From NCBI RefSeq assembly GCF_004125265.1, contig NZ_RDTE01000003.1:310001-374000 (forward strand): a stretch of DNA of 64,000 nt, in the 5' to 3' direction. This document shows, one piece after another, positions 1 to 64,000 of the stretch. The stretch's first letter is position 1; each line of letters begins with the position of its first letter. The DNA is from Streptomyces lydicus (GTDB lineage: Bacteria > Actinomycetota > Actinomycetes > Streptomycetales > Streptomycetaceae). The notes beneath the pieces were generated by a model that saw only the letters and a list, made by a program, of their open reading frames with translations, was not told where the DNA came from and searched no databases. Position numbers and translations under genes: made by a program.

Positions 1-1721
1 CGCGGCAGCCGCAGCGCGACGAGCTGTTCGGGGCCGGCGCCCCGGTCGATGAGGTGGTGGGCGAGCCGGTTGGCGCGGGCGTTGAGGGTGGCGTAGTCCA
101 GCGTGGTGTCCCCGGCCACCAGTGCCGTCGCGTGCGGGGTGCGGGCCGTCTGCGCCTCGAAGGCGGCGGGGTAGGTGGTGGGCTCGACGGGCAGTGCGGT
201 GTCGTTCCACTCGGTGGTCAGCCGGCGGTGTTCGCGCTCCGACAGCAGGGACAGTTCGCCCAGCGGGCGGTCCGGATCGGCCGCGATTTTGCCGAGCAGC
301 AGGACCAGTTGCCCGGCCATCCGCTCGGCGGTGGCGGCGTCGAAGAGGTCGGTGCGGTACTCCAGCAGGCCGGTCAGCCCGTCCCCGTCGGGGACGAACT
401 CGACACTCAGGTCGAAGGTGGCCGCGCGGCGGGGCACGGTGACGGCCTCGGCCGTGAGGTCCCGCAGGCCGGGGGCCGCGGGCGGGGCGGGGTGGAGCAG
501 GACCATGACGTCGAAGAGCGGGTTGCGGCCCGCCTCCCGTACCGCTCCCGCGGCCTCCACCACCCGCTCGAAGGGGGTGTCGCCATGGGCGAAGGCGTCG
601 AGGACGGCGGTGGCCGAGACGTCCAGCAGCTCGCGGTAGGAGCGCGCGGTGTCGACGGGGGCGCGCAGCACGACCGTGTTGACGAAGAAGCCGACCGCGC
701 GCTCCAGTTCGGTGCGTCCGCGCCCGGGGGTCAGCGAGCCGACGGCGATGTCGTCCTGGCCCGACCAGCGGGCGAAGAGCGCCTGGCAGGCGGCGATCAG
801 GGCCGCGAACAGGGTGGTGTGCTGCTGCGCCGCCACCTCCCGCAGCCGGGCCGCGGTGGCCGCCGGGACCCGGAACGTGTGGACCGCGCCGTCACCGGCC
901 TCCTCCCCGCTGCGGGGACGGTCGAGCGGCAGCGCCGGCGGCACGGCCCGGTCGAGCTGTTTGGTCCAGTAGGAGAGCTGTTCCTCCAGCAGGGCGCCGG
1001 ACAGCCGTTCGCGCTGCCATACGGCGAAGTCCGGGTACTGCGTCGCGACGGGGGCGAGGACAGGGGTCTCCCCGTGGACCAACGCGTCGTACAGCGTGCA
1101 CAGTTCGTCCAGCAGCACGCCCATGGACCAGCCGTCGGTGACGATGTGGTGCGCGGTGAGCAGCAGCACGTGCGCGTCGTCCGCCAGGCGGATCAGCAGC
1201 GCCCGCAGCAGCGGACCGGTGCGCAGGTCGAACGGGCGGGAGTACTCCGCCAGCAGCACCTCGTCCAGCGCTTCGGGGCCGCGCGGGGCCCGGTCCCCCG
1301 GGCCGGCCGCGGGGTCGGTCCCCTCCCCCACGTCACGCAGCGGCAGCGGCACGGGCGCGGCCGGGTGCACCTGCTGCACGGGGCGGCCGTCGATGTCGTC
1401 GAACGTGGTCCGCAGGGACTCGTGGCGCGCCACCACGGCGTCCAGCGCCCGGGACAGCGCGGGACGGTCCAGCGGGCCGGTCAGCCGCAGGGCGACCGCG
1501 CTGTTGTAACGGGAGTCGCCGGGCCGGAGCTGGTCCAGGAACCACAACTGCTGCTGGGCGAAGGCGAGCGGCAGGGGCTGCGACCGGTCCGCGCGCGGGA
1601 TCTGCTGCCGGGCCTTTGCGGCGGCCGGCGGGGCCCCTCCCGCCAGGCGGCGGCGCAGCGCCTCCTGCAACTCCTGGGGCAGGGCCGCGGCACGGTCCTT
1701 CTTCGAATGCGAAGACGTCAT
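1..1721 (-). CDS. NRPS, module 6 (C-A..., 3' end outside window)
   Basis: Second peptide synthetase of the line, continuing past the left edge, so only about 573 residues are visible. It starts at ATG 1721, 11 nt after the stop of the five-module NRPS, which implies translation from one transcript. After a short charged N-terminus comes a condensation domain (about residues 45-480) with an intact HHIVTDGWS active-site motif (about residue 195). Its wording matches LCL-type domains, which accept an L-configured donor. This agrees with module 5 upstream having no epimerase. The beginning of an adenylation domain follows (from about residue 525), reaching only the first core motifs. Specificity cannot be read. 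The chain-release step and the total number of modules lie outside the window. Confidence 0.93.
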   Translation of the reverse strand, partial: MTSSHSKKDRAAALPQELQEALRRRLAGGAPPAAAKARQQIPRADRSQPLPLAFAQQQLWFLDQLRPGDSRYNSAVALRLTGPLDRPALSRALDAVVARHESLRTTFDDIDGRPVQQVHPAAPVPLPLRDVGEGTDPAAGPGDRAPRGPEALDEVLLAEYSRPFDLRTGPLLRALLIRLADDAHVLLLTAHHIVTDGWSMGVLLDELCTLYDALVHGETPVLAPVATQYPDFAVWQRERLSGALLEEQLSYWTKQLDRAVPPALPLDRPRSGEEAGDGAVHTFRVPAATAARLREVAAQQHTTLFAALIAACQALFARWSGQDDIAVGSLTPGRGRTELERAVGFFVNTVVLRAPVDTARSYRELLDVSATAVLDAFAHGDTPFERVVEAAGAVREAGRNPLFDVMVLLHPAPPAAPGLRDLTAEAVTVPRRAATFDLSVEFVPDGDGLTGLLEYRTDLFDAATAERMAGQLVLLLGKIAADPDRPLGELSLLSEREHRRLTTEWNDTALPVEPTTYPAAFEAQTARTPHATALVAGDTTLDYATLNARANRLAHHLIDRGAGPEQLVALRLP

Positions 1722-1732
1722 GTCGTCGTTCC

Positions 1733-4700
1733 TCACCGTTCGTTGTGGTCGCTGGTGCCGCGTGCGGCGTCTTCGAGTTCGCGCAGGACGTGTTCCTCCA
1801 CCAGGTCCGCCAGGACGGCGACGGTGCGGGCGGTCAGCACGTCCCGGGGGGTGAGCTCCACGCCGAAGGTCTCGTTGACCCGGGAGGCGATGAGCAGGCT
1901 GCGCAGCGAGTCGCCGCCGAGGGCGAAGAAGTCGTCCTCGGCGCCCACGGCCGTCCCCAGTGCCTCGGACCAGACGTCCGCGAGGAACTGCTCGGTGGGG
2001 GTGCGCGGGGCGACCTGGGCGGCGGGCTCGTGCGGGTCGGGCCCGGGTGCGGGCAGGGCCGCGCGGTCGGTCTTGCCGTTCTCGGTGAGCGGGAAGCGCT
2101 CCAGGACGACGAAGGCCGAGGGGACCATGTGGCCGGGCAGCGTCCGGGCGGCGAAGGTGCGCAGCTCCGCGCCCGCCGGGATCCCGGCGTCCGGTGCGGC
2201 GAGCAGGTGGGCCACCAGGCGCGGCGCCCCGGGCTCGTCCTCCCGTACGGACACCACCGCGTCCCGGACGGCGGGATGGGCCGCCAGGGCGGCCTCGACC
2301 TCCCCTGCCTCGATCCGGTGCCCGCGCAGCTTCATCTGGTGGTCGGTGCGGCCGAGGTAGTGCAGCTCGCCGCGGGCGTCGCGGCGGACCAGGTCGCCGG
2401 TGCGATACATCCGCTCGCCGGGCGCGCCGTACGGGTCGGCGAGGAACCGCGTGGCGGTCAGGCCGGGACGGTGGAGGTAGCCGCGGGCCAGGGAGGTTCC
2501 GCTGATCCACAGTTCGCCGGGGACCCCGTCGGCGACCGGCCGCAGCCGCCCGTCGAGCACATAGCTGCGGCTGCCCGCGCGGGGGTGTCCGATGGGCGGT
2601 GCGGCGCCGTCGGGCACCAGCGGTCCCGACCAGGTGGCGACGACCGTGGCCTCGGTGGGCCCGTAGGAGTTGATCATCCGGTGGTGCGGGGCCCAGCGGG
2701 CGACCAGGTCGGCGCCGCAGGCGTCCGCGCCGACGATGAGGGTGCGCAGGTCCGGCAGGGCCCCCGCGGTGGCGGGCGGCACCGTGGCGAGCGCGGCGGG
2801 CGGCAGCAGGGTGTGGGTGATGCGTTCCGCGCGCAGCACCTCGGCCAGCTGCGCGCCGAGCAGCGGTCCGGGCGGCGGCACCACGAGGGCGGCGCCGGCC
2901 GGCAGGGCCATGCACAGCTCCAGTACGGAGGCGTCGAAGCTGGGGGTGGCGAAGGCCAGCACCCGGTCGCCCGGCCGTACTCGGTAGTGGTCGGCCTCAG
3001 CGGCGGCGAAGGCGGCCAGGCCGCGGTGGGTGACGACGACGCCCTTGGGGGTGCCGGTGGAGCCGGAGGTGTAGATCACGTAGGCCGGGTCGTCGAGGTC
3101 GAGCGGGCGGACGCGGTCCCGGTCGGTGGGCCGGGGGGCCGGTGCGGTGTCGTCCCCGGCGGCCAGGAGGTCGTGGACCTCGGCGGCCTCCAGGGTGACG
3201 GCGGGTGCGGCGTCGCGCAGCATCACCGCGATCCGCTCGGCCGGGTACCCGGGGTCCACCGGCAGGTAGGCGGCGCCCGTCTTGGCGGTGGCGAGCTGGG
3301 CGACGACCATGTCGGCCGATCGCGGCAGGACCAGGGCGACGAGGTCGCCGGGGCCGGTCCCGAGGGTGAGGAGGTGGTGCGCGAGGCGGTTGGCCCGCGC
3401 CTCCAACTGCGCGAAGGAGAGTGAGAGTTCGGGTGCAGTCACCGCTTGGGCGTCGGGCCACCGGTCGACCGCCGCCTCGACGAGCGCGGCGAGGGTGGCG
3501 GCCGGGACCGGGTCACCGGCCACCGGGTCACCGGCCGTCGGGGCACCGCGCCCGGTCAGCCGCTCGCGCTCGTCCGGCGGCAGGATGTCGATCCCGTCCA
3601 CGGTCGTCGCGCCGCCGGGTTCCGCCAGGGCACCCAGGGTGTGCACCAGCTGGGCGGCCAGGGACCGGGCGGTGGACTCCTCGAAGTACCGCGGGTCGTA
3701 GCCGAGTTCGACGCTGAGGCGGGTGTCGGGCGAGATCACCACGGTGAGCGGGTAGTTGGTCGCCTCCAGGGCGTGCAGGTCGCGGACGCTCAGGCCGTGT
3801 GCGGTGGCCGCGGTGTCGTTGATCGGGTAGTTCTCGAAGACCACCAGGCTGTCGAAGAGCGGTGCTCCCGCGGGCAGTTCGCTCCAGCCCCGCAGGTCGG
3901 ACAGCGGGACGTGGTCGAAGCCGCGGGCGTCGGCCTGGGCGGACTGCAGAGCGCCCAGCCAGTCGGCCGGGGCCGCGCCGCCGTCCACGTCGCACCGCAC
4001 CGGCAGGGTGTTGATGAACAGACCGGTGATGGCGTCCGCGCCGGGCAGGTCGGCGGGCCGGCCGGAGACCGTCGTACCGAAGCACACCTCGCGCTCTCCG
4101 CTCCAGCGCGCCAGCAGCAGGCCCCAGACCCCCTGGACGACGGTGTTGAGGGTGAGGTGGTGGCGCCGGGCGAAGTCCTGCAGCGCGGCGCTCTCCCGCT
4201 CGCCCAGCCGCTCGGAGAGCCAGGTGCCGGCGCGGGTGGCGGCGCCGGGTGCCGGACGGCGGTCGTAGGGCAGCGGGGTGGGTGCGGTCAGGCCGGCCAG
4301 CGCCGTGCGCCAGTGGTCTTCGGCGGGGGCGGTGTCGTGGGCGGCGAGCCAGGCGGCGTAGTCCGCGAACGGCCGGCGGTCGGGCAGGTCCGGGGCCTGG
4401 CCGCGGGTCAGCGCCGCATGGCAGGAGAAGACGTCCGAGAGGACCTGGAAGACGCTCCAGCCGTCGAGCAGGACGTGGTGGAAGGTCCACACCACCCGTA
4501 CCTCGGCCGGGGAGAGCCGGATGAGGGTCAGCCGCAGCAGCGGCGGCCGGTCGAGGGCGAGCCCGCGGTCCCGGTCCTCGGCGAGCAGCCGTGCCAGTTC
4601 GGTATCGCGCCGCTCCGGCGTCAGCGCGCTCCAGTCGAGCTCGGTGACGGGCAGGGCGACGGAGCGGTGGACGGTCTGCAGGGGCAGAGGCACCTCGTGC

Positions 4701-7700
4701 AGCACCACCGCGCTGCGCAGCACGGGGGTGCGGTCGACGACCTGCTGCCAGGCGGCGGCCAGCAGGTGGGGGTCGGTGACGCCGTCCAGGACGAAGGTGG
4801 CCTGTTCCACGTAGAGCCCCTGGTCGGGTTCGTCGAGCCCGTGGAAGACCATGCCGGTCTGGGTGGGCGTCAGCGGGTAGACGTCCGTGACGTCCCGGCC
4901 GTCGCCGACGAGCCGGTCGACGCTCTCCTGGTCGAGGCGGACCAGCGGGAAGTCGGAGGGCGTGCGCCCGCCGGCGTCCGGCTCCGCGCAGTGCCGCACG
5001 ATCTCCCGCAGCTCGGCGGCCATCTCCTCGGCCAGCCGGGCCACGGTGGTGCGCAGGTGCAGGTTCTTCGAGTACGACCAGGTGAATTCCAGCCGCTTGT
5101 CCGCCACCATGCCGACGATGTCGATCAGCTGCGGCCGGTCGGCCGCCCGGTCCATGTCGCCCTCCAGCGCGCCGTACGGTGCGTGCAGCAGGCCGTCGCC
5201 GCCGGACGCGCTCCAGTCCTGCTGGCCGAGATAGTTGAAGGCGATCTGCGGATCGGCCGGCAGCCCCGGGGCCTCCGGAGTGCGCAGGTGACGCAGCGCA
5301 CCGTGTCCCAGGCCGTGCCCGGGCAGCGCCCGCAGGCCCTCCTTGGCGGACTTCAGCGCCGTGGCGAGGTCCGCGTGCGGCGGGAGGTCCAGCGCGACCG
5401 GGAACATGGTGGTGAACCAGCCGACGGTGCGGGAGAGGTCGATGTCGTCGAAGATCTCCTCGCGGCCGTGGCCCTCCAGCCCGATCCGTACCCGGTCGTG
5501 CCCGGTCCAGCGGGCGAGTACCCGGCCCAGGGCGCACAGCAGGACGTCGTTGACCCGGGTCCGGTAGACCTCCGGGACGTCCTGGAGCAGCCGGCGGGTC
5601 TCCTCGGCCTCCAGGCGGACGGTCACGGTGTCCTCGGAGTCCGCACAGTTGCGGCCCGTGTGGTCGGTGGGCAGCTCCGTCAGGCCGTCCGCGGCGCTCC
5701 AGTGGGCGAGTTCGCCGTCGAACCCGCCGGCCGTGGTGTGGTCGTGCAGCCGCTGCGCCCAGGCCCGGAACGAGGTGGTCTTGGGGCCGAGCGCGGCCCG
5801 TTCCCCGGCGCGCACCCGGCCGTAGGCGGTGTCGAGGTCTTCCAGGATGATGCGCCAGGACACCGCGTCGACGACCAGGTGGTGGGCCGCCAGCAGCAGG
5901 ACCGGGCGGTCCTGGTCACCGAGGTGGCACAGCACGGTCTTCAGCAGCGGCCCGGCCGCGAGGTCGAAGCCCGCGCACAGTCCGGCCGTCAGCGCGCGCA
6001 GCTCCGCGGCGCGGTCCTGCGGCTCCAGGCGGGCGAGGTCGCGGACCTCCAGGGCGGGGGCCGCACCGGGCGCCGCGGTGTACTGGCGCCAGTGGCCGCC
6101 GCCGGTGGGCTCGTACACCGTGCGCAGCGCGTCGTGGTGCTCCAGCACCGCGGCCAGGGCGGCCCGCAGCGCGTCCTCGTCGACCTCGGCGGCCAGTTGG
6201 AAGGCGAGCGACTGGGTGAAGTGCCCGGGGCTGTCCGGGACGCTGTCGAACAGCCAGTGCTGGACGGGCGTGAGGGGCACCTCGCCCACCACCGGGCCCT
6301 GTTCGGCGGTGGACGCGATGGCCGGCAGCTGCGCCGCGGCCGCGGCCAGGGCGGCGACGGTCTGGTGGACGAACAGATGGCGCGGGGTCAGCGCGAGTCC
6401 GGCGCGGCGGGCCGCGGAGACGATCTGGATGCTGAGGATCGAGTCCCCGCCGAGCGCGAAGTAGTTGTCCTCGGCGCCCACCCGGTCCACGCCCAGCACC
6501 TCGGCCCAGATGCCGGCGAGCGTCCGCTCGGTTTCCGTGCGCGGCGGGACGTAACCGGCGGCCGGGGCGGCCCAGTCGGGCGCCGGCAGGGCACGCCGGT
6601 CGAGTTTTCCGGTGGCGCCCAGCGGCAGCCGCTCCAGGGGGACGACGACCGCGGGGACCAGGTGGTCGGGCAGGCTCCGGGCCAGGAAGGCACGCACCGC
6701 GGCGGGATCGGCGTCCGCCGCACCCCGGGTGACCACGTACCCCACCAAGCGTTTGTGGCCGTCGGTCTCGACGACCCGGGCGGCGGCTTCGGCCACCTCG
6801 GGGTGCCGGGCCAGCGCGGCCTCGACCTCACCGAGTTCGATGCGGAAGCCGCGCACCTTGACCTGGTCGTCGCCCCGGCCCAGGTACTCCAGCTGTCCGT
6901 CGGCGTCCCAGCGCACGAGGTCGCCGGTGCGGTACATCCGCTCGCCCGCGGGGCCGAACGGGTCGGCCAGGAAGCGCCGGGCGGTCAGTCCGGGCCGCGC
7001 GAAGTAGCCGCGCGCCACACCGGTCCCGGCGAGGTAGAGCTCGCCGGGCACACCGACGGGGACCGGCCGCAGGTGCGGATCGAGGACATAGGCGCGGGCG
7101 CCGGCGACCGGGCTGCCGATCGGCGGCGTGCGGTCGGGATCGGCCGGGTCGCAGTACCAGGCGGTGGCGTAGACGGTGGCCTCGGTGGGGCCGTAGATGT
7201 TCGCGACCCGGCAGCCGGGGACGGCGGCGCGGACCTCCCGTACGGTACGGGCCGCGAGCCCCTCGCCGGCCAGCACCACGGTGTCCGCCGTGACGTGCAC
7301 GGTGTCCTCGGCGAGCAGCTGGCCGAGGGCGGAGGGGACGGCGCTGAGCAGGCTCGCGGTCCAGGGCGCCGAGCGTTCGGCGAGGGCCAGCAGGTCGCTC
7401 ACGATCTCGACGCAGCCGCCGGACAGCAGCGGGCTGAAGATCTCGAAGACCGACACATCGAAGTTAAGCGAGGTGGACGCCACGACGTGGGACAGGCCCC
7501 GGCCGCCGAACTCGCCGGCCGCCCAGTCGGCCAGGGCGACAACGGACCCGTGGGTGGCCACCACGCCCTTGGGCAGGCCGGTGGAGCCCGAGGTGTGGAT
7601 GACGTAGGCGGGGTGGGCGGGCAGCAGCGCGCCGGTCCGCTCGTCGTCGCCGAGGTCGGCGGCCGACTGCCCGGCGAGCCGGTCCGCGGTCGCGGGGTCG

Positions 7701-10700
7701 TCGAGCGCGATCCGGGTGGCGGGCCCCTCGGGCAGCCGGCCGGCCAGGGCGGCGGTGGTGAGCACGATGTCCGGTCCGATGTCGTCGAACAGGAAGGAGA
7801 CGCGTTCGGACGGGTACTTGGGGTCGACCGGCAGGTAGCCGGCGCCGCTCTTGAGCACGGCCAGCAGGGCCACGATCAGGTCGGTCGTGCGCGGCAGGGC
7901 GAGGGCGACGAACCGCTCGGGGCCCGCGCCCGAGGCGGTCAGCAGCCGGGCCAGCCGGTTGGCGCGCTCGTTCAGCTCCCGGTAGGTGAGCCGGTCGTCG
8001 CCGGACAGCACGGCGGTGGCGTGCGGGGTGCGGTCCGCCTGCTCCTCGAAGACCTGGGGCAGGACGCGGCGTGGCTGTGCGACGGCCGATCCACCGAACT
8101 CCCGCAGGATGCGCCCGCGTTCGTCCGTGGTGAGGAGTGGCAGGTCGCCCAGGCGGCGGTCCGGGTCGGCCGCCATCTCCGTCAGCAGGACCCGCAGGCA
8201 GGCGCCCAGCCGCTCGACGGTCGCCGCGTCGAAGGCCGCCGGGTCGTAGTCCAGGGCCACGGTGAGGCGTTCACCGGGGGCGACGATCACGCTGAGCGGG
8301 TAGTTGGTCGGCTCCAGGTCGCGTTCCTGCTGGATGCCCAGGCCGTGCCGGGCGAGGGCGCCGCTGTCGAAGGGGTAGTTCTCGAAGACCACGATGCTGT
8401 CGAAAAGGCCGGTCCCGCGCGGGACTTCGCTCCAGGACTGGAGCTCGGCCAGGGAGACGAAGTCGTGGCGGCGCGACTCCGACTGGGCGGTCTGCAGATC
8501 GCGCAGCCAGTCCAGCAGCCCGCGGCGCCCGTCGACCCGGACCCGGGTGGGGAGCGTGTTGATGAACAGGCCGACCATGGACTCCACCCCGGGCAGCGCG
8601 GCGGGCCGGCCGGAGACGGTGGTGCCGAAGACCACGTCGTCGCTGTTGCCGTAGCGGGACAGCAACAGGCCCCAGGCGCCCTGCAGCACGGTGTTCATGG
8701 TGAGGCCGGCGTGCTGCGCGGTCTCCCGCAGACGGGCGGAGTCCGCCTCGTCCAGGGTGACGTGGACCGAGCCCGAGGACGAGGCGCGGTGGGCCTCCAG
8801 GGGCCTCCGGTCCCGCGGGAGTTCGGTCGGTGAGGTGAAGCCGGCCAGCGCGGTGCGCCAGTGCCGCTCGGCCTGGGTGCCGTCCTGCTCCGCCAGCCAG
8901 CCCAGATAGCTGCCGAACGGCCGGCGGGAGGGGACCTCGGGCCGGCGGCCCGCGGTGAGCGCCGCGTACCGTTCGCAGATCTCGTCGAAGACCTGGGCCG
9001 CGCTCCAGCCGTCGAGCAGGATGTGGTGGAACGTCCACACCAGCCGGACCCGGTCGTCGGACAGCTTGATCAGGGCCAGCCGCATCAGCGGGGCGGCGGC
9101 GAGGTCGAGACCGGCCGCCCGGTCCTCGGCGAGCAGGGCGGTCAGCGCCTGCTCGGACGCCTCGGGGGTCCACCCGGACCAGTCGTGGTGGGTGACGGGC
9201 ACGGTGGCCCGCGTCTGGACGACCTGGAGCGGTTCGGCGGTCTCCGCCCACACCAGGCGGGTGCGCAGCATCGGGTTGGCGTCGGCCGTCTGCTGCCAGG
9301 CCGTGGCGAGCGCGGCCGGGTCGGTGACGCCGGAGAGCACCAGCTGGACCTGGTTGAAGTAGGTGTGGGAGTCGGGGTCCATCAGGCTGTGGAACAGCAT
9401 GCCCGCCTGCATGGGCGTCAGCGGGTAGATGTCCTCCACCGCGCGGCCGTCCGCCGCGACCCGGTCCACGGCCGCCTGGTCGAGGCGGGCGAGCGGGTAG
9501 TCGGAGGGGGTGCGGCCGCCGGCGTCCGGGCCGGCGCAGTGGGCGACGATGTCCTCCAGCGCCGTGAGCATGCCGGTGGCCAGTGCGGACACCGTCTCCT
9601 CGTGGTGCACTTCGCCGCTGTAGTACCAGGTGAGTTCGAGGCACCGGTCCTCGACCCGGCCCACCACGTCCAGCAGGTGCGGCCGGACGGACCCGGGCGC
9701 GTCGGCGCCGCCCAGTCCGCCGTGCACCGCCCGGATCAGCCCGCCGTCAGCGGACCAGTCGAACTGGCCGAGGTAGTTGAAGCTGATCAGCGGCTGCGGG
9801 GCGCCGGTGAGTTCGGCGGCTTGGGCGAGGTGCCGCAGCGCCCCGTGGCCGAGCCCCCGGCCGGGGACCGCGCGCAGCTGTTCCTTGACGGACTTCAGCG
9901 CCGCGGCCCAGTCGCCGCCCGGGACGTCCAGGGCGACGGGGAACAGGGTGGTGAACCAGCCGACCGTACGGGAGAGGTCGACGCCCTCGAAGAGGTGGTC
10001 CTCGCGGCCGTGCCCCTCCAGGCCGACGGCGACGGTGCGCTCGCCGGTCCAGTCGGCCAGCACCCGGCCGAGCGCGGTGAGCAGCACGTCGTTGATCTGC
10101 GTGCGGTAGACGCCGGGCACCTTCTGCAGCAGGTCGCCGGTCCGCCCGCGGTCCAGGCGGACGGTGACCGAGCGCAGGTCGGCGATGGTGTTGGTGCCGT
10201 CGGCGTCGACCGGCAGGGGGGCCGCGCAGTGCGGGGCCACCGCGCTCCAGTGCGCTCGCTCGCCGTCGAAGCCGCCGGCCTCGGTGTGCTCGTGCAGCAG
10301 GCGGGACCACTCCTGTACGGAGGTGGTCCGGGCGGGCGGTGTCACCGGGTCACCGTTGCGGGCCTGCCGGTAGGTGCTCTCCAGGTCTTCCAGCAGCACC
10401 CGCCAGGAGACACCGTCGACCACCAGGTGGTGGACGGTCAGGAACAGCCGCGGCGGCACGTCCCGGGCGCCGGTGAACAGGCGGGCGGCGAGCAGGGGGC
10501 CGGTGTCCAGCCGGAAGCCGGCGTGGGCCTCGGCCATGGCGGCCTCGACCGCGGCGGCGCACTCCTCCTCGTCCTTGCCGGCCAGGTCGTGTACGCGCAG
10601 CAACTGCGGTGCGTCGGCTTCCGGGGCCGGGCAGTGCTGGTGCCAGGTGCCGTCCGCCCGCTCCGTGAAGCGGGACCGCAGGGCGTCGTGGTGGGTCCAC

Positions 10701-13700
10701 AGGGTGTGCAGCGCCTGGTGCAGCGCCCGCGGTTCGGGCTCCTCGGCCAGTTCGATGACGAGGGACTGGTTGAAGTACCCCGGCTGCTGAGGCCGGGCGT
10801 CGAGGAACCAGTGCTGGATCGGGGTGAGGGCGACGTCCCCGGCCACCGGGCCGGTGCCGCTGAGGGGCGCGGCGGAGCCGGTGGCGGCGGCCAGGGCGGC
10901 GATGGTGGGGTGACGGAACAGGTCCCGCGGGGTCAGGGTCAGGCCCGCCCGGCGGGCGCGCGAGACGACCTGGATGCTCAGGATCGAATCGCCGCCCAGC
11001 ATGAAGAAGTTGTCCTCGACACCCACCCGGTCGAGGCCCAGCAGGGTGCACCAGATCTCCGCGAGGATCCGCTCGGCCTCGGTGCGCGGCGCGCGGTGCT
11101 CGCCGGCGGTGGCGGCCGACCGGTCGGGGGCGGGCAGCCGGCGCCGGTCCACCTTTCCGTTGCCGGTCAGGGGCAGTGCGTCCAGGGTCACGAACGCGGC
11201 GGGGACCATGTAGTCGGGCAGCTCGGCGGCGAGGTGGGCGCGCAGCTCCGGCGCCTGCGGCACCGTCGCCTCCGGGGCGGGGACGAGGTAGGCGACCAGG
11301 CGCTTGCGGCCGCCGTCCTCGGGGACGGTCACCACCGCTTCGGCGACGGCGGCGTGGCGGGTGAGCACGGCCTCGATCTCGGCCGGTTCGACGCGGAAGC
11401 CGCGGATCTTGATCTGGTCGTCGGCGCGCCCCACGAAGTGGAGTTCGCCGTCGGCGCTCCAGCGCACGATGTCGCCGGTGCGGTACATCCGGGTCCCGGC
11501 CGGGCCGAACGGGTCGGCCAGATAGCGTTCGGCGGTCGCACCGGGGCGGCCGGCGTAGCCGCGGGCGAGCCCGGCGCCGGCGACGTACAGCTCTCCCGGG
11601 ATGCCCGGCGGCTGGGGCTGCAGCGCGTCGTCCAGGACGTAGACGCGGGTGTTGTCCAGCGGGCGTCCGATGGGCAGGGCGGCGGGCAGCGGATCGCCGG
11701 CGCGGAAGGCCCGGCGGGTCGCGAAGGTGGTGGTCTCGGTGGGGCCGTAGCCGTCGACCACGGTCAGATCGGGGCAGGCGTCCAGGACGCGGCGTACGGC
11801 GGCGCCCGGCACGGCCTCGCCGCCGGTCCACACCTCGCGGGCGCCCCGCAGGCATGCGGGGTCTTCCTGGGACAGCAGGCGGAACAGCCCGGCGGTCAGC
11901 CACAGGCAGGTGACGCCCTGTTCACGGATCGCCCGGCGCACCGTGGTGGCGTCCACGTCGGCCGGCGGGGCGAGGACGGCCCGGCCGCCGCGCAGCAGGG
12001 GCACCCACAGTTCGTAGGTGGCCGCGTCGAAGGCCTGCGGGGAGTGCACCAGGACCCGGTCGTGTCCGTCGAAGGCGCGGTCGAAGGCGAGGGCCACGAC
12101 GTCCCGGTGGCGCACCGCGACCCCCTTGGGGCGGCCGGTGGAGCCGGAGGTGAACATCAGGTAGAGGGCGTTGTCGGGGTGGAGGGCGGGCAGGGGTGTG
12201 CCCTGCTCCGGGGCGGCGGCGCCGGCCGGTGCGGCCTCGTCCGTCACCAGCAGGGTGCGCCCGCCGGGTGCCGCCTCGCGGGCGGCCTCCTCCCAGGCGG
12301 CGTCGGTGAGTACCAGGTCCGCCGTGGTCTCCGCCAGCGCCTGCCGCAGGCGCTCCCGTGGCGCTCGCCCGTCCAGCGGGACGTACACGCCGCCCGCCTT
12401 GACGAGGGCCAGCTGGGCGATGACCAGGGCGGCCGACCGGTCCATGAGGACTCCGACCGGGGTCTCCGGACGCACCCCGAGCCCGGCCAGCCGACGGGCC
12501 AACGCATCGGTGCGGGCGTCGAGTTCGCGGTAGGTGAGCCGGGTGTCCCCGGCGTCCAGCGCCATGGCGTCGGGGGTGCGCCGGGCCTGGGCGGCGAACA
12601 GCTCGGCGACCGTGCCCTCGGGCAGCGGGGCGGTGGTGGCGTTCCACTCCTCGACGACCTGGCGGCGGTGTGCCGCGCCGAGCACCGGCAGCCGCGCGGG
12701 CGGGCGCCGGTCGTCCGCGGCCAGGCCCTCCAGCAGCACGGTGAGGTACTCCCCCATCCGCTCCACGGTGGCGGCGTCGAACAGTTCCGGGTCGTAGCCG
12801 AGGCGCAGGGCAAGCTCCTGGCCCGGGTAGGCGACCAGGCTCAGCGGGTAGTTGGTGGTCTCGATGCCGTCGAGACCGGTCAGCCGCAGCCCGTGCGCGG
12901 CGGCGAGGTCGCCGCCGACCGGGTAGTTCTCGAACACCACGATGCTGTCGAAGAGCGGGGCCCGCTCGGGCAGGTCGCAGAACGCCTTCAGCCGGGCGAG
13001 CGGGACGAAGTCGAAGCGCCGGTCCTCGGTCTGGAGCTCCTGCACCCGGCGCAGCCAGGCCGTCAGGGTGCCGTCGGCGGGGACCGTCAGCCGGGTCGGT
13101 ACGGTCGCGATGAACAGGCCGTTCATGGCCTCGACGCCGGGCAGCTCCGGCGGCCTTCCGGACACGGTGGTACCGAAGACGACCTCCCGGCGCCCCGTCT
13201 GACGGGCCAGCAGCAGCCCCCAGGCGCCCTGGACCAGCGTGTTCATGGTGAGGCCTGAGCTCTTGGCCAGCTCGTCCAGGCGGCGGGTGGTGGCGGCGGG
13301 CAGGGCGAGCCGTACCGCCGCGGTGGACTCCGCGCGGTGGGCCTCGCGGGGCTCGCGGTCGTAGGGCAGGGCGGTGGGCTCGCTCCAGCCGTCGAGCCGG
13401 GTCTGCCAGTGCCGTTCGGCCTCCGCCCAGTCGCGGCCCTGCAGCCAGGCCACGTAGTCGCGGAACGGGCGGCGGCCGGGCAGGCCCGCGTCCACGGGCG
13501 TGGCGCCGTCCGCTGCCGCGGTGCCGCGCAGCGCGGCGTGGCACCGGAAGACGTCGGACAGCACCTGGAACAGGCTCCAGCCGTCGAGCACCAGGTGGTG
13601 GAAGGACCACACCACCTGCACCTCGGTGTCGGAGAGCCGGGCCAGGGCCAGGCGCAGCAGCGGGGCGGAGTCGAGGTCGATGCCGCGCCGCCGGTCGCGG

Positions 13701-16700
13701 TCGAGCAATTCCTGCAGGGCGGCCCGTCGGTCGTCGTCCGGCAGGTCCCGCCAGTCCAGCTGCGTGACCGGCACGGTGACGCCGCGCTCCACCACCAGCA
13801 GCGGTTCGGGCACGTCCTGCCAGACGACGCGTCCGCGCAGCACCGGGGTGCGGTCCGTGACCTGCTGCCAGGCCGCGGCGAGGGCCTGCGGGTCGGGCAC
13901 GCCGTCCAGGACGAAGGTGAGCTGCTGGAAGTAGACGCTCTGGTCGTCCTGGGAGAGCCGGTGGAAGAGCATGCCGGCCTGGGTGGGGGTGAGCGGGTGG
14001 ATGTCCTCGACGGTGCTGCCGTCGCCCACCAGCCGGTCCACGGTGGGCTGGTCGAGCGCGGCCAGCGGGAAGTCGGAGGGGGTGCGGCCGCCGGCGCCGG
14101 GCCGGGCGGCGTCCCGGGCGATGTCGCCCAGCGCCCGGGCGAAGTGTCCGGCGAGCCGGGTGACGGTGTCCTCGTGGTGGAGGTTCGCCGAGTAGAACCA
14201 GGTGAATTCCAGCGCGTCGCCGTCCAGCCGGCCGACGACCTCCAGGGCGTGCGGGCGCGGCGCGGCGGGGTCGGCGTCCAGCGCCAGTTCGCGGTACGGG
14301 CCGCGGTAGAGGCTGCCGTCACCGCCCGGTGTGCCGAACTGGCCGAGGTAGTTGAAGCTGATGTCCGCGGTCGGGGTGGCGGGCAGGCCCTCCAGCCGGA
14401 TCAGGTGCCGCTGGACGCCGTAGCCGAGGCCGCGGCCCGGCACGGCGCGCAGCTGCTCCTTGACCGACTTCAGCACGGTGCACCGGTCGGCGTCCGGCGC
14501 CACGGTGAGGGCGACCGGGTAGCGGGTGGTGAACCAGCCGACGGTACGGCTCAGGTCGACATCGGGGAACAGCTCCTCCCGGCCGTGACCCTCCAGGTCG
14601 ACCGGGACCCGGTCGCGTCCGGTCCACTCGTGCAGCACCCGGCCCAGCGCGCTCAGCAGCACATCGTTGACCTGGGTGCGGAAGGCCCCGGGCAGGGTGT
14701 GCAGCACGGCGGAGGTGTCCGCCGGGGTGAGGCGCACGGTCACCGAGCGGGCCGACGCATAGGTGTTGGCGCCGGCGAGGTCGGCCGGCAGCGCCGGGTC
14801 ACAGGTGCGGGCGAGCGCCGTCCAGTAGGCCGTCTCGTCCTGGAAGCCGCCGGTTTCGGCGTGCCCGGTCAGCCGCTTCGCCCAGTGGCGCAGCGGGGAA
14901 GACTTCGGCGGCAGTGCGGCGTCCGCTCCCGCGCGCCGGGCGCGGTAGGCCCGGTCCAGGTCCTCCAGCAGCAGCCGCCAGGAGACGCCGTCGACCACCA
15001 GGTGGTGGACGGCCAGGTGCAGGACGGGCGGCAGAGTGGTGCCCCGGTCGTGGAGCACGGCGCGCAGCAGGGGGCCGTGGGCCAGATCGAACGGCCCGTG
15101 GTGCGGGGCGTCGTCGTCGGGGCCGGTGTGGCGCTGCAGCGTGAACCCGGGTGCCTCGCGGTCGATGTGCTGGCACCACCGGCCGTCGGTGTCCCGCACG
15201 AAGCGCGAGCGCAGGGCGTCGTGGTGGGCGATCACGTCGCGCAGGGCGGCTTCCAGGGCCGTGGCGTCGAGGCCGTCGGCGAGCTCGACGGACATCGTCT
15301 GAGCGAAGTGTCCGGCCCGCCCGGGGTCGGTCTCGAAGAGCCAGTGCTGGATGGGCGTCAGCGGGGCCGGTCCGGTGGCCTTGGCCTCGGGGTCCGGGCC
15401 CGGGGCCGGCTGCCCGGCGGCGTCCACGCACTGGGCGAGGGCGGCGACGGTCTGGTGCCGGTACACGTCGCGCGAGGTGACGGCCAGGCCGGCCTGCCGC
15501 GCCTGGGCGACGACCTGGATGCTGAGGATCGAATCGCCGCCCAGCGAGAAGAAGTTGTCGTCGACGCCGACGCGCTCGACGCGCAGGACCTCGGCCCACA
15601 CGGTGGCGAGCGCCCGTTCGGTCGCGGTGCGCGGCGCGGCGTAGTCCGCCGTACCGGCGGTCGTCCAGTCCGGGTCGGGCAGCCGGCCGCGGTCCAGCTT
15701 GCCGTTGGGGTTGAGCGGCATCGTGTCCAGGACGACGACCGTGGCGGGCACCATGTAGTCGGGCACACTGCGGCCGAGCAGCCGGCGTATCGCGCTCGGG
15801 ACGAGTTCCGCGCCGGGCGCCGGGACGACGTAGCCGATCAGCCGCTTGTGGCCGCCGCTCTCCCGGGTGGCGGCGGCCGCCTGGGCCACCCCCGTACAGC
15901 GCAGCAGCGCCTCCTCGACCTCGCCCAGCTCGATACGGAAGCCCCGTACCTTGACCTGCTGGTCGGCCCGGCCCAGATACTCCAGCTCGCCGTCGGTGGT
16001 CCAGCGCACCAGGTCGCCGGTGCGGTACATCCGGCTACCGGGGGCGGCGAAGGGGTCGGCGAGGAACCGGGTGGCGGTCAGGCCGGGGCGCCTGAGGTAG
16101 CCCCGGGCCAGGCCCCTTCCCCCGAGGTACAACTCGCCCGTCACGCCCGGGGGTTGTGGGCGCAGCATGCTGTCCAGGACGTAGCAGCGGGTCCGGGCGA
16201 CGGGCCGGCCGATGGGCGGGGCCTGCTCGGGGGTGTCGTCGTCGGCGAACCACGCCGTGGCGTACACCGTGGCCTCGGTCGGGCCGTAGATGTTGGCGAC
16301 CTGGGAGGACGGCATCGTCTCCCGGATCTCCCGTACGGTCTGCGCGGGCAGCGCCTCGCCCGCCAGGACCACCGTGTCGGCCGTGACGGCGGAGGTGTCC
16401 CGGGTGAGCAGCCGGGAGATCACCGACGGCACCCCGCTGAGCAGACCCGCCTGCCGCGGTGCGGTGCCCGGCCGGTCGGCGAGGGCCGGGAGGTCGGCCA
16501 CCACTTCGATGCTGCCGCCGGACAGCAGCGGGCAGAGCAGTTCGAAGACGGAGACGTCGAAGTTGAGCGAGGTGGAGGCCACCACATGCGTCAGCCGCTC
16601 CGGGCCGAACTGCGCTCCTGCCCAGGCCGCCAGGTCCGCCACGCTGCGATGCGTGACCACGACACCTTTGGGACGGCCCGTCGATCCTGACGTGTAGATG

Positions 16701-19700
16701 ACGTACGCGGGGTGGCCGGGGTCCAGAGGCCGGACCCGTTCGGCATCGGTGAGGTCGTCCTCAGTGTGCCCGGCCCACTCGTCCGCGGTGTCCGGGTCGT
16801 CCAGGAGCAGCCGCTCGACGCCGTCGGGCAGCGCGCCGGCCGTGTCCCGGGTGGTCAGCACGAGGGCCGGCGCGGCGTCGGTGAGCATGAAGCGGATGCG
16901 CTCGGCCGGATAGCCGGGGTCCACCGGCAGATAGCCGGCGCCCGCCTTGAGCACCGCCCACAGGACGGGGACCAGGTCGGCCGAGCGCGGCAGGGCCAGC
17001 GCCACCAGGGTCTCGGGTCCCGCCCCACGGCGGACCAGCAGCCGGGCCAGGCGGTTGGCGCGCCGGTTCACCTCGTCGTAGGTGAGCTGGGTGTCCCCGC
17101 AGACCACGGCGGTCCGCCCGGGAGTCCGACGGGTCTGCGCCTCCAGGAGCTCGGGCAGGGTGGTGTCCGGGCCCTCCTGCTGCGGGGCGTTCCAGGCATC
17201 GAGCATGGTGCGCCGCTCGTCGTCGGTGAGCAGCGGCAGTTCGGCGACGGTCCGCTGCGGGCCGTCCGCCATCCCCTCCAGCAGGAGGTGCAGCTGACGG
17301 CTCATCCGGGCCACGGTGCGGCCGTCGCACAGGTCGGTGTTGTACTCGACGGTCAGCCCGAAGGACCCGTCGCCGCGCGGCAGGAACTCCAGCACCAGGT
17401 CGAACCGTGCGGCCGGGCGCGGCAGCGGATGCTCCTCGATCCGTACGCCGCCGGCTTCCTGCGGGTGCACCATGGCGGTCTGCTGGACGACCAGGACCTG
17501 CACCAGCGGGGTGCGGCTGGGGTCGCGCTGCGGGGCCAGTTCCTCGACGACCCGGTCGAAGGGGACGCCGTCGTGGCTGAAGGCGTCCAGCAGCGTCGCC
17601 CGCACGCTGTCCAGGAAGTGGTCGACGGTGGCGGCGGGGTCGACATCGCTGCGCAGCACCAGGGTGTTGACGAAGAAGCCGGTGACCTCCTCCAGTTCGC
17701 GGTGGGTGCGCCCGTTGGTGACGGTGCCGAACACGATGTCGCGCTGGCCCGAGTAGCGGGAGAACAGCACCGAGGCCGCCCCGGCGAACAGGGTGAAGAG
17801 GGTCGTGCCCTTGGCCCTGGCGAGTGCGCCGAGGCGTTCGGCCAGGTCGGCCGGCAGGTCGTGGCGGTGTGCCGCGCCGGCCGTGGTGCGCACCGGCGGC
17901 CTGGGCCGGTCCGTGGGCAGGTCGAGCTGCGGCAGACCGGTGAGGTGCCGCCTCCAGTACGCGAGGTCGGCGGCGTCCCGGTCCGGGGCGGGGTGGGCGC
18001 GCTCCCACACGGCGAAGTCGGGGTACTGGAGGACCGGTTCTGCCAGGCCGTCCGGGCTGCCGTCCGCCTCGGCCGCGTAGAGCGCGGCCAGTTCACGGAC
18101 CAGTACGCCGACCGACCAGCCGTCGGTGACGATGTGGTGCTGGGCCAGGAGCAGCAGATGCTCCTCGTCGGCGAGCCGGACCAGCAGGGCCCGGGTGAGG
18201 GGGCCCTCGCGCAGGTCGTAGGGGGTCTCCAGCTCCTCGGCGAGCAGCCGCTCGGCCGCCGCGTCCCGGCCGTCCGCGGGGAGGGCGCCGAGGTCGACGG
18301 TGCGCAACGGCAGGGCGGCGGTGCCGTCGACGCGTTGCACACCGCGCCCGTCCACCGTGGTGAAGGTGGTGCGCAGGGAGTCGTGGCGGGCGGCGAGCCG
18401 GTCCAGGGCGCGGCGCAGCGCGGCGGCGTCCAGCGGACCGCCCAGGCGCACCCCGACGCCGGTGTTGTACTCGGAGTCGCCGGCCGTCAGGTCGTCGAGG
18501 AACCACAGCCGTTGCTGGGCGCCGGACAGCGGCAGCGGACGGTCGCGCGGGACCGGGGTGATCGGCGTCGCCGGGCCCGTGGTGTCCGGGTCGCCGAGGA
18601 GCGGCACCAGTGCGGCGATCGTCCGGGCGGTGAATAGGTCACGCACGGACAGCCGGTCGCCGAGCTCTTCCCGGATCCGGGACAGCACCCGCACTGCGAG
18701 GACGGAGTCGCCGCCGAGGTCGAAGAAGTCGTCGCCGGTGCCGATGGTGCGCACCGACAGCACCTTTGACCAGATGCCGGCCAGGGTCCGCTCGGTGGGT
18801 GTCCGGGGGGCGATGTGGCCCGCTTCCGGGGCGCGGGCCGGTTCGGGTGCGGGGAGCGCCCGCCGGTCGATCTTGTGGTGTGCGGTCAGCGGGAACGCGT
18901 CGAGGACGACGACGGCGGAGGGCACCATATGGGCCGGCAGGCTGCGGGAGACCACGGCGCGCAACTCCGCGGGCTGCGGGGCCCGTACGGGATCGACCGG
19001 GGTGACGTAGGCGACGAGCCGCTGCCGCCCGGGCTCGTCCTCGCGGACGATGACCACGGCTTCACCGACCCGGGGGTGCCGGGCCAGCGCCGTCTCGACC
19101 TCCCCGGGTTCGATGCGGAAGCCGCGCACCTTGACCTGCCGATCGGCCCGCCCGAGGAACTCCAGTTCACCGTCATCGTTCCGGCGCACCAGGTCCCCGG
19201 TGCGGTAGAGCCTGCTGCCGGGCGGTCCGTACGGGTCGGCGACGAAGCGCGCGGCGGTCAGCCCCGGGCGGCCGAGGTAGCCGCGTGCCACCCCGGTGCC
19301 GCCCACGTACAGCTCTCCGCCCACTCCCGCCGGCACCGGCCGCATCGCCGCGTCCAGTACATGGACCCGGGTGTACGGCAGCGGTGTGCCGATGGACGGG
19401 GTGCCGCCGCCCACGGCCAGCGGCCCGGTCCAGGACGCGACCACCGTGGCCTCGGTGGGACCGTAGGAATTGATCAGCCGGCGCCCGGCCGCCCAGCGGT
19501 CGGCCAGCTCGGCCGGGCAGGCTTCGGCTCCCACGATCAGGGTCCGCAGGTCGGGCAGGCCGTGGTCGTCCGCCGGGGCCGGCACGGTCGCGAGCGCGGC
19601 CGGCGGGATGAGCGCATGGGTGATGCGGTGGTCCGCCAGGACGGCCGCGAGCTCTTCGCCCAGCCACGGCCCGTCGGGCGGTACGACGAGAGTCGCCCCC

Positions 19701-20389
19701 GCCAGCACGGAAATGCAGAGCTCCAGGACGGAGGCGTCGAAGCTCGGGGAGGAGAACTGCAGGACGCGGGCGCCCGGCGTGACGTCGTACTGCTCGGCGG
19801 CCGCCGCGGCGAAGGGGCCCAGTCCCGCGTGGGGCACCGTCACCCCTTTGGGAGTGCCGGTGGATCCCGAGGTGTAGATGACGTAGGCGGGGTGCTCGGC
19901 GCACAGCGGCGCGAGCCGGTCGCCGTCCTGCGGCGCACGGTCCGGGCCCGTGGGGGGCCGGGTCTGTGCCAGGTCGTCGATGACCGCGGCCGGCCGGGCG
20001 TCGGACAGCATCAGGGCGCGGCGTTCGGCGGGGTAGGCCGGGTCGATGGGCAGGAAGGCACCGCCGGCCTTGGCCACGGCGAGTTCCGCGATGACGAGTT
20101 CGACCGAGCGCGGCAGTACCACCGCCACCGTCCGCTCCGGCCCCACCCCGCGTCCGATGAGGTCGTGCGCGAGACGGTTGGCCAGCCGGTCGAGCTCGCG
20201 GTAGGACCAGGTCAGTCGCCCGTCCGTCACCGCGGGCGCGTGCGGGGTGCGGACCGCCCAGGCGGCGAACAGGTCCCCGAGCGGGACGCCGGGACCCGGG
20301 CGGACCGGGCCGGACCCGGGGACCGGGGGAACGGCCCGGTCCTGCGGCGAGGCGGACTCCGGGGCTGAACTTTCGTGCTGGTCCGTCAT
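1733..20389 (-). CDS. Five-module non-ribosomal peptide synthetase, A-T-(C-A-T-E)x3-C-A-T
   Basis: Giant NRPS of 6,218 residues. Landmarks read from the translation (approximate residues): A1 (SGSTGTPKG ~177), T1 (GGDSV ~558), C2 (HHIVTDGWS ~754), A2 (~1237), T2 (GGDSI ~1615), E2 ([10 protein letters not shown] ~1800), C3 (HHLVLDGWS ~2267), A3 (~2750), T3 (~3130), E3 (~3325), C4 (HHILLDGWS ~3790), A4 (~4268), T4 (~4645), E4 ([10 protein letters not shown] ~4840), C5 (HHVLLDGWS ~5305), A5 (~5776), T5 (GGDSL ~6153). There is no starter C domain and no TE. C3-C5 follow E domains and look DCL; C2 follows no E and looks LCL. Manual binding-pocket codes: A1 and A5 D-A-L-L-I-G-S-V-V, A2 and A4 D-V-F-S-V-A-I-V-Y, A3 D-A-Y-W-W-G-G-T-F. 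The A3 code is valine-like; I do not assign the others. RBS AAGGA precedes ATG 20389. Confidence 0.95.
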
Positions 20390-20540
20390 GGAGGTCGGTC
20401 CTTCTCAGCGGGGACGGGCAGTGCGGCAGGACATCGGGTGGCCCGGAAGAGCGGTCCCGGGCGGGGCGCCGGAGCGTTCGGACGAGCCGGGTGCGAGAGA
20501 GCGGGGAGTCGCACCCGATCGGTCCGCGGCAGGCCCGATT

Positions 20541-21896
20541 TCAGGCGGTGACGGTACGGCGGGCCGTGCGGCCGGAGATCTGGACGCGGTCGATGGCGCC
20601 GCTCTCCGGGTCGCGCACGAAGCGTCCGCCGGGATGGCGGCGGCCGGACGCGGGATCCACCAGGTCACAGGTGAGATCCGGGTAACAGACCAGCGGCGCG
20701 GGGGTGTCGCCGTTCACGGTCAGCGTCAGGGAGCCGTCGGCGTCCGCCGCGACCCGGTATTCGACGGTGCCGTTGTGGTAGGTCCCGGCGCACTGGGGAA
20801 GGGCGACGGCGCGGCCGCGCTCGGGCGGGCGCGCGGCCGAGGGGACCTGCACTCCGGTGATCCGGTCGAGGTCTTCGGCGAGTTCGTGCCACAGCGCGGT
20901 GCCGTTGTTGGCGTTGCTGGTGAAGGCGACCACCGTGCCGCTGTCCGGTTCGGCCCGCAGATGGCAGGAGGTGCCCTGGGCGTTGCCGTCGTGGCCGCAC
21001 CACTGCTGGGCGCCCTGCTGGAAGAGCGCGAGGCCCAGGCCCCACGCGTCCGCCAGAACCCCCGGGGCGGCGCCCGGTACGGGGCGGCGCATCTCCTCGG
21101 CGGCGTCGGGTGTCAGCACCGTGCGGGGGCCCTGTCCGATCAGGGCCCGGCCCAGTGCCACCAGGTCGAGCGCGCTCGCCAGCAGGGCACCCGCCGGGGC
21201 CTCCACCGGTGCCAGGTTCTGCTGCACCGGAAGCACACGGCCCGAGGTCGTGTTCACGGAGTGGCCGACGGCCACCGGACGTGTCGTCTTGCGGTCGCCG
21301 AGGAAGGCGGGAACGGTGCCCAGGGGCTCCAGGAGCAGCGCCCGCACGGCATCGCTCCAGGTCATGCCGGTCACCGCTTCGATCAGCCGGCCGGCGGCGA
21401 CATACCCGGCGTTGGAGTAGGAGAAGCCGCTGCCGGGCGCGCACACCGTGTCCCGGCCGGCACAGTGCGCGGACAGGTAACGGGCGGGGGTCAGCGCCGC
21501 CGCGTCGTCCGAGTCGGGCCCGGTCGGGAGCCCGCCGGTGTGGCTGAGCAACTGCCGTACGGTGAGGTGGGGCGCCCGCCGCAGCTCCGGCACATGCGTG
21601 CCGACGAGATCCGTCAGCGCGAGGTCACCGTCGTCCGCCAGGAGCTGGACGACCGCGGCCGTGTAGGGCTTGGTGACGGAGCCCAGCGGCACCGCCGTGT
21701 CCGCGGTGAACATCTCGCCGGTGGCGTTGTCCGCCTCGCCCGTCTGGACGGTGTACGTCACCGAGTCGACCTGTACGGCGAGTTGGGCTCCCGGCACCTG
21801 GTGGGCACGCGCGAGCGTGTCCAGGCGCTCTTGTAAGAGGCGACGTATGTGGGTCGGCTGCCGGCTCGCGATCTGAGCACTCGAAGCTTGCGGCAT
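20541..21896 (-). CDS. PBP/beta-lactamase-fold hydrolase, probable trans-acting NRPS cyclising thioesterase
   Basis: Serine hydrolase of the beta-lactamase/penicillin-binding-protein family, 451 residues. The catalytic motifs are SVTK (S73, K76), YSN (Y160-N162) and a GHDG in place of the usual KTG. A C-terminal beta-rich region (about residues 345-451) resembles the lipocalin-like domain of SurE-type enzymes. ATG 21896 has a good GGGAG ribosome site; a GTG at 21965 is a weaker alternative. No signal peptide is visible. That argues against a secreted D,D-carboxypeptidase and for a cytoplasmic enzyme acting on carrier-bound peptide. It lies directly upstream of an NRPS that shows no TE and starts with a bare A-T module, the setting of PBP-type thioesterases of the surugamide/desotamide class, which make head-to-tail macrolactams. 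The alternative is an unrelated esterase or resistance hydrolase. Confidence 0.66.
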   Translation of the reverse strand: MPQASSAQIASRQPTHIRRLLQERLDTLARAHQVPGAQLAVQVDSVTYTVQTGEADNATGEMFTADTAVPLGSVTKPYTAAVVQLLADDGDLALTDLVGTHVPELRRAPHLTVRQLLSHTGGLPTGPDSDDAAALTPARYLSAHCAGRDTVCAPGSGFSYSNAGYVAAGRLIEAVTGMTWSDAVRALLLEPLGTVPAFLGDRKTTRPVAVGHSVNTTSGRVLPVQQNLAPVEAPAGALLASALDLVALGRALIGQGPRTVLTPDAAEEMRRPVPGAAPGVLADAWGLGLALFQQGAQQWCGHDGNAQGTSCHLRAEPDSGTVVAFTSNANNGTALWHELAEDLDRITGVQVPSAARPPERGRAVALPQCAGTYHNGTVEYRVAADADGSLTLTVNGDTPAPLVCYPDLTCDLVDPASGRRHPGGRFVRDPESGAIDRVQISGRTARRTVTA

Positions 21897-22079
21897 GAGA
21901 AAGGAACTCCCGAACTCGAACTCATGGGGGAAGGGCGCGCCTGCCTGCCGTGACGGCAACCTCACGGCGCGGACGGACCAGCCCCTGGGCCTGATTGCCG
22001 AGGGAACTCGGCAACCGATCTCCTCGCGTGCGCCCGGCCGTTGGCGCCGGACACGCTCTTCACTTCACTGCGAACGGCG

Positions 22080-23288
22080 CTATGCCCTCCGCACCTCCAC
22101 CGGCAGACGACGCGCACTGACGATGACGGCCGGGTTCTGGAACTCGACCTCACGGCGGCTCGGGATGGTGAGGCAGGAGAAGCGGTCCAGCAGTTGCCGG
22201 AGCGCGATGCGTGCCTCCAGCCTGGCCAGGGGTGCGCCGAAGCAGAAGTGAATGCCGTGGCCGAAGGTCAGATGCGGGTTGGGGTTGCGCATCACATGAA
22301 AGGTGTCGGGATCGGTGAACCGGGCCGGGTCGCGGTTGGCGGTGGCCAGGTTGGCCATCAGGATGGCGTCTGCGGGGAGGGTCCTGCCGCCGAGCTCGAC
22401 CTCACGGGTGGTACGGCGTCCCAGTTCGGGGAAGGGCGGCAGCCAGCGCAGCACCTCCTCGATGGCGTCCGGCAGCCGGCCGGGTTCGGCGCGCACCTGC
22501 GCGGCGGCCTCGGGGTACGCGTCGAAGCTGAGCACGGCGTTGCCCAGGAGGGCGGTGGTGGTGATGTGCCCGGCGACCAGCAACAGGGCCACAAAGCCGA
22601 CGATCTCCTGGTCCGCCAGGCGTACCCCGTCCACTTCGGCCTGCAGCAGCCTGCTGGTCAGCCCCTCACCGGGGTGCTTCCGGTGGTGGCGGATGTGCTC
22701 GAGGATGTAGCCGTTCATCTCGCGCACGGTGGGGGCGATGGAGTCCAGTGCGCGCTCGATGTCGCTCATGTCCAGCGATTCGCCGATCTCGTCCCCGCCG
22801 AAGAGTGTGGCCGCCCACTCCTGGAACAGCCCGCGGTCGGTGGCCGGCACACCGAGCAGCTCGGCTATCACGAGAATGGGCAGCGGGTAGGCCAGCGCGT
22901 CCACCACGTCGAACCGGTCGCGGTCCCCGACGGCATCGAGCAGTTCCGCCGTGATGGCGTGGATCCTCGGTTCGAGTCCGGCGACGACGCGCGGGGTGAA
23001 CGCCTGGCTGACGAGGGCACGCAGCTTGCGGTGCTCGGGCGGGTCCATGCCGACGAAGTTGCCCTGGCGGAAGGTCTCGAAGTCCGGCTGGGTGGGCGTC
23101 AGTCCGGAGAAGTCCGAGGAGAACGTCGCCGGGTCGGCGAGGACCGCGGCCACGCTCCGGTGATCCAGCACCTGCCTGACGTTCTGCCCCTCGTCATGGC
23201 GCACGGGATCGGTCTCGCCCAAGCTGCTCCACCGGCCGACCAGATCGTCGAAGACGAAAGGTGCCTCTTTCAGTTCGTTGCTGGTCAC
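22080..23288 (-). CDS. Cytochrome P450, NRPS-associated
   Basis: Bacterial class I cytochrome P450 of 402 residues. The I-helix oxygen-activation motif AGHITT, the K-helix ExxR (EEVLRW) and the heme-binding loop FGHGIHFCFG with its cysteine ligand are all intact. The start chosen is GTG 23288, which has a GGGAG site 5-6 nt upstream; an open frame continues to 23366 but has no equivalent site. It is the first gene of the leftward NRPS unit, 183 nt before the PBP-type hydrolase. The likely role is oxidative tailoring (hydroxylation or cross-linking) of the peptide or of an amino-acid precursor. No ferredoxin or reductase gene lies nearby, so electrons must come from elsewhere. The substrate is not predictable from sequence. 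Confidence 0.93.
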   Translation of the reverse strand: MTSNELKEAPFVFDDLVGRWSSLGETDPVRHDEGQNVRQVLDHRSVAAVLADPATFSSDFSGLTPTQPDFETFRQGNFVGMDPPEHRKLRALVSQAFTPRVVAGLEPRIHAITAELLDAVGDRDRFDVVDALAYPLPILVIAELLGVPATDRGLFQEWAATLFGGDEIGESLDMSDIERALDSIAPTVREMNGYILEHIRHHRKHPGEGLTSRLLQAEVDGVRLADQEIVGFVALLLVAGHITTTALLGNAVLSFDAYPEAAAQVRAEPGRLPDAIEEVLRWLPPFPELGRRTTREVELGGRTLPADAILMANLATANRDPARFTDPDTFHVMRNPNPHLTFGHGIHFCFGAPLARLEARIALRQLLDRFSCLTIPSRREVEFQNPAVIVSARRLPVEVRRA

Positions 23289-23389
23289 CGGTTCTCCCTG
23301 AAGTGCGGGTCCGGGAGGGTCCGTTCCTCCCCGGCGGTTATGCGCTGGACTGGTCGGCGGCCACACCCCTCGAAAAGACGGAGCGCCGC

Positions 23390-23563
23390 ATGACGCAACA
23401 GGCTTACTATCACAGCCCTTTCACGACTTTGATTGCCTTCGGATTAATTTTGTACTTCCTGTGCAAGAATTGGCAAAGCCAGCTTCGGCACACGGCTTCC
23501 ACCATGACATCACCGCATCCCGAAAAGGGCATCCGGATCTCCCGACGACATGAACGCCCATAG
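23390..23563 (+). CDS. Possible small membrane peptide with a TTA codon
   Basis: Open frame of 57 codons, divergent from the P450. GGAG stands 6-9 nt before the ATG. The N-terminal half holds one plausible membrane span (LIAFGLILYFLC, about residues 14-25), followed by a basic, polar tail. Codon 19 is TTA, which in streptomycetes would make translation depend on the bldA tRNA. The DNA here is clearly AT-richer than the surrounding genes and codon use is atypical, so this may simply be noncoding promoter DNA. I do not recognise a family. Confidence 0.25.
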   Translation: MTQQAYYHSPFTTLIAFGLILYFLCKNWQSQLRHTASTMTSPHPEKGIRISRRHERP

Positions 23564-25305
23564 GAATACGCGAACATGAACACCGGTTAAAGGCATGCCG
23601 ATAACGACGCCGCGCCGACCTCGTGCCACATTGCCTGCGCAGGCCCGTGAATCCGCATTACGTGTACGGCGCGTAGCGCGGCAGCACCGCCCTCACCCGC
23701 CGGGCGGCCGGCTTCTGCGGCGCCTGCATACCACTGCGGGTGCGCTCAACGGCGACAGCAGCAGAAAAGCAGCCTCGACGGCCGGCCGGTACGCCCCCGC
23801 GCACAGACCGACGGCAACTCCCGGACAGAGCCGGACGTGCCATTCCACATGCCGAGCCCCCTCCCACCCCTGGACGCAGGAAATCGAGAACTTGGCGCCG
23901 GGGCCGCCTCACGGCTCGACGCATCAGACCGCGATACCCCTATCCGGCCCTTCGCCCTCGCCCGGACACACGGCAGCGAAGCTGCCGTTGACCATCTCGT
24001 TACCACACATCCCCCACTGAAAACCCCCACACATGACACGTGCCAGGCATCCCCGCACACGTAAAGGTGGGCGATCCGCACACGAGCCAACGGCGCCCGA
24101 AAAAGAACGAGAGAAACGCAAAACACTACCGGCGGGTACAGTTTGATGTTGTCAACGCTCCGCGCCCCCGGGCGCTTTCACGCCAGTCCAGCTTGACCGA
24201 CAGTCTTCACTCCCAGTCATACAATAGCAACCCCCTGCGGTTTGACTGAGAGTGATTTCTATACCCATTCACCTCTGCACGCCAGTAGGCCGCAAGGGGC
24301 CCCTGTTGCTCGTGAGGCAAACAATTTTCGACTGTCCGTTCGATCTGAGTGCGGGGAAGTGGGTATTGAGCGTTTCCCGGAGAGCGACAGGGCACTCCAA
24401 GGGGGTCGCCCTTCCCCGCCGCAGGATGATGCCACCACCGCCCTGCGGCAAGTGCCAGACCTTGGCAAACCACTGCGGGGAGAGCAAGCCTCAAGAGCAG
24501 ATCCGGGCCAGGACCGAAGCCGCCGGCGGCGCGCCGGAAGGCGTTCACCACCGCAGCGCCCGCGGCGGAGCCGGGCAGGCCAGGCCCGTATTCACCGCGC
24601 TCATCGGGCATCGCGGCCGGCCTCCATGGTTGTTGACCGGCCAACGCAGCCGCTCGCCCGGTGGCTTGCTTTCGACGTCCGGTTAATTGGCTGGATTCCA
24701 TGCCTTGCGGCCGATGCGAACGCGGCGGTAACCGCTTCGGGGCCGCTTACCCGGAAAGAGATGGCGTATTTGTTGCCGGTGGGCAAGCAGTTGGTGAAGT
24801 CAGCGCGGAATATGCCCCGGCAGGGCCTGCCGCTCTCGGCTGCGGGGTGGTGCGGGACCCCTCACGGGAGGCGGCGACCCCGCACACCTGAAGCGGCGGC
24901 TTGCCCGCACGCCGGCCGGACGGCCCCCGTCGGTGACACCCCGGGGCACGGGCACGCCGGGAATTGCCGTACTCCGCCGCCGCGTTGTCACCGCAGTGCC
25001 GCTGTGCGGTCAAGTCGCCCGCATAGCAACCGAGTTGAGCTTCCGAACCCCGGGCAACGCAGCGGTGCGGCCTCGACGGCCGTGGTGTCACAGGTTCCGA
25101 ACGAGCGGCGCGATGTGGGACAGTGAGGTGACGGAACAGCCTGGTTCGGCTCGTGAGCCTTGCTCACCCGGTGCTCCGAGAAGCGGGATGTGATCCCCGG
25201 CAGCTCCTGCCGTGGCGGCCCGCAACCGCCGGACCGCACGCGGCGCCTGCCGTGTGCCCGCAGTGTTGCGGCTGCTGGAGACTGCCACCCCAACTCCTTG
25301 AGGGC
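23564..25305. other. 1.7-kb gene-poor, compositionally atypical interval
   Basis: No convincing gene was found. Many overlapping short open frames exist on both strands, the longest about 24242-25126 (+) and 24207-24701 (-). None has a recognisable domain, a consistent third-position GC bias or a convincing ribosome site. Base composition is lower in GC than the flanks, especially about 23400-24450. No tRNA, terminal inverted repeat or transposase remnant was recognised. It separates the NRPS locus from the unrelated STAS/permease genes and probably marks the right border of the biosynthetic cluster. Confidence 0.5.
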
Positions 25306-25650
25306 ATGATTCCTTTCACCATCAGTACCCAGTATCTGGACGACACCGTGCTGCTCATGGCCCGCGGTGAGATCGACCGCGCCTGCGAGCCCGCATGTGA
25401 CCGCGTCCTCGCCTCGCTGCCCGCAAGACTGGCCGGAGTGGTCCTGGACATGCAGCACGTGCCGTTCATGGACGTGACGGGCCTGCACTTCCTGTGCGCT
25501 CTGCACCGCCGGACGGCCCGCCATCAGACCCGTCTGCACACCCGGGGCTGGCAGGCGCAACCGCGCTACGTCCTGGACTCGGCCCTGCACCTCGACCTCC
25601 GGGGCGCCGACCTGAACACCGCGGTGCGCGCGGCGCTCGACCTGCCGTAG
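25306..25650 (+). CDS. STAS-domain protein (anti-anti-sigma-like)
   Basis: Protein of 114 residues with the STAS fold pattern of anti-sigma-factor antagonists. An N-terminal strand (FTISTQYLDDTVLLMARGEID) leads into a conserved DMQHVPFMDVTGLHFL segment at about residues 46-61, where the phosphorylatable Ser/Thr of this family sits; here the candidate is the Thr of DVTG. Such proteins bind and neutralise anti-sigma kinases, and phosphorylation switches them off. The start at ATG 25306 matches the normal family length, but the GAGGG upstream is too close to be ideal. In-frame alternatives lie further upstream. No kinase or sigma gene is adjacent, so it works with a partner encoded elsewhere, possibly the PP2C phosphatase at 34.8 kb (inference). 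Confidence 0.8.
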   Translation: MIPFTISTQYLDDTVLLMARGEIDRACEPACDRVLASLPARLAGVVLDMQHVPFMDVTGLHFLCALHRRTARHQTRLHTRGWQAQPRYVLDSALHLDLRGADLNTAVRAALDLP

Positions 25651-25780
25651 CGGGGCCTCCCCCGGAATCCACCTTCGAGGTCAGCAGTGCGGAAGCCGTT
25701 GCGGGGCGCGTCGGCGGCGGTCGCGGGCAGGTGCCGGCGGAGCGGTCGTGCGCGTCGGCAGGGGCCGTACGGCAGCGAAA

Positions 25781-25820
25781 AGCCGGGGGTCGGGCCGGTT
25801 GAGCGGCCGGACCCCCGGCT
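25781..25820. terminator. Bidirectional terminator hairpin
   Basis: Inverted repeat with 11-bp perfect outer arms (25781-25791 with 25810-25820) and a further 5-bp inner stem (25793-25797 with 25804-25808) around a short loop. It lies between the convergent STAS and permease genes, so it can serve both. Confidence 0.75.
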
Positions 25821-25845
25821 CGCGGGGCGTCAGGTCACGGGGTGG

Positions 25846-27483
25846 TCAGTGTCCGCCCTCGTCCACGACCGCGACCTCCTCGATGTTCTGTTCGATCGCC
25901 TCGGACGAGACGGCGGTGGCGCGGGCCCAGTAGTAGATGCCCAGCGAGAACGCCGTGATGACCACCATGTCCCACCACAGCGGAAGGTGCCCCTGGCCGC
26001 CGAAGCCGCCCTGCCAGGCGATCAGGCCCATGCCCACCAGGTACACCGGCAGCCACTGCGCGGCCTTCCAGTCCAGTCGCGGAGCGTTCGGCAGGCACTT
26101 CTTCGTCGCGTACCAGGCGTAGCTGCCGAGCAGCACATACCCGATGATGATCGCCCAGCCGAGCCGCTGGAGGGTTTCCCAGCCGGCCCAGTAAATGATC
26201 AGGCTGGCGACGACGAAGGACACCGGCGAGATCACACCGCCGCCGGGCAGGCGGTACGGGCGCTCGTGGTGCGGCAGCCGGTTGCGGAAGACGCCGAACG
26301 CCAGCGGCGCGCCCGCGTACATCAGCACGCTCGCCGAGGTGATGAAGGAGACCAGCTCCTGCCAGCTCGGGAAGGGCAGGAAGCAGATCACGCCGGTCAC
26401 GAACGAGATGATCAGGCCGAACCACGGCACACCGCGGCCGTCGGTCTTCTCGAACAGCCGGGGCGCGTAGCCGTTCTTGCTGAGGCCGTAGGAGATGCGC
26501 GAGGTGGAGGTGGTGTAGATCAGGCCGGTGCCACCGGGGGAGATGATCGCGTCCGCGTAGAGGACCCAGCCCAGCCAGCCCAGGCCCACCACGGTGGCCA
26601 GGCCCGCCCACGGGCCGCTGATGCCCGCGTAGTCCAGCTTGGCCCACCCGTGCGCGAAGGAGGCCAGCGGCAGCGCGCCTATGTAGACCACCTGGAGAAG
26701 GACGTAGATCACCGCGCCGATCACGACCGAGCCGATCGTGGCGCGCGGCAGGTCGCGCTTGGGGTTGCGGCTCTCCCCGGCGAGCTGGATGGCCTGCTCG
26801 AAGCCGAGCAGCGCGAAGATGATGCCGCTGGTGCTGATGGCGCTGAGCACGCCCTTGGCACCGAAGGGGGCGAAGCCCTGCGAGGTGAAGTTGTGCGGGT
26901 GGAAGTTGGTCGCCGCGATGACGAAGATCGCCCCGAGGGGTACGGCGATCTTCCACCAGGTCGCCGCGCTGTTCGTGTGCGCCAGCACCTTCACACCGAG
27001 GAAGTTCACCGCGACGAAGATCGCCATCAGGACGACCGCGACGATGAAACCGCTCGTCGTGAGGGTCCCATTGGCGTGCTGGAAGCCCTGCGCCCACGAC
27101 CAGTGACCGGCGTAACCGATCATGGCCTCGACCTCGATCGGGGCGACCGTCGCCGCCTGGAGCCAGGAGAACCAGCCGAAGGACATTCCGGCCAGGCCAC
27201 CGAAGGCGTAGTGCGGATAACGCGCCGTACCGCCGGCCACCGGGAACAGGCCACCGAGCTCGGCGTGCACCAGCGCCAGCAGCACCACCGCGACCGCGCC
27301 GATGATCCAGGAGATCAGCGCGGCCGGTCCCGCCACCACCACGGCCTTCTGCGCCCCGTAGAGCCACCCGGACCCGATGATGGAGCCGACCGACGCCCAC
27401 ATCAGGCCGATCAGTCCCACGTCCCTCCGGAGGGAGCCGGAGGCCCGTGCCCTCTCGGGAGCGATCTCGTCAACGCTTGCCAT
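25846..27483 (-). CDS. APC-family amino-acid permease
   Basis: Integral membrane transporter of 545 residues with about 12 hydrophobic segments. The N-terminal consensus of the amino acid-polyamine-organocation superfamily is present (VGSIIGSGWLYG at about residues 33-44). It probably couples amino-acid uptake to the ion gradient; the substrate cannot be read. Start ATG 27483 (Met-Ala-Ser) is preceded by AAAGG; an upstream in-frame ATG at 27537 is less likely. The last ~20 residues form an acidic cytoplasmic tail. It stands alone, transcribed toward the STAS gene, with a shared bidirectional terminator. Confidence 0.92.
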   Translation of the reverse strand: MASVDEIAPERARASGSLRRDVGLIGLMWASVGSIIGSGWLYGAQKAVVVAGPAALISWIIGAVAVVLLALVHAELGGLFPVAGGTARYPHYAFGGLAGMSFGWFSWLQAATVAPIEVEAMIGYAGHWSWAQGFQHANGTLTTSGFIVAVVLMAIFVAVNFLGVKVLAHTNSAATWWKIAVPLGAIFVIAATNFHPHNFTSQGFAPFGAKGVLSAISTSGIIFALLGFEQAIQLAGESRNPKRDLPRATIGSVVIGAVIYVLLQVVYIGALPLASFAHGWAKLDYAGISGPWAGLATVVGLGWLGWVLYADAIISPGGTGLIYTTSTSRISYGLSKNGYAPRLFEKTDGRGVPWFGLIISFVTGVICFLPFPSWQELVSFITSASVLMYAGAPLAFGVFRNRLPHHERPYRLPGGGVISPVSFVVASLIIYWAGWETLQRLGWAIIIGYVLLGSYAWYATKKCLPNAPRLDWKAAQWLPVYLVGMGLIAWQGGFGGQGHLPLWWDMVVITAFSLGIYYWARATAVSSEAIEQNIEEVAVVDEGGH

Positions 27484-28227
27484 AGGAGGCCTTTCAAGAC
27501 AGGACTGGCTGAAAATTTGCCTCAGAGTAGGGAGCATTCACGGCCCTGCAAAGAGCCGTTGCCTGAATAGTGGAATCCCTTGACGGAATGCATACCGAAT
27601 TCTCAGCTCGCCGCTGTGGACATTTCGCAGGATTCCCGTATCAGCGGCCCACGGGGCGGTTTCGGTAGCGGTATGCGACCGGGCAATTACCTGTCCGATT
27701 CTTCGGGTCCGTCATAAATTTGGGGAAAAATTGAAGCTTGGAGCGCCGATTTGGGCTTCGGGTCAGATAATGGCACCCATCGGGACCCTCGCGATCTTCA
27801 GCAGCCCCTCGGCGGACCGGCGGGAGCCGACGGGGAAACCGCCGGACATCACCCCGCGGCATATCGCGGCTGTCGGGTGCATGACCTCCCTCCCCCGGTC
27901 CCCGCTGTGGAGGGGAGGGCGTAAAGGCGGAGAGTGAGAGGGAACACGACTGCGGCGCGCCGTTCGACTTCGGAACGTCTGAAGTCGAACCGTCCGACTT
28001 CGGACCGTCCGGCTTTGAGCCGTCCGGCGTGACCCGTTCGGCCTGAGCCGTTCGACCCGACCGGTTCGACTGGATGCGTCATTTTCGCGATCGGTCCACC
28101 CGTAAAGCGCATTCTTGCGACGCTCTCAAGTGGTGCGCCGTGACAAGGCAGCTGACAGCGGGTCATATATCGCTACTGCGATCAGAAGGCCGACTCGGTG
28201 TCGCCCTCGCAGTAGGCCGAAAGGAAC
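27484..28227. other. Divergent intergenic region with repeats
   Basis: 744 nt between the divergent permease and His-rich secreted protein genes. No gene is supported. It holds the tandem/inverted repeat block at 27960-28070, and AT-richer DNA at 27530-27780 that may carry the permease promoter. Confidence 0.6.
27960..28070. repeat. Imperfect 13-15-nt tandem repeats with an inverted first pair
   Basis: Seven to eight degenerate copies of a CCGTTCGACTTCGGA-like unit follow one another. The first two form a perfect inverted repeat with 10-bp arms (GTTCGACTTC 27962-27971, GAAGTCGAAC 27981-27990) and a 9-nt spacer. Later copies diverge progressively. The block lies about 160 nt upstream of the His-rich protein gene. 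Confidence 0.75.
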
Positions 28228-28548
28228 ATGCCCATGCGCACTGCCCGCTCCCTGTTCGCCTCAGCCGTCATCACCGCGGTATTCGCGGTAGGCGCGCCCA
28301 CCGCGATGGCCTCGCCCGCGGCCGAGGCCACCACCACGGTCAGCGCCACCTCGGCACACCAGAACGACCACGGCCGCCACTGGAGGGGCGACCGGGACCG
28401 CTACCGGGATCGCGACCACGGCCGGTTCTGCCACCGCTGGCACGGCCGCCACCACCACATGTGCAGGCACCACCACTACAGGCACCACCACCAGATGCTC
28501 GGCGGTATGCACACCGGCGGTGGCGCTCGCATGGACGTCGGCCGCTGA
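28228..28548 (+). CDS. Small His/Arg-rich secreted protein
   Basis: Protein of 106 residues. A clear Sec signal peptide (basic start, hydrophobic core to about residue 24, AMASP cleavage region) is followed by a mature part rich in His, Arg and Asp. Several HHH clusters and two cysteines (about residues 68 and 79) lie in a stretch of HxxHHH spacing. Histidine clustering of this kind often binds divalent metals such as Cu, Ni or Zn, but no family is recognised and the function is open. GAAAGGA sits just upstream of ATG 28228; a second ATG two codons on (28234) has better spacing. A strong hairpin lies about 100 nt downstream. Confidence 0.8.
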   Translation: MPMRTARSLFASAVITAVFAVGAPTAMASPAAEATTTVSATSAHQNDHGRHWRGDRDRYRDRDHGRFCHRWHGRHHHMCRHHHYRHHHQMLGGMHTGGGARMDVGR

Positions 28549-28646
28549 GGGCTGCTCCTTAGGAAGCCGGGGTTTTGCACGGGGTCCACACGACGGTGAC
28601 GACCTCTCAGAAACACTTGAGAGGCGCACGGTTGGGAAATGGACCG

Positions 28647-28678
28647 CCGGGCCGTCGGCCGCCCGGCCGACGGCCCGG
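28647..28678 (+). terminator. Terminator hairpin after His-rich gene
   Basis: Perfect 15-bp GC-rich inverted repeat (28647-28661 with 28664-28678), about 100 nt after the stop of the His-rich secreted protein gene. There is no U-tract, as is usual in streptomycetes. Confidence 0.65.
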
Positions 28679-28789
28679 ATGCGGTAATGCCGTGCACTCG
28701 GCTCTTGCCCTCGAAGGAGCCCGTCTCCATAAAGGGATCCACCTCCGCAGCGGATCGTCTCCGGCCATACGGCCGGGCCAGGTCAGTCC

Positions 28790-28821
28790 CTCCGCGGGAA
28801 ACTCCCCTGTTTCCCGCGGAG
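28790..28821. promoter_or_regulatory. Hairpin/inverted repeat upstream of csbD-like gene
   Basis: Perfect 13-bp inverted repeat (CTCCGCGGGAAAC 28790-28802, GTTTCCCGCGGAG 28809-28821) with a 6-nt spacer, ending 44 nt before the CsbD-like start codon. It could be an operator or an mRNA leader hairpin; the sequence alone does not decide. Confidence 0.45.
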
Positions 28822-28865
28822 TTCTGCGGGCAGCCGAGTGATGACGCCGACGAAAGGACCTCATC

Positions 28866-29039
28866 ATGAGCGCCGTGGAGAAGGCGAAGGCCAAGGCGGA
28901 GCAGACGACCGGGAAGGCGGAAAAGGAAGTCGGCCGCACGGTCGGCAATGAACGTCTCGAAGCGGACGGCGTGGTGCGGGAATCCAAGGGAAACCTGCGC
29001 GACGCAAAGGAAAGCGGCAAGGACGCGCTCAAGGACTGA
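28866..29039 (+). CDS. CsbD-like stress protein
   Basis: Protein of 57 residues, very rich in Lys, Glu and Ala. It has the CsbD-family organisation of a short helical protein with repeated KAK/EKEVGR segments and a central VGNERLEADG turn. CsbD proteins are general-stress proteins of unknown biochemical role, sigma-B-controlled in Bacillus. ATG 28866 has an ideal AAAGGA eight nt upstream. The stop is followed within 20 nt by a strong terminator, so this is a one-gene transcript. It is too short for many gene callers. Confidence 0.85.
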   Translation: MSAVEKAKAKAEQTTGKAEKEVGRTVGNERLEADGVVRESKGNLRDAKESGKDALKD

Positions 29040-29057
29040 CGCCAGGAATCCGTCATG

Positions 29058-29093
29058 GGTGGGTGGGCCACGTATCTCTGTGGCCCACCCACC
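29058..29093 (+). terminator. Terminator after csbD-like gene
   Basis: Perfect 14-bp stem (29058-29071 with 29080-29093) and 8-nt loop, 18 nt downstream of the CsbD-like stop codon. Confidence 0.85.
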
Positions 29094-29233
29094 TGTCCCG
29101 CCCGCCCATGGCATGCGTTCCTTCGCGAGCCGGGACGGATTCCACTCACGGAAGCAAGACGGCGCCATGACGGCGCCACGGCCGGAACCGTCGGCGATTC
29201 GCCGTGGCAGGCCATGGCTGATAGGGAGGTGGC

Positions 29234-29512
29234 ATGAGCGAAATTCCTCCGGTTCTGACCGTTACCGCCATCAGCACCATCGGGGCCGCCGATGTTCACG
29301 ACGAGAACGCGGACTCCTGGGTAGTGATCGAAACCGCCGAGCAGGGCCAGTTGCTGCTGAATCTGCCCGGCCCCCTCTATGACGCCGCCGTCCAGGCCAC
29401 CAGGCTTCCGGCCGACCAGCCCGGCCCCGGCCGCCTGGCCCTCACCGACGACGAGATCGCCGCCTACCGCGCCCATATCGCAGCGCTCTCCGACGCCGAC
29501 CGGGGAGCCTGA
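29234..29512 (+). CDS. Small hypothetical protein
   Basis: Acidic, cytoplasmic-looking protein of 92 residues with no membrane span or signal peptide. A beta-rich N-terminal half (VLTVTAISTIG..., SWVVIETAEQGQLLLNL) is followed by an alpha-helical C-terminus (LTDDEIAAYRAHIAAL). GGGAGG is well placed 5 nt before ATG 29234 and coding bias is strong, so the gene looks real. No family is recognised. It is convergent with the DinB/maleylpyruvate-isomerase-like gene. Confidence 0.65.
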   Translation: MSEIPPVLTVTAISTIGAADVHDENADSWVVIETAEQGQLLLNLPGPLYDAAVQATRLPADQPGPGRLALTDDEIAAYRAHIAALSDADRGA

Positions 29513-29776
29513 CGACGCTCCGGGACACCCCGGACCACCCCCGGCCCCCGGACACCCCTGGGCCCCCGCGGAGGCCGGCCGAGTGGCCGGATACCACCCT
29601 CGCGGCGCAGGGCGCCGGACCCTGCCGGCACCGGACCCTGCCGACACCGGACCCGGACGCCTCGGCAACGCCGTGGCAGCCGGGTTCCGCCGTGCGTGTG
29701 GCGCCGGCCCGGGCTGCCCCGCCTCGCCCACTCTGCCTGTCTACCTGCCGCCCCCCACCTTTCCGCACTGGACGTA

Positions 29777-30469
29777 TCAGCCCAGGACGAGCGGCAGTTT
29801 CGCGGCCAGTCCGCCGAGTTCGGCCCGCTCCCCCTCGGTCGGTGCCCGGCGCCCGGTACCGACCAGAAGTGCGTCCTTGTCGGTGAACGACGCGGGGAAC
29901 GCCACGTCGGCGATCCGTTCCAGCATCGTGCGGGACCCCGCCAGGCCCTCGGCGAGCGGTTCCGGCGCGTCCGGGAGGTACGCGATCAGATCGAGGTGGT
30001 GCAGCGTCCACTCCAGGACGTAAGCGGTGAGGTAGTCGCCCACGGTCAGGACCTCGTCGCGGGTGCTCACCAGGGCGCCGGGGTCGGCGAGTTCGGCGGC
30101 GCGTCCGGCGGCGGAACCGACGTCGTCGAGGTGGAAGGTGAGCAGGCGCGGTTCCTCGTACGCGGCGGCCAGCCGGACGGTCAGCGCATCCAGCGGGTCC
30201 TCACCGGTCGGCGGTCGGTCCTCGACCCTCCAGTAGGTCTCCGCGTTCACGGTCGGCGGCGCTCCGGCGGGGGTGGCGAGGGTGATCAGGACGTCCTGCG
30301 CGTCGATGATCAGGTGGCACACCAGGTCCCGCACGAGCCAGCCGGTGCAGCCGGACGGCTGCGCGAAATCCTGGTCCGGGAGTCCCGCGACCGCAGTGCG
30401 CAACGCCGCCCATGAGCGTGAGAAGAGATCCACATCGGCACGGTAGTGCGGTCCCGGAACGGCGGACAA
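29777..30469 (-). CDS. Mycothiol-dependent maleylpyruvate isomerase/DinB-family protein
   Basis: Protein of 230 residues with the four-helix DinB/MDMPI layout. The first metal-binding histidine region is WLVRDLVCHLIID (about residues 44-56) and the second is EWTLHHLDLIAYLP (about residues 154-167). In actinobacteria this family uses mycothiol for isomerase or transferase reactions, but individual substrates are rarely known. It starts 12 nt after the gvpK stop of gas vesicle operon 1 on the same strand. It may therefore be co-transcribed, although no gas vesicle role is known for the family. Confidence 0.78.
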   Translation of the reverse strand: MSAVPGPHYRADVDLFSRSWAALRTAVAGLPDQDFAQPSGCTGWLVRDLVCHLIIDAQDVLITLATPAGAPPTVNAETYWRVEDRPPTGEDPLDALTVRLAAAYEEPRLLTFHLDDVGSAAGRAAELADPGALVSTRDEVLTVGDYLTAYVLEWTLHHLDLIAYLPDAPEPLAEGLAGSRTMLERIADVAFPASFTDKDALLVGTGRRAPTEGERAELGGLAAKLPLVLG

Positions 30470-30481
30470 ACCCTGAGGCCC

Positions 30482-30778
30482 CTACTGGCGCGGAAGGAGG
30501 GACCCCAGAGGCCCGAGATCGAGATTGAGGTCTTCGAGGCGCAGACCGTGCTGATCGCACAGCTCGGTCATCCGCTCTTCGAGGTGCATCAGGGTCTCCC
30601 CGATCTGCTCCACCTGCGCCTCGCTCAGGTCTCCCTGTTCCACCCGGCGGATCGCCTGCCGTTCCATCAACTGCCGCAGGAGCTCCACCACCGTGAGTAC
30701 CAACGAGACGAGGTCGCGGCCCATTTGGTCACGGTCGAGGTCGAATCTGCTCTCACCCGCGCCGGTGCGTTCGCTCAT
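30482..30778 (-). CDS. gvpK: Gas vesicle protein GvpK (operon 1)
   Basis: GvpK of 98 residues, needed for proper gas vesicle maturation. The conserved core is intact: a DLVSLVLTVVELLRQLMERQ helix, then VEQGDLSEAQVEQIGETLM, then the C-terminal DLNLDLGPLGSLLP. The start is ATG 30778 because it overlaps the gvpS stop by 4 nt (ATGA); the frame is open further upstream but runs inside gvpS and gvpL. It lacks the ~40-residue N-terminal extension of the operon-2 copy. Last gvp gene of operon 1. Confidence 0.93.
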   Translation of the reverse strand: MSERTGAGESRFDLDRDQMGRDLVSLVLTVVELLRQLMERQAIRRVEQGDLSEAQVEQIGETLMHLEERMTELCDQHGLRLEDLNLDLGPLGSLLPRQ

Positions 30779-31005
30779 AGCGGGCCCGAGTCCGACCACG
30801 GCGCGGGCACGCGTTCGCTGACCGACGACAGCAGCGCGTGGAGGGAGAGCCGCACCAGGGGCACGTCCGCGATGGCGATGACCAGGTCCCCGCTGATGAC
30901 GACGCCGGTGGACAGGACACGGTCCAGAAGGTCGACCAGCGGGACGCCGAGGGGGCCGACGAGCGGGCCGGGTGTTTCCCAGGGGACGGGGTGCGGGGCG
31001 GACAC
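30775..31005 (-). CDS. gvpS: GvpA-family minor protein GvpS (operon 1)
   Basis: GvpA-family protein of 76 residues, matching the short GvpS/GvpM class. A proline-rich N-terminus (about 20 residues) precedes the conserved LVDLLDRVLSTGVVISGDLV segment and a second amphipathic helix (VRLSLHALLSSV). Such paralogues are thought to act in nucleation or tip formation rather than as bulk shell. It starts 3 nt after gvpL and overlaps gvpK by 4 nt. Confidence 0.88.
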   Translation of the reverse strand: MSAPHPVPWETPGPLVGPLGVPLVDLLDRVLSTGVVISGDLVIAIADVPLVRLSLHALLSSVSERVPAPWSDSGPL

Positions 31006-31008
31006 GGC

Positions 31009-31884
31009 TCACACCTCCCCGACGAAGGAGTACGGGACCCAGGGCCCCGACAGCTCGACCTCTGCTCCCGTGCGGTGCCGCAGGCCCGCCACCGCGTCCC
31101 GCAGTCGCTTCTCGCACACCGATGTCACCAGGTAGGTGGCGTTCAGAATCTGCAGGCGGTGCTTCTCCCCCGTCATCTCCGGACTGTGCGGACGCAGCCT
31201 GCGGGCCGCGGTGGCCAGGCGGCTCAGCGCGGCATCGATGTCTTCGGCGGTCTGCAGCGCGCGGTCATGCCGGTGTTCCCGCGCCTGGTGCAGCCCCCGT
31301 TTCCGCTCCAGGTAGGCGCGGCCCGCTCCACGTGGCACCCGGCCGCCCTGTGGGAGAGGCGGGGCGGGCGCAGTCGCGGAGGGCGTGGGGGACGGCATGG
31401 GGAGGTAGACCTTTACGCCCCATTCGGCGTGGTCCTCGATGCGTGCCAGCACCGCGGTGAAGCGGTCCGTGTCCGCTTCCAGGGCCTGGCGCGCTCGCTC
31501 GTCCCCCCGGTAGAGCGTGGCCAGCGCCAGCGGTGCCGTGGGGCCGCAGGCGGCGGCCGCGGACACCACTTCGTGGTGGGCTCGTGCGCAGCGTTCCAGC
31601 TCCGCACGGTCCGACAGCCGCTGCTGCCATGCGTCCTCGCTGAACTCGGCAGCGGGCACGTGCTGGACGACCGCCGTGAGGGGGCCGACCCGCAGACCGC
31701 GTACGGGAAGGCCTGCGGCGAGGCCGGCGAGCCCGCTGAGGACGGCCGGGTCGAGCCGGCGGCATACGGCAAAGACGTAGGTCGCGGTGGCTGCGTCCGG
31801 GGTGCCGCGCCGCTCCGCCGACGCGTCGCTGCCCGTCGCATCGCTGCCCGTCGCGCCCCCGTCCGCCGTATCGATGCCCGTCAT
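31009..31884 (-). CDS. gvpL: Gas vesicle protein GvpL (GvpF/L family, operon 1)
   Basis: GvpF/GvpL-family accessory protein of 291 residues. A low-complexity Gly/Asp/Ser/Thr N-terminus (about 30 residues) precedes the family start (TYVFAVCR). The middle carries the expected ALATLYRGDERARQAL and DHAEWGVKVYLP segments, and the end is the typical SGPWVPYSFVGEV. Family members bind GvpA and are thought to chaperone early shell assembly. An ATGA overlap with gvpJ implies coupled translation. Paralogue of gvpF in the same operon. Confidence 0.93.
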   Translation of the reverse strand: MTGIDTADGGATGSDATGSDASAERRGTPDAATATYVFAVCRRLDPAVLSGLAGLAAGLPVRGLRVGPLTAVVQHVPAAEFSEDAWQQRLSDRAELERCARAHHEVVSAAAACGPTAPLALATLYRGDERARQALEADTDRFTAVLARIEDHAEWGVKVYLPMPSPTPSATAPAPPLPQGGRVPRGAGRAYLERKRGLHQAREHRHDRALQTAEDIDAALSRLATAARRLRPHSPEMTGEKHRLQILNATYLVTSVCEKRLRDAVAGLRHRTGAEVELSGPWVPYSFVGEV

Positions 31885-32252
31885 GTCCCTGCTCCTGCCC
31901 CTGCCGTGTCCGGTGAACGGGAGGGGGGCGGGCCGCCCTCCTCGGCGGACTCCAGTGCCTCCACGCGTTCACGCAACCGGTCGTTCTCCTCCCGCAACTC
32001 GTTCCGTGCCGCCTTGGAGCTGAGTGCGGGGTCGGTCTCCCACCAGTCGATGCCGGCTTTCCTCGCCGTCTCCACCGACGCGACGAACAGCCGCAGCCTG
32101 ATGGTCAGGAGCTCGATATCGAGGAGGTCGATCTTGATGTCGCCGGCGATGACGATCCCCTTGTCCAGGACGCGTTCGAGGATGTCGGCGAGGTTCGAGG
32201 TGGTCGGGCCGTTGGCAGGAGGAGCGGCCCATCTCTCTTCGACGTCGGTCAC
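31881..32252 (-). CDS. gvpJ: GvpA-family minor protein GvpJ (operon 1)
   Basis: GvpJ of 123 residues. The GvpA-like core (NLADILERVLDKGIVIAGDI, LLDIELLTIRLRLFVASVETARK) is followed by GIDWWETDP, characteristic of GvpJ, and a charged coiled-coil-like tail (NELREENDRLRERVEALES). GvpJ is an essential minor component in studied systems. GTG start at 32252; the 4-nt overlap with gvpL marks coupling. A 48-nt gap separates it from gvpG. Confidence 0.93.
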   Translation of the reverse strand: MTDVEERWAAPPANGPTTSNLADILERVLDKGIVIAGDIKIDLLDIELLTIRLRLFVASVETARKAGIDWWETDPALSSKAARNELREENDRLRERVEALESAEEGGPPPSRSPDTAGAGAGT

Positions 32253-32300
32253 GTGGCCGCTCCCTTCTCCACTTGCGCCACTTCTTCTTCGTCGGCCCCG

Positions 32301-32525
32301 TCAGCTCTCGTACAGCAGGTCGAGCAGTTGCTCCTCTTCCCGTTCGAAGGCCTCTTCGCCGAGGTGACCTGCTTCGAATTCATGGTTCAGCGCGGCGAGC
32401 CGGGCGCGGATCACGGAGGGGTCGTGCAGCTCGCGGTCGGCCGCCTGGGCGAGTTGGTCGGCCACCCAGACCACTCCCCGTACGGGCGCGAGCGGCAGGG
32501 TGAGCACACCGCTGATCAGCCCCAC
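32301..32525 (-). CDS. gvpG: Gas vesicle protein GvpG (operon 1)
   Basis: GvpG of 74 residues. The N-terminal signature GLISGVLTLPLAPVRGVVWV is followed by a charged helical part (EFEAGHLGEEAFEREEEQLLDLL). The GTG start at 32525 begins 1 nt after the gvpF stop. GvpG is a small conserved assembly factor found beside GvpF. Confidence 0.92.
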   Translation of the reverse strand: MGLISGVLTLPLAPVRGVVWVADQLAQAADRELHDPSVIRARLAALNHEFEAGHLGEEAFEREEEQLLDLLYES

Positions 32526-32526
32526 C

Positions 32527-33285
32527 TCAACCGCCCGCTCTCGCCCTTGCCCTCGCCGCGAGCGGCCGCGGTCCGAGGAAGCTGTAGCAGGGCAGCGGGC
32601 CCGCCACCCGGAGTTCGACGCGCTCGCGGTGCTGCCGGGCCAGACGCTCCGCCTCCGCGATGAAGCCGGCGCTGTCGCTCCGGTCCACCAGGAACGACAT
32701 ATTGACCTGGCAGCCCGAAACCTCCGGCCCGGCGGCGGCCGCCTGCGCCCGGGGCGTCAGCGCCCGCACGATCTCGTGCCCCGCTTGTGCGGCCCGGCGC
32801 GAGAGCGCGGCGGCCACCGCCTCACCGAGGCGCATGTTCGCCTCGTAGCCGGGCCGTCGGCGCACCGCCTCGCGCAGGCCGCGGACGGTGGCGTCCCCGG
32901 TCACGAGCGCGGCGAGCGAGTCGTCGGCAGGCATCGCTTTGACGTTGATCTCGACCCTTCCCGCCAGGTCGTCCAAGGCGGCCAGATGCTGCTCCTCGGC
33001 GTCCGAGAGCTGCCGGCGGACCACTGACTCGTCCGGTGCGACCATGCCGAACCGCATGGGCAGGACGGGACCGGCCGCGGCGAGGGCCAGCAACAGTTCC
33101 TGGTGCGCCGTGAGGTCGCGACGACGGGCGCGCAGGTTCGGCGGCGCCGGGCTCACTACCGCGGCAACGTGCCCTTCACCGATGCGCTCCACCGTCCCCG
33201 GCGGATCTCCCACTCCGCGCAGGTGCGAGGGCAGCGGGTGGCCGGCGCGGACGATGCCGTAGACGTAGATGCCGTCATCCGTCAC
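32527..33285 (-). CDS. gvpF: Gas vesicle protein GvpF (operon 1)
   Basis: GvpF of 252 residues with the family landmarks IYVYGIVRAG at the N-terminus, LPMRFGMVAPDE in the middle and a C-terminal VSFLVD-equivalent (MSFLVDRSDSAGF) ending in AGPLPCYSFLGP. GvpF interacts with GvpA and is part of the accessory complex that prevents shell protein aggregation. It begins 3 nt after the gvpA stop. A basic, Ala/Arg-rich tail of about 12 residues ends the protein. Confidence 0.94.
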   Translation of the reverse strand: MTDDGIYVYGIVRAGHPLPSHLRGVGDPPGTVERIGEGHVAAVVSPAPPNLRARRRDLTAHQELLLALAAAGPVLPMRFGMVAPDESVVRRQLSDAEEQHLAALDDLAGRVEINVKAMPADDSLAALVTGDATVRGLREAVRRRPGYEANMRLGEAVAAALSRRAAQAGHEIVRALTPRAQAAAAGPEVSGCQVNMSFLVDRSDSAGFIAEAERLARQHRERVELRVAGPLPCYSFLGPRPLAARARARAGG

Positions 33286-33288
33286 TGC

Positions 33289-33762
33289 TCACTCCTCCTC
33301 TGAGCGCCGTCGGCGGGAGGCGGCCCCGGACCGGGCGGAACTGCTGCGCCGCCGCCGCTGCGGCTGCGCTTCCTCCTCGGATTCGTCATCCGAGTCGTCA
33401 TCGCCGCCCACCACCGAGCGGACGGTGTCGCCAATGGATTTGGCGGCCTTTTTCGCCTTGTGCTTTCCGATGCTCTTCGCGGCCTGGCCGCCGAACAGCT
33501 CCGGGACGGTCACGCTGCCCGAATCGTGTTCCAGATCCAGCCGGTTGCACGCCTCCGCAAAACGCAGATACGTATCGACGCTGGCCACCACGATGCGGGC
33601 ATCTATCTTGAGGATCTCGATCCCGACCAGGGACACCCGTATGAACACATCGATGACCATCCCCCGGTCCAGGATGAGTTCCATCACGTCGTACAGCGTT
33701 CCCGCCCTGGGCGGGCAGGGAATGACTTCGCCGGACAGTCCCGAATACGTTGTCGTGGCCAT
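33289..33762 (-). CDS. gvpA: Gas vesicle structural protein GvpA (operon 1)
   Basis: Major shell protein homologue, 157 residues. The GvpA core ([55 protein letters not shown]; about residues 22-78) is intact. It is followed by a long hydrophilic tail with an acidic block (DDDSDDESEEE) and a terminal basic/Ser block (RRRRSSS, SRRRRSEEE). Compact GvpA proteins end near residue 75. Extended tails like this are seen in streptomycete versions and may change packing or surface charge (inference). Second gene after gvpO, 35 nt apart. Confidence 0.95.
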   Translation of the reverse strand: MATTTYSGLSGEVIPCPPRAGTLYDVMELILDRGMVIDVFIRVSLVGIEILKIDARIVVASVDTYLRFAEACNRLDLEHDSGSVTVPELFGGQAAKSIGKHKAKKAAKSIGDTVRSVVGGDDDSDDESEEEAQPQRRRRSSSARSGAASRRRRSEEE

Positions 33763-33797
33763 ATGAGGTGCCCTTTCAGCTGGTCAGCGCTCCGCGT

Positions 33798-34118
33798 TCA
33801 CTGGTCGGCCGCACCTCGCCGATAGCGGTGGGTCCGGTAGTACTCGAGCAGTTCACCCTCGTCGTCGAGCTTCACGTCGTATGTCGCGAGAAGGCTCGTG
33901 GTATCCGGAATCCGCGCCAGCTCCAGCACATCCACCTCGACACACCAGCCGTCGTCGGTCCGGCGTACCGCGGAAACACCTTCCACCCGCTGGCTGATCA
34001 GGCTCTGCAGCAATTCGGCGGCCCGGCGCGCCACTTCCCCGGGATCGCTTCCCGGCGTTTTCTTGTGTTTCCGGGCAGCCGTGGACGACCGAACCCGAGT
34101 GCGGGATTGTTCTGCCAT
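33798..34118 (-). CDS. gvpO: Gas vesicle protein GvpO (operon 1)
   Basis: GvpO of 106 residues. A basic, Ser/Thr/Lys-rich N-terminus is followed by the family core VEGVSAVRRTDDGWCVEVDV, ELARIPDTTSLLATYDVKLD and GELLEYYRTHRYRRG. It is the first gene of the leftward operon 1. GvpO has been implicated in regulating gas vesicle formation in haloarchaea; its role in Streptomyces is not established. Its promoter must lie in the ~60 nt separating it from the oxidoreductase remnant or within that remnant; no strong consensus was seen. Confidence 0.92.
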   Translation of the reverse strand: MAEQSRTRVRSSTAARKHKKTPGSDPGEVARRAAELLQSLISQRVEGVSAVRRTDDGWCVEVDVLELARIPDTTSLLATYDVKLDDEGELLEYYRTHRYRRGAADQ

Positions 34119-34184
34119 ACACCAAGTCTCATCGCCACCCTGACCTGTGCATCTTCAGCGGGACCAAATGAGGCGCCGCCACGG

Positions 34185-34606
34185 TTCGACGCGACCGGAC
34201 GAGGCACCCAGCGCGACGGCATGCGCTGCAGCACGGCCGTCGCGTATCTGCGGCCGGCTCTGGTCCGGCCGAATCTGGAGGTGCTCACCGGCGCCCGGTG
34301 CACCCGCATCCTGTTCGACGGCGAGCGCGCGAGCGGCGTCGAGCTGGAGCGGGGCGGCGAACTGCAGCAAGGGCACACCGAGCGGGAGGGCGTGCTGTCG
34401 GCCGGTGCGTACAACTCCCCGCAGCTGCTGATGCTTTCCGGCATCGGCGTGGCCGGTGAACTCGCGGCCCTCGGCATCACGCCCAGGGTGGACCTCCCGG
34501 TGGGGGAAAACCTCCAGGACCACCCGCAGGCCGGCGGCTTCCACCGCACCCAGGGATCGCGGAGAAGGCGGCGGACCTGATCCGCGGCATCCCCGCGCCG
34601 GCCTGA
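34185..34606 (+). pseudogene. GMC oxidoreductase remnant (truncated, internal deletion)
   Basis: Fragment of a choline-dehydrogenase-like GMC flavoenzyme. The frame reads QRDGMRCSTAVAYLRPAL, then RPNLEVLTGARCTRILFDG, the GMC motif GAYNSPQLLMLSGIG (about 34401-34445) and VGENLQDHP. The middle/substrate-domain segment then breaks off. After a frame change it resumes as GIAEKAADLIRG, the very C-terminus of the family, ending at 34606. The N-terminal FAD-binding region and about 200 residues between the two pieces are missing. It is a decayed gene lying between gas vesicle operon 1 and the phosphatase. Confidence 0.85.
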
Positions 34607-34800
34607 CGGACCTGACCGGCCCATTCGGGTGAGCGGGTCAGGACAGCCGCACCCGGACCGCTGCCGTGCGGCGTACACCCCGGGGTTCCGGCCGAGCGGA
34701 CGCACCGCCTCGGACCGCCGAGCGGGTCGCCGTTGTCCCGGCGGGCGCGGGCGGCCAGCCGCTTCTAGATTGACCCCATGGGGCCGTGCACGGCAGGAGG

Positions 34801-36060
34801 ATGGGCAGGGAACCCGTGAGGAGACCGGAGCTCGATCATGCGGCGCTGTTCGCCGCGACACCGAGCGCTTGCCTGGTCCTGGACCCGGACCTGGTGATCG
34901 TCGACGTCAACCACGCATACCTCCAGGCAACCGGACGCACCCGGGACGATCTGCTCGGGCAGTACGTCTTCGACGCCTTCCCCGACAACCCCGCCGACCC
35001 CGACGCCGAAGGGGTGCAGAACCTGCACCCCTCGCTGAGCCGGGTGCTGGCTTCCGGGGAGCCGGACACTATGGCGGTCCAGCGGTACGACATTGCCGTG
35101 ACCGGCCGGCCGGGCCTGTTCGAGGAGCGCTGGTGGTCCACCATCAACACCCCCGTCATCGCCTCGGACGGCACGGTGGCGTGGATCATCCACCGGGTGG
35201 AGGATGTCACGGCGTTCGTGCACTCCCGCCGCTCCCGTCAGCTGCCCGGCGGGCAGCTGAGCGAGCGCGAGGAGGCGATGGAGGCCGAGCTGTACGTCCG
35301 TGCGCGGGCGCTGCAGCACCTCAACGAGGAGCTGCGCCGGGCCCACGCCCGCGAACGCCAGGTGGCGCTCACCCTCCAGGAATCCATGCTCCACTCCCCC
35401 GACCTCGCCCGGCACCGGAACATCGCGGTGCGCTACCTCCCCGCCATCGGCTCACTCAACATCTGCGGCGACTGGTACGACATCGTCGACCTCCCCGGGG
35501 AGGCCTTCGCCGTCGCGGTCGGCGATGTCGTCGGCCACGGCCTGGAGGCCGCCGCCGTCATGGGGATGCTCCGCAGCGCCCTCAGCGCCGCCGACCGCTC
35601 CGTCGAGGGGCCCGCCCAGGCGCTGAAGGTGCTGGGCCTGTACGCCCGCTCCGTCGACAAGGCCCTGGCCACCACCGTCGTCCAGGCGCTGATCGACACC
35701 GGCCGCCATGAGGTCGTCTACAGCAGCGCCGGTCACCCACCCCCCGTCCTGCTGCGCGCCGACGGCACCCACGCGCTCCTGGACCAGGCCACCGACCCGC
35801 CCCTGGGCGCCCACTCCGAAGACGAACCCCGCCCGCAGGCCCGTATTCCGTACACGTCCGGCGACACCCTCGTCCTCTACACCGACGGGCTCGTCGAACG
35901 CCGCGACGAGGACATCGACGCCGGCCTCGCCCGCCTCACCGACGCCCTCTCCCGCTACAGCCGGTTCAGCCCGGAACGCCTCGCCGACGCGCTGCTGGCA
36001 CGCCTCGGCGTCAGCGCCGGCGCCCGCGACGACATCGCCCTCGTCGTCGTCCGCCTGTAG
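34801..36060 (+). CDS. PAS-PP2C (SpoIIE-type) serine phosphatase
   Basis: Signalling protein of about 420 residues. An N-terminal PAS domain (LFAATPSACLVLDPDLVIVD...WIIHRVEDVT, about residues 15-140) is followed by a linker helix and a SpoIIE/PP2C phosphatase domain (from about 200). The phosphatase has the metal-binding pattern GDWYDIV...VGDVVGHGLEAA, then SSAGHPPPVLL, YTDGLVERR and C-terminal DDIALVVVRL. Such enzymes dephosphorylate STAS anti-anti-sigma proteins or modulate sigma-B-like cascades. The start is uncertain: GTG 34786, ATG 34801 (AGGAGG abuts it) and GTG 34816 (GGGA 4 nt upstream, AGGAGG 15 nt upstream) are all possible. It may act on the STAS protein at 25.3 kb (inference). Confidence 0.92.
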   Translation: MGREPVRRPELDHAALFAATPSACLVLDPDLVIVDVNHAYLQATGRTRDDLLGQYVFDAFPDNPADPDAEGVQNLHPSLSRVLASGEPDTMAVQRYDIAVTGRPGLFEERWWSTINTPVIASDGTVAWIIHRVEDVTAFVHSRRSRQLPGGQLSEREEAMEAELYVRARALQHLNEELRRAHARERQVALTLQESMLHSPDLARHRNIAVRYLPAIGSLNICGDWYDIVDLPGEAFAVAVGDVVGHGLEAAAVMGMLRSALSAADRSVEGPAQALKVLGLYARSVDKALATTVVQALIDTGRHEVVYSSAGHPPPVLLRADGTHALLDQATDPPLGAHSEDEPRPQARIPYTSGDTLVLYTDGLVERRDEDIDAGLARLTDALSRYSRFSPERLADALLARLGVSAGARDDIALVVVRL

Positions 36061-36401
36061 CCGGGCGGAAGGAGGACGCCTACGGTTTCGTCGGGATGTT
36101 CCGGTTTCTGCAGGAGTCAGGCAACGGACCGCGACGCGCGTCATGCGACGTGTACTCCCCGTCATGGTGGGCGACTCCCCCGCACACATGGGCAGCTCGC
36201 CTCGCCCCGCAACCCGACCAGCGGATGCAGCCACGAGATGCGTCACGCACCATGGGCGTAAGAAGATCCAGATCCTCGCACCACTCGGGATGACCGATGA
36301 CAGAGCATCCAGGACTTCCTCGTGCGAACCACCGGCGTGCGCCGCAGGGCCACTCGGCACGGCCGACTACCGGAACCGGACCGCCCGGCTGCCCCCACCG
36401 C
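36061..36401. other. Intergenic, nothing recognised
   Basis: 341 nt between the phosphatase and the secreted NTF2-like protein. No gene, clear terminator or repeat was recognised; the promoter of the next gene should lie here. Confidence 0.4.
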
Positions 36402-36914
36402 ATGTCCGTGGTGACCCTCACTCGGGTCTTCCACGCCGTGCCCGCCGCCGTGCTCCTGGCCCTTGTCGTGGTCCTCACCGGCGTCGGGGCGTTCACCGGC
36501 ACTGCCCGGGCGGACAGCACCCGTTCCCGGACGACCACTGCTACGGCCACGGCTACGACTACGGCAGCGGCCTCGTTCCCGGTCCCGGCCGCGCTCCGTG
36601 CGGTCGCCCCGAGTCAGCCTGCGCCCGAGCCCACGGATGTGGTCCAGACGTATTTCAGCGTCATCAACGACCGTGATTTCGTGGCCGCTTGGGCGATCGG
36701 CGGGCGGCAGCACATCGCGGGCCGGTCGTACGACGCCTTTGTGGCGTCCTTCAACACCGTGTCAAAGTTCGACGTCACGATCGTATCGGTGCAGGGCAAC
36801 AAGGTTGCGGTCGAGCTGGACGCCACACAGACCGATAACTCCCATCGGCATTACGCCGGCACCTACACCGTTGTGGACGGCGTGATCGTGGCCGCCGGCA
36901 TCCACCCCAAGTGA
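36402..36914 (+). CDS. Secreted/anchored NTF2-like hypothetical protein
   Basis: Protein of about 170 residues. An N-terminal hydrophobic segment (VPAAVLLALVVVLTGVGAF) acts as signal peptide or anchor. A Thr/Ala-rich linker (about residues 38-60) follows. The C-terminal domain has the helix-plus-sheet order of NTF2-like folds: VVQTYFSVINDRDFVAAWAI, then strands DVTIVSVQGNKVAVELDA and AGTYTVVDGVIVAAGI. Function is unknown; such domains are often ligand-binding or structural. The start at ATG 36402 places the signal peptide at the N-terminus. The frame is open from ATG 36297, which would add 35 unlikely residues. No good ribosome site is visible for either. Confidence 0.68.
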   Translation: MSVVTLTRVFHAVPAAVLLALVVVLTGVGAFTGTARADSTRSRTTTATATATTTAAASFPVPAALRAVAPSQPAPEPTDVVQTYFSVINDRDFVAAWAIGGRQHIAGRSYDAFVASFNTVSKFDVTIVSVQGNKVAVELDATQTDNSHRHYAGTYTVVDGVIVAAGIHPK

Positions 36915-37051
36915 CCGTACGGGTGCCGCGGCTCTCGACCGCTGTCAGAGCCCCGGCTCTCCCCCGCGCCCTCCGCAGGCCTCTTTGAGCCGACTCCCTC
37001 AGGCCCGGTGTCGCCCGGGGTAAGCGGCCCGGGCTGACTTACCGTGGCCGG

Positions 37052-38425
37052 GTGACAGCAAGTGCAGGCAAGCGCGCATGCCGCCGTGACCTGTGGGCGG
37101 TTGCCGGTGCGGTGGCGCTGTGCGTACTGGCGGCGGTCGTGGGACGCGTCATCAACCGGACCATTTACGGTGTCGAGGGCATTCTGCGGCTGGAGTGGCC
37201 CCCGTTGTACGCCTGGTGGCTGCCACATGCCGGCCCCGGCACTCCGGCGGCGGTAGCCGTCGCCGCGCTGGTGGTGGTCTACGGTCCGTCGACCGCACGG
37301 CGTCTGTCGTGGCGGGCGCTGGTGTGGGCCGTATGGGCCGCGGCGATGGCCTGGACGTGGTCGCTCGCACTGGTGGACGGATGGGAACGTGGCGTCGCCG
37401 GGCGGCTGACCACTAGCCTGGAGTACCTGCGGTCCGTCGACGACGTGCACGATGTGGGGGCTTTTCTACGGGACTTCACCCACCACATCCTGGTCGGCTC
37501 GCCCGGCCTCTGGCCTGCGCATGTGGCCGGTCATCCGCCCGGCGCGCTGCTGACGTTCGTCGGCCTGGACCGGATCGGGCTGGGCGGCGGCGCCTGGGCC
37601 GCCGCCTGGTGCCTCACCGTCGGGACCTCCCTCACCGTGGCCGTCTTGGTGACCGTCCGGGTGTGTGGTGGTGAGGAACTGGCGCGCCGGGCCGCCCCGT
37701 TCCTCGTGCTGGCCCCCGCGGCGGTATGGATCGGGGTCAGCGCCGACGGCTACTTCGCGGGCGTGGCAGCCTGGGCCCTCGCCCTGCTGGCCATGGCGGC
37801 CGCACGGAGCACACGGGTACCGCGCCTTGCCGCGCTGGGCGCGGGGCTGCTGCTCGGCTGGTCCTGGTACCTGTCCTACGGCCTGACCCTGCTCGTCCTC
37901 CCCGCGGCCGCGGTGCTGCTGATCGCGCGCTCGGCCCGCCCGCTGCCCTGGGTGCTGCTGGGCGCGCTGGTGTGGGTGGTGGCGTTCACCTGGGCCGGCT
38001 TCTGGTGGCCGGAGGGCTATACGACCCTGGTCGAGCGCTACTACCAAGGCGCCGCGAAGGTACGCCCGTACAGCTACTTCCTCTGGGCCAACCTGGCGGC
38101 CCAGGTACTGAGCGTGGGCCTGGCCACCGTCGCCGGGCTGCGCCGCGCCGCCGGTCCGCTGTGGACGGCGGTACGCGGCATGCGGCGCGCGGCGCCGACC
38201 GGGCGGGGTGCCCTCGCCCTTCTGGTCGCGGCAGGGCTGTGCATGCTGCTGCTCGCGGATGTGTCCGGGATGAGCAAGGCAGAGACCGAACGGATCTGGC
38301 TGCCCTTCGCGGTGTGGACGCTGCCCGCGTGTGCGCTGCTGCCACGTCGCTTCCACTCCTGGTGGCTGGCCGCGCAGGGGCTCCTCGCCCTGCTGGTCAA
38401 CCATCTGTTGCTGACCGGCTGGTGA
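37052..38425 (+). CDS. Polytopic membrane protein, GT-C-like
   Basis: Integral membrane protein of 457 residues with about 10-12 predicted spans. A large extracytoplasmic loop after the first spans (about residues 105-160) contains DFTHHILVGSPG and GHPPGALL. This architecture resembles GT-C/GT39-type lipid-linked sugar transferases of actinobacteria, but the canonical first-loop D/E-D motif is not clear, so only a membrane-protein call is safe. GTG 37052 lacks an upstream purine-rich site and a TACCGT lies just upstream, so the transcript may be leaderless. It converges with the next membrane gene, only 46 nt apart. Confidence 0.82.
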   Translation: MTASAGKRACRRDLWAVAGAVALCVLAAVVGRVINRTIYGVEGILRLEWPPLYAWWLPHAGPGTPAAVAVAALVVVYGPSTARRLSWRALVWAVWAAAMAWTWSLALVDGWERGVAGRLTTSLEYLRSVDDVHDVGAFLRDFTHHILVGSPGLWPAHVAGHPPGALLTFVGLDRIGLGGGAWAAAWCLTVGTSLTVAVLVTVRVCGGEELARRAAPFLVLAPAAVWIGVSADGYFAGVAAWALALLAMAAARSTRVPRLAALGAGLLLGWSWYLSYGLTLLVLPAAAVLLIARSARPLPWVLLGALVWVVAFTWAGFWWPEGYTTLVERYYQGAAKVRPYSYFLWANLAAQVLSVGLATVAGLRRAAGPLWTAVRGMRRAAPTGRGALALLVAAGLCMLLLADVSGMSKAETERIWLPFAVWTLPACALLPRRFHSWWLAAQGLLALLVNHLLLTGW

Positions 38426-38471
38426 CCATGGCCGGCGCCCACCGCTGACGACCGGCGCGCGGCAGGCACGT

Positions 38472-39101
38472 CTACTCCTTCCGGTCCGGGGGAGCAGGCG
38501 GAGGAGGTGCCGAGGGAGGCGGAGCCGGAGGAGCAGGCGGTGGTGGCGGCGACGGGGGTGGTGCCGGGGGCGGTGCGGGAGGCAGCGGGCTCTCGGACGG
38601 CGCACCGGCCGCATACGTGCGCCACAGGGCGAACAGCAGACACACCGCGGAGGCCGCGAAGAGCGCCGCCGTGATCAGCAGCCAGCGGCCCCAGAACACC
38701 TCGGACGGCAGGGCGGTGTACAGCGAGAACTCCGGGACCCTGCGCAGGATGAGCGGATACCACACCAACAGCAGCAGGAGGGCGACGAAGGCGGGCACCC
38801 TGAGGTAGTTGATCCCACCTACCACCACGGGCGCCGGGGTGTCCGCGGGCGCGGGGGCTTCCAGGTCGCGCCGCCGGCGGCGCGGGCGCCGGACGAGGCG
38901 TTGTGCCATGCGGTCGGTGACGCTGTAGAACGGCAGGAAGACCAGGTCGTGCAGGAGGGCCGCGCCGACGAACCAGAGGAGGACACCGAGGGTGTCTCCG
39001 GTGAGCAGTCGCACGCCCGCGTACCCGGCCAGGAAGAAGGAGCACAGGACGAGGAGGAGGTGAAGCGGCGACGCCCCGTAGCGGGCGCGGAAGCCCTTCA
39101 C
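38472..39101 (-). CDS. Membrane protein with Pro-rich C-terminal tail, partner of molybdoenzyme
   Basis: Protein of 209 residues with about four membrane spans (LHLLLVLCSFFLAGYAGV; LLWFVGAALLHDLVFLPF; YLRVPAFVALLLLLVWYPLI; WLLITAALFAASAVCLLFAL). It ends in about 38 residues that are almost only Pro, Ala and Ser. GTG 39101 overlaps the molybdoenzyme stop by 4 nt (GTGA), so the two are translationally coupled. It may be a membrane partner or assembly factor for that enzyme (inference). The upstream extension of this frame to 40142 is a shadow of the molybdoenzyme gene. No family name is recognised. Confidence 0.8.
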   Translation of the reverse strand: MKGFRARYGASPLHLLLVLCSFFLAGYAGVRLLTGDTLGVLLWFVGAALLHDLVFLPFYSVTDRMAQRLVRRPRRRRRDLEAPAPADTPAPVVVGGINYLRVPAFVALLLLLVWYPLILRRVPEFSLYTALPSEVFWGRWLLITAALFAASAVCLLFALWRTYAAGAPSESPLPPAPPPAPPPSPPPPPAPPAPPPSAPPPPAPPDRKE

Positions 39102-40435
39102 GGGGTGTCCCCGAAGGTGAGGCGGGCGACCCATTTGGTGTTGTGCACACCGGGGTTGGCGGGGACGATGATGCGCGCCGGGTACCCGTGGTCCGGGGAG
39201 AGGTCGGCGCCGTTGACCCGGAGGGCCAGCAGCGATCTGGCATCGCGTACCTGGTTGTCGCGCAGATGCGTCGAGCGGAAGGCGCCGGCGCGCTGCACGG
39301 ACTCGACGAAGACGCCCGGTGGGCCGTGGCGCAGTCCGACGAGAGCGGCGAGGTCGGTCAGCCGGACGCCGCTCCAGTGCTGGTCGTCGGTGGACCAGCC
39401 CTCGACGCAGGCGATGGGCAGGGCGGCCGTGTGCTGAGGGAGGGCGAGGAGCTGTGCGCGGGTGCAGCTCTTCTCCCGGCCGTTGCCGCGTACGACCAGC
39501 CGCCAGTCGGGGCCGATGTCGCGGGCCCGGATCCCGACACTCGCCGCGGTCTTGTTGATCTGGAAGCCGTTGGGCCCCCGCCCCGGCTCCTGGCCGCGCG
39601 GAGCCAGCAGCGCGGTGCCGCGGAGGGCACCGCCGATGCTCTGCCCGGCCGTGACGAGGAGCAGGCCCAGTGACCCCGCACCCACCAGCCCGAGAGCGCC
39701 ACGCCGCGACATGGTGACAGGCGCGGGGTGCGGGGTCACCAGCCCGGTGCTGTCGGCCGGTTCGCCGGTCGTCCGGGCGGCGGGGGTACGCAGCTCGGTG
39801 CGCAGGCGGCGGCTGCGCAGGGCCTTCGCCATCACGGGGACACGGAAGGCGATATGGACGAGGAAGGCACCGATGAACACCCAGGCGCCGTAGAAATGCA
39901 GGGTGTAGAAGGAGCCCGGGAAGATGTAGTGCAACTGGATGTTCAGCACGCCGGTGACGAACTCGAACAGCGCCCCGCCCACGAGCAGCAGCAGCGAAAG
40001 CCGTTCCAGCGCATGGCTCGCCGAGCGCAGCGGCGGCCAGGAGAACAGCTTCGGGATCACCGACCACAGCTTCGCCAGCAGCACGGGGATCAGCACCACA
40101 CCGAGCGTGACATGGATGCCCTGGGTGAGGCGGTAGAGCCAATACGGGCTGGTCGGCCAGGAGAAGAGGTAGAAGCCCAGCCAGCCTTTACCCGGTGTCT
40201 GGTCGTTGCCCACAGCCAGCTCGGGGTTGTAGGCGGCGTAGGACAGCAGTCCGGTGACGAAGAGCACAGGGAGGCCGATGAGCAGGACCAGCCCGAACAC
40301 CGAGGTCAGCCACGGTCCGCGCAGGGGGCTGCGCCAGAACGCGGGGCGTGCCGGACCGGGCGGCGGACCGCTTGGCAGGCGACGGGCGCCGGAGGCGGGG
40401 TGGTGCGGCTCGTCGTCATGGTCGCGCGGCTCCAT
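39098..40435 (-). CDS. Membrane molybdopterin oxidoreductase with b-type cytochrome domain and internal Tat motif
   Basis: Fusion protein of 445 residues. Residues ~43-200 form four membrane spans of a cytochrome b561/DUF4405-like domain, with histidines at about 108, 159, 180 and 194 as heme-ligand candidates. A cytoplasmic linker then leads to an internal twin-arginine motif (SRRG, 243-246) and a fifth span (~247-268). The C-terminal part is a sulfite-oxidase/YedY-like molybdopterin domain with the Mo-coordinating cysteine in IACVEGW (C343). Actinobacterial polytopic molybdoproteins of this layout, like Rieske proteins, insert their first spans by Sec and the last by Tat, placing the Mo domain outside. 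Electrons probably pass from the Mo site to the heme domain. The substrate is unknown. Coupled to the membrane gene downstream. Confidence 0.9.
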   Translation of the reverse strand: MEPRDHDDEPHHPASGARRLPSGPPPGPARPAFWRSPLRGPWLTSVFGLVLLIGLPVLFVTGLLSYAAYNPELAVGNDQTPGKGWLGFYLFSWPTSPYWLYRLTQGIHVTLGVVLIPVLLAKLWSVIPKLFSWPPLRSASHALERLSLLLLVGGALFEFVTGVLNIQLHYIFPGSFYTLHFYGAWVFIGAFLVHIAFRVPVMAKALRSRRLRTELRTPAARTTGEPADSTGLVTPHPAPVTMSRRGALGLVGAGSLGLLLVTAGQSIGGALRGTALLAPRGQEPGRGPNGFQINKTAASVGIRARDIGPDWRLVVRGNGREKSCTRAQLLALPQHTAALPIACVEGWSTDDQHWSGVRLTDLAALVGLRHGPPGVFVESVQRAGAFRSTHLRDNQVRDARSLLALRVNGADLSPDHGYPARIIVPANPGVHNTKWVARLTFGDTP

Positions 40436-40578
40436 GGCATCCCTTCGCCGTTTCCGGGCCGGCTCGGCCGGCCGCCCAGGGAAAAGATATGCGGCAAGTG
40501 GCGCATATCACGCGAACCAGGGCATTCCGTCGAGCGTGGGGCGCCGCCTGCCGAGGAACGGCTTGCCGGCTGCGCGCT

Positions 40579-41208
40579 CTACTCCGAAGCCCCCTGCCCC
40601 CGCTCCTGCCCGGACGTGTCGTCCCGCAGGTAGGCGAGCCGGTCGACCACCTCGACGACCCCGTCGACGCTTTCGCACAACCGCACGGCAATGGGGACGA
40701 GGCTCTTGTGGTCCACGGTGCCGGTGAGCGTCACGGTGCCCTCCGCCACATCGACCGTGACCGCGGACGGGGACACCCCGAGCGTCCGCGTCAGCACCTC
40801 CTCCAGCACCTCCTCCCGGATGGCGCGGTCCCGGCGCAGGAACAGCCGCACCAGGTCGCTGCGGCTGATCACACCGATGAGCCGGCCGCTGCCATCGACC
40901 ACGGGCAGCCGCTTGACCTTCTTCTTCTCCATCGTTCTGGCCGCTTCGACGACACTCCACTCGGGCCGGGCCACCACGGCGGGACTCGTCATGATCGCCT
41001 CGGCGGTGGTCGCCCCCAGCTTGGCGAGCTGCCTGCGCAGCAGATCGGCCTCGGACACCACGCCCACCGGCCGCTCGTCCTCATCGAGAACCGGGACGGC
41101 GGTGATGTCGTACTCGTCGAGCAGATGGGCGATCTCCTTGAACGGAGTGCCCCGCTGGACGACGACGGCGTGGGGTGTCATCAGGTCGGCAACGCTGCGG
41201 TGCGTCAT
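40579..41208 (-). CDS. CBS-pair and BON domain protein
   Basis: Soluble protein of 209 residues. Two CBS motifs come first (SVADLMTPHAVVVQRGTPF, about residues 4-60; AEAIMTSPAVVARPEWSV, about 70-130), each with the VPVLDE/LPVVDG core that binds adenosyl ligands. A C-terminal BON domain follows (about 135-205; ITVDVAEGTVTLTGTVDHKS-like). Such proteins sense energy charge and are common in actinobacterial stress regions. The start at ATG 41208 fits the family; an upstream open extension to 41343 is not needed. It is followed by a short acidic tail. Confidence 0.9.
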   Translation of the reverse strand: MTHRSVADLMTPHAVVVQRGTPFKEIAHLLDEYDITAVPVLDEDERPVGVVSEADLLRRQLAKLGATTAEAIMTSPAVVARPEWSVVEAARTMEKKKVKRLPVVDGSGRLIGVISRSDLVRLFLRRDRAIREEVLEEVLTRTLGVSPSAVTVDVAEGTVTLTGTVDHKSLVPIAVRLCESVDGVVEVVDRLAYLRDDTSGQERGQGASE

Positions 41209-41362
41209 CTTCGGCCAGTCCCTCCGGGTGGTGCACGGGCCGGATCTCACCGGCCTCACGGGCGGGAATCCGGTACGGACAAGCCTGCCTCGGAGCGGCG
41301 CGGGGCGCGCAGGGCCCGACGGGTCCGGCGCGTCTCCGGCCACGCTCGATCGCGGGGGCCGG

Positions 41363-42262
41363 TCATTCGTGCGGTACCACCGCGATCGGGCAGGTCACAT
41401 GGTGAATGGCGGCATGCGCCACCGGGCCGATGCGGGGTGCGAGCGGGGGCCGGTGCAGGGTGCGGCCGACCACCAGCAGCTCGGCCCCGAAGACCGACTG
41501 GACCAGGGCCCGGGTCGGGCTCTCCGGCAGAACGGTCCGCCGCACCGGCACCTCGGGGAATCGCTCACACCACGGACGCAGCGCGTCCTGCAGCTCGGCA
41601 TCCGCTTCCTTGGTGAGTTCCGTCGCGGCATCGGGGTCCAGGCCCCACGGGGTATAGGCGTCCACGGGGAGCGGACGCCCGTGGACGGCCTGCAGCGCAA
41701 GCCCCCGGCCGGCCGCGGCGTCGAAGGCGAAACCGAGCATCCGCTCGCACGAGCCGTTCAGGCTCAGGCCGGCGACGATCCGCGCTTCGGGGGCGGGCGG
41801 CGGGCCGTCCGGGGGTTCGTGGCGCGGTGGTTTCGCACGCCCCGCCTCCTCCCGGACGAGAACGACCGGCCCCTTGGCCCGGCCCACCACGTCCAGGCTC
41901 ACATCACCGAGCACATAGCTCTCCCACGGCCCGAGCGCCCGCGATCCGAGCACGACCATCCGCGAATCGCCGGCCGCACCCAAAAGCGCCGGTTCGGCCT
42001 CCGCCCCCACCAGGTCCTCGATGATCCGCAGCCCGGGATGGCGTTCGCGCACCTCGTCCCGGGCCCGGCGCACGACCTCCCGGGCGCCGTCGTTCCGGTC
42101 CCGGTCCGCGGGCGCCTGCGGCGCCCCGGCGGCCGGCAGTATCCATGCGTGGAGAAGCCGCAGCGCCCACTGCCGCCGGTCCGCTTCGTCAGCGGCCCAG
42201 TGCGCGGCCGCCAGGCTCTCCGGCGAGCCGTCGAGTCCCACGGTGATGACTTCCGGCTCCAT
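41363..42262 (-). CDS. Universal stress protein, tandem UspA domains
   Basis: Protein of 299 residues with two UspA domains, about 1-145 and 155-299. The first starts [19 protein letters not shown] and carries a [14 protein letters not shown] nucleotide-loop-like segment. The second begins [16 protein letters not shown] and ends [10 protein letters not shown], with a degenerate ATP loop ([11 protein letters not shown]). ATG 42262 has GGGAGG at good spacing. Tandem USPs are typical of actinobacterial hypoxia and stress regulons, and the neighbouring CBS-BON gene is transcribed in the same direction 154 nt downstream. Confidence 0.92.
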
Positions 42263-42544
42263 GCCGCCTCCCACCGGGTACGACGTCTCCGCCCCGCCTT
42301 CCCCATCGTGGCTCCGATCGCCGGAGCCTGCCAGGCCGTACGGCCTGCGGCTGCGGCGCGGTGGCACCGGGGCCCGGGGAGTGTCTCCCCGGCCTCCGCG
42401 GGCCGTGGGCACCGGACACCTGACGGGCCGGTGCCGGATTTTCCTGGCCGGATCGGGCGGGAGCAACAGCCGCGCAGGGCCGCTGGTGCCGTGCTACTGT
42501 CGATCTCAGTTGCAGTTGTGGTTCCCAAAGACTTCACGCTACCT

Positions 42545-42665
42545 CGCCGGCTTTCCAGGCCGGCGGGAACGCTTTTGTATTTCCGGTTTTCCGGAGGGGC
42601 AATCATCGCGGCGACGCGGGGTCCGCACAGTGCGGCCCCGGGCACTGCCCCGAAGGAGATATGAC
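42545..42665 (+). promoter_or_regulatory. Structured 5' leader of cold-shock gene
   Basis: Untranslated stretch before the cold-shock gene, containing a 7-bp stem (42545-42551 with 42559-42565, loop TTTCCAG), an AT-richer region (42566-42600) and the ribosome site GAAGGAGA. Long structured leaders commonly control csp genes; function here is inferred from position. Confidence 0.35.
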
Positions 42666-42869
42666 ATGGCTACTGGCACCGTGAAGTGGTTCAACTCGGA
42701 AAAGGGTTTCGGCTTCATCGAGCAGGACGGCGGCGGCGCTGACGTCTTCGCCCACTACTCGAACATCGCCACCCAGGGCTTCCGTGAGCTGCAGGAGGGC
42801 CAGAAGGTGACCTTCGACGTCACGCAGGGCCAGAAGGGCCCGCAGGCCGAGAACATCCTCCCCGCCTGA
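42666..42869 (+). CDS. Cold-shock protein, CspA family
   Basis: Single-domain RNA/DNA chaperone of 67 residues. Both nucleic-acid-binding motifs are intact: RNP1 KGFGFIEQ and RNP2 VFAHYS. The N-terminus [18 protein letters not shown] is the actinobacterial consensus. GAAGGAGA precedes ATG 42666. A very strong terminator follows at 42889. The next gene downstream is a DEAD-box RNA helicase; the pairing suggests a shared role in RNA unfolding under stress. Confidence 0.96.
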
Positions 42870-42888
42870 CACTGACGCGTCACACCGC

Positions 42889-42923
42889 AGCTGGGGCCCG
42901 CACCTTGGGTGCGGGCCCCAGCT
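42889..42923 (+). terminator. Terminator after cold-shock gene
   Basis: Perfect 16-bp stem (42889-42904 with 42908-42923) with a 3-nt TTG loop, 20 nt after the csp stop. It should prevent read-through into the helicase gene. Confidence 0.9.
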
Positions 42924-43212
42924 CGTTGCCCTTTGCGGAATGCGCTGTGCGTGCCGTCGCGGCCGCACGAGCGACAAGGGGCAGCCTGTTCGGCGCCGGA
43001 ACCGCAGCCCGCTGCGGCAGCACGGCAGCCGTCCGGTCCGGTGCTCGGGCACCGTCTCCGCCGCTCTTTGCGGCGGCACTTTTTCACGCGTCGGCGGTCG
43101 ATTCCGCCCCGCCTCGTTCCATCTGTTTTCTACGGTCCGTGCTGCGATTCTTTTGTGTGTGGCTGAAAGCTGCCGGGAATTCTTCGACGTACCGCATCGA
43201 GGAAGGTTCTTC

Positions 43213-44721
43213 ATGAACCGCACAGCTCGCCCGAACGACCGCTCCGCCCGGAACCGTTCCAACGGCTCCGCCGGCTCCGGCCGCGGCGGCTACCGCTCGC
43301 AGGCGTCGAACCGGTCCGGTGCCAAGCGGCGTCGGCCCGCCGCACGGCCGGAAGAGTTCGCGCTGCCCGTCACGCACACCCCCGCGCTGCCCCCGGCCGA
43401 GAGCTTCGCGGCACTGGACATGCCGCCCGCGCTGCTGGCGTCGCTGACCGCGGAAGGGGTGACGACGCCCTTCCCGATCCAGGCCGCCACGCTGCCGAAC
43501 TCGCTGGCCGGGCGTGACGTTCTGGGCCGTGGGCGCACCGGCTCGGGCAAGACGCTCGCCTTCGGCCTGGCCCTGCTGGCCCGTACCGCCGGCCTGCGCG
43601 CCGAGCCCGGACGGCCGCTCGCCCTGGTGCTGGTCCCCACCCGCGAGCTGGCGCAGCAGGTCACCGATGCGCTCACCCCCTACGCACGGTCGCTGTCGCT
43701 GCGGTTGACCACCGTGGTCGGCGGGATGTCGATCGGCCGGCAGGCGAGTGCGCTGCGCGCCGGGGCCGAAGTGGTCGTCGCGACGCCCGGACGGCTCAAG
43801 GACCTCATCGGCCGTGGTGACTGCCGCCTGAACCAGGTCGCCATCACCGTGCTGGACGAGGCCGACCAGATGGCCGACATGGGCTTCATGCCCCAGGTCA
43901 CGGCCCTGCTCGACCAGGTGCGGCCCGAGGGCCAGCGGATGCTCTTCTCGGCCACTCTGGACCGCAACGTCGACCTTCTGGTCCGGCGCTATCTGACCGA
44001 CCCCGTGGTCCACTCCGTCGACCCCTCGGCCGGCGCCGTCACCACCATGGAGCATCACCTGCTGCATGTCCGCGACGCCGACAAGCACGCCACCACCACG
44101 GAGATCGCCGCCCGCGAAGGCCGGTCGATCATGTTCCTGGACACCAAGCGCGCCGTGGACAAGCTCACCAAGCACCTGCTGAACAGCGGTGTGCGCGCCG
44201 CGGCACTGCACGGCGGAAAGTCCCAGCCCCAGCGCACCCGCACCCTGGCCCAGTTCAAGACCGGCCAGGTCACGGTCCTGGTGGCCACCAACGTCGCGGC
44301 CCGCGGCATCCACGTCGACAACCTCGACCTCGTCGTCAACGTCGACCCGCCCACGGACCACAAGGACTACCTGCACCGCGGCGGCCGTACCGCGCGGGCC
44401 GGCGAGTCCGGCAGCGTCGTCACCCTCGTCCTGCCCAACCAGCGCCGCGAAATGGACCGCCTGATGGCCGACGCGGGTATCACCCCGCAGTCCACCCAGG
44501 TCCGCGCCGGGGAGGCCGAACTGAGCCGCATCACCGGCGCCCAGGCCCCTTCCGGGGTTCCCGTCACCATCGCCGCACCGGTCGTCGAGCGGCCTAAGCG
44601 CAGCGGCTCCTCCACCCGCGGCCGCCGCAGCCGCTCCGCCCAGGCCCGTCGCTCCACCGGATCGCCCCGTACCGCGACCGGGGCGTCCCCTCGGCAGCGG
44701 TCCGGCGGCAAGACGTCATGA
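43213..44721 (+). CDS. DEAD-box RNA helicase
   Basis: ATP-dependent RNA helicase of 502 residues. The Q-motif region (TPFPIQAATL) is followed by Walker A GRTGSGKT, PTRELAQQ, ATPGRLKDLI, DEAD (LDEADQMADMGFMPQV) and SAT (LFSATLDRN). The second RecA domain carries ATNVAARGIHVDNLDLVVNVDPPTD-type motif V and HRGGRTARAG motif VI. Both termini are basic, low-complexity extensions rich in Arg, Ser and Gly, probably unspecific RNA-binding arms. GGAAGG lies 6 nt before ATG 43213. Its upstream 289 nt carry the csp terminator and presumably its own promoter. Confidence 0.95.
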   Translation: MNRTARPNDRSARNRSNGSAGSGRGGYRSQASNRSGAKRRRPAARPEEFALPVTHTPALPPAESFAALDMPPALLASLTAEGVTTPFPIQAATLPNSLAGRDVLGRGRTGSGKTLAFGLALLARTAGLRAEPGRPLALVLVPTRELAQQVTDALTPYARSLSLRLTTVVGGMSIGRQASALRAGAEVVVATPGRLKDLIGRGDCRLNQVAITVLDEADQMADMGFMPQVTALLDQVRPEGQRMLFSATLDRNVDLLVRRYLTDPVVHSVDPSAGAVTTMEHHLLHVRDADKHATTTEIAAREGRSIMFLDTKRAVDKLTKHLLNSGVRAAALHGGKSQPQRTRTLAQFKTGQVTVLVATNVAARGIHVDNLDLVVNVDPPTDHKDYLHRGGRTARAGESGSVVTLVLPNQRREMDRLMADAGITPQSTQVRAGEAELSRITGAQAPSGVPVTIAAPVVERPKRSGSSTRGRRSRSAQARRSTGSPRTATGASPRQRSGGKTS

Positions 44722-44774
44722 CCACCAGCTCGGCCCGCCCGTTTCCGGCTTCTCCTCGACCCTGAAGAGGCACT

Positions 44775-45089
44775 ATGCGCGTTGTCATCGCCCGCTTCCC
44801 CTTCGACTTGATCAAGACCGAGGTGCAGGATGCGATGAAGGGCATCAAGCCCGAACCCATCACGGGCGAGTCCGTGCAGATCGGCACCCGTCACTACCCC
44901 GTCAAGCAGGTCGGGGAGATCATCACGCGGCAGGACCGTCGTGATTTCTCCGCCGGCGAGGTGACCCGGGCACTGACCCGCCTCGGCTTCACCTGTCGCT
45001 CCGCGGCCCCGGTCGCCCGCACCCCGCTCGAGGAGGCGTCGGACCTGCTCCAGGCGCCGGCGTCTCCGGACTGGAACCCGGAAAGCTGA
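44775..45089 (+). CDS. Hypothetical protein, helicase-linked
   Basis: Protein of 104 residues starting 53 nt after the helicase stop, with a GAAGAGG ribosome site. It is soluble, with an N-terminal strand-helix (VVIARFPFDLIKTEVQDAMKG), a central RHYPVKQVGEIITRQDRRDF segment and a helix ending in SDLLQAP. Position and spacing indicate co-transcription with the helicase. I recognise no named domain; the motif arrangement suggests a small nucleic-acid- or partner-binding protein, but this is not demonstrated. Confidence 0.72.
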   Translation: MRVVIARFPFDLIKTEVQDAMKGIKPEPITGESVQIGTRHYPVKQVGEIITRQDRRDFSAGEVTRALTRLGFTCRSAAPVARTPLEEASDLLQAPASPDWNPES

Positions 45090-45105
45090 CACCACGGCAG
45101 CACAG

Positions 45106-45175
45106 CGGCATGGCGGCATGGCGGCATAGCGTCACCGTGGCATGGCGTCACCGTCATGGCTCATGCCGTCATGCC
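45106..45175. repeat. Short tandem and palindromic GGCATGG repeats
   Basis: Three 8-nt copies of CGGCATGG/AG (45106-45129) are followed by a duplicated GCGTCACCGT (45129-45138 and 45146-45155) and an inverted GGCATG...CATGCC arrangement. It lies between convergent genes and may contribute to termination. Confidence 0.5.
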
Positions 45176-45195
45176 GGCCGGAATTGCGTCGGTGA

Positions 45196-45573
45196 TCAGC
45201 GGTCGGAGTAGCGGAAGTCGCCCACCGTCCAGGCGCTCACTTCCTCGATCGCGACCCGGTACATCCCGCCGGTCTCGGGCAGGCCGAAGCTGCCCTGCAG
45301 GATCCTCGCCACGTGGAAGTGCAGATGCGTGGGCGGGCCGCTCCGGTGGGCCGCGCGGGAGTGCGTACCGGTGGAGGAGAAGAGCGAGGAGAACGGCCCC
45401 AGCCGTTCCGATTCCTCCAGGACCTCGGCCACGCGCTGCCGCCACACGGCCTCGGGTGCCAACCGCCCGGTGAGGACGGCGCCTTGGACCGCAACGGTGA
45501 GAGACATCTGATTGCTCTGCTCGGACTCCACCATGGCGGCGATGTCGACGAGCAGTTCGTCGGGCTTCGACAT
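45196..45573 (-). CDS. GvpU-like gas vesicle accessory protein
   Basis: Protein of 125 residues. The order of elements resembles the GvpU accessory family: an N-terminal helix (ELLVDIAAMVESEQSNQMS), a strand pair LTVAVQGAVLTGRLAP, a middle HLHFHVARIL and a C-terminal YRVAIEEVSAWTVGDF. GvpU in Bacillus megaterium influences gas vesicle clustering. ATG 45573 gives the natural length; longer upstream extension to 45768 is Pro/Arg-rich junk. It is isolated from both gvp operons, about 11 kb from operon 1 and 12 kb from operon 2. The match is by eye, so it could be a different small beta-rich family. Confidence 0.5.
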   Translation of the reverse strand: MSKPDELLVDIAAMVESEQSNQMSLTVAVQGAVLTGRLAPEAVWRQRVAEVLEESERLGPFSSLFSSTGTHSRAAHRSGPPTHLHFHVARILQGSFGLPETGGMYRVAIEEVSAWTVGDFRYSDR

Positions 45574-45720
45574 GGCAGCAGACTTTACTGCCGTGACCGG
45601 CCCTTGGCAGCACACACGCGCGCGAGAGCCGCGCCGCTTCCCCGGAGTGCCGGAGCCCTTACGGGGTACCCGTCCGGACGGGGCGGGCGGTGTGCCCGTC
45701 GGCAGGAAGGGAAGCGGCGG

Positions 45721-46125
45721 ATGGCCATAGCCAAGACCAGCGTCCTGGTACTGGATTGCGCGGAGCACGCGGCGCTGGCGGATTTCTACGCACAGTTCCT
45801 CGGCGGAGAGGTGCGGGTCGGGACCAGCCCGGACTACATCGAGGTCGTCGAAGGCGGCACCGTCCGTCTCGCGATACGGCGGGACCGCGGTGCGGCGCCG
45901 CCGAGTTGGCCCCGGCCCGATGACTCACAACAGGCGCATCTGCACTTCCTCGTCCCGCAGGACAACATGGACGAGGCGGAGCGCGAGGCGGTCAGCCTGG
46001 GGGCACGGCCCTTGCAGACCCGCGAGAACGGCGGGCCCTACGACGCCCGGCGCTACTCGGACCCCGCGGGCCACCCCTTTGTGCTCGCCGCGAGCGAAGG
46101 GCACTCCCTGGGGCAGGCGAACTGA
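45721..46125 (+). CDS. VOC-family (glyoxalase/bleomycin-resistance-like) protein
   Basis: Protein of 134 residues forming a vicinal-oxygen-chelate fold from two beta-alpha-beta-beta-beta units. The first starts KTSVLVLDCAEHAALADFYA; the second holds AHLHFLVPQDNMDEAERE and ends RRYSDPAGHPFVLAA. The metal-binding histidine/glutamate positions are partly conserved. Streptomycetes have many such proteins with roles ranging from detoxification to antibiotic sequestration, and no substrate can be given. It is divergent from the GvpU-like gene (147 nt apart) and convergent with the phosphoesterase. Confidence 0.88.
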   Translation: MAIAKTSVLVLDCAEHAALADFYAQFLGGEVRVGTSPDYIEVVEGGTVRLAIRRDRGAAPPSWPRPDDSQQAHLHFLVPQDNMDEAEREAVSLGARPLQTRENGGPYDARRYSDPAGHPFVLAASEGHSLGQAN

Positions 46126-46143
46126 GGCTCACCGTCAGCGGCC

Positions 46144-46178
46144 GCGGGCCGGGCCCCTTGCCCAGGGTCCCGGCCCGC
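46144..46178. terminator. Bidirectional terminator
   Basis: Perfect 10-bp GC-rich inverted repeat (46144-46153 with 46169-46178) in the 85 nt between the convergent VOC and phosphoesterase genes. Confidence 0.7.
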
Positions 46179-46210
46179 TTCGCGTCCCGGCCACGGGTGG
46201 TGCGGTGTGA

Positions 46211-48058
46211 TCAGGCGGTCCGGTGGTGCTCCTTGCGCCGGCGCAGTACCAGGAAGGTGCCGGTGACGCCTGCCGCGACCACGGCCGCGCCGACGCCCAC
46301 CGGGAGCAGGGGGAAGCCGGACGGTTCGCCGGCCGAGGCCAGGTTCTGCAGCGAGGCGCCCGGGTCGATGCTCGTGGCGACCGGTGCGACATGCCGGATC
46401 GGGCCGACCGACTTGACCGAGCCGTCCGCGTTCAGCAGCACCTGCTTGTTGTTGGGGTGACGGAAGTCGAACATGCCGTTCAGAGAGCCGGCCCGGGCGT
46501 CGAAGGAGGCATCTCCGATCCGGCCGGTGTGCCAGTTGTTCTCGATGAACTTGATGATCGAGGTCTGCTCGGTCGGGGTGTGGTCGATCTTGTTGACCCT
46601 GCTGTACGGGGAGATGACCAGCAGCGGCTGCCGGGTGCCGGGGCCGCAGCGGTCCGCATAGCCGCCGGCGGCCGCGGGACCCGCCTGGCAGGCGGGGCTG
46701 TCGGTGGCCTTGCCGTTGGAGCCGGTGGAGGTGTCCTTCGAGCCGTTGCGCGGCTTGGCGAAGGCGTGGTCGTACCAGCCGTCGGAGTCGTCATAGGCGA
46801 CGACGACGGCGGTGTCCTTCCACTGCGGCGACTGCTGGATGCGGTTGATCCGGTCGACGAGGAAGTGCTGTTCGTCGACCGGGTCGGAGTAGGCGGCGTG
46901 GGCGTCCTGGTACTCGGGGGCCTTGAGGAAGCTGACGGCCGGCAGCTTGCCCGCCTTCAGGACGGCGTCGAAGTCGCTCAGGTCGTAGTTGTGGTTGGCC
47001 CGTCCGGCGTGACCGACCTCGTCGACGCTCTTCGGCGGCAGGTGGTGCGGGTTGGAGGTCGACTTGTAGTACTCGAACGGCGAGTGGTGCGGGCTGTAGT
47101 CGACGACCGCCGCTCCCCCGACGTTGGTGTGCGTGGTCCCGCCGCACTTGGCGTAGTGGTCCGGCTTGCCGTCCCAGCCGGTACTGGGCCGGAAGCCACC
47201 CTGGAACCATCCCCAGCTGACATGGCGGGAGTTGAGGACGTCGCCGATGTTGCGCCCCTTCATGGCGGCGAGCGCGTTGGTGCCGGTGTGGTCCTTGTTG
47301 GAGCAGTCGTCGTAGGCCGGGTCCGGGTCGTTGACGACCGTGCCCACGCCTCGCGCGTCGGGCGACTGCACGGCGTGCGCATCGGGTTTGTCGGTCTGCC
47401 GCGGGTTCTCGGTGCCGGAGGCGGGGTCCATGGAGACGACGCCGTGGGTCTGTCCGGAGACCAGGTTGAGCGCGCCCGGTGTGGAGGGACCGTAGACCGA
47501 GCTGAAGGAGCGGTCGCCCAGGGAGTAGTGCTGGGCGTAGTTCCACAGGCCGGTGACGGTGTTGCCGTCGTAGTAGTCCATCACCAGGCCGGGCTCGCCG
47601 AAGAGACCGCCGGAGCACTTGCCGGAGTCGGTGTTCTGGACGAACCGGTCGGCCTTGCCGCCGTTGTACGCGTACTGCTCGGGCCCGTAGTCGTGGGTCT
47701 GGTCGCAGGTCATGGCCTGCTGTGGCGTGAGCCGCTTGGGCGCGTACTGGTTGGGGTTGTGCTTCAGCAGCCCGGCGGTGCGCAGGTTGTCGATGTCCCG
47801 GGGCGTGTGCGGGGAGGCGGTGAACTTGGTGCCGTCGGTGTTGGCGGCCTCGGGATAGGTCGCGAAGTAGTGGTCGAAGGAGATGTTCTCGTCGAAGAGC
47901 ACGACCACGTGCTTGACGGGGGTGGCCGTACGGGAGGAATCGGGGTGCTGCGGCCCGGCGGCCCATGAGGGCGCGCCCGCGCCCAGGACCGTGAGGGCCG
48001 CGGCACCCGTGAGGGCCCCCAGACGCCGTATCGCTGCTCGTCTTCCCCTACTGGCCAT
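46211..48058 (-). CDS. Secreted, membrane-anchored phosphoesterase (phospholipase C/acid phosphatase family)
   Basis: Protein of 615 residues. It has an arginine-rich signal peptide (RRLGALTGAAALTVLGAGAPSWA). The phosphoesterase domain opens with VKHVVVLFDENISFDHYF, the metal/nucleophile motif of the phospholipase C/AcpA family. Further catalytic elements are VVVAYDDSDGWYDH and LLVISPYSRVNKIDHTPTEQ. A C-terminal hydrophobic span and RRRKE stop-transfer (about residues 582-610) anchor it to the membrane. It probably releases phosphate from phospholipids, teichoic-acid parts or nucleotides outside the cell. GGAGGG precedes ATG 48058. Phosphate-starvation control is typical for the family, but no PHO box was identified. 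Confidence 0.9.
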   Translation of the reverse strand: MASRGRRAAIRRLGALTGAAALTVLGAGAPSWAAGPQHPDSSRTATPVKHVVVLFDENISFDHYFATYPEAANTDGTKFTASPHTPRDIDNLRTAGLLKHNPNQYAPKRLTPQQAMTCDQTHDYGPEQYAYNGGKADRFVQNTDSGKCSGGLFGEPGLVMDYYDGNTVTGLWNYAQHYSLGDRSFSSVYGPSTPGALNLVSGQTHGVVSMDPASGTENPRQTDKPDAHAVQSPDARGVGTVVNDPDPAYDDCSNKDHTGTNALAAMKGRNIGDVLNSRHVSWGWFQGGFRPSTGWDGKPDHYAKCGGTTHTNVGGAAVVDYSPHHSPFEYYKSTSNPHHLPPKSVDEVGHAGRANHNYDLSDFDAVLKAGKLPAVSFLKAPEYQDAHAAYSDPVDEQHFLVDRINRIQQSPQWKDTAVVVAYDDSDGWYDHAFAKPRNGSKDTSTGSNGKATDSPACQAGPAAAGGYADRCGPGTRQPLLVISPYSRVNKIDHTPTEQTSIIKFIENNWHTGRIGDASFDARAGSLNGMFDFRHPNNKQVLLNADGSVKSVGPIRHVAPVATSIDPGASLQNLASAGEPSGFPLLPVGVGAAVVAAGVTGTFLVLRRRKEHHRTA

Positions 48059-48229
48059 GCTGGTTCACCCTCCGGGCCGGGACGTGATGTTGCTGTACGA
48101 GCGGATGCTCTGCCGGGCGGACGGCGTTCCGGCAGAGCCATCATGGCGCCGGAGTGAACAGTGAGTCAGGTATGCCAGGACAAACCTTGACCGGGTATTG
48201 ACCCTTCGGAGGCCCACGGTGTGCGCCGA

Positions 48230-49492
48230 TCAGCCCAGCAGGGCCCGGCCGTACCAGTCCTTCTCCTCGCGCACGCCCGGCAGCGCGAAGAAGTAGCCGC
48301 CCCCGAAGGGCGAGATGTAGTCCGTCAGCGGCTCGCCGGCCAGCCTGCGCTGTACCGTCTCGAACTGGCGGGCGAGGTCGCGCTGGTAGCAGCAGAACAG
48401 CAGGCCCATATCGAGATTGCCGTTGCTGTCCACTCCCCTGTCGTAGTTGTAGGCCCGGCGCAGGATGCGCTGACCGGTGGTCGACGGGGTGCGCGGATTG
48501 GCCAGCCGGATATGGCTGTCCAGGGGGATCACCTCGCCCTTGGGGTCGCCGGGATAGTCGGGGGCGTCGTGTTCCCGGTCGCCGTCCAGCGGCGCTCCGG
48601 TCTCCCGTGAGCGGCCGAACATGCGCTCCTGTTCGGTCAGCGACACCCGGTCCCAGAACTCCACCAGCATGCGGATCAGCCGCACCACCTGGTAGCTGCC
48701 GCCGACCGCCCACTCAGGCTCACCGTCCCGCGCCCCGACCCACACCAGGCGGTCCATCTCCCCGGCCGCGCGGGCATCGGGGTTGGCCGTGCCGTCCTTG
48801 AAGCCCATGAGGTTGCGCGGCGTCCCGGACGGCCGGGGCGGGCTGGTGAAACCGTCGAGCCGCCAGCGCACCTGCATACCGCCCCGGGTGTGCCGGGCGA
48901 TATCACGCAGGGCGTGCAGCACGGTGTCCGTGTCGTCGGCGCACAGTTGGAGGCTCAGGTCGCCGTGGCACCAGTCGGACCGCAGGTCGTCGTCGGGGAA
49001 GGAGGGCATGGCGGTCAGCCGGCGCGGCGCACGCCCGTGCAGCCCGAACCGGTCGTCGAACAGCGACGCGCCCACGGCGAGGGTCACCGACAGCCCGCCC
49101 GCGGGGACCTGGGCGCCCAGGAGGCCCGAGTCGGTGGGCGGACCGGTGATACCGACCGACGCCGGTATCCCGCCGCCGGTCAGGAAGCGGGCGCGTGCGG
49201 TGACGGTACGCATCAGCTCGGCCAGTTCGCGGCGGTTCTGCGCGGTCACATCGAACGCGGTGTACGCCGTGACCCGGCGGGGCGGCGCGAGCACCGAGGC
49301 CTGGCGCGGGCCGTGGAAGGGCACCGGCGGGGTGGCCCCGGCGACCGTCCCGGGGCCGGTCATCAGGGCCGGTGCACCGGCCCGGTGTGGCCCGTCGTCG
49401 GCGGCCGCTGCGCCACCGGCCGCCAGCCCGGCTCCGGCGAGCGCCGCTCCCCTCAGGAATCCCCGCCGGCCGACACCGCTCATGTCCTTCAC
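48230..49492 (-). CDS. efeB: EfeB, Tat-exported DyP-type heme peroxidase
   Basis: Dye-decolourising peroxidase of the EfeB/YcdB class, 420 residues. The Tat signal GRRGFLRGAALAGAGLAAGG is at the N-terminus. The heme-site motif GFKDGTANP (GxxDG) and the later RTPSTTGQRILRRAYNYDRG and GLLFCCYQRDLARQF segments match the family. EfeB works with EfeO and the permease EfeU in iron uptake, oxidising Fe2+ or acting on heme. The start is taken as GTG 49492: GGAG lies 6 nt upstream and it overlaps the efeO stop by 4 nt. ATG 49483 is the alternative. Confidence 0.93.
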   Translation of the reverse strand: MKDMSGVGRRGFLRGAALAGAGLAAGGAAAADDGPHRAGAPALMTGPGTVAGATPPVPFHGPRQASVLAPPRRVTAYTAFDVTAQNRRELAELMRTVTARARFLTGGGIPASVGITGPPTDSGLLGAQVPAGGLSVTLAVGASLFDDRFGLHGRAPRRLTAMPSFPDDDLRSDWCHGDLSLQLCADDTDTVLHALRDIARHTRGGMQVRWRLDGFTSPPRPSGTPRNLMGFKDGTANPDARAAGEMDRLVWVGARDGEPEWAVGGSYQVVRLIRMLVEFWDRVSLTEQERMFGRSRETGAPLDGDREHDAPDYPGDPKGEVIPLDSHIRLANPRTPSTTGQRILRRAYNYDRGVDSNGNLDMGLLFCCYQRDLARQFETVQRRLAGEPLTDYISPFGGGYFFALPGVREEKDWYGRALLG

Positions 49493-50742
49493 ACCGTTCT
49501 CCGCGCATCGCACAGCGTCGCCACCGACGCCAGCCGTTCCACCAGGTCTCCGAACACCGCGTCGATCCGCTCCCGCTGCCTGCGGTCCAGATGGCTCAGC
49601 GCCGGCCACCGCCCGTCCTTCCGGAGGCCGTCGAGCAGCCGCTGTGTCCGGCTCAACTCGCGCTCCACGTGCGGCAGGCCGGGATACCGGGTCACCAGCA
49701 GGGGGCGCAGCCGGGTGAGGACGGCCCGGGTTCCTTCGAGGTGGGCGCGGGCGGTGGCGAGGGTGCTGCCGCTGCCGTAGTCGGTCCGTCCGGTCAGCTC
49801 GGACTGCAGTGTGTTCTCCAGGATCTCGTGTGCCCGCAGGCCGAGGTCCGCGGGCTCCATCCGCGTCTGCGCCCAGCGCTCCCGCAGCTTGCGGACGGCG
49901 TCGTCGAGAGCGGCCGCCGGTGCGCGCAGGGAGTCGGCGGACTGCCCGTGCCACAGCCCGTATTCGATGCGGTGGAACCCGGTGAATTCCGGGTCGCGGT
50001 CGCCGTCCGGCAGACCGGCGCCGGTGCCGTTGATCTGCTGGTCGGCGTCGCCGAAGGCCCCGTACGCGGCGCCCAGCCGTTCGTAGGCGAGGTGCGCGGG
50101 CAGCCAGGCGTCCCGGGCCGCCGCGAGGTCCCCGCGCGCGAGGGCCGCACGCAGGGTCGCGGTCCGGCCGACGAGACCGTCCAGGCCGCCCGCCACCCAC
50201 TTCTGATAGTCCAGCGCCGCGGGGATCAGATCGTGCTCGGTGACCGGGGCGGCCGCGGGGCCGGCCCGACCGCCGCCGTCGATGCGGACCGTGGGGCCGG
50301 TGACCGCGTCGGCGTCGTCCGGCAGGCACCTGAAGGCGTACGAGCCCCGGCCCAGCCGGACCCGCAGGTGCCGGGTGGTTCCGGGGCCGATGCCCTCCAC
50401 CTCGCCGTACACCGCGCCGCTGCGTGGGGACGTGAGAGCGGCCTCGGCCGCCGCGGCGGAGGTGTTGTGCAGATCGAAGACCTGGGTGCCGGGCCGGGGG
50501 TTGTTCCATCCCCGGCCGCACCCGCCCGGCGACACCTCGACGGTGGTGTGCCGCAGCCCGTCCGTCGCGGCGGTCTGCCGCTGCCCCGCGGCGCCCTCCG
50601 GGCCACCGGGCAGCGCCAGCGCCAGCGCCGCCAGCAGCCCGCCGGCCAGGACCACGCCCCCGCTCCACCGGACGCGAGGGGACCACAGCTTCCCGAGACC
50701 GGTCCGCGGCACTCCGAGCCTCCCGGGGGTCGTTCCCACCAC
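49489..50742 (-). CDS. efeO: EfeO, periplasmic-type iron-binding protein (cupredoxin + M75/imelysin)
   Basis: Protein of about 417 residues. An N-terminal membrane/signal segment (GGVVLAGGLLAALALALPGG) precedes a cupredoxin-like domain (about residues 60-175), then a helical M75/imelysin-type domain. The latter carries the HxxE motif HRIEYGLW used for metal binding. It feeds iron to the EfeU permease in the EfeUOB system. The gene is coupled to efeB (GTGA overlap). The exact start is uncertain; the frame is open to 50826 and tandem GTGs at 50742/50739 are possible starts with weak ribosome sites. No efeU is adjacent. Confidence 0.85.
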   Translation of the reverse strand: MVGTTPGRLGVPRTGLGKLWSPRVRWSGGVVLAGGLLAALALALPGGPEGAAGQRQTAATDGLRHTTVEVSPGGCGRGWNNPRPGTQVFDLHNTSAAAAEAALTSPRSGAVYGEVEGIGPGTTRHLRVRLGRGSYAFRCLPDDADAVTGPTVRIDGGGRAGPAAAPVTEHDLIPAALDYQKWVAGGLDGLVGRTATLRAALARGDLAAARDAWLPAHLAYERLGAAYGAFGDADQQINGTGAGLPDGDRDPEFTGFHRIEYGLWHGQSADSLRAPAAALDDAVRKLRERWAQTRMEPADLGLRAHEILENTLQSELTGRTDYGSGSTLATARAHLEGTRAVLTRLRPLLVTRYPGLPHVERELSRTQRLLDGLRKDGRWPALSHLDRRQRERIDAVFGDLVERLASVATLCDARRTV

Positions 50743-50939
50743 GCGAGGACAGACGTGGCGCAGGATGAGGAAAGGGCCGCGGCCCGGAGCGTTCCGGTTC
50801 CGCCGGGGCCGACGACAACGCTGCACATGCTAGACAGCACGGTGCGCCCGAACACGCTTTCCCCGGAAGCGATGCCAAGATTTTCCTGGTGGTTCATCGG
50901 GCCGTTGCCGTTCGCGGGTCCGGCGCCGGGCCGGGCCGG

Positions 50940-51536
50940 TCAGGCGGAGCCGGGGTGCGGGGCGGCGCGGACGTGCATCCGCTCGCCCTGCGCCCCGAAG
51001 AGGCTGAGGAATTCCACGGGATGCGGCCCGGCGTTGGCGAAGCCGTGCGGGGTGTGGGTGTCGAATTCGGCGGCCTCGCCGGAGGTGAGCACGAGGTCGT
51101 GGTCCCCGAGAGCCAGCCACAGCCGGCCGGAAAGGACGTAAAGCCACTCGTAGCCCTCGTGGGTGCGCAGTTCAGGCCGGGTGCCGGTGGCTTTGCCGGC
51201 CGGGAGAATGTGTTTGAAGGCGTGCAGACCGCCGAGGTGGCGGGTCAGCGGTACAAAGGTCTGTCCGTAGCGGGTGAAAGGGCGCGGGTGGACCCGGGGG
51301 TCGCCGGTGGCCGGCGCCCCGACCAGCTCGTCCAGCTGCACTCCGTGCGCTTTGGCGAGCGGCAGCAGGAGTTCGAGGGTCGGTTTGCGCTGCCCGGACT
51401 CCAGACGCGAAAGGGTGCTCAGTGAGATGCCGGTGACCTCGCTCAGCTGCGCCAGGGTGGCTCCGCGCTCCCGTCGCAGCGCTCGTAGCCGCGGGCCGAC
51501 CGCGTGGAGCACACCGGCAATGTCATCGTCCGCCAT
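50940..51536 (-). CDS. XRE-family regulator with cupin domain
   Basis: DNA-binding regulator of 198 residues. A helix-turn-helix of the XRE type occupies about residues 15-70 (LRRERGATLAQLSEVTGIS then LSTLSRLESGQRKPTL). A C-terminal cupin domain (about 105-185; RTHEGYEWLYVLSGRLWLAL, FDTHTPHGFANAG) could sense a small ligand. ATG 51536 fits the HTH spacing; a TTG at 51572 would add 12 residues. It is divergent from the CYP158-like P450 and upstream of efeO, so either or both could be targets. A GCTGT-N7-ACAGC inverted repeat sits just before its own start, suggesting autoregulation. Confidence 0.9.
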   Translation of the reverse strand: MADDDIAGVLHAVGPRLRALRRERGATLAQLSEVTGISLSTLSRLESGQRKPTLELLLPLAKAHGVQLDELVGAPATGDPRVHPRPFTRYGQTFVPLTRHLGGLHAFKHILPAGKATGTRPELRTHEGYEWLYVLSGRLWLALGDHDLVLTSGEAAEFDTHTPHGFANAGPHPVEFLSLFGAQGERMHVRAAPHPGSA

Positions 51537-51546
51537 GACTCTATTT

Positions 51547-51563
51547 GCTGTCCCGGCAACAGC
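51547..51563. promoter_or_regulatory. Candidate operator of XRE-cupin gene
   Basis: Inverted repeat GCTGT (51547-51551) and ACAGC (51559-51563), starting 10 nt upstream of the regulator's ATG. Reading leftward, a perfect TTGACA (about 51567-51572) lies at its far edge, so a bound protein would cover the promoter. The -10 element is not clear. Confidence 0.35.
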
Positions 51564-51915
51564 TTTTGTCAAGTCGGCGAGGGGTGCGCCTCACCTGCCC
51601 GCCCGGCCCCGACCGGCGCCCTCACCGGTACACACCGGACACCACCGGGGCAAGAGCCGGAGAGATCACCCGATTGGCGCACCACACCGACCACCCGGCA
51701 CTGTCCGTAAGTCACTGTGGAACGGCAGGGCAAAGGCATCCGTCAGGCCCTTTCCTGCGCGGGAAGCAAAAGCCGCCCCCCGCATCTCCGCTTTTCGCTG
51801 ACCGGGATGAATCGGCGCCCTTCTGGCCGGCGGCCCGATACGACCGCATGCGTGCGCCCGGTCTTTCTCCGCAGGCGGTGAATTCACTCGTCCCCTCTCA
51901 CGTCGGGAGCTCACC

Positions 51916-53124
51916 ATGGAACCCGGACCTCACGTCTGGAACTGCCCGTTCGACTATGCGGAGGGCCTGGAATTCGATCCGACGCTCAAGCGCCTGCTGA
52001 CCGAAGAACCGGTCGCCCGCATCCGGCTGCCGCACGGCGAGGGCGAGGCGTGGCTCGTCACGAAGTACGACGACGTACGCACGGTCACAACCGACCGGCG
52101 CTTCAGCCGGAGCGCCGTCATCGGCCGGGACTTTCCCCGTATGACGCCCGAGCCGATCGTCCAGGACGAGGCGATCAACGTGATGGACCCGCCCGCCAGC
52201 AGCCGCTTGCGGAGCCTGGTCTCCAAGGCGTTCGCGCCGCGTCACGTGGAGCGCATGCGGGCCCGCACCCAGCATGTCGTGGACGAGCTGCTGGACCGGA
52301 TGGCCGCGCAGGGCCCGCCCGCCGACCTGATGGAGAGCCTGGCGAACCCGCTGCCCCTGACGACGATCTGCGAGGTCCTCGACATCCCCGAGCGCGACCA
52401 GGCACAGCTGCGCGCACACGCCCGGACCATGATGAACGTGACCGTCGAGAACCGGGAGCGCGCCGTCCGGGCCAAGGCCGACATGCGGGCCTACTTCGAG
52501 ACGCTGACCGCGAAGCGGCGTCAGCACCCGGGAGAGGACCTGATCAGCGCCCTGGCCACCGCTCGTGACGGGGACGAGATCCTGGGTGACCAGGAACTCA
52601 CCGTGATGGCCATGGTCCTGCTCATCACCGGCCAGGACACCACCACCTACGAGATCGGCAACCTCGCCTACACGCTGCTCACCCGGCCCAGGGAGCTCGC
52701 GATGCTGCGCTCCCGTCCCGAAATGCTGCCGCAGGCGCTCGACGAAATGCTGCGGTTCATCCCCTTCCGCAAGGGCGTCGGCATCCCCCGCGTCGCCACC
52801 GAGGACGTGGAGCTGAGCGGTGTGACGATCCGGGCCGGGGACATCGTGCACGTCTCCTATCTGACGGCCAACCGGGACAGCCGGAAGTTCGACCGGCCCG
52901 ACGAACTGGACCTGGAACGCGAGGGCCGGACCGCCCACATGACGTTCGGCTGGGGCGGACACCACTGCCTGGGTGCCCCGCTCGCGGTCACGGAGCTGGA
53001 AGTCGCCCTCAAAACCCTCCTGGAGCGCTTCCCGGAACTCCGGCTGGCACAGCCGGCCGAGGAAGTCCGCTGGAACACCACCTCGATCTGGCGCTATCCG
53101 CTGGAGCTGCCGGTCACTTGGTAA
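51916..53124 (+). CDS. Cytochrome P450, CYP158-like
   Basis: P450 of 402 residues with I-helix ITGQDTT, ExxR region DEMLRF and heme loop FGWGGHHCLG. It resembles the CYP158A2 family in the IRAGDIVHVSYLTANRD segment and the C-terminal ELPVTW ending, which I recognise from flaviolin-coupling P450s of Streptomyces coelicolor. Those enzymes join flaviolin units, derived from tetrahydroxynaphthalene, into dark polymers. The next gene is the matching type III PKS, which supports that role here. The usual gene order is reversed: P450 first, PKS second. No ribosome site better than a weak purine run is seen upstream of ATG 51916. Confidence 0.9.
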   Translation: MEPGPHVWNCPFDYAEGLEFDPTLKRLLTEEPVARIRLPHGEGEAWLVTKYDDVRTVTTDRRFSRSAVIGRDFPRMTPEPIVQDEAINVMDPPASSRLRSLVSKAFAPRHVERMRARTQHVVDELLDRMAAQGPPADLMESLANPLPLTTICEVLDIPERDQAQLRAHARTMMNVTVENRERAVRAKADMRAYFETLTAKRRQHPGEDLISALATARDGDEILGDQELTVMAMVLLITGQDTTTYEIGNLAYTLLTRPRELAMLRSRPEMLPQALDEMLRFIPFRKGVGIPRVATEDVELSGVTIRAGDIVHVSYLTANRDSRKFDRPDELDLEREGRTAHMTFGWGGHHCLGAPLAVTELEVALKTLLERFPELRLAQPAEEVRWNTTSIWRYPLELPVTW

Positions 53125-53406
53125 CGGTGGGCCACGGCCGCAAAATGCAGAATCCACCCGCCTGGCGTACGGTTACTACTCGGAAAGATCAATCCACCAG
53201 CACGGGGAGAGTTCATTCTTCGACGGCTGGCCCGCTCGATTCCCTTCCGGGGTCGCCCTTTTCGAACCGCCGGATCCGCCCATGGTTCCCTTGCCCGCTC
53301 CACATGGGCGAGTTACCGCGACGGATACCACCGACCGAAAAGGAAACGACTCGAATGCAGCGCAGGGAATCCCTGAAGGGGCCACAGTCTGCAAGGAGTG
53401 CATCTC

Positions 53407-54471
53407 ATGGCGGTTCTGTGCAAACCAGCAATCGCGGTCCCTGAATACGTCATCACCCAAGACGACACCCTCGAACTCGCGCAACGGCTGCACAAGGACC
53501 ACTCGCAGCTGAGACTGATCCTGCGGCTGATCGAGAACACCGGCGTCCTCAAGCGGCATCTGATCCAGCCGATCGACAAGGTACTCAAGCATCCGGGGCT
53601 CGACGCCCGTAGCGCGGTCTACGAAGAGGAGTCCAAGGCCCGCGTGCCCGCCGTGGTCCGCAAGGCACTCGACCAGGCGGAGCTGGAGCCGCAGGAGATC
53701 GACCTCATCGTCTACGTCTCCTGCACCGGCTTCATGATGCCGGCCCTGACCGCCTGGCTCATCAACACCCTGGGCTTCCGGTCGGAGACCCGGCAGATGC
53801 CGATAGCCCAACTCGGCTGCGCGGCAGGGGGCGCGGCGGTCAACCGGGCCCATGACTTCTGCACGGCGTACCCCGACGCCAACGTGCTCATCGTCGCGTG
53901 CGAGTTCTGCTCGCTGTGCTACCAGCCCACGGACCTGGGTGTGGGATCGCTGCTGTCGAACGGCCTCTTCGGTGACGCGGTCGCCTCCGCCGTGGTCCGC
54001 GGGAGCGGTGGCACCGGGGTCCGGCTGGAGCGCAACAGCTCGTACCTGATCCCGAACACCGAGGACTGGATCTCCTACGCGATCCGGTCCACCGGCTTCC
54101 ACTTCCAGCTGGACAAGCGCGTACCCGGCACCATGGAACCGCTCGCCCCCGCCCTGCGCGCCGTCGCGGAGCAGCACCAATGGGACGCGGGCGACCTGGA
54201 CTTCTACATCGTCCACGCGGGCGGTCCGCGCATTCTGGACGACCTCTGCCGCTTCCTCGAGGTTCCTCCGGAGGCGTTCCGCTTCAGCCGCGCGACGCTG
54301 ACCGAGTACGGCAACATCGCCAGCGCGGTGGTGCTCGACGCCCTGGCGCGCATGTTCGACGAAGCGTCGGCCCTCGACGGCCAGCGCGGTCTGCTGGCCG
54401 GCTTCGGCCCCGGCATCACCGCCGAGATGGCCCTGGGCACCTGGTCCTCCGGCCCCGCGCCGACGGCGTGA
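53407..54471 (+). CDS. rppA: Type III polyketide synthase, 1,3,6,8-tetrahydroxynaphthalene synthase
   Basis: Chalcone-synthase-superfamily enzyme of 354 residues. It condenses five malonyl-CoA units to 1,3,6,8-tetrahydroxynaphthalene, which oxidises to flaviolin. The catalytic cysteine is C138 in QLGCAAGG; the catalytic histidine lies in IVHAGGPRIL and the asparagine in EYGNIASAVV. Length and start (MAVLCKPAIAVPEYVI) match RppA. AAGGAG is 8 nt before ATG 53407; an in-frame GTG at 53398 is a poorer choice. A 282-nt gap from the P450 leaves room for a separate promoter. A strong terminator follows. The quinone-forming monooxygenase often found with this pair is not in the window. Confidence 0.96.
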   Translation: MAVLCKPAIAVPEYVITQDDTLELAQRLHKDHSQLRLILRLIENTGVLKRHLIQPIDKVLKHPGLDARSAVYEEESKARVPAVVRKALDQAELEPQEIDLIVYVSCTGFMMPALTAWLINTLGFRSETRQMPIAQLGCAAGGAAVNRAHDFCTAYPDANVLIVACEFCSLCYQPTDLGVGSLLSNGLFGDAVASAVVRGSGGTGVRLERNSSYLIPNTEDWISYAIRSTGFHFQLDKRVPGTMEPLAPALRAVAEQHQWDAGDLDFYIVHAGGPRILDDLCRFLEVPPEAFRFSRATLTEYGNIASAVVLDALARMFDEASALDGQRGLLAGFGPGITAEMALGTWSSGPAPTA

Positions 54472-54476
54472 CCCGA

Positions 54477-54521
54477 CCGCCCGGTGTGCCCGGCAGATGT
54501 ACCGCCGGGCGCACCGGGCGG
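54477..54521 (+). terminator. Terminator after rppA
   Basis: 18-bp stem with one G-U pair (54477-54494 with 54504-54521) and 9-nt loop, 5 nt after the rppA stop. It separates the pigment genes from dnaK. Confidence 0.85.
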
Positions 54522-54710
54522 AGCGTTCCGCCTCGACATCACCGCCGGTGGCCGTCACGCCCCTCTCCCCCCTCCCTCCGGCCGGGCAGGTCCCGGCCGG
54601 TCAAGCATGTCCCGGCCGGCATCCGCCACCGGAGCCACCCGACTGCGGCAGCCAGCGGGAGCACGGCAGCAATTCGCGCATACCGTATATATGCCTTGAA
54701 AAGTAATATC

Positions 54711-54739
54711 TTGACATATGCGGCGACACGTTTTATGCA
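54711..54739 (+). promoter_or_regulatory. Candidate vegetative promoter of dnaK-grpE
   Basis: A perfect -35 TTGACA (54711-54716), a 17-nt spacer and a TATGCA -10-like hexamer (54734-54739) stand in a locally AT-rich stretch about 195 nt upstream of dnaK. Neither a HAIR (HspR) inverted repeat nor a CIRCE element was seen here. Confidence 0.45.
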
Positions 54740-54933
54740 CGATTCATACGGACGACGCGGTGGACGACGCGGTACAGGATCGCCTCCATATCAGCAGGTG
54801 AGAGGGCGTGCCGAGGAAGCAGCGGGGCGACCCGGGCGTCCCGGTCCGGTGACCGCCAGGGGCCTGCGGGCGCCGGGGCCCGGTGCCGGGCGGCGCGGGC
54901 TCCGGGAGTCGGCCGCAAGACGAGGAGAAGACC

Positions 54934-56850
54934 ATGGCACGTGCAGTGGGTATTGACCTTGGTACGACGAACTCGGTGGTCAGCGTGCTGGAGGCCGGTG
55001 AGCCCGTCGTGATCACCAACGCCGAGGGGGCCCGGACCACCCCGTCGGTGGTCGGCTTCGCCAAGGGCGGCGATGTGCTGGTGGGCGAGGTCGCCAAGCG
55101 GCAGGCCGTGACCAATGTCGACCGCACCGCGCGGTCGGTCAAGCGCCACATGGGCGAGGCGCAGTGGCGTTTCCCGGAGAGCGGCGACATCGACGGCAAG
55201 CGGTACACCGCGCAGGAGATCTCCGCGCGGGTGCTGCAGAAGCTCAAGCGCGATGCCGAGGAGTACCTGGGCGAGGACGTGACGGATGCGGTGGTCACCG
55301 TTCCGGCGTACTTCAATGACGCCCAGCGCACCGCCACCAAGGAGGCCGGCGAGATCGCGGGCCTGAAGGTGCTGCGGATCGTCAATGAGCCGACCGCCGC
55401 GGCGCTGGCCTACGGCCTCGACAAGGAGAACGACCAGACAATTCTGGTCTTCGACCTCGGTGGCGGCACCTTCGACGTCTCGCTGCTGGACATCGGCGAC
55501 GGCGTCGTCGAGGTGAAGGCCACCAACGGCGACACCCACCTGGGGGGCGACGACTGGGACCAGCGGATCGTCGACTACCTCACCAAGCAGTTCAAGAACG
55601 CCTACGGCATCGACCTGTCCAAGGACAAGATGGCCACTCAGCGGCTGCGGGAGGCCGCCGAGAAGGCGAAGATCGAACTGTCCGCGGCGACCGAGACCAC
55701 GATCAATCTGCCGTATCTGAGCGCGTCGGCCGACGGGCCCCTGCACCTGGACGAAAAACTCACCCGCTCGCAGTTCGAGCAGCTCACCGCCGATCTTCTG
55801 GAACGGTGCAAGACCCCGTTCCACAACGCGGTGAAGGACGCCGGGATCAAGGTCTCCGACATCAACCATGTGATCCTGGTCGGCGGCTCGACCCGGATGC
55901 CCGCGGTGACCGAGCTGGTCAAGGAGCTGACCGGCAAGGACCCGCACAAGGGCGTCAACCCGGACGAGGTCGTCGCCATCGGCGCCGCCCTCCAGGCCGG
56001 TGTCCTCAAGGGTGAGGTCAAGGACGTCCTGCTGCTGGACGTCACGCCGCTGTCCCTGGGCATCGAGACCAAGGGCGGCATCATGACCAAGCTCCTCGAA
56101 CGCAACACCACGATCCCGACCAAGCGCTCCGAGATCTTCACGACGGCCGAGGACAACCAGCCGTCCGTGCAGATCCAGGTCTACCAGGGCGAGCGCGAGA
56201 TCGCGGCGTACAACAAGAAGCTCGGGATGTTCCAGCTCACGGGCCTGCCGCCGGCCCCCCGCGGGGTCCCGCAGATCGAGGTCTCCTTCGACATCGACGC
56301 CAACGGCATCATGCACGTCACGGCGAAGGACCTGGGCACCGGCAAGGAGCAGAAGATGACCGTCACCGGCGGCTCCTCGCTGCCGAAGGACGACATCGAC
56401 CGGATGGTCCGCGACGCCGAGCACCACGCCGAGGAGGACCGCCGCCGCCGGGAGACCGCGGAGACGCGCAACCAGGCCGAGCAACTCGTCTACCAGACCG
56501 AGAAGTTCGTCCAGGACAACGAGGCGAAGATCCCCGGTGAGGTCAAGGGCGAGGTCGAGACCGCGATCGGTGAGGTCAAGGAGAAGCTGAAGGCCGCCGA
56601 GTCCGCCGACGGTGACCACACCGCGGAGCTGCGTACCGCCTCCGAAAAGCTCGCGACCGTCTCCCAGAAGCTGGGCCAGGCCATGTATGCCGAGGCCCAG
56701 TCGCAGGCTCAGGCCCAGGGATCCGCGCAGGGTTCCGAGGGTGCGGCCGGCTCCGGCGAGGGCGGACCGGGCACGGCCACCGGCGAGCAGGACGATGTCG
56801 TCGACGCGGAGATCGTCGATGACGACAAGCAGGAGGGAAGCGCACGATGA
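54934..56850 (+). CDS. dnaK: Hsp70 chaperone DnaK (additional copy)
   Basis: Hsp70 of 638 residues with the ATPase motifs [26 protein letters not shown] and [12 protein letters not shown], and the substrate-binding domain ([16 protein letters not shown] onward). It ends in a Gln/Ala/Gly-rich linker and acidic DAEIVDDD-type tail. GAGGAG is 6 nt before ATG 54934. The streptomycete housekeeping dnaK sits in a dnaK-grpE-dnaJ-hspR operon. This one has only grpE behind it and lies beside gas vesicle genes, so it is probably a paralogue. The N-terminal region lacks the ~24-residue insert of eukaryotic-type Hsp70s, as in most Gram-positives. The last sense codons overlap the grpE start. Confidence 0.95.
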
Positions 56851-57497
56851 ACCGTCCGACCCACCTCCCTGACCTCCCTCAGCCGCCGCTGGCTCTCGTA
56901 GGGCACCGACAGGAGGAACCCCCCGGACCGGTCCCGCCCCGCGCCGGCCAGGCCGAGGAGCGGCCCGCTCAGGGCGACACGGGGAAGCCGACCGGGGCCG
57001 GCCGGGACCCCGGCCGGCCGTCCCGCCAGGACGGGGCCGCCGCGCGGCCGGCGTCGCAGGACGCGGCGCTACGCGCCGAGCTCCAGGAGCGTACGGCCGA
57101 TCTGCAGCGGCTGAAGGCCGAGTACGACAACTACCGCAAGCGGGTCCACCGCGACCGCCTGGCGGTCGGTGAGATCGCCGTGGCCAATGTGCTCGGCCGG
57201 CTGCTGCCCGTACTCGACGCCCTTGCCGAGGCCGGGGAGCAGGGCGAGGTGACCGGTGGTTTCCAGCGCGTCGCCGAGGCTCTGCACACCGAACTGGGGG
57301 CGCTGGGCCTCCAGCCCTTCGGTACCGCGGGCGCCCCCTTCGACCCGCTGGTCCACGAGGCTGTCACCTACACCCCCGACGACCGGCTGGAAGAGCCGGT
57401 CTGCACCGCGGTCCTCCGCCAGGGCTACCGGGTGGGCGACCGCCTGTTGCGTCCCGCGCAGGTGACCGTGGCCGGCAAACCTGCCGCCGGGGCGTAG
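56847..57497 (+). CDS. grpE: Nucleotide-exchange factor GrpE (partner of adjacent DnaK)
   Basis: GrpE of 216 residues. A long Pro/Arg/Gln-rich disordered N-terminus (about residues 1-70) leads into the dimerising coiled coil ([20 protein letters not shown]), then the four-helix bundle and beta domain ([52 protein letters not shown]). It speeds ADP release from DnaK. The ATG overlaps the dnaK stop by 4 nt. The divergent N-terminus supports a paralogue rather than the housekeeping copy. No dnaJ or hspR follows; the operon ends at a repeat block and a strong hairpin. Confidence 0.94.
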
Positions 57498-57560
57498 CGC
57501 TCTCCGGGCCGGTCCGGGCTGGGCGGGACCACCGGGCCGGACCGCCGGGGACCGGCCCAC

Positions 57561-57629
57561 CGGACGGGACCTGACCACTTCACCGGACGGGACCTGACCA
57601 CTTCACCAGACGGGACCTGACCACTTCAC
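57561..57629. repeat. Three tandem 23-nt repeats
   Basis: Three consecutive copies of a 23-nt unit (57561-57583, 57584-57606, 57607-57629) containing GACGGGACCTGACCACTTCA. The copies are identical except CGG/CAG at one position. They sit between grpE and the terminator, 64 nt after the grpE stop. Confidence 0.95.
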
Positions 57630-57668
57630 CGGCCCTTCTGCCGTGGCGCCACGGCAGAAGGGCCGGTG
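57627..57668 (+). terminator. Terminator after grpE
   Basis: Perfect 21-bp palindromic inverted repeat (57627-57647 with 57648-57668), the strongest hairpin in the window, directly behind the tandem repeats. It isolates dnaK-grpE from gas vesicle operon 2, which needs its own promoter in 57670-57860. Confidence 0.85.
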
Positions 57669-57860
57669 TTCCGTCATGCCGTGGCGCGTCCGTGGAGTGA
57701 CCGACGAGTTGACCGGCGGATCTCGCCTTCACCGGGACGGAATTCCGCCCTCTGCGGGCCGCTGTGCATAGGTGCGTTTCCCGGGGGCACCCGGTCCTCC
57801 ATCGCCACAGACGTCCACCGTACTTCGACAGAAACCCTACGACGCACGACAGGCGGGATC

Positions 57861-58187
57861 ATGGCGACCGAGGAAAACCCGGACCGCAAGGAAACGGACC
57901 GCAAGGAAGAAGCACACCACGGCGGACCCGAGCGGATCGCCGCCCCTACAGCAATGCGCCACGCTGCGGGGCAACTTGCCCAGATGCTGCAATGCGAGCC
58001 CGACTCGGTGTCGGCTCTCAAGGCCACCGACGACGGCTGGTCGGCGGATGTGGAAGTGGTGGAGATCGAAAGGGTTCCGGACACCGCGTCCGTCATGGCT
58101 TCCTACCGCGTTCACCTCGACGCACAGGGCCAACTCCTGGGATACGAGCGCACTCGCCGGTATGGGCGCGGCCAGATCGACCGATGA
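57861..58187 (+). CDS. gvpO: Gas vesicle protein GvpO (operon 2)
   Basis: GvpO of 108 residues, first gene of the rightward operon 2. A charged N-terminus (EENPDRKETDRKEEAH) precedes the conserved core SALKATDDGWSADVEVVEIE, RVPDTASVMASYRVHLDA and LGYERTRRYGRGQ. ATG 57861 gives the family length; the frame is open back to 57666 but upstream codons have no domain. It pairs with gvpO of operon 1 but has a distinct N-terminus. Confidence 0.92.
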   Translation: MATEENPDRKETDRKEEAHHGGPERIAAPTAMRHAAGQLAQMLQCEPDSVSALKATDDGWSADVEVVEIERVPDTASVMASYRVHLDAQGQLLGYERTRRYGRGQIDR

Positions 58188-58263
58188 TGCGGCCACTGCC
58201 CGGCGCTGCCATGACGTGACGGCCCCATGACCCGCTCCAGTCAACTGGAAGGGACGATCGACC

Positions 58264-58716
58264 GTGACAGCCATTCAGCAATCACACGCATCGACCAGCA
58301 GCAGCGGGGGCGGCTCGGGAAATCTCTACGATGTCCTTGAGCTGATTCTCGACCGCGGACTTGTCATCGACGCCTTTGTGCGCGTTTCCCTCGTCGGCAT
58401 CGAAATTCTCAAGATTGACGTACGCGTCGTCGTCGCAAGCGTGGACACCTATCTGCGCTTTGCCGAGGCGTGCAACCGGCTGGACCTGGAATCGGGCCGC
58501 AAGGCGCCGAGCCAGCTCACCGATCTGGTCGGTGAGGCCACCGAGAGCGGCGCCAAGGGAAAGTCGAAGGGCGCACTGACCGGCGCCGTTGAGGCATTCA
58601 CCGACTCCCTGCACAAGGGCCAGGAGGATTCCGAGGAGGAGGCGGCGCAAGAGCGCCCGGCGCGTAAATCCTCCGGCTCCACCAGCCGTCGCACGGCCCG
58701 TCGTCGGGAGGACTGA
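58264..58716 (+). CDS. gvpA: Gas vesicle structural protein GvpA (operon 2)
   Basis: Shell protein homologue of 150 residues. The core is [55 protein letters not shown], nearly the same as in operon 1 with conservative changes. The tail is Lys/Ser/Gly-rich, then acidic ([10 protein letters not shown]), then basic (RRTARRRED). The GTG start at 58264 has AAGGGA about 9 nt upstream. The tails of the two GvpA copies share only the acidic-then-basic plan, not sequence. Confidence 0.95.
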
Positions 58717-58718
58717 CC

Positions 58719-59432
58719 ATGGCGACCTACCTCTACGCCATCACCGGCGCGGAGCACCCCTTGCAGCTGTCCGACGTCACCGGTGTCGGTGACCCCGCGG
58801 CACGGCTGCGCACCGTCAAGACCAAGGACCTGTGCGCGGTGGTCAGCGACGCACCGGACGGGCTGCGGGCCAAGCGCCGCGATGTGGCGGCCCACCAGAG
58901 CGTCCAGGAACGGCTGCTTGCCGACGGTGCCGCCCTCCCCATGCGCTTCGGGCTGATCGGCCCCGACGACGCGCAGGTGGTCTCCGCCCTGCGGGAACAC
59001 CGCGACACCTACACCCGGCGCCTCAAGGAGATCGACGGCTGCCGCGAGTACCACCTCAAGGTCGCACGCGACGAGGACGACCTGCTGCGGGAGATCGTGC
59101 GGGAGTCCGCCGAGGTACAGCAGCTCAACGACCGTACCCGGCAGAATCCGGACGCCTACGACGCCAAGGTGGCCCTGGGCGAGCTGATTGCGCAGGAGGT
59201 CGAGGCCCGCCACGACCGCGCCCGTACGGACATCGTGGCCCGGCTGGCTCCGGCCGCGGTGCGCAGTGCGAACGCCGAACCGACGAAGCGCCATTTCCTC
59301 AATGTGTCGTTCCTCGTCGAACAGGAGAAGGCGGCGGCGTTCTCCGAGGCGGTCCATACGGAAGCCGGGCAGCGCACAGACGCCTACACCTTCAGTCTGC
59401 ACGGCCCGCTGCCGCCGTACAGCTTCGTCTGA
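58719..59432 (+). CDS. gvpF: Gas vesicle protein GvpF (operon 2)
   Basis: GvpF of 237 residues, starting 2 nt after gvpA. Landmarks are TYLYAITGAEHP, LPMRFGLIGPDD, EYHLKVARDEDDLL, FLNVSFLVEQEKAAAF and the ending HGPLPPYSFV. It lacks the basic tail of the operon-1 GvpF. Accessory protein binding GvpA before shell growth. Confidence 0.94.
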   Translation: MATYLYAITGAEHPLQLSDVTGVGDPAARLRTVKTKDLCAVVSDAPDGLRAKRRDVAAHQSVQERLLADGAALPMRFGLIGPDDAQVVSALREHRDTYTRRLKEIDGCREYHLKVARDEDDLLREIVRESAEVQQLNDRTRQNPDAYDAKVALGELIAQEVEARHDRARTDIVARLAPAAVRSANAEPTKRHFLNVSFLVEQEKAAAFSEAVHTEAGQRTDAYTFSLHGPLPPYSFV

Positions 59433-59452
59433 CGGGCGGGCGGAGATCCGTC

Positions 59453-59710
59453 ATGGGCCTCATCACGCAGATCCTGACGCTGCCGGTCGCTCCGGTGCGG
59501 GGCACGGTCTGGGTCCTGGACCAGGTGCTGCTCACCGCGGAGCGCGAGTACTACGACCCGGAGCCGGTGCGCGAGGAACTGGCCGCGCTGGAACAGCAGT
59601 TGCTGGACGGAAGCATCACGAGCGCCGAGTTCGACTCCCGCGAGGACGAGCTCTTGGACCGGCTGGAGTGGCTGGAGGCCAACCGGCAACGACTACGTAC
59701 CGACTCCTGA
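59453..59710 (+). CDS. gvpG: Gas vesicle protein GvpG (operon 2)
   Basis: GvpG of 85 residues with the signature GLITQILTLPVAPVRGTVWV followed by an acidic helical part (EELAALEQQLLDGSITSAEF, EDELLDRLEWLEANRQRL). Start ATG 59453; the frame is open upstream only as a shadow of gvpF. Confidence 0.92.
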   Translation: MGLITQILTLPVAPVRGTVWVLDQVLLTAEREYYDPEPVREELAALEQQLLDGSITSAEFDSREDELLDRLEWLEANRQRLRTDS

Positions 59711-59737
59711 TCACGGGGAGAACGAGGTGTACGAGAG

Positions 59738-60418
59738 ATGATGAGCAACGTCAAGATAGGTGTGGCCCTCGTAGGGGGCTACCTGCTGGGGCGTACGAAG
59801 AAAGCCAAGATGGCCATCGGCCTGGGCATGTTCCTGGCCGGCCGGAAGCTGAATCTCGACCCGCGGCAACTGGGCGCCTTGGTGGCCAACTCACCGGTCC
59901 TCGGCCCCCTCAACGACCAGGTGCGCAAGGAGCTGGTGGACGCCACCAAGTCGGCCGCCGGCGCCGCGCTCAACCAGCGGATGAACGGCCTCGCCGACTC
60001 CCTGCACGAGCGGACCCTGGCCCTCAACGAGGGTGGCGGGACGGACGGCGCCGGGCGCGCGGCGGACCAGGCGGACCCGGACCCGGAGCCCGAGGGCAAG
60101 GGCACGGGCAAGGGACGGGACAAGGCACAGGAGTCAGCCACCAAGAGGACCACCAAACCGGCCACGAAGTCGGCGAGGCAGTCGGCCACGAAGTCGGCAT
60201 CGGCTGAGAATTCGACCGCCGCCGACCGGTCCTCCACGGCACGGCGCTCGGCGTCGAGTGCGGCCAAGACTTCCGGGAAAGCCGCCTCCTCTCGTGGACG
60301 CACCTCTACCGCACCGGGGCGGAAGGCCGCCTCCGGCACCCGTAACAAGGCCTCGAGCAAGGCCAAGGCTTCCGGCGCGGCGCGCACGGCGGCCGGCCGT
60401 GGGGGCAGCCATGGCTGA
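59738..60418 (+). CDS. gvpY: GvpY, low-complexity gas vesicle operon protein
   Basis: Protein of 226 residues, placed as gvpY of the streptomycete gvpOAFGYZJLSK order. The first ~100 residues are ordered: a hydrophobic N-terminus (VKIGVALVGGYLLGRTKKAKMAIGLGMFLA) and then NSPVLGPLNDQVRKEL. The rest is a disordered, Lys/Ala/Ser/Thr-rich tail with histone H1-like repeats (KPATKSARQSATKSAS). Function is not established. The tail could condense on acidic partners such as the GvpZ tail encoded next (inference). Its stop overlaps the gvpZ ATG by 8 nt. Absent from operon 1. Confidence 0.82.
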   Translation: MMSNVKIGVALVGGYLLGRTKKAKMAIGLGMFLAGRKLNLDPRQLGALVANSPVLGPLNDQVRKELVDATKSAAGAALNQRMNGLADSLHERTLALNEGGGTDGAGRAADQADPDPEPEGKGTGKGRDKAQESATKRTTKPATKSARQSATKSASAENSTAADRSSTARRSASSAAKTSGKAASSRGRTSTAPGRKAASGTRNKASSKAKASGAARTAAGRGGSHG

Positions 60419-61616
60419 GTCGACCTTCAGCAAGATCAAGGACGAGGTGACCAAGAGCCCGGCGGCCGACCAGCTCAAGGAGGAGCTGCAGCACTACCTC
60501 CAGGCACGGGCGGAACACGCGGTCACCAGCCTCGGCCACAAGCTGGGCGAGAGCGTCGGCAAGCTCGCCGAACCCGGCCAGGGCGCCGGTGGCCTGGTGA
60601 GCAGCCTGGCGAAGGGCGGCAGGGCTCTCAGCGAGGGCAAGTCGTCGCGGCAGGCAGTTCTGGCCGCGGGCGCCTCCCACCTCAAGGACACCGTCAAGGA
60701 CAAGGTGAAGAGCCTGTTCGGCAAGGGCCGCAAGGGCGGCGGCGGCAAGTCCAAGAGCGTGACGATCGTCGAGGACATCGATGTGGGTGTTCCCGTACGC
60801 GAGGCGTATGACCAGTGGACGCAGTTCCAGGAGTTCAGCACCTTCGCCAAGGGCGTCGTCAGTGTCGAGAAATCCGATGACACCAGCAGCAACTGGAAGG
60901 TGAAGGTTGCCAAGTCCACCCGCAGTTGGCGGGCCCATGTCACCGAGCAGGTGCCCGACGAGCGGATCAGCTGGACCACCGAGGGCGCGAAGGGCACGGT
61001 CAAGGGAGTGGTGACCTTCCACCGCCTCACCGGCAACCTGACGCGGGTGCTGCTGGTTCTCGAGTACTTCCCCAAGGGGCTGTTCGAGAAGACCGGCAAT
61101 ATCTGGCGCGCCCAGGGCCGCCGGGCCCGGCTGGACCTCAAGCTCTACCGCACATTCATCATGCTGCGCGGCGAGGCCACGGATGGCTGGCGCGGTGAGA
61201 TCCAGGACGGCGAGGTCGTGGTCGAGCACGAGGACGCCGTCGCGGCGGAGGAGGAGGACCGGGAGGACGCCGGACGCGACTCCGACGAGGTGCTTCCCGG
61301 AGACGATGATGCCGGTGAGGCCGATGAGGAAGCCGACGCCGAGGACGAGGGCGTGGACGACTACGACGATCTCGCAGTGGACGCCGAAGACGAAGCCGAA
61401 GCCGAAGGCGACGATGACGGCTACGAAGTCGACTTCGAAGACGACTTCGAAGAGCCCGTCGACGGACACGATGACCCCGGGGAACCGCTCGACGAGCACG
61501 ACGACGACGCAGAACTCCTCGACGAGGACGACGCCCCCGCGGACGAACGGAATCCGTACGACGAGGACGAGCCGCCGGCACCACGCCGGGGCCGCCGTGC
61601 CGCCGTAGCCCGCTGA
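60411..61616 (+). CDS. gvpZ: GvpZ, SRPBCC/START-like protein with long acidic tail
   Basis: Protein of 401 residues placed as gvpZ. The N-terminal ~115 residues are helical (KIKDEVTKSPAADQLKEELQ) with a basic GKGRKGGGGKSKS hinge. The middle (~118-255) is a SRPBCC/polyketide-cyclase-like fold: VTIVEDIDVGVPVREAYDQW, then SWRAHVTEQVPDERISWTTE. The last ~120 residues are mostly Asp/Glu (EEEDREDAGRDSDE, EADEEADAEDEG). SRPBCC domains bind hydrophobic ligands or proteins; here a chaperone-like role toward GvpA is conceivable but unproven. ATG 60411 overlaps the gvpY stop. No counterpart in operon 1. Confidence 0.85.
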   Translation: MAESTFSKIKDEVTKSPAADQLKEELQHYLQARAEHAVTSLGHKLGESVGKLAEPGQGAGGLVSSLAKGGRALSEGKSSRQAVLAAGASHLKDTVKDKVKSLFGKGRKGGGGKSKSVTIVEDIDVGVPVREAYDQWTQFQEFSTFAKGVVSVEKSDDTSSNWKVKVAKSTRSWRAHVTEQVPDERISWTTEGAKGTVKGVVTFHRLTGNLTRVLLVLEYFPKGLFEKTGNIWRAQGRRARLDLKLYRTFIMLRGEATDGWRGEIQDGEVVVEHEDAVAAEEEDREDAGRDSDEVLPGDDDAGEADEEADAEDEGVDDYDDLAVDAEDEAEAEGDDDGYEVDFEDDFEEPVDGHDDPGEPLDEHDDDAELLDEDDAPADERNPYDEDEPPAPRRGRRAAVAR

Positions 61617-61676
61617 CCCTTCCCGACTTCGACCGCGACCACGACCGCGACCGCGACCGCACAGACGAGGCTGATC

Positions 61677-62108
61677 ATGTCCGATTCACTGGCCGGCCGT
61701 ATGGGGCCTTCCTCCGGTCCGTCCCCGTACGGCCGGCAGGGGGCGTCCGCCAACCTGGCCGACATCCTGGAGCGCGTCCTCGACAAGGGCGTCGTCATCG
61801 CGGGCGACATCCAGATCAACCTGCTCGACATCGAGCTGCTGACCATCAAGCTCCGGCTGCTCGTCGCCTCCGTCGACAAGGCCAAGGAGATGGGCATCGA
61901 CTGGTGGGAACACGACCCCTCCCTGTCGTCCCGTGCCCACGCACCGCAGCAGGTCCCCGAGGGGCGTCCGCCGGCCGTCACCGGTGACTCGTTGGCCGAG
62001 GAGAACCGGCACCTGCGCGCCGAACTCGCCGAACTGCGCGCGGCCATCGGCGCCTCCCAGGGCCAGGTCTCCGGCGCGCAGCAGGCATACCGCGAGGAGG
62101 AGCAGTGA
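61677..62108 (+). CDS. gvpJ: GvpA-family minor protein GvpJ (operon 2)
   Basis: GvpJ of 143 residues: NLADILERVLDKGVVIAGDI, LLDIELLTIKLRLLVASVDK and the GIDWWEHDP hallmark, then a Glu/Ala/Gln-rich coiled-coil-like tail (LAEENRHLRAELAELRAAIG). Its stop overlaps the gvpL GTG by 4 nt. Confidence 0.94.
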   Translation: MSDSLAGRMGPSSGPSPYGRQGASANLADILERVLDKGVVIAGDIQINLLDIELLTIKLRLLVASVDKAKEMGIDWWEHDPSLSSRAHAPQQVPEGRPPAVTGDSLAEENRHLRAELAELRAAIGASQGQVSGAQQAYREEEQ

Positions 62109-63091
62109 ACAGCCGCACGCAAGAAGCGAAGGAGACCGCCACCTCGCCGCTCCCCCGCGATCGGCCCGCTGATCAACTCGCTGATCAGCCTGTGGATCGG
62201 CCAGCTGATCAGTCCGTGGATCAGTCCGTGGATCAGCCCGTGGATCGGTTCGCTGATCTGCCCACCGGTCACCAACAGTCCGACCGCTCCCGGAGCTCGT
62301 ACGTCTACGCCATCGGCCGCGCCGGAACCGCCCTCGAAGCGTCGGCTCCTCAGCTGACCGGTCTGCGGGACGGCCCCCTGCGGACGGTCACCGCCGGCCG
62401 CCTGACCGCCCTCGTCTCCTCCGTCCCGGCCGACGCCTTCAGCGCGGCGGGGATGAAGGCACAGCTGGAGGACCTGAGGCAGCTGGAGACGATCGCGCGG
62501 ACGCACCATGCCGTCGTCGAGGCCGCCTGGGCCGGCACCATGGTGCTGCCCATGCGCCTGGCCACGGTATATCTGGATGATTCCCGGGTGCGGGCGATGC
62601 TGGACGAGCGCGCTGCCGAGTTCGATGCGCTGCTCTCCCGGCTCGAAGGCCATGCCGAGGTGGGGGTGAAGGTGTACGCGGACGCACGCGCAGCGGCCGC
62701 GGCCGGAGCTCCCGCGCCGCCCGACGGCCCGGCCCCCGCTGTGTCCGCGGTCAGCCCCGGCCGGGCCTACTTGCAGCAGCGGCGGGCCCAGCGGCGCACA
62801 CATCGTGATGCCTACCGCGCTGCGGGAGCCGTCGCCGCCGACGTGCGGGTCCGGGTGGCCGACCTGGCTCGGGACATGGTCGCGCACCGGCCACAGCAAG
62901 GTGAACTGGCGTCCGGCGCAGGCGAGAACATCGCCAACGAGGCCTATCTGGTCCCCACGGACCGCTTCGCGGAATTCCATCGGGCCCTGAAGGGGCTGGA
63001 CGACGGCGTCCCCGGCGTACGCGTCGAGATCACCGGTCCGTGGGCCCCGTACTCCTTCGCGACACCACCCGCGGAAGGCGCACATCCGTGA
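62105..63091 (+). CDS. gvpL: Gas vesicle protein GvpL with repeat-expanded N-terminus (operon 2)
   Basis: GvpF/L-family protein of 328 residues, the longest of the four F/L proteins here. Residues ~19-54 are a 4-residue repeat (D-x-x/P-V/A-D pattern such as DQPVDRPADQSVDQ), encoded by nine in-frame 12-nt DNA repeats. The family part starts at SSYVYAIGRAG (about residue 64), with LPMRLATVYLDDSRVRAML, GHAEVGVKVYADARAA and the closing ITGPWAPYSF. GTG 62105 overlaps the gvpJ stop; the downstream gvpS GTG overlaps this gene's stop. Confidence 0.92.
   Translation: MNSRTQEAKETATSPLPRDRPADQLADQPVDRPADQSVDQSVDQPVDRFADLPTGHQQSDRSRSSYVYAIGRAGTALEASAPQLTGLRDGPLRTVTAGRLTALVSSVPADAFSAAGMKAQLEDLRQLETIARTHHAVVEAAWAGTMVLPMRLATVYLDDSRVRAMLDERAAEFDALLSRLEGHAEVGVKVYADARAAAAAGAPAPPDGPAPAVSAVSPGRAYLQQRRAQRRTHRDAYRAAGAVAADVRVRVADLARDMVAHRPQQGELASGAGENIANEAYLVPTDRFAEFHRALKGLDDGVPGVRVEITGPWAPYSFATPPAEGAHP
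62159..62266 (+). repeat. Nine in-frame 12-nt tandem repeats inside gvpL
   Basis: Nine contiguous 12-nt units each starting GATC (62159, 62171, 62183, 62195, 62207, 62219, 62231, 62243, 62255). Units 5 and 6 are identical. The consensus is GATCAGNCCGTG/GATCGGNCNGCT. Being a multiple of three, gain or loss of units keeps the gvpL frame. Confidence 0.96.
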
Positions 63092-63375
63092 AGGGAAACG
63101 ACCCTCATGAGGCCGCATTCACGGATGCCTCACACTCGGATTTCCCGTACCCGGACGTCCCGCGCGCGGCTGCCTCGCATGTGACGGACCCATCCGAGGA
63201 GGAATCTCTTGCCGGGCGACAGATCGCTCTGATCGATCTCCTGGACCGTCTCCTGAACGGCGGTGCGGTCCTTACCGGAGATGTGGTGCTGTCCATTGCG
63301 GAGGTGGATCTGGTCCATATCAACCTGCGAGCGGTGATTCGCTCGGTCACGCCCGACAGCCCGGCACCATGGTGA
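63088..63375 (+). CDS. gvpS: GvpA-family minor protein GvpS (operon 2)
   Basis: GvpA-family protein of 95 residues with a His/Asp/Pro-rich N-terminus (~45 residues), then QIALIDLLDRLLNGGAVLTG and a second helix HINLRAVIRSVTPDS. GTG 63088 overlaps the gvpL stop (GTGA) and has GGAAGG upstream; the frame is open from 63040 but those codons belong to gvpL. Likely minor or nucleating shell component. Confidence 0.88.
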   Translation: MKGNDPHEAAFTDASHSDFPYPDVPRAAASHVTDPSEEESLAGRQIALIDLLDRLLNGGAVLTGDVVLSIAEVDLVHINLRAVIRSVTPDSPAPW

Positions 63376-63481
63376 AGATCCGCGGCGCCGAGGGCTCCAT
63401 GAACCCGCCTCCCCGGCCGATCAGTTCGGTTTCCCCATCTCCCCCGAGGAAAAATTCCCACGTGACGAGGACAGGTACACC

Positions 63482-63898
63482 ATGACGGATGAACCGGTTG
63501 AACCGGCCACGCCGGCGAAGCCCGCCTTCGCGGAGGTGGCGCAGGCAGCGGCACGAGCGTTCGACCTGGTGCCGGCCGGGCGCGGGGAAGGCCGCCGGGG
63601 GCAGGACAGCGGCCTCGCCCAAAGGCTGAAGACCGACCCGGAGACGGTCGAACGCGATCTCATCAAATTGGTGCTGACCATCGTGGAGCTCTTGCGGCAG
63701 CTCATGGAGCGCACCGCACTTCACCGTGTCGACCAAGGCGACCTGACCGAGGAGCAGGAAGAAAGAGTCGGGATGACGCTCATGATTCTCCAGGACCGTA
63801 TGACGGAACTCTGTGAGCGCTATGGCCTCACGATGGCCGACCTCAATCTCGACCTCGGACCCCTGGGGTCTCTCCTGCCTCCCCACGACACCGCCTGA
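63482..63898 (+). CDS. gvpK: Gas vesicle protein GvpK (operon 2)
   Basis: GvpK of 138 residues: core DLIKLVLTIVELLRQLMERT, VDQGDLTEEQEERVGMTLMI and the closing DLNLDLGPLGSLLPPHD. An extra ~40-residue N-terminus (Pro/Ala/Arg-rich) distinguishes it from the operon-1 copy. It begins 106 nt after gvpS, the largest internal gap of the operon. The remaining 102 nt of the window downstream contain no further gene or obvious terminator. Confidence 0.93.
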   Translation: MTDEPVEPATPAKPAFAEVAQAAARAFDLVPAGRGEGRRGQDSGLAQRLKTDPETVERDLIKLVLTIVELLRQLMERTALHRVDQGDLTEEQEERVGMTLMILQDRMTELCERYGLTMADLNLDLGPLGSLLPPHDTA

Positions 63899-64000
63899 CA
63901 TCACCTCAAGAGTTTCGTCAACACCACCACCAACATCCCCGGGCTTCTTCCTTCTCTTACGTGCATCACGCCATGTTTCCGTACGCGTTGAGCGGCAAGA

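Follow-up and report, generated by a model that had tools for sequence, protein, structure and literature searches.

The two adjacent non-ribosomal peptide synthetase (NRPS) genes described here, NRPS1 and NRPS2, form a line of ten modules, which is best read as the source of a cationic cyclic decapeptide that is conserved, has been little characterised and belongs to the SurE-cyclised peptides. The two proteins very probably act collinearly to give one head-to-tail cyclic decapeptide, by the full scheme proposed below. The window analysed in this study (the whole stretch of 64,000 nucleotides, G000:C3:310001-374000) comes from a 9.24-Mb genome in three contigs. It contains all of NRPS1 and the opening 573 codons of NRPS2, which cover C6 and the beginning of A6; NRPS2 begins 11 bases after NRPS1 and continues past the window (Table 1).

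Table 1. Features of the ten-module line and its surroundings (positions are those of the window unless given with C3)
Feature	Position	Strand	Remarks
NRPS1	1733..20389	-	single ORF, 6218 aa, ATG start; A1-T1 / C2-A2-T2-E2 / C3-A3-T3-E3 / C4-A4-T4-E4 / C5-A5-T5
A1	18692..20290	-	code DALLIGSVV, class a; loading module, without preceding C domain
A2	15518..17110	-	code DVFSVAIVY, class b
A3	10973..12568	-	code DAYWWGGTF, Val
A4	6428..8011	-	code DVFSVAIVY, class b
A5	1895..3487	-	code DALLIGSVV, class a
E2, epimerisation	14093..15367 (C3:324093-325367)	-	Pfam Condensation; VGWFT and HHLVVDG motifs
E3, epimerisation	9521..10843 (C3:319521-320843)	-	Pfam Condensation; motifs
E4, epimerisation	4955..6286 (C3:314955-316286)	-	Pfam Condensation; motifs (HHLVVDA)
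NRPS2, start in window	1..1721	-	C6 and beginning of A6
NRPS2, whole	C3:291445-311721	-	6758 aa, five modules; C6-A6-T6-E6 / C7-A7-T7 / C8-A8-T8-E8 / C9-A9-T9 / C10-A10-T10-E10
A6			code DTLDMGFID, class c
A7			code DFWNIGMVH, Thr
A8			code DTWNMGVVD, class c'
A9			code DAFWWGGTF, Val; one letter off A3
A10			code DALLIGSVV, class a; same as A1/A5
Stand-alone PBP-type thioesterase (SurE/Ulm16 family)	20541..21896	-	Pfam Beta-lactamase; start 21896 chosen; scored piece 20541-21797
Cytochrome P450	22080..23288	-	haem Cys motif; upstream of NRPS1
MbtH protein	C3:290993-291196		downstream of NRPS2

Codes, epimerisation domains and condensation types of the ten modules

Adenylation (A) domain codes were obtained by MAFFT alignment to residues 190-340 of GrsA, the fragment being identical to PDB 1AMU. 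This alignment reproduced, letter for letter, all five NRPS1 codes that the original prediction had read by eye, including the identity of A1 with A5 and of A2 with A4. The valine-like character ascribed to A3 is in agreement with the literature, DAYWWGGTFK being given as the Val code of friulimicin PstD in an extract of PMC9113097. The paired domains are true relatives, whose likeness extends past the binding pocket: in one alignment of ten 190-residue A cores, A1 and A5 are 66% identical and A2 and A4 67%, the between-class values inside NRPS1 being 35-40% (A4 and A5 reach 46% by pairwise alignment). Epimerisation (E) domains are present in modules 2, 3 and 4 and absent from modules 1 and 5, as had been proposed, and NRPS1 ends in a T domain without a release domain. 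A further DVFSVAIVY domain lies in the other large NRPS of the same genome (C3:2.08-2.12 Mb).

Read by its codes, the full line is a-b-Val-b-a-c-Thr-c'-Val-a, with D residues at positions 2, 3, 4, 6, 8 and 10 according to the E domains. The A7 code is one letter from DFWNVGMVHK, which is listed for Thr in the same extract of PMC9113097. Between A6 and A8, four of the nine code letters are different in this line, the core identity being 62%, and one to four in relatives. Neither a TE motif nor a Pfam match indicated a fused thioesterase at the end of NRPS2, the last domain of which is E, and Pfam scans of both NRPSs detected no methyltransferase domain.

Two groups can be told apart among the condensation (C) domains, {2, 6, 8, 10} and {3, 4, 5, 7, 9}, with 45-57% identity within and 28-33% between them. 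The former group, with the motif P-L-[AS]-x-x-Q-Q-x-L-W-F-L, is found exclusively after modules without E, and the latter, with the motif P-L-T-P-x-Q-x-G-M, exclusively after modules with E; we take these to be the L-donor and D-donor types, respectively. Since the groups match the presence of E in the upstream module, they provide independent support for D residues at positions 2, 3, 4, 6 and 8. A second line of evidence thus upholds the series L-a, D-b, D-Val, D-b, L-a, originally deduced from the epimerases of NRPS1. A D residue at position 10 is expected from the E10 domain and the type of cyclase.

A SurE-type cyclase and the conservation of the line

The best PDB matches of the thioesterase (TE) encoded next to NRPS1 are SurE (6ksu, E 2.3e-59) and Ulm16 (8fek, E 4.1e-57). 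Its residues 2-414 align to residues 45-470 of SurE, spanning the PBP and lipocalin-like domains, and the alignment to Ulm16 falls into three stretches. All 81 aligned TEs share S40 and K43 of SxxK and the motifs YSN (with Y127 and N129) and HDG (with H269). Judged by sequence homology and by the catalytic Ser, Lys, Asn and His, the protein is a member of the PBP-type (SurE) family. Such TEs act in trans; SurE requires a C-terminal D residue, whereas at the N-terminus it accepts most L residues, and some of its relatives tolerate C-terminal Gly (PMC11735501, in extract). The line described here, with an NRPS2 that ends in E and lacks a TE and with a module 1 that lacks E, would supply precisely the L N-terminus and D C-terminus that a SurE-type cyclase needs, the configurations being those expected from the domains. 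SurE-type lines of 4-10 modules have already been noted in 166 organisms (PMC7459860, section 5.2).

To place the line within the genus, we used a sample of 392 genomes drawn from a larger group and including our own. The TE has matches at E <=1e-60 in 53 of these genomes, and 43, our own among them, carry one with at least 62% identity. Twenty-nine lines were examined (our own and those of 28 of the 42 relatives), and all ten A domains were seen in 23. The order abVbacTcVa is present in 21 of these complete lines and abVaacTcVa in two (G329 and G351), alignment gaps affecting three code entries (A7 and A9 of G329, A9 of G109). In all 23, E motifs occur at modules 2, 3, 4, 6, 8 and 10 and at none of modules 1, 5, 7 and 9; VGWFT was found throughout in 19, and AGWFT replaces it at module 2 or 4 in G164, G282, G111 and G093, with unchanged module spacing. 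Among the six incomplete lines, G391, G213, G279 and G181 are partly covered, and G234 and G364 gave nine A domains by motif, Val domain 9 being unseen; the covered parts agree with the plan, apart from G391, which has a at position 4.

A second comparison was made with named loci, namely the best 80 of 238 by cyclase similarity, 77 of which are titled Streptomyces and the rest Streptantibioticus, Streptacidiphilus and Kitasatospora. Within these best 80 of 238, A1 reads DALLIGS[VI]V in 75 of 75 readable loci, A2 reads DVF..A.VY in 69 of 69 and A3 reads DAY[WF]WG..F in 68 of 68 (the stretches of five loci were devoid of A domains; L160, in which A2 was not found, was used for A1 only; and an unrelated edge match in L131 was removed). 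A P450 of the same family is present in 63 of the same best 80 of 238 loci, or 64 of 81 with our own, some of the stretches being short.

Proposed product and its relation to described systems

In the proposed scheme, the ten modules, helped by the MbtH protein acting on the A domains, would load aromatic-Ala-Val-Ala-aromatic-Orn-Thr-Orn-Val-aromatic, and the E domains would convert residues 2, 3, 4, 6, 8 and 10 to the D form. The stand-alone TE would then couple the D C-terminal residue to the L N-terminal one, and the adjacent P450 would presumably oxidise a side chain. The product is most likely cyclo[L-Ar, D-Ala, D-Val, D-Ala, L-Ar, D-Orn, L-Thr, D-Orn, L-Val, D-Ar], in which b is probably Ala, c probably Orn and a probably aromatic. 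We infer these three substrates, by analogy, from the paper on Streptomyces sp. H-KF8 (PMC10788856). Positions 10 and 1 are adjacent across the ring closure. If the P450 leaves the ring unchanged, its calculated [M+H]+ would be 1159.61 with three Tyr, 1182.63 with one Trp and two Tyr, 1205.65 with two Trp and one Tyr, and 1228.66 with three Trp; a hydroxyl would add 15.99 and a cross-link would subtract 2.02.

The original prediction held that no described peptide has such a plan. This claim fails, because NRPS #1.8 of H-KF8 has been published with the same plan (PMC10788856); as far as can be compared through the published description, it is in substance a described cluster whose modules follow one another as they do here, which the original prediction had itself named as a refuting result, and its product is only partly characterised. 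The paper reports two NRPS genes with six E domains and a contiguous TE, ten A domains of which one lies outside a complete module, D residues at 2, 3, 4, 6, 8 and 10, equal residues at 2 and 4 and at 6 and 8, and Val at 3 and 9; in our line, 6 and 8 are equal only as an A class. It assigns Trp to position 5 and Tyr to position 10, whereas A1, A5 and A10 share one code here. Any of three causes may explain this mismatch: a loose binding pocket, a different line in H-KF8, or wrong assignments. Positions 1 and 7 are left open in PMC10788856, which also records that Orn was predicted by PRISM but not by antiSMASH, and that antiSMASH predicted an Asp, at an unstated position, which is absent from the consensus. 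Nitro and sugar decoration was suggested for H-KF8 within a 31-gene cluster, whereas the genes beside the NRPS genes here are those for the P450, the TE and MbtH. The product is described there as unconfirmed, and its authors prepared synthetic mimics of it (PMC10788856), six of eight of which were antimicrobial according to an extract of a review (PMC12394500). For two NRPS clusters of H-KF8, the similarity to known MIBiG entries is given as 13% and 7% (PMC5312570, in extract). No locus named H-KF8 is among the best 80 of 238 named loci, and the open-licence literature searched yielded no description of the plan besides that of this one marine strain.

The possibility that a, b and c specify residues other than aromatic, Ala and Orn, with b for instance selecting a cyclic or otherwise unusual amino acid, has several points in its favour. 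Lunaemycins, aurantimycin and polyoxypeptin contain piperazic acid. The six letters DVFSVA appear in papers on these compounds and on diperamycin, the title of the diperamycin paper also mentioning piperazic acid. A search of open-licence papers with all nine letters of the a and b codes found neither, PDB searches with A1 and A2 led to familiar NRPS chains that gave no clue to the substrate, and the GVVD tail of A8 recurs in DAQDLGVVDK, a Glu/Gln code (PMC12283262, in extract), so c' need not be Orn. Against this, predictions and MS/MS for H-KF8 place Ala at positions 2 and 4 and Orn at positions 6 and 8 (PMC10788856), and none of the neighbouring proteins covered by the Pfam scans (P450, TE, MbtH and an amino acid permease) belongs to a family that makes unusual amino acids. 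We therefore regard other substrates as rather unlikely and retain Ala, Orn and an aromatic residue.

It might also be supposed that NRPS1 acts alone, yielding a mirror pentapeptide, or a dimer formed from a pentapeptide as in gramicidin S. NRPS1 does start with a loading module and carry a palindrome of five codes, but it ends in a T domain with no release domain. NRPS2 begins 11 bases downstream, its first C domain is of the type seen after modules without E, and the ten A domains keep the same order in the 23 complete lines. An independently acting NRPS1 is hence highly improbable, and one decapeptide from both proteins is the reading that we adopt.

Several described families share parts of this arrangement. 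Surugamide and desotamide systems resemble it in their stand-alone SurE/Ulm16-type cyclase, homologous over its whole length, and in the D C-terminus expected here, but their products are others; cyclosurugamide F, according to an extract, is a decapeptide too. A search with SurE as the query gave matches in 13 of the 392 genus genomes, with 41-48% identity, and no surugamide line turned up. Gramicidin S contains Val and Orn. It is, like the tyrocidines, a head-to-tail cyclic decapeptide, and the tyrocidines contain aromatic, Val and Orn residues (PMC9219824, in extract). The fused TE of TycC is described, in extract, as closing the ring between an N-terminal D residue and a C-terminal L residue, whereas the line studied here has a cyclase of another family and the reverse chirality is expected. 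Membership among the gramicidin S and tyrocidine synthetases was rejected, given that a fused type I TE is absent and NRPS2 ends in E. The lenziamides of Streptomyces sp. S063 are likewise NRPS-derived cyclic decapeptides of Streptomyces, but reviews, in extract, describe 13 NRPS genes, piperazic acid and five domains for N-methylation. In contrast, the line here has only two NRPS genes, and the Pfam scans showed no methyltransferase domain; the lenziamides were rejected as the product. Extracts on the 'NR decapeptide' of S. bambergiensis gave no tie to this line, and this candidate was also set aside.

The tyrocidine-like charge and aromatic content of the predicted decapeptide make membrane action a fair guess, and by analogy this action might be similar to that of gramicidin S and tyrocidine. 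A more specific idea, which we consider unlikely, is that the P450 links or oxidises the aromatic residues that the three identical a modules would place at positions 1, 5 and 10, giving a bridged cationic ring, a decapeptide widely conserved in Streptomyces and so far unisolated. Were this true, the product would be unlike known SurE-cyclised peptides.

The mirror order and the probable reuse of adenylation domains

The mirror of modules 1-5 had been put forward as the plan of the peptide. It proves to span half of the chain, namely the first five residues of a decapeptide in which a occurs three times; as a description of the whole peptide it is ruled out by NRPS2 and by A10, which repeats the code of A1 and A5. 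The mirror is a weak pattern, because there are ten modules in all, A10 repeats the A1/A5 code and random orders also give palindromes. In 200,000 random orders of {3a,2b,2c,2V,T}, the first five positions were palindromic in 1.9%, and a five-module palindrome occurred anywhere in 11.3% (linear) or 18.3% (cyclic). We suggest that the mirror would simply follow from the reuse of a small set of A domains (class a at 1, 5 and 10, b at 2 and 4, c at 6 and 8, and Val at 3 and 9), which probably spread via copying of A-domain cores.

Two relatives provide an apparent case of such copying. The A4 core is 94% identical to that of A5 in G329 and G351, and when A4 and A5 of these lines are compared in 50-residue steps, identity is 72-100% from about 200 residues before to 250 residues after the A3 motif; outside that stretch it is 36-68% before and 43-50% over the 150 residues that follow. 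In control lines (our own and G348), equal steps give 21-76%. The identity of A2 and A4 is 41 and 43% in these two relatives. Apparently, a piece of A5 took the place of the corresponding A4 piece in these two lines, and the mirror is broken there by this copying.

One could still argue that selection maintains a-b-Val-b-a, the peptide requiring a symmetric face, since the order is kept by A class in 21 of the 23 complete lines. However, position 4 has become a in G329 and G351 through the apparent A5 copy, exact nine-letter identity of both pairs (A1/A5 and A2/A4) is present in only six of the 23, and the other five positions are equally well conserved, so a selected mirror appears improbable. 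The a-b-Val-b-a order is thus an outcome of reused A cores and not evidently a rule. The natural copying of an A5 piece into A4 in relatives may at the same time serve as a clean example for NRPS re-engineering. What was seen in NRPS1 as half of a pattern becomes a concrete prediction, that of a cationic amphipathic cyclic decapeptide, tied to a cyclase subfamily that is present in 43 of the 392 genomes of the genus sample.

Loci where the P450 was not found beside the cyclase

The loci compared (the best 80 of 238 by likeness to the stand-alone SurE-family cyclase) include a set of 11 (L113, L128, L133, L136, L139, L143, L145, L146, L147, L155 and L159) for which the P450 was not found adjoining the cyclase; S. 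hygroscopicus, S. violaceusniger and S. iranensis are represented in this set. In all of them except L113, that is in 10 loci, a different pair of conserved genes (clusters 10 and 11) occupies the place of the P450.

Other genes of the window and genome

The window also carries gas-vesicle genes at two separate sites, and a second P450 gene, located ~30 kb away from the NRPS genes and with no evident link to them.

Further features of the window
Feature	Position	Strand	Source
GvpL/GvpF	32527-33285	-	Pfam scan
Second P450	51916-53124	+	Pfam scan
GvpL/GvpF	58719-59432	+	Pfam scan
GvpA-type protein	61701-62108	+	Pfam scan

Outside the window, the same contig encodes a second large NRPS line (G000:C3:2080002-2122136), in which one A domain has the code DVFSVAIVY, alongside Gly-like and Asp/Asn-like codes.

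Apparent replacement of A4 in related lines

In module 4 of the lines of two related genomes (G329 and G351), the A4 region has apparently been supplanted by a near copy of the adjoining A5 region; the boundaries of the copied piece are sharp and lie ~200 residues ahead of the A3 motif and ~250 residues past it. Module 4 of a third relative, G391, appears to have undergone the same A4 change, as judged by its code. The apparent replacement of A4 in G329 and G351 (and, by code, in G391) is a natural A-domain exchange within a single line.
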